From: Cornus controversa | Lineage: Eukaryota; Streptophyta; Magnoliopsida; Cornales; Cornaceae | DNA: 64,000 bases | Direction of reading: 5' to 3' | Assembly: GCA_026545225.1 (NCBI GenBank) | Contig: CM048846.1 | Coordinates: 50,770,270-50,834,269 of the forward strand | Part shown: piece by piece, positions 1 to 64,000 of the stretch | How the letters are laid out: every line of letters begins with the position of its first letter | Position numbering within the stretch: position 1 is the first letter of the stretch | Translations under genes and position numbers: made by a program | The notes under the pieces: model-generated | Database searches by the model: none | Told to the model about the DNA's origin: nothing | The model's input: the letters and a program-made list of their open reading frames with translations, nothing else

Positions 1-501
1 CAGGAACTCATGGTTCATTTCCCCCCATGAATGGATGGAATTGGGCTCTAAGGAGTTGAACCAATATTTGGCCTTATCCTTGAGAGAAAATGAAAACAAA
101 CGAAGCCTCAAGTCATCTTCTGATAAATTTTGCAACCGGAGGGTTGAACAAACTTCAAGGAAGTCATCTAGATGCTTGTATGGGTCTTCGTTTGGAAGTC
201 TATCAAAATAACTAAGAAGGTTGATGGTGGAAGATTTTATTTCGAAATGATTCACTGCAATATTTGGAAATTGAATGCATGATGGTGAAGCATATGTAGT
301 AGGAAGGTAAAAATCCCTAAGAACTTCCCCTTGAGGAGGATTATACGGTGGTAGACCGGGGGGTTGTACATTGTTTGGGTCCATGTTTTCAGTCCTAGGC
401 AAAATAGGGTCCCTAGAGGTTCCTCTACGTTGTCTAAGTGTCCGTTCAAGTTCAATATTACACGGAAGCAAAGGAAGTGACAATGACCGTCTACCTAACA
501 T
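1..501 (-). pseudogene. Athila-like Ty3/gypsy gag, 5' part (open at the window edge)
   Basis: Reading leftward from an ATG at 499-501, the frame is open for 167 codons to base 1, so the gene continues outside the window. The N-terminal half is proline-rich (PPGLPPYNPP). The second half matches the retrotransposon gag (capsid) domain, with YFDRLPNEDPYKHLDDF, then EVCSTLRLQNLSEDDLRL and LFSFSLKDKAKYWFNSL. This order and wording are typical of Athila-lineage gag. The protein forms the cytoplasmic particle that packages element RNA. It lies about 250 bp downstream of its own PBS, in the order LTR-PBS-leader-gag. No internal stop is visible in this portion, so this end of the element is less decayed than the others. 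Lineage is inferred from gag wording plus the PBS type. Confidence 0.8.
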
Positions 502-746
502 GCATCAATAGTAAAACACAAGTTATATATATACAAAAACAAAGAAAATTCAATCAAATGCACGAATTTTAGGCAATATACTCACAAGAGGTCCAAGCTT
601 GAGTCTTGAGATACCCGGTGTGTGGTATACCTAAAATTAAACAATTTGAGAGATAAGAACAGAATATATACAAAAGGGATAAAAGAATTTCTAGACTAAG
701 AATCAAATTAGACTTAATCTCTCAGTGGCGACAATTACATCGTAAT

Positions 747-763
747 CCCCAGCAACGGCGTCA
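747..763 (-). promoter_or_regulatory. Primer binding site, tRNA-Asp type
   Basis: On the minus strand this reads TGACGCCGTTGCTGGGG. It differs at two positions from the complement of the 3' end of plant tRNA-Asp, the primer known for Athila elements. It lies six bases inside the LTR end at 770. Bases 502-746 between it and gag are untranslated leader with no recognisable signal. Confidence 0.8.
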
Positions 764-769
764 AAATTT

Positions 770-2165
770 TGATGTGGCCAAATTTATTTTTCTTCTTGTA
801 ACTTACTATTGCCTATCAAAATATAATTTAAACCACTCGCAAGAGAACGAATCTTTGTAGATATGGTTCTATATAGAGGGTATCGATCCCACGAGGACTA
901 CGTGGGTGAATTGCACTATTGAAAGAGAACTTCCAATTTAATCCTAAAAACAGAATTTTTGGTTTGAATTTAAAACTATTTCGTAGAATGTGGAAACATA
1001 AAAAGTAAAGAGTTTGTGGAGTTGAGAGAGAGAGAGAGCTAGGGGTGGTTTCCACCTCTAGCCATTTGACGTGTCCAAGTATGTAGCAAATGGGATTTTT
1101 TATAAATATATGCAACACAATGTCATTAAGCTTGTGGCCTATAATGACATATCAAAAGATAAACATGATTTTTAACTAAACATAGCCCATCTTTAACAAG
1201 CATAGTCCTTCAACATATCTACTTATCCTACCTTCTAAATGTACCTATGTGTATCTGAACTATCCTATCTTGGCATGGGCTATATAAGCAAGAAACATCA
1301 CATTCCGTTAAAAACCATTACAAAGCCATCATTTACACTTTTTGTGAAAGGTGTAAATGTTGAGCATTCAAAATGAAATATTTCTACTCTAAGACAAGAT
1401 GAAGAAATGATATCAAATGAATATATTGAAGAGGTTCACAAATATTATTCAAAACACTAGGCTAAGTAATCAACATATAAATATAAATCCCAAAGTTGCT
1501 ACAAAATGAACAAGTTACATGGCTAGGGGTTTCACCCACACCCTAGATGGAAAGTTAGTTGAACATAGGAGATTTGCAATCCTCCATGGACAGAGATATG
1601 AAGTTCCAAAGGTATACTTCAGCCCTTCTTCTCTCTCCTCCCAAGTTGTTCTCCTCCTTTTTCTCCCAAAAATGCATATATGTCTCTCCCCAAGTGTCCT
1701 TGGGTCCCACATTGCCTATATATCTATATAATCCACCTAATATATATATGCTCCCTTCATATGTCTCTTTGAAGTCAGAAAATCCTCCAAAAGGACGTGC
1801 AAAAGTCATTCATGAATGCAAGTGGCAAGACAAGTAGACAAGTGGCCAACTTGTAGTCTGCAGAATCTCGATTGTGCAAAATTGAAGTTTCGCACAATCG
1901 AGATTTCGATCATGCGAAATGTCTATTTCACACAATCGAGATTTCGATTATGCGAAATCATCATCTCGATTGTGCGAAATGCCTTCATGAATTTCTTGAT
2001 TTCTTCACTTCCACAGCATTTGATCGGAAACATCGCCCTTTTTGGGACAAAACCTAAAATTCAACAAAAACACAAAAATAGCATAAAAATACCTCGGTAA
2101 TCATAAATATGGAATCAACATATGCAATTAAGAAGGGTTAAATGCGCAGCACTAAACACTTATCA
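770..2165 (-). mobile_element. 5' LTR of the Athila-like element
   Basis: The LTR is about 1.4 kb and is bounded by TGAT at 770 and ATCA at 2165, so both strands start TGAT and end ATCA. It abuts the tRNA-Asp-type PBS on the gag side. The 3' LTR and second target duplication lie outside the window, so the outer boundary rests on the terminal TG/CA only. It holds a 16-bp near-palindrome array at 1866-1982, near the transcription-upstream end. ORFs at 1515-1837 on both strands overlap each other and resemble no known protein. Confidence 0.7.
1866..1982. repeat. Near-palindrome array A (core GATTGTGC)
   Basis: About six copies of a 16-bp unit of the type TTTCGATTGTGCGAAA occur in both orientations, for example TTTCGCACAATCGAGA and ATCTCGATTGTGCGAAAT. 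Two copies have altered centres (GATCATGC, GATTATGC). Spacers are 2-10 bp. The same core recurs at 35101-35354 in an LTR of a different lineage. Confidence 0.85.
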
Positions 2166-2219
2166 TACACTTTCGTGGCCCTGAGGGTGTATTAATGTGA
2201 TGTGTAGGAACGAAGGAAG

Positions 2220-3637
2220 GGCAAGCACTGTTAAAAGACACTCACAATGAAGTCTGTGGATAGGGAGACATAAGCTTTTATAGAAAAATGCAATATAGAG
2301 AGTATTATTCGCCCACAATGGTCCATGCGGCTAAAGAACTGCACACAAAATGTGACCAATACAATATGGCACCGCATCAAGACGAAGGAGCGTTTGTTGT
2401 AGAAACGAACGATTAGCAATCCCCTTATTCAGAATATCTAAAAAGTGGAGTTTTACCCCCAAGATAAGAGCGATGTTGTGATCATTAGAAAGAAATCATT
2501 TCGTTACTTTCTTCACAAAGGATAATTGTACCGAAGAAGCTTTTCAGGAAAGCCTTTAGGTTTTTTATCCGAGGATGAGGTGGAATTAGTCATAAGGGAG
2601 GTGCATGAAAGAGAACATCATGAGGGAGAAAAATTGTACCAACATATGTTAACTGTCGGGTATTACTGGCCAACCATGGAATCTGACGCAGTTAAACATG
2701 TAAAGCAATGTCATTCATTCTAGATATATAGGAACTTGATCCATGCCCCTGTAGTGAACTTGCAAGCACTAACAACATCGTGGTCATTCCACACATGGGC
2801 ACTAGACATTATAGGGCCAATTACACCGAAGTCTTCCGGACATGCCTGGATTTTAGTGGCGACAGAATTGTTCACTAAGTGGGTTGAGACAATCCCTTTA
2901 AAGAAGACGGTCATGGAAATTGTGGTTAAATTTATGTGAGAGAACATCATATATTGGTTTGGTATCCCCCATATAATCCTAATAGACAATGGTACACTCA
3001 TTGTGAATACAGAAGTAGGGCGATTATTGGAACAATATCATGTAATCCACCACAAGTCTACCCCCTATTACCCAAAGAGGAATGGCCAAGTAGAAGCTAC
3101 TAACAAGATGCTCCTGAGAATTTTGAGTAAAAAATTGCATGATTATCAAAAGAGCTGGGTTGATCAACTCCCATGACATTATGGGCTTACAGAATATCAA
3201 AGAGAAAAGTAACTTAAGAGACCCCATTTGCATTGGTATATGACCTGGACGTAGTTTTACTAGAAGAGTTAGTAGTCCCTTCTGCTAGGTTTGCAATTAC
3301 TACAGGCCTGGCTCTTAGTGTAAAAGTTGAAATGATGGAAGCGGTAGATCAAAGAAGAGATGTAGTTGGGCAAAGAATGGTAAAGTATCGAGTAGCAATT
3401 TCCAAGCCTTCTAATCAAAATGTCAGACACCGAAGCTTTGTAATTAGGGAACTAGTTCTCAAAACTGTGAATCCTATCATGCGCAGACAAGAAATTAAGA
3501 AGTTTGAACCAAAATCAAAAGGTCTATTCAAAGTCAAGAAGGCTATAGGAAGTGGTTACTACGAGCTCACAGAGGTAGGATCGGGGTTTAGGACTAGGCC
3601 TTTGAATGCCAGGTGGATAAAGAAGTACTACACTTGA
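2220..3637 (+). pseudogene. Tat/Ogre-like Ty3/gypsy integrase remnant
   Basis: This is a broken pol 3' end. An integrase zinc-finger-like stretch lies at 2222-2410 (HNEVCG, YYSPTM, KCDQYNMAPHQ). It is followed by an RNase H-integrase linker (EYLKSGVLPP) and a second HHCC-type region at 2526-2723 (LYRRSFSGKPLGFLSEDE, GYYWPTM, CHSF). The catalytic core is at 2736-3160 (WALDIIGP, FTKWVETIPLK, STPYYPKRNGQVEATNKM) and the C-terminal domain at 3233-3637, ending at a TGA after RWIKKYY. In-frame stops at about 2722, 2937 and 3173 and frame changes make it non-functional. The core wording fits the Tat clade, Ogre branch. The upstream zinc-finger-like stretch could be a second copy from rearrangement. 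RT and RNase H are absent: the Athila LTR begins directly upstream, which suggests that element inserted here. Confidence 0.75.
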
Positions 3638-3697
3638 GAAAAAATAAACAAGTAAGAATAGCTAAAATAAAAAAGATGTGTTTGTTTTTATTTTTAA

Positions 3698-3710
3698 GGG
3701 GGGGGGGGGG
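3698..3710 (+). repeat. 13-base G run, possible polypurine tract
   Basis: An AA plus 13 G plus AGAG stretch lies 60 bp after the integrase stop codon, where a Ty3/gypsy polypurine tract would sit next to the 3' LTR. No TG begins immediately after it, so the LTR start is not proven. Confidence 0.45.
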
Positions 3711-3959
3711 AGAGTCATTAAGAGAGAAAATATAAATGGTGAGGTAAAATTGTCAAAAGAATCCTGTTTGAAAATTTTTGTAGTATAAATGGAATCTCTT
3801 TCTCTTCCTTTATCTTCTTGGTTCTCTCTGATTTGTTGTTTGTTATCACAACATTGTATTGTTATTTGAACATACAATGAAAATTTTATACATTGAGAAG
3901 AATCCAGTTTCTTAACTTTCATTGGTACAAATAATCATATTATTTGAATATCTTTTGAT

Positions 3960-4365
3960 CAGTTATTTGAATCCTACGATCATGGTGGTGTGGTTCATTT
4001 GTTAATTCAATGAACGATTTGTTGGTTAAACTTTTGGGTTGACCAATTTTTCCTAATTTAGGATTTTGGTCAATGAGATGTATGGATTGAAAATGTGTCA
4101 ATATTACAGTGTTTACTATGATTTTTGGACCCTAAGCACATGGTAGTGAGGCCCATTTGTTAATTTGACAAATGGTTTGTTGGTTAAACTTTTGGGTTGA
4201 TCGGTTTTACCCTAATTTAGGATTTTGGTCAATGATATATCTAGATTGGAAAGTTTCCTATGATTTTTGGACCCTAGGAGCATGGTAGTGAGGTCCGTTC
4301 ATCGGTTCAATGAAAGGCTTGTTGGTCAAACTTTTGGGTTGATCGGTTTGACCCTTTCAAAGATA
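3960..4365 (+). repeat. Three imperfect tandem repeats of about 140 bp
   Basis: Each unit contains a CATGGTGGTGT or CATGGTAGTGAGG block, then a stretch about a missing start of a tract with short inverted halves, then TTGGTTAAACTTTTGGGTTGA and a block ending in GATTTTGGTCAATGA. Unit starts are near 3970, 4130 and 4270. The third unit is shortened. Confidence 0.7.
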
Positions 4366-6035
4366 GGGCATAATTAGATGTTCGGGAAAGCTCATTTTTC
4401 CTGTGAGTAGTCATTTCAAGGGTTTTTACTGTCTTTGAAATCAATGGTAAAGTTCGTTTACCATTTGGGTGGACGGATTGTAAACTAATTTTTTAAAATG
4501 ACCGTTTTGCCCTTTTTAGAGTTTTGGTGGATATTGGATGCTTGAGATAGTTCGTGATTCCTGTAAGAATTTATTTTAATTTTTTGAGTCCTAATGATTG
4601 CTTTGGTGAAGTTTGTTTATCGATTTGGTGGTTCGAATGACAATTCCTCTTTTTGGGCTGTCAATGAGGTTGTTCCCGGCTTATGTCTGGGAAGTGGGAC
4701 TTTGGACCTCTTCTGGATGGGATTGGGATTTAGGATGGAGATGGAGGGTCAAAAATTGAGTGTCTATACATTGTATATATGTCTTGATGAATTCGTTGAT
4801 TGAAAGTATGTTAGAACATATGTTAATGTGGTTATACATATACATCATGCATACATGTTGTATATGTTAGCTTAAGGATGCATGTAGTTCATTAGAATCA
4901 TTTATGATTATAGAATGTGGATGTAAACATGTTGCATACCATGTGTTTTATAAAAGGCATAAGAATATTATTTTTCTATAAAATCGCATTTTGTGAATGC
5001 CTTGTGAGAGAATTAAAATTGCATTATTATATGCATGAAAGAGACATGTTTTAACATTAAATTAAGTGGCTTATGATGTGGTTGGAAATGTGTGACACAT
5101 TTAAAATTTTATGTGTTGACATACTTGAAATCTATGTATTTGGTTGTTGATTTTGGGAAGATGACGAGGAAAACAAGGACCCGGAGCCTTCGGGTGCAAG
5201 ACTCGAAACTTGGCCAAGGAGGTTATTTTAGACCCTCGGATTCGTAGCCCGTAAAGTGTTGGAATCAGAATATTTGACCTAAGGATACTTATCCGGTGAC
5301 TCAGGATTTCTCCCACTCATGTTTGATTTCAAAACTTATGTGACTTGGTGTTTAAGTCTTGCTATTGAATTGTGATATTCATGTTAATGTTTGTATGGCT
5401 TTCTAATAATTAAGCATTGTTGAACATACGATTCATTCATGTATTGTATTGAGCTTTCATGGACATAAGCATTGAAAGCATGTCATATAGTATATAGGAA
5501 TGTCATGATTACATTTTACGTATGTCATGTCGAGTCAATGCATAAGTTGGTTTGGCTAACTCTACGGGCATATTGGCGCTCACCCCCTTCCCCCAAACAT
5601 TTTTACATATAAGACATCAGTGGTCGATGGAGCTTAGAGATGCTAGGATCGAAGCACTTGGCTTATCATTGATATTATATATGTTATGTTTACTTATGTC
5701 ATGTTTGGGCATCTACTGAAGTTTTGTAATTAGATTACGGATAGAAAATATCGTTGTCATGGACACGTGTAATGAATATCTTTATTGTAATAAACCTCTT
5801 TATCTTTGAATTTTAGAGACGTTTATGTTCAATTGATGGCTAAGTTATATGATGAACTAGATGTATACATTTCGGTTATTTTACGCTTGCAAAGATAAAA
5901 TTGTGATTGCCCATATTTAAATACGCTATGGTTATTTTTGGACTTCCATATGATCATTGTAAATGCATGTAAGTTAAAGATTGAGCACTGGCTTGAAAAG
6001 GAAAAATAGGAAATCTGGGAATTCACCCAAGAGGA

Positions 6036-6060
6036 ATTACGATTGATCATAATCTCCATT
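6036..6060. repeat. Near-palindrome array I, left fragment (core GATTAATC type)
   Basis: ATTACGATTGATCATAAT lies directly before the CCATT target site of the copia element. The array continues on the other side, at 45756-45925. Confidence 0.7.
6056..6060. other. Target-site duplication of the copia element, left copy (CCATT)
   Basis: CCATT precedes the LTR start TGAGGAACC at 6061. The identical CCATT follows the LTR end at 45751-45755. This fixes the element as one insertion spanning 39.7 kb of present sequence. Confidence 0.9.
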
Positions 6061-8201
6061 TGAGGAACCTAGAGGGGGAGGGGGTGAATAGGTTCTTCGA
6101 TTTTTCTTCCTAATAATGCAAGTTTAGCTATAAAATACAATCACACATTTTGACACAATTATTTATAGAGAAAAACCCCGGGGTGGGGTAAAAACCTCTT
6201 CGAATTGAGCTCCACTATGTCTGAAAGGGTAGTACAGTAATCTTCCAATCACTCTCTCACTCACCCAACTCACCACATAGTCACTCTAGCTCTTAACCCA
6301 GTTCACAGCCTCCCAAGGTCTGAACCACTCTCACCAATTCTCATAACAGCTTTTCCGCTCTCAACCCAGCCCAAGCTTCCCAAAGCCCAAGCTATCTCTC
6401 ACCAATCTCACCATAATCACTCACACTCCTCCTGTCCAAAGTATCCCAATACTTCAACTATACATAGTGAAAGTGGAGTCAACCACAATCACTCACACTC
6501 CTCCTGTCCAAAGTATCCCAATACTTGAACTATACATAGTGAAAGTGGAGTCAGTTCGATGTAGTAAACAACAAGTCTTCAACCTTTGATAGTATGTCTT
6601 CAAGGTCTAGCTTGATAATGATAAAATGGCCACTCGATCTCTTGGCAGATAATGACACTTGAATTTATTGAAAGATAGGCTTCAATAAGTTCACCCTTAG
6701 AGTGTAGCTGCAACGGATTTGTAGTAGAACACTCTTTCAAAGAATCCCGTCCTCGACTTCTTGAACAACCATACAACTTGGAATTCACTTTAAACAATGG
6801 TCCGTGTATTTCTTTGTCTTCGTACCTATTCTTAAAATGGACACAACTGCAACTGCAACTGTAGTAGAAAGTAGTAGCTCAAGCAGTTCAAAATATAAAG
6901 AACAAGAACACAATTAAGCAAAACATAATTCAGCACTTTAGAAATTCACAAAACATGTTCGGTATTTTAGAAATTCACAAAACAGGTTCAGTACTTTAGC
7001 ACTATAAAATCAGCAATACCAGTTTACTAAATCAGCAAGTTTAATTTCTCAAATCAGCAATATAAATCAGCACAAACAGCTCACTAATTCAGCAAATTTA
7101 AATCCCAAAATCAGCAATATAAATCAACACAAACAACCCATTAATTCAGCAAATTCAAAGACAGTAAAATTAGCAACATATGTTCAATAAATCAGCAACA
7201 TGATTTTTCACAAAATAAATTTGAGCAATTTAGATTTTAGGACAACAAATTGATTTCAAAACAACAAAACATACAAATAAACAAGTATGAAGGTGCACCT
7301 ATGAGAGGTGTGTGTCAACACGAAAACCACAACTAGTGCACCTGTGCTTGTGTACATGTATATATGTAATTAATGTAACTGTGTTCCTGTGATGTGTGTT
7401 AATAGAAATATATAAATATAAGAGAGTATACCATTTTAGATGATTCACTAATTTTGAAACTCACTGACCCGAATGATGATGAAGAATAAGCAGGACAAAT
7501 TGAGGCATGAAAGACTATCGATGAAGATGAAGATCATATAAATCAACTCAATGCAAGTCACCTTAGATAACATAACTCAGTGTTGAGTTAGCACAGTTAA
7601 AACTCACAGGACATGACTCAGCATAAGTCACCACAGAGAACACAACTTAGTTTCGAGTTGGCACAGTTGAAGCTAACAAAACTTGACTCGGCAAGATTCA
7701 GCAAGGATTAACTTAGAGAAATTCACAGAAATTTTGATCCAGTTTGTGCCAGTCAATGGAACCATGAATTGAAATCCAGAAATTATGAAGCTGAGATTCT
7801 AAAATCTGAATCTATGAAGCTGAGATTACCATATTTTGATTCAACAAATAGATCAAGAGGGCCTCAAAATTTTGGTTCAACGAACAGAGCATGAGAGCCT
7901 CAATCTGCTGCTACACATGCTAAATTAAATAACAATTGAGAACACATGATCTGATTTTGCGATGAGAAGAATAGAACCTTGCGATTGTGAAGAATAGAAA
8001 CTCGCGATCTCTTCTCTCTCTATCTCTCTTTCTCTAGTTCAAAACTCTACATATCAAGCGCCGATCTCATACTACTATGTATGCGCTTCTCTCCTACCTT
8101 CTCTCACTTTCCCTTTTCAATTTCAGCTTGTTTTTTTATATATAACAGCTGAGAAGGATGAGATATATATCATCTCTTCACTTTTTCTTATACTATGCAC
8201 T
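6061..8201 (-). mobile_element. Copia 3' LTR, distal part (continues at 30759-31120)
   Basis: The two parts join across the Tekay-like insertion to give an LTR of about 2.5 kb. It contains an imperfect AATCAGCA-rich repeat tract at about 6920-7250 and a TC-rich stretch at about 8020-8110. No protein-coding gene is visible in it. Confidence 0.85.
6920..7250 (+). repeat. Imperfect AATCAGCA-type repeat tract in the copia LTR
   Basis: AATCAGCAATATAAATCAGC-like and ATTCAGCAAATTTAAA-like words recur about every 40-60 bp. A diverged version occurs in the solo copy at about 36330-36560. The tract is absent from the 5' LTR at 44442-45750. Confidence 0.7.
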
Positions 8202-9929
8202 TGTGGAGATCATGCCTAATTTTGGCCAGTTTTTAATTTTTTATCATTTATTGCTTTAATTGTATTTTAAATGATATTTAACATGTTTTAAATATGGAAA
8301 ACATGTTTGGCAAGTTGTATTAGGGTTTTGGAAAGTTTTAAAAAAGTTTGATTTTTTAGTTAACGGGAGCCCTGGGATGAGGTTAAGTGAGTCTGGGAAT
8401 TTCGAAAAAAATTTGGGGAATTTTATTTTTGGTTATGGATCAACTTAAATGTTTAAAGTGCTAAGGAATTTATTTCAAGACCAACGGAGTTTTTGAAATC
8501 AAAAACGGAGGTTGGAAGGGTACGTTAAGTGGCTCGGGAGCAAAACAGTCATTTCACATCCCAATGAGTGAGATAAATATTAAAGGGGTCTGGAATATTT
8601 CATTTTATAAATCTCCTTCTCTCTTTAAACTCCTCCACTTCATCTCTCTCCCTTCTCTCTAGATTTTGGTGCACTTAGGGTGTGATTTGGAAGTTCCCGA
8701 AGAAGGGAAGTGCGTAGGGGACATCAAGGGCATTGGTTTTAACCAATCAAAGTCTTTGTTTCATGAAGTTGAAAAGGCTGGGATTTTAAAAGTTTGATTC
8801 CATGCTTGAGATTTGAGGTAGGGGTGTGAAATTCTTTCTTATTTTAATTCTGTAAGTCCTTTAATTGTGACATGGAGGATAGATACAATGTCACGGCCCG
8901 ATTCCCGAGGCCTGGAAACCGAGGTGCGAGCTTCGTGAGATCACCCTCACGATATAATCATCACCTGATCATACAATCTCAATTTTCTATTATTTTCACA
9001 AAAATTGGGCATCACCCCTTCTGAATAAATCAGATCCTGTTATGTCATTCGTACTTCAAATTCAAAATGGACACTTCTGGGCACGTGTCCCCCCAACATT
9101 CCTACAACATGCATATTACAATTGAAATAATAACTCAGTCCCTAAATGTCCGTCTCATATACATACATCAAATGAAATGTACAACTGGAATAAATTACCC
9201 AACATACAATGTCCAGTTACATTTAATCCAAATGTACAACATCCATCCAATATCCTGGATATAAATTAGATTCTAAGGAATCTAATCACTATCTCTGCAA
9301 CAGGTACTATCAGTCCCCCTAACTGACTCCGAAATCAGCAATACCTGCAAAACCTGGGAGGGGGTGAGCTCAAAGGCCCAACAAAGTATGTAGAACCATA
9401 TTATCACTGCTGCAGTAGGTCGATCCTCACATATTCTCAAAAATATATACATCTAAATACATCACAATATTTAAATCATGCTTCACCTAGCATATATGAA
9501 CCAACAATGCATATGGAAAATCTAGCACATATATACATATAAGTCAACTACACATGATTTTTGAAATCATTTTCAATATACTTGAAAGCAGTAAACATCA
9601 GGCATCAATATGTATATAGAACATATATGTCTAAGCATTTACATAAACAATGTAAATCAATCACCACATCTCCTACTCAACAAGTAACAATCTCAAATGC
9701 AATGAAGATGCATTTAAACCGTACAACCTGCTCAAAAACAATAATCTCCAACATATATCATGTTCATTCACAAGCAATGCATATATAAGAATGCGTTAAA
9801 TACATAGCATGCTTCACAATAGGTAATGTAAGCAAGTTCACACACTTGTCCCTCTCCTGGACTCAACCCGATACCCTAACATGATTCTTAACCAATCATG
9901 TGACCAAGACACCTCACACATAATTCCAA

Positions 9930-10145
9930 CACCGCCACCGAGTCATCACATACTCCAAGGTGATTAGTTAGTTTTGGAATTCATCACCAAGTCATCACAT
10001 ACTCCAAGGTGGTTAGATAGTTTATCACCAAGTCCTCATATACTCCAAGATGATTAAATTGATCATCACCGAGTCATCACATACTCCAAGGTGATTACAT
10101 CATTTTGAGATTTTCACCAAGTCATCACATACTCCAAGGTGAATA
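9930..10145 (-). repeat. Hairpin minisatellite in the solo LTR
   Basis: Five units with the centre CATCACATACTCCAAGG are bounded by arms that pair: ATCACC with GGTGAT, and in the last unit TTCACC with GGTGAA. The arm bases differ between units but stay complementary in most. Confidence 0.75.
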
Positions 10146-10888
10146 AGTTACTCTCCCACATTTCCCGTTTTTCTCACAACAGCCCCATACATGCATTTCG
10201 AACATATATGAATCAAACATCTAAGATTCATACTAACACAATGCATAAATAAGTTACAAAGACACTTAACATGCATTTCACCCCCACAAAGCCACATGTA
10301 TGATTACCTATACATGAAAACCTAGTATAAAACTCACATATGCTCACAAACTTCATTTAAACACATTTTAATCATGCTTTACAAATGCACACATTTTCCA
10401 TGTATAAACAGCATGCATTTAACTTACATAAACCCACATATAATCACGTATATGTGAAATCATGCATATACATCACATATGCACATATACCAGCATAAAT
10501 ATCATCATGCTTCACTCAATGCATGCATTTACTACAAGTAACTAGCATGCTTATCATCCACGATATATAACCACATATATATATTCCATCACCCGTATAT
10601 GTATTATACACATATATAACATTTAGCACATCACGATCATGCTTTTCAAATGCTCGCTAATACTATAATCATATTTAGTATGCATTTTCACTACTACCCC
10701 AAATATATAATCACATATATATTTAACACCATGCATAAAAGCCACATATGCATACAAGACAACACATAGCTAAACATGTATTATTTAGAATACTTTTCAT
10801 GGACTTTAATCTATACCAAACACGCATATCACAATGTAAAGAAGTATTTAAATTAACATGCTTTCGTCTCCACATATATATGTATATA

Positions 10889-10889
<1 letters not shown>

Positions 10890-10930
<41 letters not shown>

Positions 10931-10985
10931 CACATATCTTCACATCCCACGTATATACAACAATCACCTTTATATATATATATAT

Positions 10986-11018
<33 letters not shown>
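10890..11018. repeat. CA and TA microsatellites
   Basis: A CA run lies at about 10890-10920 and TA runs at about 10970-11018. ORFs here (strings of Y and I, or T and H) are artefacts of the repeat. Confidence 0.9.
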
Positions 11019-11021
<3 letters not shown>

Positions 11022-12600
11022 ACCACATATGATTAAATTAAGAGCATATGTAAATTAACCAATATAACTAAAATATATACGTATGGAGATAGAGGCAAGA
11101 ATCAACTTGCCTTAGATCCCACTTTCCCTAAGCCCGTGCCTGCAAAGCGGTCCAAATCCGATCCAGTCCAGTGTCAAAGCTCACAATCAAAGACACCTCA
11201 TTCCTTTTAAATGCTGCAGGGCCTATATATAAATTTTGGCCCAGTTCAATTAATCAAGCCCATCAATTTCGGTCCATAACTCAAACCCAATTTAATTAGG
11301 CCCAAATTATAATCAGTCCAAAACCGATTCAAATCCAACCCATTAAATTTTCTTGGTCCAATTCATAGAAGTACAATTTGTATTCACTTGGCCCAAATTA
11401 CCAAACCCATAATCCATCCAAACATCAAGACCATCATAAAGCCCAAATTCTACCATGTACACACCATCACCATCACCATCATCATCAAACAACCACCAAC
11501 CTGGCTACCACCAAGACCAGCCGACACAGTCAATCGGACCACATTTCCATGGCCAAACAGACCCTTCATAATCACGGCCAAATACCACACCACCGTGAAA
11601 TAGACCACCTTCGGCAAACCTCCATTGAAGTTCCTCACATCACCACAGCCAGCAATCAACGCCTCACTACCTAGCCGAACAATCCATACCAGCTATACAA
11701 CCACCACGCTACACCCATGGCCACACCGAGACCACCCAACAGGCCATTCCCGACCACAACCATGAAACTCAACCGTGGAAAACTCAGCCGAGTCTCCACC
11801 TTGCTCCAGCCGAACACAATCGAAACCACCCAAAATCGTGAGCTAGCTAACACACCGCCATGGCCGAACCACCATTGAACCCGGCCACCCACTAGGTTGT
11901 CCGAACCGAACTCGAAGCCTCACGGTACCATCTCACCACAGTCGAACCCAGCCACCAACCCAAGATTCGAAACCCATCTCTTCCTCACAACCACCATTAT
12001 CGTGAGAACCACCATCGACACCATCGTCGGTCCAATCTTCCACCGAACCAGTCGAGCTCAACCCAAAATCGGACCACCAACAACCACCGTCCGAACAGCC
12101 AACAGCCACAGCCACCGTCGGCACTGGAATTGGTTACTCCTTCTCTCTCCCTCGAACCCTTCTCGGCTTCTCTCTCTTCTTTTTCTCCTTTTTTTTCTTT
12201 TTCTTCTTTTTCTTTTTTTCTTTTCTTTCCCTCTCTTTTCTCTCCTCTCAGCCGAACCACTCATGTGGTCTTCTCTTTGGCTGACCATTTTTGGTCCACA
12301 ACTTCCTCAATTAATCTCCTCCACATGATTTATATGTATACTTATATACATACAAATAATACCCACATGTGCATAAATACATTTTTCTCTACACATGCAT
12401 AATTACATACATGTATTTCCATATATTTATAATTAAATATAAATATATCTACTATGTATATATATATATATATATATCTCCATATATATATATATGCATC
12501 CTCCGACCATGTTATATAATCCCATAAACATGTATTTTCTCCATCCACACATATATACCATTCCGTATATATGAACTTTCTCCATCTCTATGTATATATA

Positions 12601-12636
<36 letters not shown>

Positions 12637-12773
12637 TATATTCTCACATCCTTCCGAAGTTAATTAACTTGAAAGAAAAAAAAAATCAATCCGGTCTAAA
12701 AATCATTTGGAACCGGTCAAAATAATTCAGGTCGTTACATACAACATTTGGTGAGATTAGGGCTTGATGTATA

Positions 12774-12775
<2 letters not shown>

Positions 12776-12821
<46 letters not shown>
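12776..12821. repeat. TA microsatellite
   Basis: An uninterrupted TA run of about 44 bp in the resumed 5' LTR, just after the TACAA duplication. Confidence 0.9.
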
Positions 12822-12824
<3 letters not shown>

Positions 12825-13244
12825 ATGTGATTTGTGAATATGTATATGTCTAACATGATAGTTAGGGCTCATATACGTTGCATATGTGAAATTGAGACTA
12901 AGAATGCTCTTTAATGAAATTGTGTTCATTTGATTGAAATGTGAAATTTTGAGTTTTTATATAGAATTGTGCATGAAAGATATGTTTTTCTTGAAAAATG
13001 CATGAGCATGATGATTTTCATGAGATGAGTGGAATGACATTGCGACAAGCTCGAGTTAAGAAGGAAAAATGTATTATTTTGATAAACATATTGCATTGTG
13101 TGGATTATGTGCAATTATGTGATAATATGCACTATCTGGAAAGTGAGGTTTTTGGGGTGTGACAACATTGAGAATTAAAATAAGGGCAAGGATCCCTAGG
13201 GTGAAAGACCCAAAACTTGGCCAAGCAGAGGGCGCATCCGTCGC

Positions 13245-13300
13245 AATAGTAAACCGAGAAACGTAAGCAGAGTTTGGGTGCAGAAGAGACCCTTACTATT
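13245..13300 (+). repeat. Conserved hairpin in Tekay-like LTRs
   Basis: AATAGTAA pairs with TTACTATT across a loop of about 40 bases. The same structure, with at least ATAGTAA/TTACTAT, recurs at about 22664-22715 and 29293-29344 in the other LTR segments of the compound element. Confidence 0.7.
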
Positions 13301-13994
13301 GGGCTGATTAGCTAGTCCCCATTTGAACTAATTTTTGGATTTATGTGGCATGAGTTATATATATGAATTATCACTTGTTCAATTTATTATATATATGTAT
13401 ACATTAAAATGTGAAGCATCACGCATGATTTATAAAACTTGATTGTTTATGGGTAAAAAACATGAATAATTGTCAAACTCAAGTTAGAGTAGAGATGGGT
13501 GGATCATTTCTATTGAACTATGGTGATCACGCCCTATTTTCAAACTCTTTTCAGACAAGGCACCAATGGAAGATGAGGTATGATTAGCTTGAAGGACCTT
13601 TTGGAATTATTTTGGACTTTTGGACTTTTGATATGTACATAGATGTCCATGTCGGCTTGTGGCATGTGGACTAAGTAGAAAGCATTGTATTTACACTTGA
13701 TTTATCTTGGTACACTTTAGTTTCAAATGTAATGACCATATATGGATCATATATAACTTTTGAAGTTGAATGGAAAAATGTTGATTTTGATTTCATTATG
13801 TTTAGACTTTGGATATGAATGCTTGGAGTGTGATTGATCATGAGTATGATTAAATGCTTGTGAGTGATGTAGGTTCCTTTCTTGCATGATTTTAGAGTTG
13901 TATGAATGATTATGATAGTAGAAGGGACTTAGAATGCCAAAAATGGCCAATTGCATAGTTGCAAGATTTTCTGCAGGTGCATCTGTCTGGGCAC

Positions 13995-14126
13995 TTCGAT
14001 GCATCGAAATGGTAGAAACGATGCATCGAAAAATCTACAGGATTTTAGAAAACCAAAAGTCTTGAGAGTTATTTTTGGACGATACTTGTGCGATGCATTG
14101 AAACCATCATTTTGATGCATCGAAAT
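13995..14126. repeat. Near-palindrome array B (core GATGCATC)
   Basis: Four copies of the type TTCGATGCATCGAAA: two tight copies at 13995-14030, then GCGATGCATTGAAA and TTTTGATGCATCGAAA after a 60-bp spacer. Confidence 0.8.
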
Positions 14127-14362
14127 GCATGCCAGACAAAAATGTTAAAATACCTTAGGATGGACACAGGGTGTTATGTATTAACCCCAATGGGACTTGT
14201 TGAGTCTGCAATGCACGGTCGTATGTACGTGCACACGATTTAAGCTTTTGCAATGAGATTGATGATGAAATTAGTGAGGTGAGATAGGTGAGATGGGACA
14301 ATCGAGTAAATGACAACCCAGTCACTCTTGGTTCGAAGAATGGAGATCGGGGCATGATAACA

Positions 14363-14374
14363 TGGTATCAGAGC
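14363..14374 (+). promoter_or_regulatory. PBS-like site inside the LTR
   Basis: TGGTATCAGAGC, complementary to initiator Met-tRNA, follows CGGGGCATGATAACA. It lies 99 bp upstream of the true LTR end, so it is part of the U5 of the present LTR. Counterparts are found in the other Tekay-like LTRs. Confidence 0.8.
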
Positions 14375-14465
14375 TTGATATCAAAAAGTGATTGTGGTTA
14401 GGGTATGGATGATAAGCGTGAGTCACCCTTGGTTTTCGGAGAACAAAAATTGGGGAGTGACAACT

Positions 14466-14477
14466 TGGTATCAGAGC
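14466..14477 (+). promoter_or_regulatory. Primer binding site, initiator Met-tRNA type
   Basis: TGGTATCAGAGC lies three bases (ACT) after the LTR end GAGTGACA. Bases 14478-14749 are leader with no gene. Confidence 0.85.
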
Positions 14478-14749
14478 TCTAGGTTAGAATACCTAGGGAC
14501 AATAGGAATGGTCATACCATATTTAAGTTTGAGAGCATAACTAGCTTTGAATACCTTTAGATGACGGGGAGGGTTAAGCCACGTTTTGAGTGACTGTAAG
14601 TTGTGACTAAGTGCATATTATATGGAAAATTTTATGTGCTTATTTGTTGATGTGACATGCTACTTTAAAGTAACTTAGCATGTTGTACATGTATGAAATG
14701 AAATGGACAAGTGAATTTCTAAGTATCTTCTTGTCATCTATATAGAAAG

Positions 14750-15880
14750 ATGTCACCAAGAAGAGCTCATAGAGAAACACCAGAAGTAGTTCCTATTAGA
14801 GGAGAGCAATTCATGCGCGACATGGTAACTACCATGCAGCAAATTGCTAGGGAGACATGAGCAATTCCTCCTAGTAGAATGATAACGGCGTTGGGACATA
14901 TTAAGAAATATAGTCCATCGTCATGTTCTGGAGGATTTGATCCTATGGTAGCTGAAAGTTGGTTGGATGAAATGGTCACACTCCTCACCGTACTTGAGAT
15001 AGAGGAAGATCTAAAAGTAAAAGTGGCCACTCATATCTTAAGAATGACGTCAAACGTTGGTGGAAATTCTTGGGAGATTATTATGATCTTGAGAAGATGG
15101 AATAGGACACATTCCAAGTGCTTTTCTTCAAGAAGTACTTCCCGGTAACGGTGAAGGACAGTATGAGGAGGGAATTCTTCAACTTGACTCAAGAAACAAT
15201 GACAGTGATGGAGTATGAGACCAAATTTACATCTTTGGCTCGGTTTGCAAAAGAGATGATTCCAACAAAAGAGCTGAAGATCAAACAGTTTATAAGAGGT
15301 CTCTGACCCTCTTTGCAAGATAGAGTTGGAATTCTAGGTTTGACTAACTATGCAACAGTGGTAAAGAAAGCATTGGTAGCCGAGGAGCTCAACAATGACA
15401 ACCAAAGGATAAGGGAAGCAAAGAACCAAACAAGTAGCACGGGGTCCCTTTTGGACAATCATGCTAGGAAAAGGTGAAGAGATGGTGGGTCATTCTCACT
15501 AGGACAACAAGCCTAATCGATAGCATCTGTGGCTATACCTACTAGATCTTTCTGATCTAAAGTGGTTTGCTTCAATTGTTAGAACCTGGGACACAGAATG
15601 GCTTAGTGTACTCAAGGACAGGTTCTGACAGATAAGAGGTGTTTCAATTATCAGCAAATTAGGCATATTAGTTAGGATTTCCCATAGAAGAAGGGTACAC
15701 AGGGTGAGATTGGTTCACAACAACATCCTACACAGCTTGCTACTCTACAATCAGGTTTTAGGACATTACCACCACCACAGATAGTGCCTTCATTTTAGAG
15801 TTCACAGACACTGGCAAGAGGGGCTACGTCTAGTGCTCTTAGCCAGCAGTCAGGATATCAGGGTGTAGGATAGTAGGCCA
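14750..15880 (+). pseudogene. Tekay-like gag (unit 1), broken
   Basis: It starts at ATG 14750 (MSPRRAHRE). An early stop follows QQIARET at about 14857. The capsid-like domain continues with GGFDPMVAESWLDEM and KVATHILR, then after a frame change KYFPVTVKDSMRREFFNLTQ and TVMEYETKFTSLARFAKEM, ending IRGL at 15306. A zinc-knuckle remnant near 15565-15665 keeps CFNC and GHRMAQC but has stops. The same protein type is encoded at 26077 and 39974. Its normal role is to form the particle and bind element RNA. Confidence 0.8.
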
Positions 15881-16383
15881 GAAAGCACAGGGCCGTGCCT
15901 TTAATCTTGTTCCAGGAAAGACCTTAGCAGACCATCAGTGGTCTGAGGTATATTTCTTGTATCTAGCTCGTGGGCTAGGGTTTTAGTAGACTCGGGTGTA
16001 TCACATTCATTCATTTCATATGTATTTTCTTGTGCTTTAGGGTTGGAGGTGTCATCTTTGGACTCAGTTATATCCATTGATACGCCAATTGGTGGTATAG
16101 TGACTTTGAGTAGTGTGTGCCGATGTTGTGAGATTGAGATTTCTAGACATCGACTAGTGTTTGATTTCATCCTACTCGATATGTCTAGCTTTGATGTGAT
16201 TTTGGGTGTGGATTAGCTATCGACCTATATGGCCAATATTGATTGTCATCAAGGAAGAGTGACCTTGTGTACACCGAAGGGTGTTAACATATGCTTTGTG
16301 GGAGAGCGAGATGACTTTTACTTGTCGTTTTCACATGGTCCTAGTGAACGAAAAGGACTTGGACATTTCTTAGTGAGCCTACT
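15881..16383 (+). pseudogene. Tekay-like aspartic protease, broken by a solo LTR
   Basis: The frame contains LVDSGVSHSFIS, corresponding to the DSG active-site region of retroelement protease, with the usual alanine after DSG replaced by valine. It continues with ALGLEVSSLDSVISIDTPIG and FDVILGVD. A stop follows at about 16215, and the frame continues to CHQGRVTLCTPKGVNI. The reading is cut at 16383 by the solo LTR and resumes at about 19345. The protease would cleave the gag-pol polyprotein. Stops show it is dead. Confidence 0.75.
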
Positions 16384-17561
16384 TGTAGAGATCGTGACCA
16401 ATTTTGGCCGGTTTTGCATTTTTTGCATTATAATTGCCATAAATGCATTTTGAGTGGTGTTTGACATGTTTTGAATGTGGAAAACATGTTTGGGAAGTCT
16501 TTTTAAGGTTTTGGTAAGTTTTCGGGAGATTTGGAGAAGTTTGACTTTTTGGTCAAACCGAGGCTCGGGATACGACTTAAGTGGGCCCGGGAATCCGAAA
16601 AATTTCCAAAAATATTTATTTTTGGGAATGGCTTCGATGAAATTTTTAGAGATTAGAGGAAGTGATTTCGAGACCGTAGGAGTTTTCAGAATCGAAAAAG
16701 GAGTCCCGGAGGGTACGTTAAGTGGCCGGGGGCATTTTGGTCTTTTTGCAAGCCCTAGATATTTTAAATATCAGTGGCAGAGATATTCAGCCATATATCA
16801 CGCCTCTTTCTCTCTCTAAAGTTCTCCATCTTCAAAGCTCTCCCTTCTCTCTACATTTCGGACCCGTTCGGCTTGGATTCAAGACTTGCCGAAGGAGGGA
16901 GATACGTAGGGGACGGCTAGGGCTTCCCTTTGAACCGATCAAAGTGATGGTTCGGCAAGATAGACATCACTGGAATTTTGGTGAAGTGCTTGGAAGGTCT
17001 TCATTTTTGAGGTAGGGGTTCTTCTTCTCTTCTAATTGTCGATTCTAGGGTTTCGGGTGAAGAAGAGCGGTGTAGGTTGTGTTTCACATGCTTTAGGATG
17101 GTGAGAGGTGTGGAAAGTTGTGTTTTCTTCTTCTCTAGAGTCCTATCTTTTCACAATTGTGTATATTGTGTTGGTGGTAGCATGTGGGTTTGAAGTATGT
17201 GAGTGTAAGAAATTGATACATAGGCATTATATGCTCAATTTGATGTATATGTGAAAAAATGTGTACCAAGTGTCATATATGTGATTATATGTGAGAATGT
17301 GGTTATTGAATGCGTGTTAGTTCTATGTGGTAAAATTATGCGTTGAGGGTAGCATGAGTAAAATATGCTAATTTTAAAGTTGTATGCATATGAGATGATA
17401 TATGCATGTGTTTTACATATATGTGCTATATGTGGTGTGTGGTGATGGAAAATATGCTTGTTACTTCTTTCTAGTACCAATGAGCATGAAAATAAAATAT
17501 CATGTGTTTATGCATTCATATTGCATATATGGGAAGTTACGGGAAAAATGACGCAAATGAG

Positions 17562-17888
17562 GTACACGGGGCTTCGGAGTGGTCCAACCGTGTGGTGGAA
17601 TGTGGTGAAATTATCCACTATGTATGGCCCTCGGAGTGGACCCGCCATACTAAGGTTTAATGCCTAGGATCGGAGTATGTCCAATACTAATGACCCCTCG
17701 GAGTTGTCCCGGTCATAGGATGGTTATCGGAGAATGTCCATGATTTGTGAACCTCGGAGTTGCCCCCTCACTCTATGGTAATCCCATATATTGCTATGGT
17801 AGAACGACCTTTCGGAGTTGTCCCGGTCATTGGATAGTTATCGGAGGTGTCCAAGGTTACATGATCCTCGGAGCGGGCCAATCATGTA
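17562..17888 (+). repeat. Hairpin minisatellite with covarying stems
   Basis: Tandem units share a loop of the type CCTCGGAGTTGTCC. Their stems differ yet pair: ACACGG/CCGTGT, GTATGGC/GCCATAC, ATGACC/GGTCAT, GTGA/TCAC, TACATGAT/ATCATGTA. Shorter units with ATCGGAGAATGTCC lie between them. Confidence 0.8.
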
Positions 17889-18604
17889 GGGTATCGGATG
17901 AGGACCGAGAGAGAGAGCATTTTCTTTCCTTGATGCTTTTATGTTTGAACATGTTATACATGATTCGTGATATGTGCAATCCTCTTTAATTGCAATTATT
18001 GAAGTGTTTGTGAGATTGTGGATGTGGCATGTAGTGTATTCATATGCATTCCATGTAGGTCGTGTCGGGTCGGCACTTAGAAGGGTTGGGGAACCCTTAC
18101 TGAGCCGCAGTGGTGCTCACCCCTTTATTATAAACTCTTTTTACAGATAAAGCGCTGATGATGGATGGGACATGAGTGTCCAAGTGGATTCTAGTAGTGG
18201 TTTTGCTATCTTTTGGATGTTGCACATTTTGTGGTTATCCATGCCGGCTTGTGGCATGTGAATTCCTTTTTAGTTGTGGTTGTACTTTGGACATATGTAC
18301 TTTTGATGTATGTTTTGGATTTTAAACTTGTTGGGTGTGGAAAGACAACGGTTTAATTTATGTAATGCCCATGGTGGTACTTAATTCATTTGATGATGTT
18401 TTCCTTATGAATGGATGGTGTTTGTGAAAGAAAATGATTCATTTCGGTGTATGAATTCAATTATATATGTGATCTTGAGGGTGAGATTGGTGTTGGAACC
18501 TTCAATGTATGTTATTTATTATGTTTGAGGGGTTCTAGGATGATAGGATGTTGATTGGGCTTCAAATGAACCATGTATAGGGTTGTTGGAGGTCCCGGGT
18601 AGTG

Positions 18605-18829
18605 CATTTCGATCAATCGAGATGCCTATTTCGATCAATCGAAACCCCCATTTCGATTGATCGAAAGGGTGATGATTTATGGTGATTTTTAGAGTCCAGA
18701 AAGGAGCAATTTCGATCAATCGAGACCCCCATCTCGATCAATCGAGATATTGCAGGTCTGGGGTCCCGAGAGGGTGAAAATCTCGCTAGAATTTTGATCA
18801 ATCGAGATTCCATCTCGATCAATCGAGAT
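18605..18829. repeat. Near-palindrome array C (core GATTGATC)
   Basis: Seven copies of TTTCGATCAATCGA or its complement, for example TTTCGATTGATCGAAA, are separated by spacers of 5-45 bp. The spacers align with those of array G at 35101-35354, where the cores differ. Confidence 0.9.
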
Positions 18830-19344
18830 TACTATTCACAGCTTTTTCCAAAACTTCATTTCGGCGTAATTTCTTCGTTTTAGATTGGAATTGAGTGTGG
18901 TTTTTCTTGAACTTGAGTATTTTTCAATTCTCTATCCAATGGTGTAAGCCTCAATTTCAGATTCCAAACACAGAAAGTTTTGAGGCTCGAAAGTGAGTGA
19001 TTCTTAAAAGTGTGGGCAAGTAAATGTTCACTAAGGTGTGTGATTTGATGTAGGGCCCATGGGGAATTGTTAAGGTGGATTTGGGTGCATTCATATACAA
19101 GAATTGAGTTAAGCTTCCGCGGTGAATGAGGGTAATGAGGGCCTATTGGGCTAAATGGATGGTTTAACCTCCGGTTCTCCGAGAGTTGGAAATCGGGGCG
19201 TTATAGCATGGTATCAAACCTTGATACTAATGCATTGAGTGTAATTGAGATTGTTCATGGGGCTAAGTGAAAGGGTTCACACTCGGGATTCGGGGTCGGT
19301 CCGGGGGAGTCCCGGCGGTCCGGGTTTCGGGGCGTGACACTACT

Positions 19345-20283
19345 CATTCATGGTGATGATGAGACACTTGGAGAGCTTCCTCGTGTGGTGTGTGAGTTTA
19401 TGGACGTATTTTCAGGGGACTTGACACAGTTACCTCCTAAACGGGAAGTGGCGTTTGTGATAGATCTTGCTCCAGGTACTGCGGCTATTTCGATGGCACT
19501 GTACCAAATGACATTGGTTAAGTTAAAAAAGCTAAAGGACCAATTGGAAGAGCTGCTAAACAAGGAATTTGTATGTCGTAGTACTTCACCTTGGGGAGCT
19601 CCAGTTCTTTTTGGTAAGAAGAAGGACGGGTCTTTGCAGCTTTACATTGACTATCAAAAGTTGAATCAGGCGACGATCAAGAATAAGTATCTTTTGCCAA
19701 GGATGGATAACTTGTTTGATCAACTTATGGGTTCAAGATATTTCTCAAAGATAGATCTAAGAATGGGCTATTATCAGTTGGGGATTAGAGAAGCGGACAT
19801 TTAAAAAATTGATTTTTGCACATGATATGGGCACTATGAGTTTTTAGTGATGCCATTTGGTTTGATGAATGTATCGGCATCATTTATGGACTGAATGAAT
19901 AGATTGTTCAACGCTTACTTGGATAAGTTTGTGGTTATGTTCGTTGATGACATCCTAGTGTACTCGTCTTCGAAAGAGGAACACGAGGGGCACTTGAGAA
20001 TTGTATTGCAGCTTCTAAGAAAACCTCAATTATATGCCAAATACGAAAAGTGTGAATTTTGGCTAGTGGAGGTGAAATTCCTTAGGCATGTTATGTTCAA
20101 AGGAGGAGTTTCCGAAGATCCATCTAAGATAGAGGCGGTGATGAGTTGGAAAAGATCTAAGAGCATATTTGAGATACATAGTTTCTTGGGATTGGCTGGA
20201 TATTATCGAAGGTTTGTGAAAGACTTTTCAAGGTTAGCAGCACCAATAACAAAGCTTACCCAAAAAGAAGTGAAGTTTGTGTA
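19345..20283 (+). pseudogene. Tekay-like reverse transcriptase
   Basis: The protein resumes after the solo [72 protein letters not shown]. The catalytic FVDD motif is present in [18 protein letters not shown], and [20 protein letters not shown] ends the domain. In-frame stops occur at about 19802, 19828, 19892 and 20281. The enzyme would copy element RNA into DNA in the particle. The catalytic aspartates survive but the frame does not. Confidence 0.9.
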
Positions 20284-20284
20284 G

Positions 20285-20722
20285 AATGATCATTGCGAGC
20301 ATGCATTTAAGGAATTGAGGAGTCGGTTGACTTCGGTGCCAATTTTGATCATTCCGGAACATGGGTTGGGGTACACGATTTATTGTGGCACTTCACAACT
20401 CAATTTAGGATGTGTGTTAATGCAAACTGAACGAGTAGTGGCGTATGGTTCAAGGCAGTTGAAGACACATGAACAAAATTACCCGACACACGACTTGGAA
20501 TTGGCAATGGTGATCTTTGCACTTAAGGTGTAGAGATATTACTTGTATGGTGAGAAGTTTGAGGTATTCTCAAATCAAAAATATCTCAAATACATTTTCT
20601 CACAAAAGGATTTGAATATGAGACAACGGAGGTGGATGGAATACGTGGAAGATTATAACTTCGACTTGCAATATCATTTGGGAAAGGCCAATATGGTAGT
20701 GGATGCATTGAGTAGGAAGTCA
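20285..20722 (+). pseudogene. Tekay-like RNase H
   Basis: This follows the RT. Recognisable parts are [50 protein letters not shown] and, after a stop at 20531, YLYGEKFEVFSNQKYLKY and YHLGKANMVVDALSRKS. This is the end of the gypsy RT/RNase H module, which degrades the RNA strand during reverse transcription. One position usually Asp in the YSDAS motif reads CGTS. Confidence 0.85.
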
Positions 20723-22044
20723 TTTAGTGGCTTAGCAAGCTTAGTCATACGGGGGTGGAAGATGATGAAAGATATCTCAAAAATGGGATTACATTTTTGT
20801 GAGGATGATGGATCGACGATGTTATTTACTATTATTGCTCAACCAACCTTAGTGAGCCGAGTAATTGAAGAGCAGAGAAAGGATAGTGAGATTGAGGCTA
20901 TTCACACACGAATTTTGAGTGGCGAAGCAGTGGAAGGATGGACACTTCATTTAGATGAGAGCATGAAACTCAAAAGGAAGATGTTTGTTCCCTTAGCTTG
21001 TCAGGATGAGATTCTGAAAGATTTTCACAATTCAAGACTAGCAGTACATCCAGGTGGTACCAAGATGTATCATAACCTACGCCGATAGTATTGGTGGAAG
21101 GGTATAAAGAAGGATGTAGTTCAGTTTGTGGCAAGGTGCCTCACTTGTCAACAAGTGAAGGCCAACCATCAAAGGCCAGTGGGGTTGTTACAGCCATTGC
21201 CTATGGCTATTTGAAATTGGGAGCATGTCACTATGGAATTTGTGATGGAACTTCCAAGGTCAAGGAAGAGTCACGACGCAGTTTGGGTGGTCGTTGACAG
21301 ATTGACAAAAGTGGCTCACTTTATTGCTATCAGAGTGACCGATGATGTGGATACTCTCAGTAGATTATACATTAAGCAAATTCTTAGACTTCATGGTGTG
21401 CCAGTTTCTATTATTTTTGATAAAGACCTGCAATTTACATATTGGTTTTGGAAGAGTTTCCAAGCAGCACTGGACATAGGCTTTCATTTTAGTACAGCTT
21501 TCCATCCTCAGATGGATGGCTAGTCTGAGCGTACTATATAGATTCTGGAGGATATGTTGTGAGCATGTGTGCTTTATCTTTGGGGTAGTTGGGAGGTTCA
21601 CCTTCCAATGGTGGAGTTTGAATAAATAATAGCTATCAAACTAGCATTGAGATGGCTCCATTTGAGGCTTTATACGGTAGACCATGTAGGTCACCTGTAT
21701 GTTGGACTAAGGTCGGAGAGACAATTTCTTTGGGACCAGATTTAGTTCGAGAGACTCTAGAGAGATCAAGGTAATTCGACGGAGATTCTTTACAGCTCAG
21801 AGTCATCAGAAAAGCTATGACGATAGGAGGCGGCAACCTTTGGCCTTTGAGGTGGGGGATCATGTCTTTCTGAAGGTCTCGCCACGGAGAGGTTTGATGA
21901 GATTTCGTCGTAGTGGCAAGCTAGCGCCATGATTTATCAAGCCATTTGAGATTTTGGATCAAGTAGGAGAGGTTGCTTATCACTCGGCATTGCCACCGTA
22001 ATTGTCAAGTGTCCACAACATTATCCATGTGCCTATGTTGAGGG
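20723..22044 (+). pseudogene. Tekay-like integrase, C-terminus deleted
   Basis: The N-terminal HHCC zinc finger lies near 21010-21165 (HNSRLAVHPGGTKMY, ARCLTCQQVKANHQRP, with a stop and frame change). The catalytic core follows. The first catalytic Asp is replaced by Glu (TMEFVMELP), the second is kept (IIFDKDLQFT) and the Glu is kept after a stop (SERTI). The C-terminal domain reads to LSSVHNIIHVPMLR and then runs into LTR sequence at about 22038-22044 over the shared word GTTGAGG. The chromodomain expected for Tekay elements is therefore missing. Frameshifts lie near 21090, 21195 and 21600. The normal role is to insert the cDNA into the chromosome. Confidence 0.85.
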
Positions 22045-23440
22045 CTTCGGTTTGGACCGATCAACGTCTCCATTTCGTGAAGTTGAGAAAGTTAGGATTT
22101 CTCAAAGTTGGATTCAAAGCATAAGATTTGAGGTAGGGGTGCTAGACTCATCTTTACTTTGATTCTATAGGTCACATATTTGTGACATGAAAGATATGTT
22201 GAGATTTCTTAAGTTTAGGATCTTGTGTGTGTGTATGTATATATGTAAATATGATTTATGCTTATGTACATGTTAACATGCTTGTTAGGGCTCATATGTG
22301 TTGCATATGTGATATTGAGACTATATATGCTAATGGTTGAAACTGTGTTCATTTCATGAAAATGCATGAATCTGAGTTTCTATATAGAATGATGCATGAA
22401 AGATATGATTTTCTTGAAAAATGCATAAGCATGATGATTTTCATGATATGAGTGTATTGGCATTGTGACAAGCTTGGGATGAGATGGAAAAATGCATTGT
22501 TTTGATAAAAGCATTACATTGTGTGGATTTTGTGCATTTATTTGATAAGTGTACATTATGTGAAAAGCAAGGTTTTTGGGGCGTGACAACATTGAGAATT
22601 AAGGGGATGACACCTAGGGTGAAAGACCCAAGACTTGGCCAAGCGGATAGATATCCGTCAGAATAGTAAACCAAGAAGCGTAAGCAGAGTTTGGGTGCCG
22701 AAGAGACCCTTACTATGGAGGTGTGTGATAAATTCTACTATATTTAAATTCTTGGATATGATTATTGGAGATGTAAATTTATGCTTAGAATGATGTTTGA
22801 TGATGTTTTTATCATTCGTACATGTTGCGGGTGATATTTAGATGATTTCTAGGCTTTTAGATGAGTTTTGGAGCCTAAAAGTTGAGATTTTTGAGTCTGG
22901 GGTATTATGCTTTGACACTTGCGACGATACGTGTTCGATGCATTGCGACTTCGATGTATCTAACTCTCCAGTTCGATGCATCAAAGTTACTATTCACAAC
23001 ATTCTCCAAAATCTGTCCAAATTTCAATCGGGCATAACTTCTTCGTTTTAAATCGAAATTGAGTGTGATTTTTTTAAAATTGAGTATTTTTGAATGCTCT
23101 ATCCAATGGTGATGGTTTCAACACCAAGTTACAGTCACACAAAAAGTTGAGTTCTAGAAATTTAGGGGTTATGTATGTGTGGCTTGATGTGGGACTTTTT
23201 GAGGTTGGTTGTGGTTGAAGTTGAATTAGCACATCTATGTGCAAGAAAGAGGTAAGCTTCGGCTGTATTTGAGTGTAAAGAGAGAGTTCATTAGAGATTA
23301 ATGGATGGGTCACCCTTGATTTCTGGAGAACGAAAATTGGGGCGTGAAAACTTGCTATCATCGTGAGATTAGTAAGGTGAATTGGTGAGTGATAATCCAG
23401 TCACCCTTGATTTTTGGAGAATGAAAATTGGGGCGTGACA
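22045..23440 (+). mobile_element. 5'-truncated Tekay-like LTR (second LTR segment)
   Basis: It matches 28665-30753 of the 3' LTR but lacks the first ~540 bp. It ends GGGGCGTGACA at 23440, with a PBS (TGGTATCAGAGC) at 23444-23455. It holds the conserved hairpin at about 22664 and array D at 22934-22985 (three copies, core GATGCATC). A decayed PBS-like site is near 23350. Confidence 0.85.
22934..22985. repeat. Near-palindrome array D (core GATGCATC)
   Basis: Three copies: TTCGATGCATTGCGA, TTCGATGTATCTAA and TTCGATGCATCAAAG. They are followed by TTACTATTCACA, as in arrays C, F, G and H. Confidence 0.75.
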
Positions 23441-24880
23441 ACATGGTATCAGAGCTCTAGGTCAGAATACCTAGGGACGACGAGGAATGGTCATATCACA
23501 TGTAAGTTTAAGAGGATTAGGTCAAGTATCTGATACCAACAACTTGGTATCAGAGCTTAACCGGGTTTGAATACCTATGGACGATGGGAAAGGGTTAAGC
23601 CACATGTTGGATTGGAAGGATGTGATGGTTTTTGAATTGCTATTAAATCATTAGGTTTGAAAGTCTAGGCTATGAAATTCAGGGATATGAATACCTAAGG
23701 ACAATAGATAACGTATTGGTTTGGAAATGTGCAGTGGTTGGTAGTCACCTAAAGGATAGGTTTGATTACCTTTGGATGATAGTGGAATGATTAGCTTAGT
23801 GCAAGTGATCATAATGAAAGAACAATGTGTTGGTGTGTGTGACTGATTTTCATGTGGTAATACTCCCAAAGTTGGTTGAGTAAAAACTTTTGACTTGATG
23901 TTAAGTCTTGTTAATGGGTAACGAAAAATATTACAGAGAAGGTTGTGTGTGCTTGAGTCCTTATGGATACTTAGGGGCTTGTGTTACGTGGTTGATAAGT
24001 GTTATGCTAAGGTTGGCAATTGAGATCGAGATAAGAGACAAGGATGGCATATTGTCGGGGTTAGGCTAACGAGAAAAAATGGCCTATCTAGACATTTTCT
24101 TTGATTAGTGTTTCTCTTACAATGCGCCAGTTCTTGTGGTTGTTAAGTGGTTTCGTTCGAGTGACGATAGATAACAGATTACTGATGGAATGATTTCTGA
24201 TAGTAGAGAGGTCGAATGTATTTCCCTAGTTTCTAGCTCGTGGACTAGGGTGTTGATAGAGTTGCATGCATCTCATTCATTCATTTATATGCATTTACTT
24301 GTGCTTGTGCCTTGGGGCTAGAGGTGTTATCTTTGGAGCCACCATTGTCCATTGATACATCTATTGGGAGTGGAGTTACCTTGATTAGAATTTGACGATC
24401 TTACGAGATTTATATTGCGGAATGTCGATTGGTGTTCGACTTAGTGTTACTAGTTGTGACTAGTTTTGATATGAATATTCTTAGAAGTGATCTGGAAGGT
24501 AGTGTTGTTGTGATATGTTATGAGATAGTTAGAGTGTGACTTAAGGCACACTAGGAGGAGTGTAATTCATAATTTCAAAAGCTGAAATTGTGTGAGTATG
24601 ATGGCTGATTTGGGAAAGATTTTGAAATCTTGGTAGAGGTGTGACTATGTTTAGCCTTAGCGTTGAAATGCACTATTTGTGTTAAGACTATAGTGGAATG
24701 TGTTAGATGTTGAGAGTGTAATTCTTAATGATGTATGGGACTATGGAGTTATGATCCCTATTCATGTTATAGCATTAGGCAGGTAATTCTAGGAACCTAG
24801 AATGTTGATGGCAATGAGATTTGTGCGTCCTTGACATACAATGAGTCCAATGGAGTACTTGTGGGTGTTCTTGTTTCAAT
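23441..24880 (+). pseudogene. Internal region of unit 2: leader and protease remnant
   Basis: PBS and leader repeat the start seen at 14466, including a second TGGTATCAGAGC at about 23548. Protease wording appears at about 24215-24500 (LVSSSWTRVLIELHASHSFI, CALGLEVLSLEPPLSIDTSI), parallel to 15940-16200, but the DSG motif is lost. Gag is not recognisable here. The rest, to 24880, shows nothing I can identify. Confidence 0.6.
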
Positions 24881-25911
24881 GATGATGTAAGCTAAGTAGA
24901 AAATATTGTAATTGCATTTGAATTATGTTGGTATGCTTCAGTTTCAAATGTAACGACTATGTGTCAATCAAGTGTGACCTTTCGGATGTGAAAGTGGTTA
25001 GTTTTGAATTCCATTATGCGTGTTATAAGGATTTAATCATTTGTGAATCACATCCTTATACTTGGATTATATGTATAACCTCGTGAGAATATTGTGAATG
25101 TTTTGAATCCAAGGATAATGTAGTTTTGAGGTATAATTGAGAGATTTGTGGATTTCATATTTACAAGGCTTGAAATCATGGATTTGTGTAGTTTTGACCA
25201 TGTTTAGGGTTACAAATGAGTGTATGATTATAGGGATGACATATGGACTTGTGAAAATTAGTCATTGAGGCATTTTTGAACTTTTGGTTAAGGGGTCTCT
25301 GCAGCAGTTGACCGAAACTTGGACATGAATGCTTAGAAATGTGGAATTATGATTGGGTTGTGATAACGATGTTCTATAGTATGTTTTTGATGTATTTCAA
25401 TCTATGGAGGATGCAAGAAAATATTGAGTTAAAATTGGTTAAGTGTATGGACATAGTGTCACTTGATAAGTGACTGAAGGAAACAACCGAAAGGGACTTC
25501 GATGCATCGAAGTCCATATGTCGATGCATCGCACGATCGATGCATCTAAACCTCAGGATCGATGCATCGAAAAATCTGTAGGATTTTGGAAAACCAAAAG
25601 TCCTGAGAGTGGTTTTTGGACGATACTTCATCGATACATGATCGATGCATCGTAGCTTCGATGCATCGAAATGAGCATTTCGATCCATCAAAATGCAACC
25701 CAGGCAGAAATGTTGAAATGACTTAGAATGGACATGGGGAGTTATGTATCGACCCCAATAGGACTTGTTGAATCTGCAATGTATGGTCATATGTACGTGC
25801 ATGTGATTTAAACTTCTGCAAAGAGATTTATGATTCAATAGGTGATTGGTGGTTTGGGAAGGGTAACGCCGTTCACCCTTGGATTCAGGAAGTACCGAGA
25901 ATCGGGGCGTA
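24880..25911 (+). mobile_element. Third Tekay-like LTR segment (5'-truncated)
   Basis: From about 24880 the sequence matches 13665-14462 of the 5' LTR (AAGTAGAAAATATTGTA, TTTCAAATGTAACGAC) and ends in ATCGGGGCGTAAAG at about 25911. It contains the longest GATGCATC array. The left border is approximate. Confidence 0.7.
25497..25693. repeat. Near-palindrome array E (core GATGCATC)
   Basis: About eight copies of TCGATGCATCGAA, several perfect, two fused head to tail (ATCGATGCATCTAAAC, ATCGATACATGATCGATGCA). The 60-bp spacer AAAATCTGTAGG...GGACGATACTT is shared with array B. Confidence 0.85.
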
Positions 25912-26076
25912 AAGAATAAGTACATATTACATGGAATACACTTATGTGCTTACTTGTTTGGTATGACATGCTACTTGTGAAGTGGCTTAGCACGACATTG
26001 TGTATGTATTAGAAAAGTTGGTCAAAATGTTTATAACTTGAAATTTAAAGTGTCTTCTTGTTGTCAATACAGCAAG

Positions 26077-26998
26077 ATGCCACCACGGAGGATTCACGAG
26101 GGGGCAATACTTCCTATGGATGGACAACAGTTTATGCGAAGGATGGTTACGACTGTACAACAAGTTGCTAGGGAAATACGAGAGGAGGCTCAGGCTCGAC
26201 CTGGAGCAACTCTTAGTATGATGATGTTGGAGTTGGAATATGTCAAGGAGTACAATCTACCATTCTATGCAGGAGGGCCTGATCCTGTGGTGGTAGAAGA
26301 TTGGTTTGATGAGATGGACGAACTCCTTATTGTACTGGAGGTAAAGGACGACTTGAGAGTGAAAGTAGCAGCTCATCACCTTACTGATGGAGTGAGCCGT
26401 TGGTGGAAGTTTATTAAAAATTACCACGACATTGAGGTAATGGGTTGGGATATGTTCGAAGTGTTATTCTTCAAGAAGTATTTTCTAGTAATGATAAAGG
26501 ATAACTTGAGACAAGAATTTAATGATTTGTTTCAAGGGGATATGACAGTTACAGAATACGGGACCAAGTTCACATCTTTGGCTCATTTTGCACCAGAAGT
26601 GATTCCTACTGAAGAACTTAAGGTGAAGAAGTTTGTGGGAGGTCTCTAAACTACCATAAGGGATATGGTGACAGTTTTAGGTTCGATTAGTAGCAGAAAA
26701 GGATAGCCAAGATACTAGGACTCGAGTTAAGGATACCGAGACATTATTTGGTAATCAAGGGAAGAAGAGATGTAGAGAGGATCTACTATCTTCTTAAGGG
26801 CAACAACAGGTTGGCTTGACACCATCAGTGCCTTTGCCCATTAGACCTTCACGATCGAGAGTGGTGTGTCACCACTGTCAGCAGCTGGGTCACTACAAAT
26901 CTGAGTGCACCTGCATACAGTTGGCACCAGCAGTGGAGCATATTTGTTATCGTTGCCACCAGACTGGTCACATCAAGGTAAACTGTCCTCTGGGATAG
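26077..26998 (+). pseudogene. Tekay-like gag (unit 3) with two zinc knuckles
   Basis: From ATG 26077 (MPPRRIHEG) the frame is open to 26649: QFMRRMVTTVQQVAREIREE, GGPDPVVVEDWFDEMDELL, DGVSRWWKFIKNYHDIEV, FFKKYFLVMIKDNLRQEF, TVTEYGTKFTSLAHFAPEV, VKKFVGGL. This is the best preserved gag in the window. Two CCHC knuckles follow at 26870-26998 in another frame, CHHCQQLGHYKSEC and CYRCHQTGHIKVNC, both with intact C-C-H-C spacing (2-4-4). Gag binds and packages element RNA; the knuckles are the nucleic-acid-binding part. The family normally has one or two knuckles. A stop at 26649 separates the parts. Confidence 0.85.
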
Positions 26999-28124
26999 AA
27001 TGTGCAGAGTGAGATAAGGTCTCAACAAGGTACTACTCAGTTGCAACCAGAGCAATCTGCTCAAGGTTCACTAGCAGTGAGGAGAGTCGACCTTATCACA
27101 TCTAATCTACAGTCCAGGCATCAGAGGACTCCATAAGGAGCGAGGTATTATTATAGTTTCTAGCTTATGAGCCAGAGAATTTAGTCATTGAGTTATTTGT
27201 TGCCTTTAATAGAACATGTTTAGTTTTATGTTAATTGTGGTACGTCGTATGCTAGGTATTTAGCATGATATGCATAATAGTTGTTACATGTTCAGGGTGT
27301 GTTAGTGTCTGCATCAATGGGTGCACTGTATATGTGGGCGCCTCATTATCGCCTAGGGAATTTTAGTTTGAGAATTTGGTGAACTTCACTAGAGGTTTGA
27401 GCTTGAGTGAGGTTGTAATAGTTGAGATATATGAGTTGTGATAGACTCTAGTTGTGGGAGTCTAGAACTTTGAGGAAGTTCTTAAGCGTGATTTTTACGT
27501 GAAAAATGAGGAATGGGTTATGATCCTAAAAGATCAAAGTTTCGATTGGCACATGAGAATTGACTCAGTTGTGGGACACAACTAGTCATGACATTTTAAG
27601 AGGATGGCGGTGGAAATACCATTAGCTGATTAATTGATAATCGAGGAAAGAAGGTGGTGCGTAAGTAGTGAGATCTTCACCGATTTTATTTTCCTATGGA
27701 ATATACCTTATGGTACTAATGGAAAGAAAGGATCCAAGGATCAGTTATGAGACTTAGAGAATAAGGATTTCATGTGTTTTGGGGAATGTGATAGGACTAG
27801 TTGAGAATTGAGTTATTAATCCTCAGGAAACATTGACTATATGTTATGAACGAGATGTGTAAAATTAGACTATGAATTTGACATCATTTGGGGGTGTACT
27901 AGCAGTCAGATATTTTAGGAGAATATAGAATTGAGTCATATGATGTGATGACCGAAAACCTTGTTGGTTAAGGAGCGAGGGTCGTCTGTTGGACGTCGGC
28001 GAGTTCATAATTGTTACCAGTGGTAAATAGAGCTAAATCAAGTCACTGATAGTGTTGTGGCAACACCATGAGATTATGAGTGTGTTCTAATTTCGAGGAG
28101 AAAATTCTTATAAGGTTATGAGGT
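26999..28124 (+). pseudogene. Degenerate pol leftovers of unit 3
   Basis: Weak similarity to the protease region is possible around 27160-27400, but no motif is intact. From about 27400 to the 3' LTR at 28125 I see nothing recognisable. A purine-rich CGAGGAGAAAA near 28095 may be the remains of a polypurine tract. Confidence 0.35.
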
Positions 28125-30753
28125 TGTTGAGACCGTGCCCAATTTTGGCCGATTTTTGAATTTTTCATCATTTATTGCTTTAAACAAATTTTAAATGATG
28201 TTTAACATGTTTTGGAATACGGGAAACATGTTTAGAAGGTTGGAATATGGTTTAGGAAAGTTTTGAAAACTTTCAAAAAAGTTTGACTTTTTGGTCAACG
28301 GGGGTCCCAGGATGAGGTTAAGTGGGTCCGGGAATTTCGGGAAAATTCTGAAAATTTTATTTTTGACTAAGGACTAAACGAAATATTTAGAGTGTTAAGG
28401 AAGTGATTTCGAGTCCAATGGAGTTTTTGAGAATTATTTCGGATGTCGAGAAGGTACATTAAGTGGCTCGAGGGTAAAGTGGTCATTTCGCGACCCTAGG
28501 GTTGAGATAAATATCAAAAAGGGTTTGAGATATTTCATTTTACGGATCTCTCTCTCTCTCTCTCTACCTCTCCCACTACATCTCTCTCCCTTCCCTCTAG
28601 ATTTTAGGTCACTTGAGGTGTGATTTGTAAGATCCCGATGAAAGAAAGTGTATAGAGGGCGTTGAGGGCTTCGGTTTGGACCAATCAATGTCTCCATTTC
28701 GTGAAGTTGAGAAAGGTAGTATTTCTCAAAGTTGGATTCAAATCATAGGATTTGAGGTAGGGGTGCTAGACTCATCTTTACTTTGATTCTATAGGTCACA
28801 TATTTGTGACATTAAAGATATGTTGAGATTTCTTGAGTTTAGGATCTTGTGTATGTGTTTGTATATATATAAATGTGATTTATGCTTATGTACATGTTAA
28901 CATGCTTGTTAGGGCTCATATGTGTTGCATATGTGATATTAAGACTATATATGCTAATGGTTGAAATTGTGTTCATTTCGTGAAAATGCATGAATCTGAG
29001 TTTCTATATAGAATGATGCATGAAAGATATGATTTTCTTAAAAAATGCATAAGCATGATGATTTTCATAATATGAGTGTATTGGCATTGTGACAAGCTTG
29101 GGATGAGATGGAAAAATGCATTGTTTTGATAAAAGCATTGCATTGTGTGAATTTTGTGCATTTATTTGATAGGTGTACATTATGTGAAAAGCGAGGTTTT
29201 TGGGGCGTGACAACATTGAGAATAAAGATATGGGGATGACCCCTAGGGTGAAAGACCCAAGACTTGGCCAAGCGGATGGTGAATCTGTCGAAATAGTAAA
29301 CCGAGAAGCGTAAGCAGAATTTGGGTGCCAAAGAGACCCTTACTATGGAGGTGTGTGATAAGCTAGTCCCCTTTGAATTGATTTTCGAACTTATATGGCG
29401 TGAGTTTTACATTGAATTGTGACTTGCTCAACTTGTTATATGTATGTATACATTGGAATGTGAAGCATCACGCATGATTTATAAAACGTGATTGTTTATG
29501 GGTAAAAAGTATAGATATTTGTCATTTAGATTGTAATGATTTCATATGCATCCATGCATGGCCGCCTGAGTTAGAGTAGAGTTGGGTGGATCATTCCTAC
29601 TAAGTCGCAGTGGTGCTCACCCCCTATTTATATAAGCTTTTCAGATAAGGCAACAATGGAGGATGAAGCATGAATAGCTCAATGGACCTTGTTGAGTACC
29701 ATTTTTGGACTTTTGACCTTTTAAGATGTAAATAGATGTCCATGTCGGTTTGTCGCATGTAGACTATGTTAATGATGTTATATTTACATTTGATTCATGT
29801 TGATATACTCTAGTTTCAAATGTAATGATCATATATGGATCATATGTGATTTGTGGATTTTGAATGGAAGAAGTTGGTTTTTATTCCATTATATTTCTTG
29901 GATATGATTATTAGAGATGTAAATTTATGCTTAGAATGATGTTTGATGATATTTTTATCAGTTATACATGTTATGGGTGATATTTAGATGATTTCTAGGC
30001 TTTTAGATGAGTTTTGGAGCCTAAAAGTTGAGATTTTCGAGTTTGAAATAGTATGCTTCGACACTTGTGGTGATACATGTTCGATGCATCGCAGTTTTGA
30101 TGCATCTAACTCCCCAATTCGATGCATCGTAGTTACTATTCACAGCATTCTCTAAAATATGCCCAAATTTCAATCGGGCATAACTTCTTTGTTTTAAATC
30201 GAAATTGAGTGTGATTTTTTTTAAAATTGAGTATTTTTGAATGATCTATCCAATGGTGATGGTTTCAAAACCATGTTCCAGTCACACAGGAAGTTGAGTT
30301 CTGGAAATTTAGGGGTCATGTAAGTGTGGCTTGATGTGGGACTTTTTGAGGTTGGTTATGGTTGAAGTTGAATTAGCACATCCATGTGCAATAAAGAGGT
30401 AATTTTTTGTTGTATTTGAGTGTAAAGAGAGAATTAATTAGAGATTAATGGATGGGTCACCCTTGATTTTTGGAGAACAAAAATCGAGGCCTGACATTGA
30501 GTCTGCAATGCAAGGTCGTATGTACGTGCACACGATTTAAGCTTCCACAATGTGATTAATGATGAGATTAGTGAGGTGAGATGGGGCAATTGAGTAAGTG
30601 ACAACCCAATCACCCTTTGTTTCTAGAGAAGGAAAAATTTAGGCATGATAACATGGTATCAGAGCGTGATATCAAAGAGTGATTCTGGTTAGGGTACGGA
30701 TGATAAGCACGAGTCACCCTTGGTTTTCGGAGAATGAAAATTGGGGCGTGACA
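28125..30753 (+). mobile_element. 3' LTR of the Tekay-like compound element (2.63 kb)
   Basis: It starts TGTTGAGACCGTGCCC and ends GGGGCGTGACA. It contains a TC-rich stretch at about 28548-28600, the conserved hairpin at about 29293, array F at 30080-30133, and a PBS-like TGGTATCAGAGC at about 30656, roughly 100 bp before its end. There is no gene; ORFs on the minus strand at 28434-29331 are shadows that repeat in each LTR copy. Confidence 0.85.
30080..30133. repeat. Near-palindrome array F (core GATGCATC)
   Basis: Three copies (TTCGATGCATCGCAG, TTTGATGCATCTAAC, TTCGATGCATCGTAG), directly followed by TTACTATTCACAGCA. Confidence 0.8.
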
Positions 30754-30758
30754 ACACT

Positions 30759-31120
30759 CATCACTCTTCTGTATATCTGTATATATGCGCCGAATGATAG
30801 TGATTGCCCACCCTTCCTTATGAATTTCTTTATCTATTTATAGGTCCACCCTTTAGGGTTTCATTTGACCTAACAAACTAATTTACAAAACTGCCCTTTT
30901 AATAAACAAACCAATTTGCCCTTTGAATTGAAATGCCCAGAACGTCCTTGCAACTAAGTTAGAGCATAAATATGAAAAAATATAATGAAGCATGACAATT
31001 AATTAAATCAAAAAATTAAGGATAGTAAATGCATTTAATGTAAAGTTACACTAATACCCCTACAAATCCTTTTGATATTAAAACCTGGGCAAACATACTC
31101 ATGGGCTTCCCGGACCATCA
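30759..31120 (-). mobile_element. Copia 3' LTR, proximal part
   Basis: This continues the LTR interrupted at 8201 and ends GGACCATCA at 31120. It matches 45389-45750 of the 5' LTR closely. On the minus strand a polypurine stretch, AAAAGGAAAAAGGGGGAGA, directly precedes it (31123-31141). Confidence 0.85.
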
Positions 31121-31122
31121 AT

Positions 31123-31141
31123 CTCCCCCTTTTTCCTTTTA
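31123..31141 (-). promoter_or_regulatory. Copia polypurine tract
   Basis: On the minus strand AAAAGGAAAAAGGGGGAGA ends two bases before the 3' LTR start TGATGGTCC. This is the expected plus-strand primer site. Confidence 0.75.
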
Positions 31142-31244
31142 CTGTCAAAAACCTAACCTCTTACCTTAACTTCTTTCTCCCCCTTTTTGACAATGAAAGT
31201 CAAAAGGGTAATAAAATAGAGAGCTAGTGGGGAGGATGGGTGAG

Positions 31245-32572
31245 ACCTAAGGCAGTGTGGAGAGTCTCAAATCTGGTCAAAGGCAAGGGTTAATTTGGTC
31301 ATAATATCTGCTAATTGTGCCTCATTATTGATATACTCGATGAGTATATTGCCTTCTTGCACATTATCCCTCAGGAAGTGATACTTGATGTCTATGTGTT
31401 AGCTTCGATTATTTAAAGTGTGATTTTTACTTATAGTAATTAAACTTGGATTATCACAGAAAATGGTAGTAGGAGTAGAAAATTCAATGCCTAGATCTGT
31501 GAGTGTGGTTCTCATCCACAATGCTTGAGAGCAAGCTTGTGTAGCTGAAATTTATTCACCTTCTAAGGTGGAGAGAGACACAGAAGTTTGTTTCTTGCTA
31601 AGCCATGAAACCACATTATTTGCAAACATATAACAACATCTTGAGGTATTTTTTCTATCAATTTGTGAACCACCCTAATCAGTATCGGAGAAGGCCATAA
31701 ACGACAACACTGAAGAGGGGGTATAATGCAATCTGAGTCTAGTGGTGCCTTTAATATATCTAAGGATCCTTTTGACAGCTTTCAAATGTGAGACTCTAAG
31801 ATCACTCTAAAATCTAGTAACTAAGCCAACTGCAAACATGATGTTAGGTCTTGATCTAGTAAGGTATAGAAGACTTTCTATCATGGACCGGTAAAGTGTA
31901 TTATCAATGGGGTCAGTGGTACATTCTTTCGACAATTTTGTGGTGACACACATGGGAGTAGACATTGGTTTTGAATCATCCATGTTAACTTTTTTTAGAA
32001 TTTCTTTTGCATACTTCTCTTGAGATATGAATATACCTTTAGCCTGTTGAATGATTTGAAATCCTAAGAAGTATTTCAAACTGCTTAACATAGACATCTC
32101 AAACTTAGATTGTATAAGTGCAGCAACGTGTGTGGTTTGACTTGAGTGTGAACCATAAAACATTATATCATCCACATAAATTTGTAAAATTAAAAAGTTT
32201 GAGTTAGAGTGCCTCACATAAAGTCCTAAGAAGTATTCCAAAGAGGAAAGGAGTGGAGTTTGTCATACCATGCCCTTGGAGCTTGCTTGAGTCCATAGAA
32301 AGCTTTTTTGCGCTTAAGAACATGTTGAGGATGCTTCATATCGAAAAATCCTTTAGGTTGATCAATGCATACTTCTTCTGATAGATCACCATTTAGAAAA
32401 GCAGACTTGACATCCATCTGATAGACCATTACTTTCTTGTAGTATGCAAAAGAGAGAAGCATTCGGATGGACTCTAATCGAGCAATTGGAGCAAAGGTCT
32501 TGTCGTAGTCCAATCCAGTAATTTGATCAAATCTTTTATAGACCAATCTAGCTTTGTTTCTGATGACGGTTC
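31245..32572 (-). pseudogene. Copia RT (main part) and RNase H
   Basis: Reading leftward from 32572: VIRNKARLVYKRFDQITGLD, KTFAPIARLESIRMLLSFA, YQMDVKSAFLNGDLSEEV, KAFYGLKQAPRAWYDKL. After a frameshift near 32235 comes the catalytic YVDD (LQIYVDDIMFYGS) and EKYAKEILKKVNMDDSKPM, with RSMIESLLYLTRSRPNIMFA. RNase H extends to about 31245, ending in a decayed HIDIKYHFLRDNVQEG and EAQLADIMTKLTL. These are the copia polymerase modules; wording is closest to SIRE-like elements. The first 27 codons of RT lie at 37725-37807, beyond the nested solo LTR. Multiple stops. Confidence 0.85.
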
Positions 32573-34017
32573 TGATGAACCTAGAGGGGGAGGGGGTGAA
32601 TAGGTTCTTCAATTTTTCTTCCTAATATTGCAAGTTTGGCTGGCACATGCAATCACACAATTATGGACACACGGATTTATAGAGGAAAACCCCAGGGTGG
32701 GGTAAAAAAACCTCTTCAAACTGAGCTCCACTATGTCTGAAAGGGTAGTACCATAATCTTTAAATCACTCTCTCACTCACCCAACTCTCCACATAGTCAC
32801 TCCAGCTCTCGACCCAATTCACAGGCCTGAACCACTCTAACCAAATCTCATAACAACTTTTCCGCTCTCAACCTGTAGAGACCGTGACCAATTTTGGCTG
32901 GTTTTGCATTTTTCGTATCATAATTGCCATAAATGCATTTTGAATGGTGTTTAATATGTTTTGAATGCCAGGAACATGTTTGGGAAGTGTTTTAAAGGTT
33001 TTGAGAAATTTTTGGGAGATTTGGAGAAGTTTGACAATCCAGAAATTTTTTAGAAATATTTATTTTTGAGAATGGCTTAGATGAAATGTTTAGAGAGTTA
33101 AGGAAGTGATTTCGATCCCGTAGGAGTTTTTGAAATCAAAAACGGAGTCCGGGAAGGTACGTTAAGTGGCCTGGGGGTGTTTTGATTTTTTCGCACCCTT
33201 GATGCCTTTTAAACACATGGCTGAGAGTGATTCTAGCCATTTCACACGGTTCACTCTCTCTTTAACATTTCCCTCTTCTTCTCTCTACATCTCTCTACAT
33301 TTCGGACCCGTTCAGCTTAGATTCGAGACTCGCCGAAGGAGGGAGATACGTAGGGGACAGCTAGGGCTTCGGTTTGAACCGAACAAAGTCGCATTTTAGC
33401 AAGGTTGACATTGCTGGGATTTTAAGAAGTGCTTGGGAGGCCTTCATTTTTGAGGTAGGGGTTCTCCTTCTCATCTATTTATCGATTCTAGGGTTTCGGG
33501 TGAAGCGGTGAGAGATAAAGGTGTGTATTGCATGTTTTAGAGATGTAAGAGGGGTGGGATGAGGTGTTCTTCTTCTTCTCTTAAGTTTCTTGTATGCAAT
33601 AGATGTGTATCTCCTAGTATGCATGATGTGAGGGACAAATGCATGACAATGTGAAAGAATGAGAGCATATATGCTTATGTTCTTAATGTGGCGTACATGT
33701 GTAATTATGTGTAAATGTGTGACATATATATGGTAGGTGTTGTCCTATGAATTAAATTCATGCTATCTCTATATAGAATATGTGTGCATTGGTGAAACAT
33801 GACTAAAATGTGATTATGTGAAGTTTTGTGGGCATATGCTAATTATGCTAGGGTTTGCATATATTGGTATGTATATATGTGGGTTGGTGAATATGAAATG
33901 CATACTATGTTCCTATATAACTAGCTCATGTATTGTAAAGCATGAATCTTAAATGCTTGATATTTATATGTTTGAAATGCATATATTGGGGCCGTTGTGA
34001 GAAAACGAGGAAGTGTG

Positions 34018-34325
34018 GTTGAATTGCCTAGAGTAGGTCAATACTTGGTGAGGGTGTTGGAGTGGTTAAGTCACCTTGGAGGAGGTAAATTCTCGGTGAT
34101 CAGGATCTAACTACCTTAGAGTAGGTAAATACTCTGTGAGGATTCCAAAAAGATGCCCAATCACTTTGGAGTAGGTAAATATTCGGTGATTGTGGTTTAC
34201 TCACCTTGGAGTAGGTAAATACTCTGTGGGAATGTAAAAAGAATAGGGGCCAAGTCACCCTGGAGTAGGTAAATACTAGGTGACGGTGGTCTATCCACCT
34301 TGGAGTAAGTAAATACTCAGTGGCG
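34018..34325 (+). repeat. Hairpin minisatellite in LTR G
   Basis: Seven units centre on TTGGAGTAGGTAAATACTC. Stems include CAATCAC/GTGATTG and GTCACC/GGTGAC. One unit has CCAC pairing with GTGG. A few units have a broken pair. Confidence 0.78.
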
Positions 34326-35100
34326 GAGTTGGAATGGTGTGGAAAGTGTCTCGGTTACATGATTTGGTCAAGAATCATGTTAAGGTTTCGGGTTTAGTCC
34401 GAGAGAGAGACCGGCGTATGAAATTGCTTTCATTTCAAATTATGAAGCATGATATGTGTTTAATGCATCTCTATTTATATATATATGCATTGTTATGAAT
34501 GAACATGATATATGTTAAATGATATGTGAAATGTTGTGACATGCATCTATGTAGATTGTGTCGAGTCGGCACTTAGGTGAGTTGGGGTATCTCTACTGAG
34601 CCGTAGTGGTGCTCACCCCTTTATTCTAAACTTTTTTATAGATAAAGCGCCGATGATGGATGGCACATGAGTGTCCAAATGGAACTCTAGTAGTGTTTGT
34701 GCTATCTTTTGGGATGTTGCGCATTTTGTGGCTATCCATGCCGGCTTGTGGCATGTGACTTCCTTTTGAGTTGTGGTTATATTTTGAACAAATGTACTTT
34801 TGATGTATGTATGAGATTATAAGCTTGTTGGGTATGGAAAGACAACAGTTTAGTTTATGTAATGGCCATGGTGGTATTTACTTCATTTGATGATGTTTCA
34901 TGATGAATGGATTGTGGTTGTGAAAGAGAATGATTCATTTTAGTGTACGATTCACTTATGAATATGATTTTGAGCATGTAATTGATGTTGGTATCTTTCA
35001 AGTATGTTATGGATCATGTATGAGAGGTCCTAGGATGATAGAATGAGGATTGGGCTCCAAATAGACCATGTATAGGGTTGTTGGAGGTCCTGTGGAGAGC

Positions 35101-35354
35101 ATTTCGATTGTGCAAAATGCCTATTTCGTGCAATCGAAACCCCCATTTCGATTGTGCGAAGTGGTGGTGAATTATGGTGATTTTTTGGGTCTAGACAGGG
35201 GCAATTTCGCACAATCAAAATCCTCATTTCGATTGTGTGAAATATTACAGGTTCAAGGTCCCGAACAGGTGAAATTTTCGTACAATCAAACTTTTTTTCG
35301 CACAATCGAGATACTAGTTTCGCACAATTGAAATCCAATTTTTGCACAATCGAA
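35101..35354. repeat. Near-palindrome array G (core GATTGTGC)
   Basis: Nine copies of TTTCGATTGTGCGAA or its reverse complement. The first copies alternate in orientation and the last four are reversed. Spacer sequences match array C almost base for base (for example GCCTA, ACCCCCA and ATTATGGTGATTTTT). Confidence 0.9.
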
Positions 35355-37427
35355 GTTACTATTCACGGCAATTGTCCAAACTTCGATTCGATATAATTTC
35401 TTCGTTTTAGATCGGAATTGAGTGTGATTTTTTTTTAAATTGAGTATTTTTGGATTCTCTATCCAATGGTGTAGGTCTCAACTTCAGATTCCAAACACAT
35501 GAAGTGTTGAGTCTTGGAAGTTGGTGTTTCATGAATGTGTGGACGAGTAAACCCCCACTAAGGTGATATGATTTGATGCAAGGCCCATTGGGATTGCATG
35601 AGTGTAGTATATATTGTTCATGGGGTTGAGTGAACGGGTTCACACTCGGGATTCGGGTCAGTCCGGGGGAGTCCCAGCGGTCCAGATTATGGAGCGTGAT
35701 AGCATGGTATCAGAGCGTAGTACCTTATCGTGAGTAAAGAGGGTCTATTGGGACTAATGGACTGGTTAACCTCTGATTTCCCGGGAGTCGGGAAATCGGA
35801 GCATTACACAACCCATCCCAGGCTTCCCAAAGCCCAAGCTATCTCTCACCACAATCACTCACACTCCCCCTATCCAAAGTATCCCAATACTTGGACTATA
35901 CATAGTGATACTAGAGTTAATTCAATGTAATGAACAACAACTCTTCAAGCTTTGATTATTTATCTTCAAGGTCGATTTGTAAATCTTCAAGCTTTGATGG
36001 TTAGTCTTCAAGGTCCAAACTGATAATGACACGGACACTTGACTTCTTGGCAGATAAATGACATTCGAACTCTTGCAATGATAGGCTTCAATAAGTACAC
36101 CCTTAAAGTGTAGCTACAACGAATTTGTAGAAGCCCGCTCTATAAATGAATCTTGTTCTTAGCTTCTTGAAAAATCATTCAGCTAGGAATTTACTCCGGA
36201 CAGTGGTCCTGGTATTTCTTTGTCTTTGTACCTGTTTTTAAAATGGACACAATTGCAACTAGAGTAGAAATTAGTAGCACAAGCAGTTCAAAATATAAAG
36301 AGCATGAACATAATAAAACATTAATATTTTAAGACAAACAAATCAGCAATATAATTCAATACAAATAGCCCACTACTTCAGCACATTTAAGTCCACAAAT
36401 TAGCAATACAAAAATTCTAGAATCAGGGAAATTAGAATCCCAAACAGTAATATTAAAATTCTAGAATCAGCAATATTCAAATTCCAAAATTAGTAAAATT
36501 TGAGTTTTAGAAATCAGCTATTTAGATCAATAAATTCAGCAACACTAGTTCATCAACACACAACAATGATTCCAGCAATTTTAGAACACGAAAATCAAAT
36601 TATGGCATATCAAATACAGAATAAATTCGTGCACCTGTGATTTATGTGTGTCAACAACAAAGCCTTAACAAGTGCGCTTATGAGTGTGAGTGAATATATG
36701 TAGTCAACCATTATAGATCATTTGATATGTAAAATTGAAAGATAGAAGTATGAAGAGATTTATTCCAATTTTATGAATCTATTCAAGTGACTGAGTTTCA
36801 ACTAATGAACCCAAGAAGAACTATGAATGATAACCCAGTAGATGAAACCAATAATAAAGACCCAAAAGACAGAACCACAATTGAAGTTGGGATTCTTTTT
36901 AGAGAACCAATGAAGCTGAGATTCCATGTTCTGAATCTATGAAGCTGAGGTTTGCATATACTGAATCAACAAATAAGATGAACATTTGAAGAACCGTGAA
37001 AGAAATCCATTACCAAAGTCTCATCTTGAATCAGCATGAATGACAGGACTTAGATAGAGATTCAGTTTGTAATGGCGAAGATGACTGGACTGCGCTCATC
37101 TAACGATGCTGGAGATCATAATTCTCATAATTGTTGTTGTCGGCGATGAAGCTCCACCCGATCTGCAGTCATGGAGTCACGGTCCTCTTCCATAGATTTT
37201 TTGAACCGAGAGCAAGACAAGCTCTCTCTATATCAATGCTTCAATCTCATGTATACCCAATCTCATGCCTTCTCTACCTGTATTTCTTCTCTCACTATAT
37301 CTCTCTCTCACTCACTTACTCTCTTATCTTATTCTTTCCAGCGACTCACCCTCTCCTTTAATCAGCCAAGAAAGAGACATTTTATATCATAATCTTTTTC
37401 TTTTTCTTTTTTATTTCATTTTAATAA

Positions 37428-37462
<35 letters not shown>

Positions 37463-37724
37463 AATGGAAACCCTAGTAACTTTTAGATCCCAAATTGCCC
37501 CTGCACCAATCTTGCCCTAATCAACAAAAGAAAATTCCCAATTTGTCCTTCTTTAAGAATTTTACAGAATTGCCCCTGCAAATTGATTATTGCAAATACA
37601 TGAAAAAAAATAATAGAGCGAGGCAATTAATTAAATCATAAATTTATGTGAAATGACACTAATGCCCTTACAGATCCTTTTGACATTAAAACTTGGGCAA
37701 ACACACTCATGGGCTGGACCATCA

Positions 37725-37807
37725 GGTTCCTTTTTCATTCATCTTGTTTCGAAATATCCACTTGGAGCCAATAATATTCTTCTTGGTTGGCTTGGGCTTA
37801 AGAGTTC
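37725..37807 (-). pseudogene. N-terminal fragment of the copia RT
   Basis: Minus-strand reading gives RTLKPKPTKKNIIGSKWIFR, then NKMNEKG. This is the conserved start of copia RT. The chain continues across the solo LTR at 32572 and is joined upstream, across the decayed Tekay-like element, to IIAMQEEFLQIEKIDT at about 41150. Confidence 0.85.
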
Positions 37808-38984
37808 TAGAGACCGTGACCAATTTTGGTCGATTGTGCATTTTTCGCATAATAATTGCCATAAATGCATCTTGAGTGGCGTTTGACATGTTTTGAGTGT
37901 GGAGAACATGTTTGGGAAGTGTTTTAAGGGTTTTGGTAAGTTTTTGGAAAATTTGTAGAAGTTTGACTTTTTGGTCAAACCGGGGCTCGGGATGAAGACT
38001 TAAGTGGGCCCGGGAATCCAAAAAATTTATGAAAATATATATTTTTTGGAATGGCTTAGATGAAATTTTTAAAGGGTTAAGGAAGTGATTTTGAGGCTGT
38101 AGGAGTTTTCGGAATAAAAACGGAGGCCGAGAGGGTACGTTAAGTGGCCCGGGAGCATTTTAGTCATTTTCTGCTCCAAGATATTATATTTATCAATTTT
38201 CAGAGATATTTTAGCCATATCTCACAGATCTTTATCTCTCTAAAATTCTCCATCTTCATAGCTCTCCCTTCTCTCTATATTTCGGACACGTTCGGCTTGG
38301 ATTCAAGAATAAGAGAGATACGTAGGGGACGGCTAGGGCTTCCATTTGAACCGATCATCTTCGTGGTTCAACAAGGTAGACATCACTGGAAATTTGGTGA
38401 AGTGCTTGGAAAGCTTTCAAAATTGAGGTAGGGGTTCTCCTTCTCATTTATTTGTCGATTCTAGGGTTCGAGTGAAGCATTGAGAGCTAAGGGTGTGTAT
38501 TGCATGATTTAGAGTGGTAAAAGGGGTCGAATGTGTTGTATTTTTACTTCTCTTTAACCTCTAGTGAGCAATAGATATGTATATGGTAGTATACATGGTA
38601 TAAAGGGTGAAAGTGTGAGAAATATTAGCATGTATGCTTATATGCTAGATTTTGTGCACATACGTGAAAATGTGATATATTGGACATGTATGTATAATAT
38701 GTTGTTATGTAAATTAAATGCATGCTATCTTCATATAGAAAATTTGTGCATTGGTGAAGCATGACTAAAAAGTGCTTGAGCAAAGTTTATGAGCATATGT
38801 AGATGGTATGCTAGGTTTCACATGTATAGGTAAATATATGTGTGGTTTTGTGGAGATGGAAATGCATGCTATGTGTTTTATTAATTAGCTTGTGCCTTGT
38901 GAAGCATGAAATTAAATGCTAGATTGTTATATGTTCAAAATGTATATATGGGGCCATTGTGAGGAAACGGGGAAGTGTGGTTAA

Positions 38985-39247
38985 ATTACCTAAAGTAGGT
39001 CAATACTTGGTTATGGGTGTAGTTGTGAAGTGGTCAAATCACCTTGGAGTAGGTAAATACTCGGTGATGATTCCAAAATGGCCTATTCACCTTAGAGTAG
39101 GTAAATACTCGGTGATGATGGTCTAATCACCTTGGAGTAGGTAAATACTCGGTGATAAATTCTAAAAAGGGGCCAAGTCACCTGGAGTAGGTAAATACTC
39201 AGTGACGGGGGTCTAATCACCTTGGAGTAGGTAAATACTCGGTGATG
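38985..39247 (+). repeat. Hairpin minisatellite
   Basis: Six units centre on TTGGAGTAGGTAAATACTC. Stems are ATCACC/GGTGAT in most and GTCAC/GTGAC in one, so an A-T pair is replaced by a G-C pair at the same stem position. Confidence 0.8.
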
Positions 39248-39372
39248 GTGTTGAAATCGTGTGGGAGGCGGCTCAGGTCACATAGTTGGTAAAAATCATG
39301 TTAGGGTATCGGGTTGAGTCTGAGAGGGAGACAAGTGTATGATTTTGCTTACGTTGTTATTTGTAAAGCATA

Positions 39373-39423
39373 AAAGTGAATCACTCATTTCCATGTTTTA
39401 CATAGAAATGAGTGATTCACTTT
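39373..39423. repeat. Perfect 19-bp inverted repeat at a deletion junction
   Basis: AAAGTGAATCACTCATTTC (39373-39391) and its exact reverse complement (39405-39423) flank 13 bases. Other LTRs of this type have about 1 kb, including the near-palindrome array, at this place. Only the right arm has a counterpart in the LTR tail at about 40825. Confidence 0.85.
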
Positions 39424-39973
39424 GAGGGGTCCATTGAGGTTAGTATGGCTTGTAGTGGGCGTACATATGTGTACATTTGAAAAGTATGCTTCCGCGAGAT
39501 ATAAGAGATAGGAAAGGTTCGTTAGGGTTAACGGACGGGTTCACCTATGGTTTTTGGGACTCAGGAGTAGGGGCATGGCAACATGGTATCAAAGCTTGAT
39601 ATCAAGGTGAGATCGGTGTTGGAACAGTTCACGTGGTTGAGTGAACGGGTTCACACTCAGAATTTGGGGTTGGCCCAAGGGAGTCCCGGTAACTTGAATT
39701 TCGGGGCATGATAGAATGGTATTAGAGCATTAGGTTTGAAAACCTAAGGACGAAAGGCGAAACTTGATTTAGTAATCACTTGAGGTTAAGGATCGGAATG
39801 TAAGGGTTCGGACTTAGGGTGTACAAATTGTTTACGTGTAACGTGATTATATGCTTACGCTTTCATAATATGCTTTTATGGATTCAACTAAAATGGCTTG
39901 TGTAAACATTGTGATAATAGTGTGAGAATGTAAATTCTTAGTCTTAAAATTTTCTTATTGTTCATATAGCAAA

Positions 39974-40590
39974 ATGCCTCCAAGAAGAGCGCGAGACATA
40001 GGCGTTGATGCTCCTTAGGAGCCAACTGATGGAACACAATTTATGCGTGACATGACGGACACTATGAGAAAAATGGCTAGGGAAGCTAGAGAAGAGGAAG
40101 TACAGGCATTACCTAAGGTTGCCTTGAGCCTACAGATGGTGGCTATGAAGGAATATGTGAAATTTAAGCTGCCTACCTTTGATGGGGCACGTGACCCATT
40201 AACGGCAAATAATTGGATTGATCAGACTTATAAGCTCATGGTTACCCTTGCAATCGATGAGGATCTGAAAGTGGGAGTGGCAGTGCTTCACTTGTTAGGA
40301 GAAGTGAATCGATGGTGGCAATTCATTGGGAATGTCCACAACACTGAGATCATGGATTGGGAAACCTTTAAAGGGGTTATTTTTTGACAAGTTCTTTCCG
40401 GCTTCGGTGAGGGACCGGATGACATAGGAGTTTATGTACCTAGTTCAAGGGGATCTAGATGTTATGGGGTATGAGACCAAGTTTACATCCTTGGCTCGCT
40501 TTGCCCCAAAGATGGTGATGAATGAGGAATTGAAAGTGAAGAAATTTGTGAAAGGGATGAAAACCTCTATCAGAAAGAGGGTGTCCATGT
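39974..40590 (+). pseudogene. Tekay-like gag fused to an LTR tail
   Basis: From ATG 39974 (MPPRRARDIGVDAP, then a stop) the capsid-like part runs QFMRDMTDTMRKMAREAREE, LPTFDGARDPLTANNWIDQ, EVNRWWQFIGNVHNTEIMDW. After a frameshift near 40386 it continues with FDKFFPASVRDRMT and YETKFTSLARFAPKMVMNEE. The frame ends in SIRKRVSM and runs straight into LTR sequence (GATACTTGTTCGATGCATTG) at about 40590. No protease, RT or integrase remains. Confidence 0.8.
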
Positions 40591-40601
40591 TTGATACTTG
40601 T

Positions 40602-40652
40602 TCGATGCATTGAAACTTTGATGCATCAAAATCATCACTTTGATGCATCAAA
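40602..40652. repeat. Near-palindrome array H (core GATGCATC)
   Basis: Three copies (TTCGATGCATTGAAA, TTTGATGCATCAAAA, TTTGATGCATCAAAG), followed by TCACTATTCACAACA. Confidence 0.78.
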
Positions 40653-41130
40653 GTCACTATTCACAACATACTTCGAAATTTACCCAACTTTAATATGGCA
40701 TAACTTTTTCGTTTTAAATCAGAATTGAGCGTGATTTTTTTTAAAATTGGGTACTTTTGATTCTCTATCCAATGATATAGGTCTCATTTTTAGGTTCCAA
40801 TCACACAAAGTGTTGAGCCCTGGAAATGAGTGATTCACTTTTAGGGGCTCATTGAGGTTAGTATGGCCTGTAGTGCACGTACATACATGTACATTTAAAA
40901 AGTATGCTTCTATGGGATATGAGAGATGGGAAAGGTTTGTTAAGGTTAACAGATGGGTTCACCTTCAATTTTTGGGACTTGGGAATCGGGGCATGACAAC
41001 ATGGTATCAAAGCTTGATATCAAGGTGAGATCAGTGTTGGACAGTTCACGTGGTTGAGTGAACGGGTTCACACTCGAAATTCGGGGTTGGCCCAGGGGAG
41101 TCCCGGTAACTTGAAATTTGGGACATGACA

Positions 41131-42300
41131 AGATTCTAGGTATCAATCTTCTCAATTTGAAGAAATTCTTCTTGCATTGCTATTATCCAATTAAGGTCAT
41201 CATTTACCTCGGAGTAGCGTTTTGGTTCAATTGAGGATAGCATAGCAAACTGACTATGTTCATCCTCAGCTACAGGTGGTAATGCCTTCTTCTTTGCTCT
41301 TGTGAGAGCTCTTTGTTCATTGTTTTCCAAAATATTTTCTTATTGGACTTCTTTTTGTAGATTGGATGAGTTAGGTTGCCCATTTTCCTTTTCTATTTCT
41401 AGAGGAAGATCTTCTTTGGAGTCTTCCTTTGAAGTGGTGCCCTCTTCATCAATCTTCACATGAATGGATTCCACCATTTTCTTAGTTCTCAAGTTATAAC
41501 ATCTGTAGGCTTTGCTTTTTGTAGAATATCCCAAAAAGATGTCTTTATTAGCTCTTGCATCAAACTTTCTCAGATTATCATGGTTGTTGTAGATAACGCA
41601 TTTACTTTCAAAAATTTTGAAATAATGTACAGTTGCAGATCTCCCAAACCATAAGTCAAAAGGTGTCTTTGTTGAATTTGATCTCATGAGAGCTCTATTG
41701 ATAATATAGACCGATGTGTTTACCGTTTCTGCCCAAAAACCCTTAGATAGATTCTTCTCAAACAGAAGTGTTCTGCCCATTTCTTGAACTGTTCTATTTC
41801 TTCTTTCAATTACCTCATTTTGTTGAGGTGTTCTAACTGCTGAGAATTCTCTCTTGATTCCCTTTGAGTCACAGAAATCACTGAATTCTTTCATGATGAA
41901 CTCAATTCCAAAATCAGATCTAAGTCTTTTAACGCTGCAACTTTTTTCACTTTCAATAAGGGTAAGAAAATTTTTGAAATGAATTATAGCTTCAAAATTT
42001 TCTTTCACAAAATAAATCCAAGTCATTCTACTATAATCATCAATGACAAGCATAAAGTACTTGCTACCACCTATACTTGTGGTCCTCATGGGTCCACACA
42101 GTCCATATACATAATATCAAGTGGTTGAGAATTATTCACTTCCTTTGTTTGAAAGAGATTTTTGTCTGCTTACCTTGTTGGCAAGCATTGCATACTTGAT
42201 TTTCATTCAGAGACAAATTTGGAAGACCTCTAACAGACTTATGCTTGATAAGATTTTTTATGTTCTTGGAATACACGTGCCCTAACCTTTTATGTCAAAG
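41131..42300 (-). pseudogene. Copia integrase
   Basis: A zinc-finger remnant at about 42150-42290 includes CNACQQGKQTK. The catalytic core lies in the frame 41340-42089, open for 249 codons: VIDDYSRMTWIYFVKE (first Asp), RSDFGIEFIMKEF (second Asp), SAVRTPQQNEVIERRNRTVQ (Glu). It continues with AETVNTSVYIINRAL, TPFDLWFGRSATVHYFKIF and NKDIFLGYSTKSKAYRCYNL. The DDE residues are intact, making this the best preserved copia domain. The frame continues in 41136-41330 after a stop, to the RT junction. Its normal role is cDNA insertion. Confidence 0.88.
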
Positions 42301-43078
42301 TGTTAAATTTTCCATGTTAGTGAAATTGCAAATAGTGTGTGAGGAGTCTTCATGAATAATGTAGACATTTTCTGAAGTTCTACATGCAGCAAAAAGAGTT
42401 TTATCGGATTGTTTATCAATAACATTGCAGTTTTCTTTGTCAAAATTTACTAAGCTACCAGTGTCAAATAATTGACTCACACTCAACAAGTTATGCTTTA
42501 AACCCCACTACATAAAGCACATCACTTAGCATAAGCATTTCTTTGGTTTCAGGTATTGGGTTTTTTTCTATAATTTTTCCTTTCTTATTATCTCCAAAAA
42601 TAAATGAACCACCATCAAAATTTTTAATGTTAGCAAATTTGGTCTTATCTCTTGTAATGTGCCTAGAACAACCACTATCAACATACCACTTGGTATTGAC
42701 ATTACAAGCTTTCAAGGCAGTGTAGACAAGCATGCTTACAGAGTTCAATTTCTTAGAAATCCATATCATTTTAGTTTTAATCAACCCTTTTGAAGTTACA
42801 GGTGCTCTATGCATGTGTAGATCTGTCTTTCTAACATATATGGGTTTCAGCTTCACATAATTGGGACATGCGATTCTAGCAGATGCATTCTTAATCCTAG
42901 ATTGATGATAAGCATTAAATAGAATTTCATATTTTGGTCTACTAGCTACATCAACAACAGAATATGAAGCATATATATTACCATTCTCAGCTCTAACAAA
43001 GATTGAGTGGAATTTGTTTGATTGCACCTGAGTGGCTTTGTCGTCAAAGCCAATATCTATTTTACCCAATTGCTTCAT
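42301..43078 (-). pseudogene. Copia aspartic protease region
   Basis: The frame at 42491-43078 contains KWYVDSGCSRHITRDKTKF, the DSG active site of copia protease, followed by FIFGDNKKGKIIEKN. After a frame change comes MLSVSQLFDTGSLVNFDKEN (42295-42489), the link to integrase. The protease cleaves the polyprotein. Confidence 0.85.
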
Positions 43079-43326
43079 AAACTTTTCCTATATCTCATGC
43101 ATCTTTTGAGATCTCTCCTCAAAAAATGAACTCAATTCTAGTTTGCACCTTTTGGTGCTCTAATTTGGTTTTTAAGTCATGTGTTTCATTAGATAGCACA
43201 CAATAAGTGAAATAGCACATAACGTAGACAATTTTACCCTTAAGTGCTTCAAAAGCAACTCCTTTGACTTTTGCAGCTCTAAGTTGGCCCTTTTCGATTG
43301 CTTCTTTTGTTCACTACACTTTTGTG

Positions 43327-44379
43327 TCAACATTCACATTCAGCAAGGACTTCATCAACATCGGGTTCTTCTTTACCCTCAGAATCTGAACTAGCCACAT
43401 CTAATTCTTGAAAGGCCATAAACAAGCATGCCTTTTTATCATTCTCATCTGATGATTCTTGTTGTTCTTCTTCTGAGCTTGAATCCCAACCAGAGTAAAA
43501 TGTCTTTTTCTTGCCATTTCCTTTGTACTGCGGAGCACCGAACTTCTTGTGTTTTTGTTTCTTGGGAGCAATTGGACAATTAGCTATGTAGTGACCTTGC
43601 TTTCCACATACAAAACAACCCTGTCCTTGCTGTTGCTTAGCTTTTCTCCTCATCTTGAATTTTTTGAACTTTCTTGCTATGTAAGCCATTTCATCTACAG
43701 AGTCATCAGAATTTGATTCCTTTTATGTTGGAACCTCCACTTCTTTGGCTTTTAGAACTGACTCCCTCCGTGTTTGAGTAGGAAGTCCAATTCTCATCTC
43801 ATAAGTTGTGAAAGATGACTCCAGCTCATCAATGTTGAGTCTAGAGATGTCTTTGTCTTCTAGAATGGTGACCTTGGGATTGAACCTATCAGTCATAGTG
43901 CGCAGTATCTTTTTACACACCACTTTGTCTTCAATCTGTTCACCCAGGGCCCTCATGTCATTTACAATCTCTTTGACTCTGAAGAAGTAATCTACCACAT
44001 TTTCTCTTTTGTACATCTTAAGACCATCGAACTTGACTTAATGAAGTTGAATCTTATTTTCCTTGATAGTGTTGCTTCCTTCATGTGCAGTTACAAGTGA
44101 ATCCCAAATTTCCTTTGCACTTTTGCAATTTTTAACTCTTGTGAATTTTTGCTTTCGCAATGATTTGTATAAGGCATTTTTAGCCTTCCCATCGACTGAT
44201 TTAGCAATCTTGTCAACTGCCGAGGGGTCGGCAGAATCAAGGATGACAACCCCATCTAATGTAGCATACCAAACATTATAAGAGATGGACAGTAAGAAAG
44301 CCTCCATTTTAATCCTCCAAGTGTCAAAGTTGGTGTCGTAAAAAATAGGAGCCTTGTGAGTGGAACTATCTTCAGCCAT
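43327..44379 (-). pseudogene. Copia gag with one zinc knuckle
   Basis: The start at 44379 (MAEDSSTHKAPIFYDTNFD) follows the PBS by about 45 bp. The capsid-like part includes TWRIKMEAFLLSISYNVW and KFTRVKNCKSAKEIWDSL. Two stops (44038 and 43723) interrupt a frame that otherwise stays in register to 43327, through YEMRIGLPTQTRRESVLKA. The knuckle CFVCGKQGHYIANC has intact C-C-H-C spacing, followed by basic and then Glu/Ser-rich stretches. Between 43079 and 43326 the link to protease is broken and unidentifiable. Confidence 0.85.
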
Positions 44380-44426
44380 ACTTAGAATCTTTACTGTCAG
44401 TGGTTAAACCAAGAAATGCAGACTTG

Positions 44427-44440
44427 TGCTCTAATACCAA
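44427..44440 (-). promoter_or_regulatory. Copia primer binding site, initiator Met-tRNA type
   Basis: On the minus strand TTGGTATTAGAGCA lies next to the 5' LTR end, with one base between. It differs at one position from the usual TGGTATCAGAGC. Confidence 0.8.
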
Positions 44441-44441
44441 T

Positions 44442-45750
44442 TGAGGAACCTAGAGGGGGAGGGGGTGAATAGGTTCTTCGATTTTTCTTCCTAATACTGC
44501 AAGTTTAGTTAGCACATACAATCACACAATTATGGACACACAGATTTATAGAGGAAAACTCCAAGGTGGGCTAAAAAACCTCTTCGAACTGGGCTCCACT
44601 ATGTCTGAAAGGGTAGTATAGTAATCTTCCAATCATTCTTTCACTCACCCAACTCACCACATTGTCACTCCAACTCTCAACCCAGTTCACAGCCTCCCTA
44701 GGCCTGAACCACTCTCACCAATTCTCACAACAACTTTTCCACTCTCAACCCAGCCCAGGCTTCCTAAAGCCCAAGCTATCTCTCACCAATCTCACCACAA
44801 TCACTCACACTCCCCCTATCCAAAGTATCCCAATACTTGAACTATACATAGTGAAAGTGGAGTCAGTTTGATGCAGTAAATAGCAAGTCTTCAAGCTTTG
44901 ATAGTAAGTCTTCAAGGTCCATCTTGATAATGATAAAATGGCCACTCGATCTCTTGGTAGATAATGACACTTGAATTATTCAAAGATAGGCTTCAATAAG
45001 TTCACCCTTGGAGTGTAGCTGCAATGGACTTGTAGTAGAACACTCTTTCAAGGAATCCCGTCCTCGACTTCTTGAACAACCATTCAATTTGGAATTCACT
45101 TCAGCAATTGAGAACTCCATGATCTGATTTTGCGATGAGAAGAACAGAACCATGCAATGTGAAGAACAGAACCTCGTGATTATGAAGAACAGAAACTCGC
45201 GATCTCTTCTCTCTCTCTCTCTGGTTCAAAACTCTTTGTATCAATCGCTAATCTCACACCACTGTGTATGCGCTTCTCTCATGCCTTCTCTCACTTTCCC
45301 TTTTCAATTTCAGCTTTTTTTATATATATATAACAGCCGAGAAAGATGATATATATATCACCTCTTCATTTTTTCTTACATTGTGCACTCATCACTCTTC
45401 TGTATATCTCTATATATGCACCGAATGATAGTGAATGCCCACACTTCCTTATGAATTTATTTATTTATTTATATGTCCACCCTTTAGGGTTTCATTTGAC
45501 CTAACAAACTAATTTACAAAACTGCCATTTTTATAAACAAACCAATTTGCCCTTTAAATTGAAATGCCCAGAACGTCCCTGTAACTAAGTTAGAGCATAT
45601 ATATGAAAAAATATAATGAAGTAGAATAATTAATTAAATCATAAATTAAGGCTAGTAGATGAATTTAATGTAAAGTTACAATCATGCCCCTACAGATCCT
45701 TTTGACACTAAAATTTGGACAAACATACTCAAGGGCTTCCCGGACCATCA
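44442..45750 (-). mobile_element. Copia 5' LTR with a 1.1-kb internal deletion
   Basis: It has the same ends as the 3' LTR but is only 1.3 kb. At about 45103 it jumps from sequence matching 6790 to sequence matching about 7935, so the AATCAGCA repeat tract is lost. CCATT follows at 45751-45755. Confidence 0.85.
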
Positions 45751-45755
45751 CCATT

Positions 45756-45925
45756 ACGATTTATCATAATTCCAAGTTAAAATGGAGGCCAATTTTAGTG
45801 CGATTACGATTATCCTACGAGACATCTATGATTACTCGTAATTTATGATTAATCGTAACCTCAATTACGATTCTCTATAATGAGTGATATGATTAATCGT
45901 AATTTAATTTACGATTAATCTTATT
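45756..45925. repeat. Near-palindrome array I, right part (core GATTAATC)
   Basis: Seven or so copies, for example ATGATTAATCGTAAC, ATGATTAATCGTAATTT and TTTACGATTAATC, with arms TTACGA/TCGTAA instead of TTTCGA/TCGAAA. Confidence 0.78.
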
Positions 45926-46002
45926 GTGGGGCAAACTCATGAAAATTGAGGTTAGTGTTAAAGTACATATAAACCCTAATGAGGGACTCACTTGTATTAG
46001 TT

Positions 46003-46042
<40 letters not shown>

Positions 46043-46181
46043 CATACATTGTATGTATGATTATGATTATGTTTCCGTGATTATGAGATTTCGAATTAAT
46101 TAAGAGAGAGGTGACGGTTCACATTCAATCACCCTCATTTCCCTTGCTCTTAGCCGAGTGTCGAAAATTGGGGTGTGACAC
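45756..46181 (+). mobile_element. Right half of the outermost gypsy-type LTR, with array I
   Basis: This continues the sequence interrupted at 6060. Copies of the type TTACGATTAATCGTAA fill 45756-45925. A TA microsatellite lies at 46003-46036. The LTR ends in AATTGGGGTGTGACA at 46181. No PBS is evident right after it. Confidence 0.65.
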
Positions 46182-46446
46182 TTCTACTCCACAAGGTCAT
46201 AAGTCCACCACCAAGGCTTCAAGTCTCCTAGAAGATTGGTGGTGAATGACCTCATATCATTATAATAATATATATATACATCTATATTTCTTTTTAAATA
46301 ATTTTTATTATGCTTTTCCCCACATACATCTTTCATCCCCCTATTCCTTCTTCCATCCTTGTGCTCAAATTATATGAGCTCGATTTGGAGCTTGTTAATG
46401 CTAAACAGTCATGAGGTGGTTATCTTTGCTCTACATGTTCCACACA

Positions 46447-46720
46447 CCCCCACTACAGTGATGCTAGTCGTGTGACGTTGCGCCCTTCTATGCGGATCAC
46501 GTTGTGGACATTTGGTGCCAATACAAGGAAGGTGGGGCCAGACGACAACATAAGATCCCACTTGCACTTTGGTTGGATCAGACATGACTTAAGACACCCC
46601 TACTATGATGATGCCGGTCGTGTGATGTTGCGGCCTTCAGTGCGAATCACGTGGTAGACATTAGGTGCCAACACGAGGAATGGTAGACCTAACGATAATG
46701 TAAGGTCTTACTGACGCCTT
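46447..46720 (+). repeat. 147-bp tandem duplication, diverged
   Basis: Two copies start at about 46447 and 46594. They share GATGCTAGTCGTGTGACGTT-like, GTGCCAATACAAGGAA-like and AAGATCCCACTTGC-like blocks at roughly 75-80% identity by eye. Confidence 0.8.
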
Positions 46721-47414
46721 GGCATAAAAAGTGTACATATTTGATATCCATATTAAATATACATTTAATTTTCTAGTTATAAATATATATATATATATAT
46801 ATATATAACACAAATACACAGAAATATTAGATATATATAGTCTTGAAGCTTTAAATTTTATTTTATATAAAAAAAAAGGTAAAGTGTGAAAAAAAGAAAC
46901 TCCGCTACATAGAAAATGTGCAAATACCCTATGTTGTTTGCAAAACCCTCTTACATTTTTTAATTTGTACAAATAAGGACAAATCTTCGATTTGGAGAAA
47001 ATTGAACAATGAAAAAGTACCCTCACTTTATAAATAAAAAGGGCAAAATATTAAATGACCAAAAAGGTATTTTGAGTTTCTAAAAAAGTCATCAACGGCT
47101 ATTTTCTACCAGATATTTGTAATAGGGGACAATTTGCTCTAAATTTTGAAATTATAGGAATTTATATGCACATACCAAATAGCAGGGGTATTTTTTGTAC
47201 ATTTTCTATATAGCGAGGGAGTTAATTGCACTTTATCCTAAAAATATATAAAGTTGTAATATAAGTACAAATTTTGAATTAATTAATCTAAATTCCGAAA
47301 ATTAAGATACAAATTTTGCAAACTAAAAACCTAAAGTGTATATATATTTGCAAGTTACGTATTGTGAATTAATTATTCTAAATTTGCAAATTACAATATA
47401 TGTTACACATTTTG

Positions 47415-47495
47415 CAAAATTAAGTTACAAAACTGCAAAACTAAAATATATATATATATATATATATCAAAATTAAGTTACAAAACTGCAAAACT

Positions 47496-47530
<35 letters not shown>

Positions 47531-47556
47531 AAATTAAGTTACAAAACTGCAAAACT

Positions 47557-47595
<39 letters not shown>
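47415..47595 (+). repeat. Three tandem units with expanding TA tails
   Basis: The word AAATTAAGTTACAAAACTGC followed by AAAACTAAAA is repeated three times. Each copy ends in a TA run, and the runs lengthen from left to right. Confidence 0.9.
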
Positions 47596-47596
<1 letters not shown>

Positions 47597-48143
47597 AAAG
47601 TCTGTATTTATTTCATTAAGTATATATATACATTACTTACATATATACACGAACAGAGCCATAGTGCACCTGCCACCACCCCCAGCATCCACCACCACTC
47701 GCAACCTCCACCATCCACCCTCTCTCAAGACCTCATGGGGTGAAGAATAAAATAATAATTACTCTCAAGACCTTCTGAGGTTTGTAATTTTTACTTTAAG
47801 AATAAACTTGGATCAAAATTGTGGTAAGCTTCTCATGAGGTTTCAAAAAAGTAAGTGATCCAATTCGTTAGATGGGGGCTACTAGATCCGTCTGAATAAT
47901 TTTTTACAATATCAAAACAACCCTTCAATTAGATTAGATGAAGTTACATTTTTTACCTGTAAATAACACGTGGGGTGGGGTGACAAAACTAACCCAAAAT
48001 ATATGACTGAATTGCCTCAAACTTTTTACAAGTAAAGATCGTCTTTTATCTCTACGTCCTTTAGATGAGATCTCCATTGACAAGTGACAACCCAACCCAA
48101 CACAAGGTAGGGGAACACATGCACGCTCTCTCTATAGACAATT

Positions 48144-48144
48144 G

Positions 48145-48189
<45 letters not shown>
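48144..48189. repeat. TA microsatellite
   Basis: An uninterrupted TA run of about 46 bp. Confidence 0.95.
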
Positions 48190-48190
<1 letters not shown>

Positions 48191-49165
48191 TTGTCATTGT
48201 CAAAACTATTGTAGGTATGATATAATGCATTTAATTTTATTTAAATTCCCCAAAAGTTTCAAAAAACAAATGCATCTGTAACTTTTTCTCCCCATTATAC
48301 CACTTTATTCTCATCGACTGAATTACAGGAAAAAAGATATGTATTCAAGGCTTTTTTGACAATGGACTTGAAAAACTGATCAGTAAAAATATGAAAATAA
48401 AAAATTACCAGCCGATTGAAATTTTTGGTATAGATGTAACTCACCCATCTCTCTCTCAATTATGTTTGCTCAATATTTAGTATATTTATACATAGTTGTT
48501 ATTCCCACACATCTCTATCTTATAGAGAGCAAAGAATGATATAGTTCTTATTCCCACAATTTTCAGTATATGTAAAAATAAAAATAAAAACTCAACCAAA
48601 ACAGTAGGAATACTAAACCAAAACAATTGGACACCTGTTTATAGTCTTCATAACTGATTAACTTTAGAAAACTCAAAATTGTACAAAAAGCATTGAATTT
48701 GCCACCAACCAAAACATTAAGCTGTATCAAAACCACACTAAAATAAACTGAAACACTTTGCTTACACACAACACTACTGTACCAAAAATATACCAACTGT
48801 TGATTTAGCCATCAATAACCAACTGTTTGCTTACACATCTCATAGTTATACAACTATAATGGGCTTAGTAATCATTAACAACCAAATGTTAAACCATAAC
48901 AGAAGTACACCCCATAGCTATACCAAAAATATACCCCATCAGCCTTCAAAAAAGAGTCATATGTCCAAAAGTTAGTCACTATCGAGGTGTCACTATCCAA
49001 AATATCTGTTCAGTCTTAGAAAAAGTCATATGTCCAAAAGTTGGCTGAAATGCAAAAACCTGCATTATTAAACATTCTTAATCAAAATCAACACTTATTC
49101 TAATAAACAGTTCAATTCAAACTACACTAAGCAGTAAAATGTGCAGTTCATATACTAATAACACC

Positions 49166-50316
49166 TGTAGGGGTTCTTTAAGCTAAAAATAAATATTATA
49201 CGGATATCATTCTACAACTATGATGGAATGTAGAGAAGACTTTGTTAGGGAGGAGAAATGCAGCTAGTTTTTGTGAACTCTCCGTGAGGGTAGGTTGCCA
49301 TCCTCTTTGCTGAAGTCCTTTATTTATAGCACCCATTGCGCCTGCTAAGTTAGTCCCTAGTTCAGTACCTAAAGCATAGCTCATGATACCCTAGGTACCT
49401 AAGTGGTCAAATCCCTCTACTTGCTCTGCGACTGAAGCGCAGCGGCGGTAGTTGAGAGTATTAATGACCGCTATCAGGTGCATTAATGGTGATAATAAGG
49501 GTCTCAGAGGCGACGTGTATCTCACAGTTCCCTTGACTAGACCTACCTAGAAAAGTTAGGCTTCCTGCATTCCTCATCCTCCAAACCAAATTCCCTCAAA
49601 GCATCCCACTAGATTTTAGTTCCATTCGGACAAGAGGTTCCTACCAAGTCTCTCTTGTCTCGAGATGAAGTTTCGTCATACCCTGAGGGTCTTGAGTGGT
49701 GTTCTCGAGACTCTTTTGAGTCTGACGTAGTTGCCAGGCTTTGGATGGTGCTCGAGGTCGCTCGAGGCTTGTATGGGTCTGACCTAGTTGTCAGGGCTCT
49801 GGAGGGTGCTCGAGGATGCTCGAGGCTTGTTTGGCCCAGCATGCTTGCCAGGGCTTTGGATGGTGCTCGAGGTCGCTCGAGGCTTGTTTGGCCCAACATG
49901 CTTGCCAGGGCTTTGGATGGTGCTCGAGGTCGCTCGAGGCTTGTTTGGCCCAGCATGCTTGCCAGGGCTTTGGATGGTGCTCGAGGTCGCTCGAGGCTTG
50001 TTTGGGTCTGACCTAGTTGTCAGGGTTCTGGAGGGTGCTCGAGGATGCTCGAGGCTTGTTTGGCCCAGCATGCTTGCCAGGGCTTTGGATGGTGCTCGAG
50101 GTCGCTCGAGGCTTGTTTGGCCCAGCATGCTTGCCAGGGCTTTGAATGGTGCTCGAGGTCTCTCGAGGCTTGTTTGGCCCAGCATGCTTGCCAGGGCTTT
50201 GGATGGTGCTCGAGGTCGCTCGAGGCTTGACTTTTACCTGAGTGACGTGGCTGCCACGTCGAGCATTTTGACTTTTCTAACATCGGTCTGTAATCCTGGA
50301 GTACGTGGCACCTACA
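49166..50316 (-). mobile_element. Solo LTR with U3 tandem repeats (1.15 kb)
   Basis: It begins TGTAGGGG and ends CACCTACA, so TGTAGG and CCTACA are inverted. A perfect ACACC duplication flanks it (49161-49165, 50317-50321). A TATA-like CTATAAATAAAGG on the minus strand at about 49318-49330 gives the orientation. The tandem array then lies upstream of the TATA box, in U3. It is clearly richer in G+C than its surroundings. The superfamily cannot be assigned without coding sequence. Confidence 0.85.
49735..50228 (-). repeat. 57/58-bp tandem array with higher-order structure
   Basis: After a partial unit the order is B-A-A-A-B-A-A-A. A units (57 bp) contain GGCCCAGCATGCTTGCC. B units (58 bp) contain GGTCTGACCTAGTTGTC. 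All contain a GCTCGAGG...GCTCGAGG pair. Long ORFs here (19-residue repeats in several frames on both strands) are products of the 57-bp period, not genes. Confidence 0.92.
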
Positions 50317-50321
50317 ACACC

Positions 50322-51029
50322 AAGCATGTTTATACAACAATAACAATGGTTACTTAAGTACTATTGATAAGAATATCTGATTGACACAATTCATTGATAC
50401 AGTTAAATCAATTACAATACCAGTTCATAAATTGGAACCACAGATACAATTTAAGTTTCTATTTCAAAACTTGAGTTAACACAATTCATTGATACACTTA
50501 ACAGAAATACAATAACAGTTCAGAAATTGGAAGCAAAGATACACGAGAATACATAAATGACTTCATATATAAATCTGTTGTGTCTCATGCATTTGCAGTC
50601 ACTGACTTTTGGGCACTTTACAAGTCAGATCTCACTACAGTTACCAGAATTCACTATAAACTATGTGGAGATGATACCCAAAGCATGAGTCCATAATTTC
50701 AAATTTGGGTTTGGGTAGCATACTAGTGTAGGCCTGTCAGAAGTTGCAGACCCAAATCCTTGAGTATTAGCCATTAGGTTTTCAACTAGTGGTGAGCTTG
50801 TTTGTTGGTACACGGGGGCTATGATGGAAAGGTTGGATCACTAGCTAATAGTTCAAGTGATATATTCTTTTATTTCATTCGGAAATGGTTTATGTAGGGA
50901 AAATTACCAAAATTAAACAAAAATAATTTAAAAAGTCGTAAGATGAACAAACTAATGACTATAAAAAAGTAAATTTGTTTGTGAAGAATTTTCCTATTCT
51001 TGAGCTACATGCAAATAAATTATATATTA
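50322..51029. other. Intergenic; nothing recognised
   Basis: AT-rich. Two similar stretches (ATTCATTGATACA near 50390 and 50477, each followed by an ACAATA...CAGTTCA block) form a short direct duplication. No coding potential. Confidence 0.5.
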
Positions 51030-52273
51030 TGAGGATTGAGGAGTGCTAGGGGGCAGTTAGTCACTAACGCGACTATCCCTCCACAGTCGCGGAAAAACCA
51101 ATCACAACAGCTTTAGTTAAACCCATTAATTACATGTCTCCTATATTTACGGGACATTAAAAACGTAACTTTTTAGGACAAAACTACCATTTTAATATTT
51201 TATCGCTTTCATTGGACTTTCTTCCCTCTCCTCCCTCGATTCATATGTTTGTATATACATATAACAACTAGCCTTCTGTGAATGAATTTTTTCCTTTCCT
51301 TTCAATTGTCTTTAACTGTTTATATATATAACCTTACTATGGATTAATTCTTTATATATGTAAGTTTTAATTGAAGTAAAATTATGTAGTTGAGTTTTAG
51401 TTGAAGTAAAATTGTGGAATTGGGTTTTAGTTATTGGGTAAATTACACTCACCTCCCCTAGATTGGATTTGTTACACTCGTCTTCCCTGTGTTTTGGCAT
51501 ATTACACTTAACCCCTCTTAGTGACAGACAGTGTTAATAATTGTTAACCCAAAAAAATATAAAATTACGCTTATGCCCTTTACACTTACCTCGGGATGGG
51601 GTTTATTACACTCGCCCCTTGTGTTTTGGCATATTACACTTACCCCCTCTAATTTCCACGTTTGTAACAAATACCTCCAACCGACAGTGACATTAACAGT
51701 CAGCAATGGTCAAAGCTGACATGGCCAAATTTGAAGATTTATACGATGAAAATACCCTTCAAATATTTGTAGGGAAACTTTTGTCCTATGATGTTGGTGC
51801 GAAGAGACAAATCTAACCCGAACTAAAGAAAATACATAAATCCTTTTCTTCTACATATTCACCTTTCATCTTCTCTTTCTCTCTCTAAATCTATTGCCAA
51901 TTTTATATCGATATATCCTTCAATTTCAGTTCTTGTTGGCCTTTAATTATATCAATTATTGATTCGGACAATGATGAACGAAACCCTAACTTCTTTTCAA
52001 ATAATGATGATGAACGATGAAACCTAGCAAGTTTTGGAGTGCCTCTTTGTTCCAAGTGTTTGATAGGCACTTCGAACAAAATGGAATAAGTTTTGGTCCT
52101 TTGGAACATTTCAGTCTTTAGGATTTGGAAGAATTTGTGTGAGGGGATAAGGCAACTGTAACAAAAATATTTTTAAGTTAAAATTATTTACATAATAATA
52201 AAGGCATAAGCTTAATTTCACATTTTTGGTTAACAAGCATTAACGTATGTCACTTGTGTGTGTGTGTTGGAGA

Positions 52274-52291
52274 GGGGGGGGGGGGGGGGGG
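52274..52291 (+). repeat. 18-base G homopolymer
   Basis: An uninterrupted G run followed by CGGGG, inside the MULE. Confidence 0.95.
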
Positions 52292-52503
52292 CGGGGATTA
52301 GGGGTAATATGCCAGAACACATGGGAGACGAGTGTATAAACCCAATCTAGAGGGGAGGTAAGTATAATTTACCCAATATTTGAATAGTATTTTCGTCATA
52401 TAAATCTTCAAATTTGGCCACGCCAGCATTGACCATTAGTGTCGCTGACATTAACGGGTATTTGTTACAATCATGCAAACTAGAGGGGGTTAAGTGTAAT
52501 ACG

Positions 52504-53064
52504 TTAAGAAGCATGGTTACGGATATAACATAACACGGACACGACAAATCATAAAAAATTAGGATACGGATATGGCGGGGACACAACAACTAATAAATAT
52601 ATCTTTTTACATATATAATCCTATAGTTTAAAAGTGATATTATTTTTCATCAACCTAACAATTAAAAATTCACAAATAATAATAATTAAAGAGCTATAAA
52701 AATAATCAGTTTATCGTTTAAAAAAACTACACAATTAAATCTGCTCCACAACAATAATAATAGTTGTATTTTAAAAAAACTTGATATATTATATGTTATG
52801 ACAACCATATTTTATTAAAAAAATTCAAAGAAGTTATTATATTTACACTTTAACCTATCTTTCTTTTTAAAAATTTCTTAAAACTCTCTAACAATATGAC
52901 ACGCGTGTCGGACACGTGTTCATGCCGTGTCCTCAGTGTGTCCAAAAATTAAAAAAAATTCAGACACATATTTTGATGTGTTTGACACATGTCAGGCCGT
53001 GTTCGACGCGTGTCAGTGTCTGACACAAATTCTTTGACCTTTTAGGCATGTCCGTACTTCCTAG
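52504..53064. mobile_element. hAT-like MITE nested in the MULE
   Basis: Flanks are GTAATACG (52496-52503) and GTAATATG (53065-53072): eight bases with one change, as expected for hAT. Ends are TTAAGAAGCATGG and, inverted, CTAGGAAGTACGG. Internally GTGTC and GACAC words recur (52890-53040). Confidence 0.6.
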
Positions 53065-53454
53065 GTAATATGACAAAACATAGGGGAGGCAAATGTAATA
53101 AACCTAATCTAAAGGGCAGGTAAGTGTAATTTACCCTTAGTTATTTTGTGTGTGTGTGAGAGAGAGAGAGGTGCGGTGGTGATGGATAAAGACAATTGAA
53201 AAAAAAGAAAAGGAAAGGAAAGAATCCATTCACGGAAGGCTAGTTGTATATATATGTATATACACGCATATGAATCGAGATAGGAGAGGGAAGAAAGGCC
53301 CATGAAAGAGATAAGATATTAAAAGGATAGTTTTGTCCTAAAAGTTATGTTTTTAATGTCCCATAAAAATAGAATACACGTAATTAATGGGTTTAATTAA
53401 GCGGTTGTGGAGGGATAGTCGCGTTAGCAATTGCCCCTAGCATTCCTCATATTA

Positions 53455-54576
53455 CAAGTTACACGTGATCTACACATTCTAAAGATAACTTTATAACACA
53501 GAGAGGAAGGGAAAATGTAGATATCTGAGTTCTCTGACATCTAAATGAAGTAATAAAAGAGAGGTCTTGGCATTTGATCTCACAAGCAACAGTATAACGG
53601 TAAACTTTTCCAAACATTTCACTAACATTTGGCTGATCACATATATGCAATGCAACTTATACCCATTTGACATTTTTTATATTTATATAGTATTATAAGT
53701 CACATTCATTAATTCAAGGAGACTAAAGCTAGTTAGGTACAATAGACGAGAGTGCATATATGATATTCAAATATTGAAATCGGAATTAAATATGAGCAAA
53801 AAGATGTAAGAAAAAGAGTAATGGTAGCATATGGAAGAAGAAAAGTCTCAATTGCCAGGAAAAGAAAAAAAAGAAAAGTTTCTGTAGAAGAAGAGTCCAA
53901 GACTCGTGCAATTGGAATCAAAATCACCGTGATTGGAAGAAGTTCATTTGCTTCTTCCTAGCTTAGGTACATATATAAAGTGGTAAAACATTGTAAAATC
54001 ATATGAAATTGGTGGGACACTAATCACAAAGACATGCTTTTATTCTACATTATCTGTATGGCAAGATAAGGTTCAGTAAACCATAAACCCTTTAAGAAAA
54101 ATCAGTGATCTATTCGTTTAGTAATCAAAACTTTAAAATATAATGATAAAGTTTAATCATATATATGAGTCACCATAATAATAAAATGTATTCTACATTA
54201 TTTGTGAATTGTGAATGTTGCTTCAACACTAAAAAGAAAGAGAATGACTACTCTAAAATTTACCAACTACCTGTAACAACAGCACAGTAAACGTGTCATG
54301 GTTTTATCTTCTTTTGCTATGTTTTTTGTTAAACAGCCTCTAATCACAATATCTAATTAATTAGTACGATGATCAATTATATATCATAATGGTACTAACT
54401 TAAGTGGAGTAGAAAATTTTCAAAATCATCAGTCCAATTGCATGTTGTCAACCCTAATTTAAAAAACACTCAATACAATTGCATGTTTTGAACCCTAATT
54501 TCAAAACCATCTAATGCAAGATAAGAACTACAAATTTGCCTAATTTACCTGATCAAAATCTCGATACAAGTTTGGA
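53455..54576. other. Intergenic; nothing recognised
   Basis: AT-rich, with short ORFs only. The last 50 bp would be the 3' flank of the GeBP-like gene, which is on the minus strand. Confidence 0.5.
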
Positions 54577-55185
54577 CTATTGACGAATCAATTTCACCAC
54601 CTTCAAGTTCAATTCCACCCTCTTCCAGTAAAGATCAAGTTCCTCCAAGCGCAACTGCTTCCGCTCCTCCTCCAACTCTAGCCCCTTGCTGCCTCCAATC
54701 AACTCCAACCCATCACTTATAATCTCATCTTCCAAACGTGGATCGCCAACGCTTTTATTGAAGCGAATCAACCAGTCCAACTTTGCATTATGTTCGTCAT
54801 CTACCTTCTTGTCTTGATTCTGTCCACGCGATATCTTCTTGGACAATTTGTAAATTTTCTGCTCATGGGGCTTTGATAATTTTGGCTGACAGCCATTACC
54901 TTTGCTTAAATTGTTGTTATACTTTCTCTTTATCAGCTCAATTTTCTCCGACAATTGCCTCCGGCTAACATCGATGTGGAGCTTGTTCTTCAAATCCGAG
55001 GCCTTCTTTGACTCCTTCCCTTTCCGATCGCTTTTCTCTTCCATCCGGCGTTTGATGCTGGACGAAGTAGTCGCTTCCATGGGATTCGAAGAGATGAGCT
55101 TTGTTTTAGGGTCATATCCGGATTCGGAATCGGAGGAGGAGGACGAGGACGAGGATTGGGGGGTTTGCTTGCCGTGTGGTGCCAT
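54577..55185 (-). CDS. GeBP-like (DUF573) transcription factor, shortened DNA-binding domain
   Basis: The frame is open and intronless. I choose ATG 55185 (MAPHGKQTPQ), giving 202 residues, because GeBP proteins start MAP and continue with acidic Ser-rich tails; an upstream in-frame ATG at 55227 would add 14. Residues 11-25 are Ser/Asp/Glu-rich and about 40-65 are basic. From about residue 75 the second half of the GeBP domain is clear: LHIDVSRRQLSEKIELIKRK, KLSKPHEQKIYKLSKKI. The C-terminus (about 150-200) is the charged, leucine-rich helix of the family. The first half of the domain, normally with a W-x-E-x-DEI motif and about 45 residues, is missing. GeBP proteins are nuclear DNA-binding regulators linked to trichomes and cytokinin response. 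This copy may be a derivative without normal DNA binding, or a pseudogene with an intact frame. Confidence 0.75.
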   Translation of the reverse strand: MAPHGKQTPQSSSSSSSSDSESGYDPKTKLISSNPMEATTSSSIKRRMEEKSDRKGKESKKASDLKNKLHIDVSRRQLSEKIELIKRKYNNNLSKGNGCQPKLSKPHEQKIYKLSKKISRGQNQDKKVDDEHNAKLDWLIRFNKSVGDPRLEDEIISDGLELIGGSKGLELEEERKQLRLEELDLYWKRVELNLKVVKLIRQ

Positions 55186-55209
55186 TGCAGAGAGAGAGAA
55201 TAACTTCGC

Positions 55210-55260
55210 TAGGGTTTGCAGTCCCAAAGCAGGACTCGAGAACTTAACAAGCTAGGGTTT
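55210..55260 (-). promoter_or_regulatory. Two telo-box motifs in the 5' flank/UTR of the GeBP-like gene
   Basis: AAACCCTA occurs on the minus strand at 55210-55217 and 55253-55260, with CTCTCTCTCT just before the ATG. Such motifs are common near the 5' ends of actively expressed plant genes. Confidence 0.55.
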
Positions 55261-56039
55261 TTGGGATTGCTGCTTTTCAACCAGGGCTTTAAGTGAAAAT
55301 ATATTTATGCACACTACTAAAATTGGTATTTATGCAATATATTGACTTCTTTTATAACATGTATATTATAAAATTGGGTAAATTATTTTAATTACTTTCA
55401 AATTAAACTTTTTGAAAAATTACTCTAACAATCTTTAAACTAAATAACATCTAAAATACAATTATGAAAGTAGTATCAACTTATAATGTTATTGTACAAA
55501 AATAACCTCAATTTCTAATTTCTTGATTGAGATTAATATATTTTTTTTATATTTTATTCAATCAATGTCACACTATTACTACTGTCACCGAAAGTTATTT
55601 TGGCATTTTAATTTTTTTATGTTAATTGACTTTAAAGGATTATACTGTCAATTAATGATAAGGGTATCCGGAGTAAAGTCAATCAAATCTTAGAAGAGGT
55701 TAACTACTATATTTTAAAACGTTTAATCCGATGGTTATTAGACAAAATTTTAGAAGAGATGATAGTAATTTATCCTATAAAATTTATATATTTATTATGA
55801 ATTTTAAAATATAAAATGTATGTAGCATTGCTATGAAACTCGTATTTGTATGAATAACTTGAATATAAAACATTTGGATTGCTAGGAAGGTTGGAATTTT
55901 CATTCTCAACATCCTAACATGGTTTATATCCATCTCCCATAAACATTTTATCTGCAACATTTTTTGCCAAAAACATTTCAAGTAAAAAGAATGTTATGAA
56001 ATTAAAAGAAGCCAAAAATGTGATTTACTTTTTGAAAAT
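55261..56039. other. Intergenic; nothing recognised
   Basis: AT-rich, no coding potential. It would contain the promoter of the GeBP-like gene, reading leftward. Confidence 0.5.
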
Positions 56040-56640
56040 GATGTAGGACAATTGGCTTTGGAGTTTGAAGAAGAGATTGACCGAAAATTGGCAAAACGCG
56101 TTGGTCCGAAGAAACGGGCATAACTTTTCGCTCGGGTGTCAGAATAACTATTATAATAAGTTTCCTTTATTATTTTAGTGTTTTCATTCTTTTTTCGTTT
56201 CCTTTGGAAATAGATTTTCTTTTCCTGTTAGGATTAGAATTTCTACAAGTTTCTTTTATTGTTTTAGTATTTTCTTTCCTTTTTTCGTTTCCTTTGGAAA
56301 TAGATTTTCTTTTCTTGTTAGGATTAGAATTTCTACAAGTTTCCTTTATTTTTAGGTTTCCTAGTTCTGTTAGGATTCTGATTTCTCTATTATAAATATA
56401 TGTACTGCCATAGGGCAAAGATGAATCAATTAATCAATTTATCAATAAAGTTTTACTTTGGTTTACAATTAATTGTACTGGTGGATTCCAGTTTTTGTTC
56501 AGTTTACGCTGGTAACCCCTTATACTTCCGTTCTGCGTCAGAAAACACCATTTTCATCATTTTCTTATGTTTTGGAGCTATTCTCAGCCGCTAGATTGCT
56601 TGATTTTATTGATTTTAGACGTTGTAATGTCAAATTTTCT
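56040..56640 (+). mobile_element. Copia-type LTR remnant
   Basis: The sequence has the layout of a short copia LTR. U3 has repeated TTTCCTTTGGAAATAGATTT blocks. A TATA-like CTATTATAAATATATG lies at about 56388, followed by GATGAATCAATTAATCAAT, a poly(A) signal-like CAATAAAG at about 56443, and GCTGGTAACCCC. No partner LTR or PBS is visible, so borders are approximate. A 91-bp direct repeat (about 56165-56346) lies in it. ORFs here are not genes. Confidence 0.5.
56165..56346 (+). repeat. 91-bp tandem direct repeat
   Basis: Two copies share TTTCGTTTCCTTTGGAAATA, then GATTTTCTTTTC, and GTTAGGATTAGAATTTC with few differences. They are offset by 91 bp. Confidence 0.85.
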
Positions 56641-57769
56641 TTAAAATATAAAGAATCAGTGAATAAGGATTGAAACTGTAAGGTTTGATGTGTCTCACTG
56701 TGATCTAAGCTCTTTTATGGAGCAGTAAAATGGTGGAAAGGGTAACTAAGTTGTAACGGTACATTTTAGTTTTGCACGGTATACCTTATAGCACACTCAT
56801 ATGGTATGAGTCATACCACTACAAATATACCATTTTACTGCTCGATAAATTGCGTTGTTGAGTTTACGCAATATTTAAGAGTAGAAAAATTAGACACGAC
56901 ACGACAATACGTACATGACACGAGTTAAACGAGTTTGAATTTGAGATAAACTGACATATTTAATAAATGGATCAATACGAACACTATACGTAAAAATTAG
57001 ACTGAGTTTGAATTTAAACTCTCTAACTCTGACACGATTACGACATGAATTATTCATATATTATAGTTTTATACAAAATTATATATACATTCTTATATTA
57101 TTGCAATTGTTTTTAATCTATTTGTTTGTTTACATAACTAATGTAACCATAAAATGTAAGGATGGAATTGTTATGGTATCTTCTCAGCTATTGAATCACT
57201 TTAGTATGTTTTTGAGTTTATGAGTGAAAAAACTCATGATACTTAAAAATCTTATTAAATAAGTCGCGTCATTATAGGACATATTTTTAGTATTGAAGGA
57301 CTCTAACATGATTATTAAATGAGTTGATACTTAAAAATGTTATTAAACAAGTCAGTGTCATTATAGGACATTTTTAAACAAATTACACAGGTCGATACAG
57401 AAAACACGTTTAATAAATAGGTTGAATTAGAGATGAGTGTCTCTAACACGATTATTAAATCAGTCGAATTAGAATTTAAGTGTTTAATAAAATACTCATA
57501 AATTAATACAATATAAAAACACGAATTATCAACCCGAACAATATTATTGTGTATTGATGATATGATAGTGCATCGTTGAGGAGGACATGAGTACAAGCAA
57601 ATCGTGCCCTCCAGATTTGACAAATGTCAACATAATTGAAATCCCATTTGCAAAGCTTGCATGTCAGCTGAACTTTCAAGACCCATTTTTGTTCTTCCCC
57701 TTCACATGGCCACATTACCATGCTTTCATTGTTTCCCTGCTTGCTCTCCCCCTCTCTCTCTCTCTCTAC

Positions 57770-57824
<55 letters not shown>

Positions 57825-58167
57825 TTCACATTAGCTCACACAAAACCATTGAGTTTCGACAAGGGCATGTGTAAATTGATTGGGACCCACAATAAGTATA
57901 CAATAAAAGAAGATCATGCAAGATTTCAATTTCCAAGATTTCCCAATAAGAGGCCCCGTCAACCATATATCAGCAATTAAATGCTGTTGAGTTGATGGCA
58001 GGGACCAATTATCTGATGCCCTTGTACCATTAACAAAGCTTGATATAGTAATGCAATAATAATATGAGTTTGGTTACATTTATGATCTTCAAACAATTGC
58101 TTCATATATTGCAACTCAAAGCGTAAACAAGACTGATTTTGATTTTGATTTTGATTTTGATTACTTA
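56641..58167. other. Intergenic; microsatellites only
   Basis: A TA run of about 50 bp lies at 57773-57822 and an ATTTTG repeat at 58135-58160. Around 56880-57530 the words TTAAATGAGT, ACACGATTATTAAAT and TTATAGGACAT recur, suggesting an old repeat. The ORF at 57587-57874 ends in the microsatellite and has no recognisable domain. Confidence 0.5.
57773..57822. repeat. TA microsatellite
   Basis: An uninterrupted TA run next to a CT run. Confidence 0.95.
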
Positions 58168-58175
58168 ATGGGAAA

Positions 58176-59012
58176 TAGGAATGGTGGGAAATAGGAATGG
58201 CAGGGCAATTATGGAGCGGGTATGCTAAAACCATATTCCGTCTCGTCAAAGAAATACTCAATTCATCTCCCATTAAAAATCCTAACGGATTTGTGATAAG
58301 CATTTCACCACCGTCCCATTTAAAAAAAGTGGAATAGCATAATCTTTAAAATCCTTTGTTTTATTTGCTTTGAATTCGATATTTGGACTAAATGTACTCA
58401 AACGATGATACAACACTCCTACAGTCAAAACCCCAATATATAAGACCAAAAAAAATGACACAAACATACATATATATGTAGATAAAGATAGAAACAGTAT
58501 TGGTCTTTAATAAAAATTTTATTATAGATCTATTATGTACACAAGATAGAGAGAGTTCTCTTTTAGTCACAAGATAAAGAAAGAAAAATAGAGCTGAGCA
58601 AGATAAAGAGAGTGAGAGAAAGAGATAGTACCTTTACGGTTTCACCGGGATAAAATTATCTCCAAGAGATCTCTAGGGTTTCAAATAACTTCTAAGTTCT
58701 CTCTAACTCTCTTTCTCGTTTTGTTGTTCAGTCAGACTCATGAATGAAATTTGAAAATTATTTTTTACTGAAGAGAATAAACCCTAGTGGTTGCCATATA
58801 TCTAGTATACTATATTTATATAAGTAATATAACAATAAAATAAATGGCACACTCCATACAATTATTTCACTATATATATATAATCGAAGCGGGACAGGTA
58901 CTAGGCGGATTTTCTTAAAAAAATCATACCTGTCCCTACTCCTATTAGGGACATACCAACTCCCCTCCATTAGGGGCGGAAACCCATCAGGCAGAGGAAA
59001 TTGCCACCCCTA
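58176..59012. mobile_element. hAT-type MITE (837 bp)
   Basis: A perfect 8-bp duplication ATGGGAAA flanks it (58168-58175 and 59013-59020). Ends are TAGGAATGG and, inverted, TAGGGGTGGCAATTTCC. Eight-base duplications and a TAGGGGTGGCAA-type end are typical of plant hAT elements. There is no transposase. It lies about 330 bp beyond the stop codon of the transporter gene. Confidence 0.8.
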
Positions 59013-59020
59013 ATGGGAAA

Positions 59021-59351
59021 GAGTAAAGCTTGATGAATGTATTATGTATATGAATACTCCATTTAGTAACAAAGACAGATAAATCACTTCAGAAAATTTA
59101 CTATAGTAGATGATCATCGAATGACAAATTCCACCGCTACCTTGCACCCTATTCAACAGTATTCATTTACTCAAATAATTCAACAACTGAGAATCTGAGA
59201 TTTAGAACTATGAATGACAAAAGTGTATATATATGTGTATGTATATATATATAAAGAAACAATGGATCTGACCTTCTAATTGTAAGGGGGCCCTTCTCAA
59301 ATCAGCTGAACTGGATTTTCCTCCTTTGCCGTATTACTATATTACAGGAAA
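59021..59351. other. 3' flank/UTR of the transporter gene
   Basis: No other gene is visible. The 3' UTR would extend leftward from 59351, but I cannot place a polyadenylation site with confidence. Confidence 0.45.
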
Positions 59352-59681
59352 CTAGACCTTTTCGTCAAGCTCACTGGATTCCGATAATCCACTCTGTTTC
59401 TGAGGTTTGTTGCTTGGGGTAGAATTGTTCAAACGTTCTTTTCCTCCAGGCTTAGATGAAGCGTTCCCGTACCATATCATTCCCACTACTGCAATGATCA
59501 TACCTAGAACTACTTGCAGATTAACACCCTCTTTCCCGAAGAAAATGAATCCTAAAATCAGGACAAAAACAGTCTTCATATGGCCAAGCACTTGGAAGGA
59601 CACTGCCGTGAATCTGCCAATGCAGATGAATTGGCTGAGATTGGTCCCAATAGCAATGGTGCATGATATGACTATGAGCAA
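59352..59681 (-). CDS. Transporter, last exon (stop codon included)
   Basis: The acceptor TACGCAG ends at 59682. The exon codes the last membrane helices ([55 protein letters not shown]) and a hydrophilic tail ending DEKV with a stop at 59352. Confidence 0.88.
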
Positions 59682-62600
59682 CTGCGTACAACACCGAAAC
59701 CCAAATCATTAACAGCACTCAACAAACAAGAAATAACATGGATTGCGGAATGCAAATAAAGATAAGTGCCCAGCTTAAAAGATTCAAAAGGACAGCTCTA
59801 TTTTCTGTCCTCCATTCCAAAATCAGGCAGGCCAAAATTCTTACTTTTGGTACAATTCCCCTGCCATGCTCACTTTTGGAGGACCTGTGATGGAAGGTCC
59901 TACCAAATTCTCCTCTCATAGTGTTGTGTGGCATGTAGGTTGCAAGAATAAAGAGGTGCCTTGCACATTAGTGTCAAGTAAAAAGTACCTACATATATAT
60001 GTAAGTAGAGATAGGTTTGTTCTGTGCATCTCCTGTGCTTTATGCACATATATACAATCACATCGTGCATATAAAGTTTTGATGAGAAAATGGATACCAA
60101 GGCATCACAACTGGATGCACAGCATCAGTTTGAAAAAGTAGAACACTTCTCAGGGTGTTTTTTATTTCCTTTTTCCATTATCATTGAGATCATGCTCGGG
60201 TTTTCAAGCGTGAAAACATGGATTCGAGTAGAGCAACAAGTTTGCATAGATAATGTCAAATGTTAGGTCTGTATCCCCTCTACCCCTACCAGTGCCCTCA
60301 ATTAATGGGGACCACACTAGGTAATAACCCTTTTACAAAGGCAATTGACCATGTCATCTAAGAGGGTAGGACATATGAGTACATAGAAGAATTGCCAATA
60401 AAAAAAATTCCATCTTAGCTGTTAAAAGCTTCAAAAGGTTCCAAATTTTTTAGAGATACTTGTTAAGAAAGAAATTTGAGTCTAAAATAAATATTTTAAT
60501 TTTAAAATTCCAACAAGTAATATTCTCGTGGTCTCAAAAAATATATATTTAATTAAAGAAATGCAAAAATGGAGCCAGCTAGAGCAGAATGGCAAGGCGT
60601 CTGTCTCCCACAGTTGGTAAAAGATTATTTATGCGAAAAAACAAAATAAACTCTGTACACAACCATTTCCCTAAGATATCATATATCATATTGTACACTT
60701 GAAACATGAATTGTATTGCACAAAATTGTGTATTGCACCATAAAAAAACAATGATGCAAGTATTAAAATTAAATATAATCATGGGCATAGGCATGACAAG
60801 AAGCCTATTAGTGCAAGCACCACTCCAAGAAAATGTATTGATGTGTGATATAAAAGAATATGCATGAAGAAAACACAAGGTAATGGAAAGAAATGTGTCA
60901 TGTTGGAATGCTATATAAAGCTAAGAAAGTACACTTCATTATGTCAACTTGGAATTTTAATAAAACTAATATACTTACCACAGATACTAAACTGTATTGA
61001 TAGGCATCAACCCTTTTATTTGTCAACCAATAGTCCAGAAAGGGTCCTACTAGCAGCAGAGATGCAGCCTGTATTGGAGCGGTATGCCCTAATAGGTTGA
61101 AAGATCCTAGCAAATACTTCCGTTGAAGCGAATGTACGTACTGCACACAGAAATGAAGAAAATTACAATCAGAATTCAGAAACACGTGCCAGTCAATAAT
61201 TACAGGAGAATCAGAGTAATCTATAACTTCAACTTGACAAAGGGATTCTACAGAGATATACTTAACAATGCTCGTACAAGGAAACCCTAAACATTTTCAG
61301 GTTTGAAAAATATTACAGATTCCGAGATAGAAGAAACCCGGTTACATTATATCCCATCACGAATTGGGGAAAGATGGAGCATCAGCAACTCACCAGATGA
61401 ATATACGGTGAAGTTCACAAAACACCCCTTTTATATAGATTTTGTGAGATTAACACCCCTCTAGTTCTAATTGTGCATATAACTCCAATAGATTTGGAAA
61501 AATTGTGCAAGTTGATAGCTAGCCGTTAGCTTTTGCCCGTTAATTTGGTCATGTGCTTGACACGTGAATACTTAAATGAAAAATGTCAAAACTGCCCTTT
61601 ATTGTACCCAAAATGTCCCTGTGCATTATTCATACACTATATATATATATACATATCTGTGTCACCCTCATCACTCTCACCCGCTCTCTCTCTCTCTCTC
61701 TCTATAACAGCAATAACCTCTCTCTCTCCTATCGGTGCTCTCACTCTACAAAAGGATCTCTCTTTTAGATGCATCAATTGAATTTGACAAAGTCAGGTTA
61801 TGGACAATTCATTCCAAGAAATTGGTAGACCAGAGTGCAACTATGCTCTTACAATCCAATTAGCCAAAACTTCTTCCTCAACAAATCCATATAAATTCGA
61901 GAAAAACAAACACAGTATGCATTCCATTTTTGCCTTTATATGATTCATCTAGCTATAGCACAGCTAAAGCAAACCCTGTAAGTTTATCTAGTTTACATAT
62001 CACTGCACTGAATTACAGCAAAATTCTCTAAGATAAAAATTCACAAGAACGAAACAAAAACCTTATTTCTCTAATTTGTTTTTGGTATGGTATAAATTGG
62101 TGAAAGACAATCAAAGAATTCAGTATAGATAGCAGAATTTGAGGTATTGCAACTCGAAGAAATCCAATTTTCCAATCCTCCCATGTAATTTTCACCAAAT
62201 GGGGTTTTGATGGACCCAATTGGAGGTCGTGAATAATCAAAGGATCTCTAAAAACACAACAATATTTGAAATTCTATCCAGTTTTACCCCTTCAATCCAC
62301 GATGGACAACCCTTCACCTTCTCTGCAATCTGTCCAAACTGACCACCCAGCAATCGCCACCGTTGATAGCACCTCCAACGCTTCCAATCCAACGGTCGAA
62401 TCACCTTGCCTATCAAAGTCCACCATCGATAGTGGAAAACCCATCATAAAAAATAAAAAGAAGCAAAGACCACTCCTTGTGGACGGCTCTGATTTGCCAC
62501 CATCGTCGTCATCAACATTGCCATCTTGTTGTACTTCGCATTCGATACAGAGAGGTCTTCGAATTTCTTCGAATTTCAAGTACCCAACGAAACACTAGAG

Positions 62601-63835
62601 TTTTGATTGGTTTGGTTCGAGAGAGACAGAGAGCGATTCGATGAACTATTTCGGCGGTGGCACCGAGGAGGAGGAGGGCAGAGGCGGTGGAGATTCCAGC
62701 GGTGGCAATATGGGGGGGAGAGTGAGGTTGGGGGTCTCAGAGACTGACGGCGGCGATGGACTTCATGGGTTGGACCGGCATGAGGATGGAGAAGAGGAGG
62801 CCAGTGGCGATGTTGTAGAGGGCAATGAAGATGAGGATGGTGCTAAGGCCGAGGTAAACAAGGGTGAGAGAGAGAGAGAGAAACGCTATCTGAAGAATGT
62901 AAAGAGAGAGAGAGTGACGAACTGTTTTTGGTCCTTTCACACTAATCACATTTTCTGTTTTTTTATTTCTTTACATGGATATTTAGGTAAATTCACTGCA
63001 TCGTTAACGGGAGACTGAAAGAATGGATTTATTTGAACGAAATCGTTAGTTTGGAGGTATTTTTAGAGCGGGAGGGGTGCAATATGCAGAATATGCATAC
63101 TATAGGGGTGCTTTGTGAACTTCACCCAATGAATATATTTGCATAGTACCAACAAATACATAAGAATAAAACTAAACTAGCAAAATATGCTAAACCAACT
63201 CTAAACAGGTTTATAATAATTGACCCTAAAGTGGCCCAGCCTAATTATACAAAATGCCTAAACCTTTCACATTAGGACCATGACACAGCATCTTACTCGA
63301 TTAATGTTCCCCATTGACATCCCTGGGTAAGATCATAGGTCCAACGAAAGATAACTTACATATTGCTGCAGAGAAGTGCTCCAAACTGCCACAAGGGCAG
63401 CAATAAAACCCTTGGCATTGACGCTCACATCAGTAACAGTACAGACTGCAACACCCAGGAGAACTAACGTTATGCTAAGCTTAGTGTCCCTTGAGTATCG
63501 CATCTTGTCCAAGACAACTTCCAGGACACAAGATACAGGAATCATACTCAGCTTCGCAATCTGACAAGAAAATCCAAAAGGAAAAGGTAAATAATAACTC
63601 TGGACATTTCTATGACAGCAAAAGAGCAAAAATAATTCTCCGAAACTGACCTGATAAAATCCCACAGAATTCCACATTAAACTCACATTCATTCCCACGA
63701 TAGAGAGATTTGCGAACAGAACAAATTTTAGAAGGTTAGTTAATGGTAGATGGGAAGGCTGAATATAACCCAGCCACCTAAGAACAACAGTCATCAAGGT
63801 GGTTGTGGCAAAATGCAGACCGGTTAAAGTTGTAG
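59352..63835 (-). CDS. URGT5/6-like UDP-rhamnose/UDP-galactose transporter gene (last four exons)
   Basis: Exons, in order of reading: 63651-63835, 63360-63560, 60979-61140, 59352-59681. All splice sites are AG/GT and phases join, giving about 291 codons. The N-terminal ~45 residues lie beyond 64000. Joined wording is that of plant URGT proteins: [111 protein letters not shown]. The C-terminal tail [12 protein letters not shown] ... SELDEKV is closest to URGT5/URGT6 in my recollection. These are Golgi membrane antiporters of the drug/metabolite transporter superfamily (TPT/EamA fold, about ten membrane helices). They exchange UDP-Rha or UDP-Gal for UMP for pectin synthesis. No stop or frameshift is seen, so the gene looks functional. 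Confidence 0.88.
60979..61140 (-). CDS. Transporter, third exon in the window
   Basis: Acceptor TGTGCAG before 61140 and donor GTG/GTAAGT after 60979. 54 codons in phase 0, from [19 protein letters not shown] to [10 protein letters not shown]. The intron to the last exon (59682-60978, 1.3 kb) shows no gene. Confidence 0.88.
61406..63127. mobile_element. Pack-MULE-like element in the transporter intron
   Basis: Terminal words CGGTGAAGTTCACAAA and, inverted, GGGTGAAGTTCACAAA bound 1.72 kb. The 10-bp flanks GATGAATATA (61396-61405) and AATGAATATA (63128-63137) differ at one base. This fits a Mutator-type duplication. The outer TIR parts continue with CACCCCT blocks. The interior changes from AT-rich edges to a G+C-rich centre (62290-62880) that includes a recognisable host gene fragment. 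No transposase. It lies between exons with correct splice sites, so it is removed by splicing if tolerated. Confidence 0.82.
62641..62880 (-). pseudogene. Captured fragment of a MOT1-type molybdate transporter gene
   Basis: On the minus strand the frame reads [20 protein letters not shown], then [20 protein letters not shown]. After a stop and a frame slip near 62740 it continues [20 protein letters not shown]. The [11 protein letters not shown] signature and the following GIS-TA-LLLLG helix are characteristic of the MOT1 (SULTR5-like) molybdate transporters of plants. These are membrane proteins of about 450 residues, so this is roughly one sixth of the gene. It has no start and is interrupted, and is best read as a transduplicated fragment. 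Its neighbour at 62266-62598 (Ser/Thr/Pro-rich in one frame, Asp/Glu-rich in the opposite) may be a second captured piece, but I do not recognise it. Confidence 0.75.
63360..63560 (-). CDS. Transporter, second exon in the window
   Basis: Acceptor TTGTCAG before 63560 and donor TAT/GTAAGT after 63360. 67 codons from [18 protein letters not shown] to [10 protein letters not shown], in phase 0. The next intron (61141-63359, 2.2 kb) holds a MULE. Confidence 0.88.
63651..63835 (-). CDS. Transporter, first exon visible in the window
   Basis: Acceptor CTGCAG before 63835 and donor CAG/GTCAGT after 63651. It codes (A)[19 protein letters not shown] to MWNSVGFYQ. The 165 bases to the window end are intron; the exon with the start codon is not in the window. 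Confidence 0.85.
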
Positions 63836-64000
63836 CTGCAGTTCAACAAAATGATATAACACTGTCAAGATATTTAATGTCATATTAGTTTGCCTTCTAA
63901 GACAGGTAATTTCTAAACAAATTGTGATTTCAAGATCTAATTCAAGCATTCAATAGCAAAAAAGAAGATAAGAACAAAAACACAAAATTTGTATCCCTAA
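63836..64000 (-). other. Transporter intron, continues outside the window
   Basis: AT-rich, with a pyrimidine-rich stretch before the acceptor at 63836. No exon is visible. Confidence 0.7.

Follow-up and report, generated by a model that had tools for sequence, protein, structure and literature searches.

LTR retrotransposons of Cornus controversa carry arrays of 16-bp units that follow one grammar, belong almost purely to one of two half-site classes, and switch class at conserved unit positions in three nonhomologous regions. These arrays are probably multicopy sites for a putative dimeric, sequence-specific factor, encoded by the host or by an element and followed by unrelated elements. 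The window, that is, the whole stretch of 64,000 nucleotides that was analyzed, contains arrays of both classes (Table 1), and further loci were fetched from the same genome.

Each unit follows the rule TTTCG-h1-YR-h2-CGAAA, with two CGAT half-sites (AT/AT) in the C class and one CGAT and one CGCA half-site (AT/CA) in the G class. Units of the C class and units with a GC centre are palindromic or nearly so, and G-class units are not palindromic. A caller that uses only the arms and places no constraint on the core assigned 201 of 211 units to AT/AT (161) or AT/CA (40). The other caller, which was used for the unit and centre counts and leans towards known cores, found a YR centre in 249 of 257 AT/AT units, not counting 14 with a GC centre, and in all 41 AT/CA units, and CA, TG, TA, and CG all occur as the two central bases within a class. 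CA/CA units were absent from both unit sets drawn from the fetched and window arrays (0/326 and 0/128). Genome-wide (772 Mb), the C-class 14-mer is present in 16,286 copies, compared with 2 for the reversed control, and the G-class pattern is present at 5,440 sites, compared with 5 for its control; in a systematic sample totalling 200 kb of contig C1, no array reached three units.

Table 1. LTRs, unit arrays, and class-matched elements (window positions unless a contig or locus is named)
Feature	Position	Strand	Description
Athila-type LTR	768..2165	-	Apart from its array, unrelated to C and G
Array of Athila-type LTR	1866..1979	-	6 units; G-class
B array	13994..14125	+	Centre GC (CGATGCATCG)
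Solo LTR C	16384..19339	+	5-bp duplication CTACT on either side; ends TGTAGAG...TGACA
C array	18607..18828	+	7 units (16 bp), each AT/AT; C-class
C array unit starts	18607, 18629, 18651, 18710, 18732, 18792, 18813	+	
D array	22933..22986	+	Centre GC, decayed
F array	25497..25693	+	Centre GC
E array	30079..30132	+	Centre GC
Solo LTR G	32874..35808	+	Family of C; 5-bp duplication CAACC on either side; ends TGTAGAG...TTACA
G array	35102..35355	+	9 units, AT/CA in most; G-class
G array unit starts	35102, 35124, 35146, 35205, 35227, 35276, 35296, 35318, 35340	+	
H array	40600..40655	+	Centre GC, decayed
A array (outermost LTR)	45754..45924	+	Arms TTACG/CGTAA, degenerate; extra copy at 6037-6052
Class-matched Athila-type element	C1:998-1010 kb		C-class
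Class-matched Athila-type elements	L083/L065/L066 and L072/L073		G-class

A preliminary description of the window had proposed that the repeat cores of LTRs C and G, which we take from its label to be Tekay-type, had changed in concert. Their status as solo LTRs is borne out by their termini and matching 5-bp flanking duplications. Units 1 to 5 of the two arrays align without gaps, and identity is 83.6% (51/61) in the spacers, 85.8% (482/562) in the 5' flank, and 81.9% (194/237) in the 3' flank, compared with 72.5% (58/80) in the 16-bp units and 62.5% (25/40) in their central 8 bp, confirming that the spacers are closer than the cores. Divergence between C and G is 20% in spacers and 28% in units, whereas among C-class subfamilies it is 40% in spacers and 18% in units. 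The core difference is therefore real, but it is located in the half-site (CGAT or CGCA), the central two bases varying within each class, and the G array holds nine units rather than the seven said to have changed alike.

The 59 fetched loci comprise 30 pure AT/AT arrays, 19 pure AT/CA arrays, 9 mixed arrays, and 1 locus without units. Free mixing of core types had been put forward as the observation that would speak against the claim. No AT/CA unit occurs in any of the 30 AT/AT loci; of the 28 loci in which AT/CA units are present, 9 include a single AT/AT unit within a G-class array, and L030 and L042 contain additional decayed AT/AT-like stretches overlooked by the caller. Of 43 arrays, 3 were mixed (one of them an artefact), compared with 26 on average and never fewer than 18 when the labels were shuffled 5,000 times. 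None of 200,000 runs of a neutral simulation reached the observed four of five units in which one half is AT and the other CA, although shuffles and simulation both overstate independence because copies within a family are related and all come from one genome, mostly from the initial 13 Mb of contig C1.

The same switch between classes, at the same unit positions and between homologous spacers, is found in Tekay-type LTRs, in Athila-type LTRs, and in the Athila-type internal array. All 11 aligned LTR units have exactly one half that departs from AT, and the departing half is CA in 10. In Tekay-type arrays the CA half lies on the right in units 1, 3, and 5 and on the left in unit 4, as well as in unit 2 of L043 and L044; in Athila-type arrays it lies on the right in units 3 and 5 and on the left in units 1, 2, 4, and 6. 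Concerted evolution without selection, in which one mutated unit is spread by gene conversion, slippage, or template switching during reverse transcription, would fit the variable unit number (6 to 9 in C-class Tekay-type copies, with extra units in L037 and L058) and the recombination of LTRs in blocks, seen in L053 and L058, which differ from other C copies by 4% in the 3' flank and 41% in the 5' flank. This explanation is very unlikely, as the spacers retain position-specific sequence and the tracts would therefore need to be at most 16 bp long, and direct-orientation copying would not produce a CA-bearing half that varies by unit position; because either half-site may change, copying of one mutated repeat fails as an explanation. 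Nor would the spreading of a unit repeat one base change in three unrelated regions or align the class of LTR and internal arrays within one element.

The block recombination of LTRs would also fit a G-class array that arose once and was moved by recombination between Tekay-type and Athila-type elements, and such an origin would account for the G-class units and 22-bp spacing common to both lineages and for L076, a G-class copy whose flank is 88 to 91% identical to C-class copies over ~150 bp. However, the G- and C-class arrays of each lineage keep that lineage's spacers and unit positions, the alignments speak against homologous spacers between Athila-type and Tekay-type G arrays, and, with its units masked, the Athila-type LTR of the window has no match to any Tekay-type row at an E value of 1e-6, so that a single origin appears highly improbable. 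Counting against the factor reading, the three G copies do not form a clade in a tree of the downstream region (130 columns, B rows included), and wG groups with B rows.

The preliminary description offered two readings of the core change, a sequence-specific factor and RNA pairing. Under the latter, units would pair within the transcript, in hairpins, genome dimerisation, or a structured leader, and partners would change together. The arrays do fold strongly compared with dinucleotide shuffles (z scores of -5.44 for C, -7.67 for G, and -5.35 for the Athila-type array of the window), but these scores do not discriminate, because strong folding is expected of every repeat that occurs in both orientations. 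G-class units are indeed nonpalindromic and present in both orientations, as had been noted, so that complementary partners are available, and small RNAs are reported to be overrepresented at palindrome clusters of maize Sireviruses (Bousios et al. 2016, as cited in PMC10760457). Pairing nevertheless requires matching partners rather than one sequence common to all units, and G-class units lack self-complementarity. Once GC-centre arrays are set aside, 207 of 257 AT/AT units have a CA or TG centre, which breaks self-pairing, and the centres AT and GC, which would pair just as well, are absent. Selection on RNA structure is accordingly an unlikely explanation, and complementarity a weaker candidate for the driver of the change.

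The sequence-specific factor gains support from the near-pure arrays, the switches at conserved positions in three regions, the change of either half, and the retention of the YR dyad. The unit would consist of two 4-bp half-sites flanking a flexible YR step, and the arrays, placed in the noncoding LTR and in the region before the extra ORF, would be the predicted factor sites. C-class arrays would offer CGAT twice, as expected for a homodimer, and G-class arrays would offer CGAT and CGCA, as expected for a heterodimer or an altered dimer. When the available factor changed, selection would swap one half-site, unit by unit and on either side of the dyad, with the spacers drifting at background rate. 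The predicted binding protein, dimeric as we infer, may influence transcription or silencing. Because Tekay-type and Athila-type elements share two classes, the factor would act across families, either as a host protein or as the protein of one element used by others. Two discrete specificities in thousands of natural copies, at homologous positions of unrelated elements, could provide a direct route to a protein on which plant retrotransposons rely or by which they are controlled, and the same copies would allow a change in its specificity to be watched. The old puzzle of what palindromic repeats in plant LTRs are for could then be put to a binding test that has its own control, as C- and G-class arrays share spacers.

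In Athila-type elements, the internal array sits between the integrase (PF00665, 56.3 bits) and an extra ORF that is PF20167-like (37.7 bits, below Pfam's cut-off of 45). In L008, 14 units at 1499-1879 lie upstream of the extra gene, whose ORF starts at 812 on the minus strand. LTR and internal arrays share their class in three Athila-type elements whose parts were assigned by distance, one C-class and two G-class, the arrays of which were located through class-specific lists, except for L083, which was fetched at its predicted place. The G-class LTR L082 lies 7.7 kb from the C-class internal array L038, and it may belong to another element, as its identity to L037, a C-class LTR on the opposite side, is 67%. 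No internal array for the Athila-type element of the window was found at C2:50762001-50766500, where there was also no match to the Athila-type loci examined, and no LTR arrays were found at four predicted places around the internal array L078 (L086 to L089).

An Athila element of sunflower is similarly described as having an integrase and an extra ORF of the PF20167 family with predicted nuclear localisation; in C. controversa this type of ORF stands beside the internal array, whereas the text available on the sunflower Athila and Tekay extra ORFs names no target motif or array (PMC11728184). We infer a link between the PF20167-like ORF and the array, and the product of the ORF is a candidate motif-binding protein. 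It is possible, although doubtful, that nuclear extra-ORF proteins of Athila-type elements form homodimers, or heterodimers with a second specificity, that read the arrays of the LTR and those preceding their own gene and so maintain the activity of cognate elements, as in a VANC-like system, with Tekay-type elements copying the code to exploit these proteins; within an arms race, each new half-site would then create a further channel insulated from the others. The code common to Tekay-type and Athila-type elements favours a putative cross-family factor.

Palindromic LTR repeats and VANC motifs are already known, and it is the shared, switching half-site code that seems to be new. According to the available text, Sirevirus repeated motifs (RMs) are palindromes of the LTR that number 8 to 32 in each element; nine elements have them as well in the linker that precedes the ENV-like gene, comparable to L008 here. 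They vary in sequence by element, share CGG-CCG (the sole exception being Tnd-1, with ACAATCGATTGT), and have been proposed to have a cis-regulatory role (Bousios et al. 2010, PMC2829016). Their carriers are Ty1/copia elements, whereas the present arrays are in Ty3-type elements (by the integrase and PF20167-like ORF at the internal array, and by label for C and G), the half-sites are CGAT and CGCA, one class is nonpalindromic, and homologous positions switch in parallel in unrelated lineages. In maize, Sirevirus palindromes are reported to cluster in the LTR cis-region, and the same palindrome is common in Helitrons (PMC10760457); the readout in that work was small-RNA mapping, and the present arrays were analyzed at the sequence level. 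VANDALs, as far as described in the text available, are DNA transposons in which the VANC gene is known, and their short motifs are repeated in noncoding regions, differ between related families, and were spread by tandem repeat formation, the VANC6 motif also being present in the unrelated element AT9TSD1 (PMC5735166, PMC10398659). The arrays described here resemble these motifs in being short, repeated, noncoding, and different between related families, but their units were substituted in place with spacing kept, and the same two classes are common to two retrotransposon lineages. Among the matches listed for literature on palindromic repeats in Tekay, Athila, and other LTRs, none concerned such arrays in Ty3-type LTRs, and a text search for CGATGCATCGA gave four papers, none of them on retrotransposons, judged by title and beginning of the abstract. 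When frames running through the C and G arrays were used as protein queries, no array-bearing plant ORF was found, and viral contigs scanned for an LTR pattern and a paired-unit pattern gave 0 matches.

The remaining arrays of the window partly agree with the preliminary description, in which the G-class array of the Athila-type LTR had been overlooked. That LTR is ~70% identical lengthwise to the LTR loci L001 and L003, both of which have C-class arrays. GATGCATC is indeed present in LTRs B, D, E, F, and H, with some copies decayed, whereas TTACGATTAATCGTAA, assigned to the outermost LTR, has no exact copy in the window, only copies with 1 to 3 mismatches in the A array and its extra copy. 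The AT/CA unit called in wF was rejected as an artefact at the junction of two GC-centre units, and a candidate switch from GC-centre to G-class units (L030/L042 versus wD/wE) was dropped, as the alignment was too poor. In L045, which lies in an LTR related to L047, GCCGACCGA-like repeats are present in place of array units.

C and G, two solo LTRs of the window, belong to one family, for which "Tekay" is the label of the preliminary description. Their arrays consist of a 16-bp unit, TTTCG-h1-YR-h2-CGAAA, whose half-sites h1 and h2 are AT (CGAT) or CA (CGCA); C-class arrays have AT/AT units and G-class arrays AT/CA units. The preliminary description had proposed that the spacers of C and G align while their cores differ. 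This was borne out by base-by-base alignment of units 1 to 5 with their spacers, in which identity was 82-86% for spacers and flanks and 62.5% for the central 8 bp of the units. The ends of C (19190-19339) and G (35620-35808) each contain two tail modules, in opposite order in the two LTRs. Each module finishes with an LTR-end-like motif, and a primer-site-like TGGTATCA follows one of them.

LTRs and unit arrays of the window
Feature	Position	Strand	Details
Solo LTR C, complete	16384-19339		between 5-bp duplications CTACT
C array	18607-18828		7 units
Solo LTR G, complete, same family as C	32874-35808		between 5-bp duplications CAACC
G array	35102-35355		9 units
Athila-type LTR	768-2165	minus	overlooked in the preliminary description
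G-class array of the Athila-type LTR	1866-1979		6 units

In the whole 771.7-Mb genome, where the window occupies C2:50770270-50834269, TTTCGATCAATCGA was counted 16,286 times over the two strands and its reversed pattern twice, TTTCGNNNNNNCGAAA has 16,878 sites versus 629 for the control, and the G-class site YTCGCAYRATCGAR occurs 5,440 times versus 5. An arms-only caller divided 211 clustered units (24 loci and the eight window arrays) into 161 AT/AT, 40 AT/CA and 10 others; a wider caller, biased towards known cores, gave 271 AT/AT, 41 AT/CA and no CA/CA among 326 units in 43 arrays. The dinucleotide at the centre is CA, TG, TA or CG in 249 of 257 AT/AT units (14 GC-centre units excluded), in all 41 AT/CA units of the wider caller and in 115/116 AT/CA units of the G-selected sample. 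GC centres are limited to six of the 43 arrays of the wider caller: window arrays B, D, E, F and H, and locus L039. A dimeric protein bending DNA at a flexible step would be expected to have sites of this kind, with fixed half-sites and a free YR at the dyad. Of 283 start-to-start intervals between units, 117 measure 22 bp, 45 measure 21 bp and 35 measure 16 bp. The LTRs L045 (C1:2756350-2757050) and L047 (C1:2818400-2819050) are related (82% over 167 bp); C-class units are present in L047, and L045 carries GCCGACCGA-like repeats that may form another site class, more distant than the others.

Among 59 fetched loci, 30 were pure AT/AT, 19 pure AT/CA and nine mixed, and one (L045) had no recognised unit. 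The AT/AT loci contained no AT/CA unit, and in every mixed locus a single AT/AT unit was called within a G-class array; L030 and L042 have additional decayed AT/AT-like stretches. The loci came from C-class-pattern and any-core-pattern lists (24), C-flank BLAST (12; 40 of 2,958 candidates scored), the G-class list (20) and neighbours (3), and apart from the C-flank BLAST loci, all were from the first 13 Mb of contig C1. By unit-masked BLAST, the 20 G-selected loci comprised five Athila-type LTRs, three Athila-type internal arrays, three LTRs close in sequence to C and G, seven other Tekay-type relatives and two unmatched loci. The array of L076 (C1:8729400-8729850) is purely G-class and its flank is nearest to C-class copies (88-91% over ~150 bp), so that L076 may be a recent switch or a recombinant.

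Three regions show parallel switches of class at homologous places, and the unit-masked loci of the first sample fell into three separate groups (E 1e-6). In Tekay-type LTRs, window copy G, L043 and L044 are G-class where C-class copies have their units; the alignment held 14 C-class rows, 12 close to C and two (L053 and L058) of a divergent subfamily. These three G-class copies form a clade in the flank tree (support 0.999); in a tree on 130 downstream columns with rows of LTR B added, G groups with the B rows and the three are not a clade. The units-masked Athila-type LTR of the window had no match among the Tekay-type rows. L001 and L003 are ~70% identical to it over its length, with C-class arrays in the same place. 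Locus L008, 4 kb from L003, contains an integrase (PF00665) together with an ORF that matches PF20167 (E 2.5e-9; 37.7 bits, below the Pfam cut-off of 45), a pairing also reported from an Athila element of sunflower (PMC11728184), and the lineage was therefore named Athila-type. Its C-class LTRs (L001, L003, L029, L031, L032, L035 and L037) contrast with the G-class window copy and with L064, L066, L067, L073, L079, L082, L083 and L085, also G-class. In the Athila-type internal array, C-class L033 contrasts with G-class L065, L072 and L078, and the spacers are homologous. The outermost LTR of the window, A, is linked to the Athila-type group solely via 30-32 bp matches.

In all 11 aligned LTR units (Tekay-type C versus G; Athila-type L003 versus the window copy), exactly one half is not AT, being CA in 10 and TG in one; the TG lies in unit 2 of G, where L043 and L044 have CA. 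The altered half is on the left in some units and on the right in others. Such a mixture would not arise if one mutant unit were copied through the array, whereas selection for a site that works independently of orientation does produce it. No run among 200,000 of a neutral simulation was as extreme, for Tekay-type and Athila-type alike, although units were taken as independent and the result is a guide only.

Units and background do not evolve together. The main C-class LTRs differ from the divergent C-class pair L053/L058 by 40% in spacers and 18% in units, and Tekay-type C-class and G-class copies differ by 28% in units and 20% in spacers. In Athila-type LTRs, differences between the classes are 36% in flanks, 28% in spacers and 23% in units; the change there is thus restricted to the half-sites, without raising unit divergence overall. 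L053 and L058 are mosaic LTRs, yet C-class: their 3' flank resembles C copies (4% different), and their 5' flank (41%) and spacers come from another subfamily.

LTR and internal arrays can also be compared within elements. In the element at C1:998-1010 kb, LTR array L003 and internal array L008 are both C-class; its second LTR array, at 1010 kb, is known from C-class pattern matches alone. L083 (obtained by fetching its predicted place), L065 and L066 are all G-class, in the same orientation and at similar distances (4.0 and 7.6 kb), with one AT/AT unit inside L065 and 89% identity between L066 and L083. L072 and L073, 4 kb apart, are likewise both G-class in the same orientation; G-class L085 lies 11 kb from L072, beyond the expected distance. 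Four predicted places for L078 held no LTR array. One possible disagreement was seen, G-class LTR L082 at 7.7 kb from C-class array L038, but as L082 shares 67% identity with L037, the C-class LTR flanking L038 on its opposite side, it was judged to represent a different element.

The Athila-type LTR array lies in the first quarter of the LTR, ~120 bases before what reads as a TATA-rich stretch, and the L008 internal array about 690-1,070 bp upstream of the ATG of the PF20167-like ORF; both positions would suit enhancers. Through its many sites, the element would respond to a putative dimeric factor, and if the specificity of that factor changed, all sites would have to follow. The same two half-sites in both lineages suggest one shared source of such factors for Tekay-type and Athila-type elements. 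RNA folding is strong (z of -5.44, -7.67 and -5.35 for the C, G and window Athila-type arrays), as is expected for any array whose units run in both orientations. Selection on RNA pairing is argued against by the choice of CA and TG centres over AT and GC and by the loss of symmetry in G-class units.

Palindromic repeated motifs are described for Sirevirus LTRs, also ahead of the ENV-like gene (PMC2829016). The target motifs of VANC21 and VANC6 differ by at least 2 nucleotides, and the VANC6 motif is also present in an unrelated TE (PMC5735166). For Athila and Tekay, extra ORFs with predicted nuclear signals but without an assigned function are described (PMC11728184). Among the literature matches listed, with subscription literature mostly outside the search, no such arrays or class switching were reported for Ty3-type elements, and class-switching arrays in these elements therefore seem to be new; repeated TE motifs as such were already known.

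Elsewhere in the window, a tandem array of 57-bp period with CTCGAG motifs (49680-50251) is unrelated to the unit arrays. Several LTRs contain imperfect 40-90 bp, CTTGGAGTAGGTAAATACT-like repeats (34030-34330, 39030-39290 and 9940-10140). An ORF on the minus strand (54577-55227) encodes a GeBP-like DNA-binding domain (PF04504, E 3.4e-12) and is possibly a host gene.
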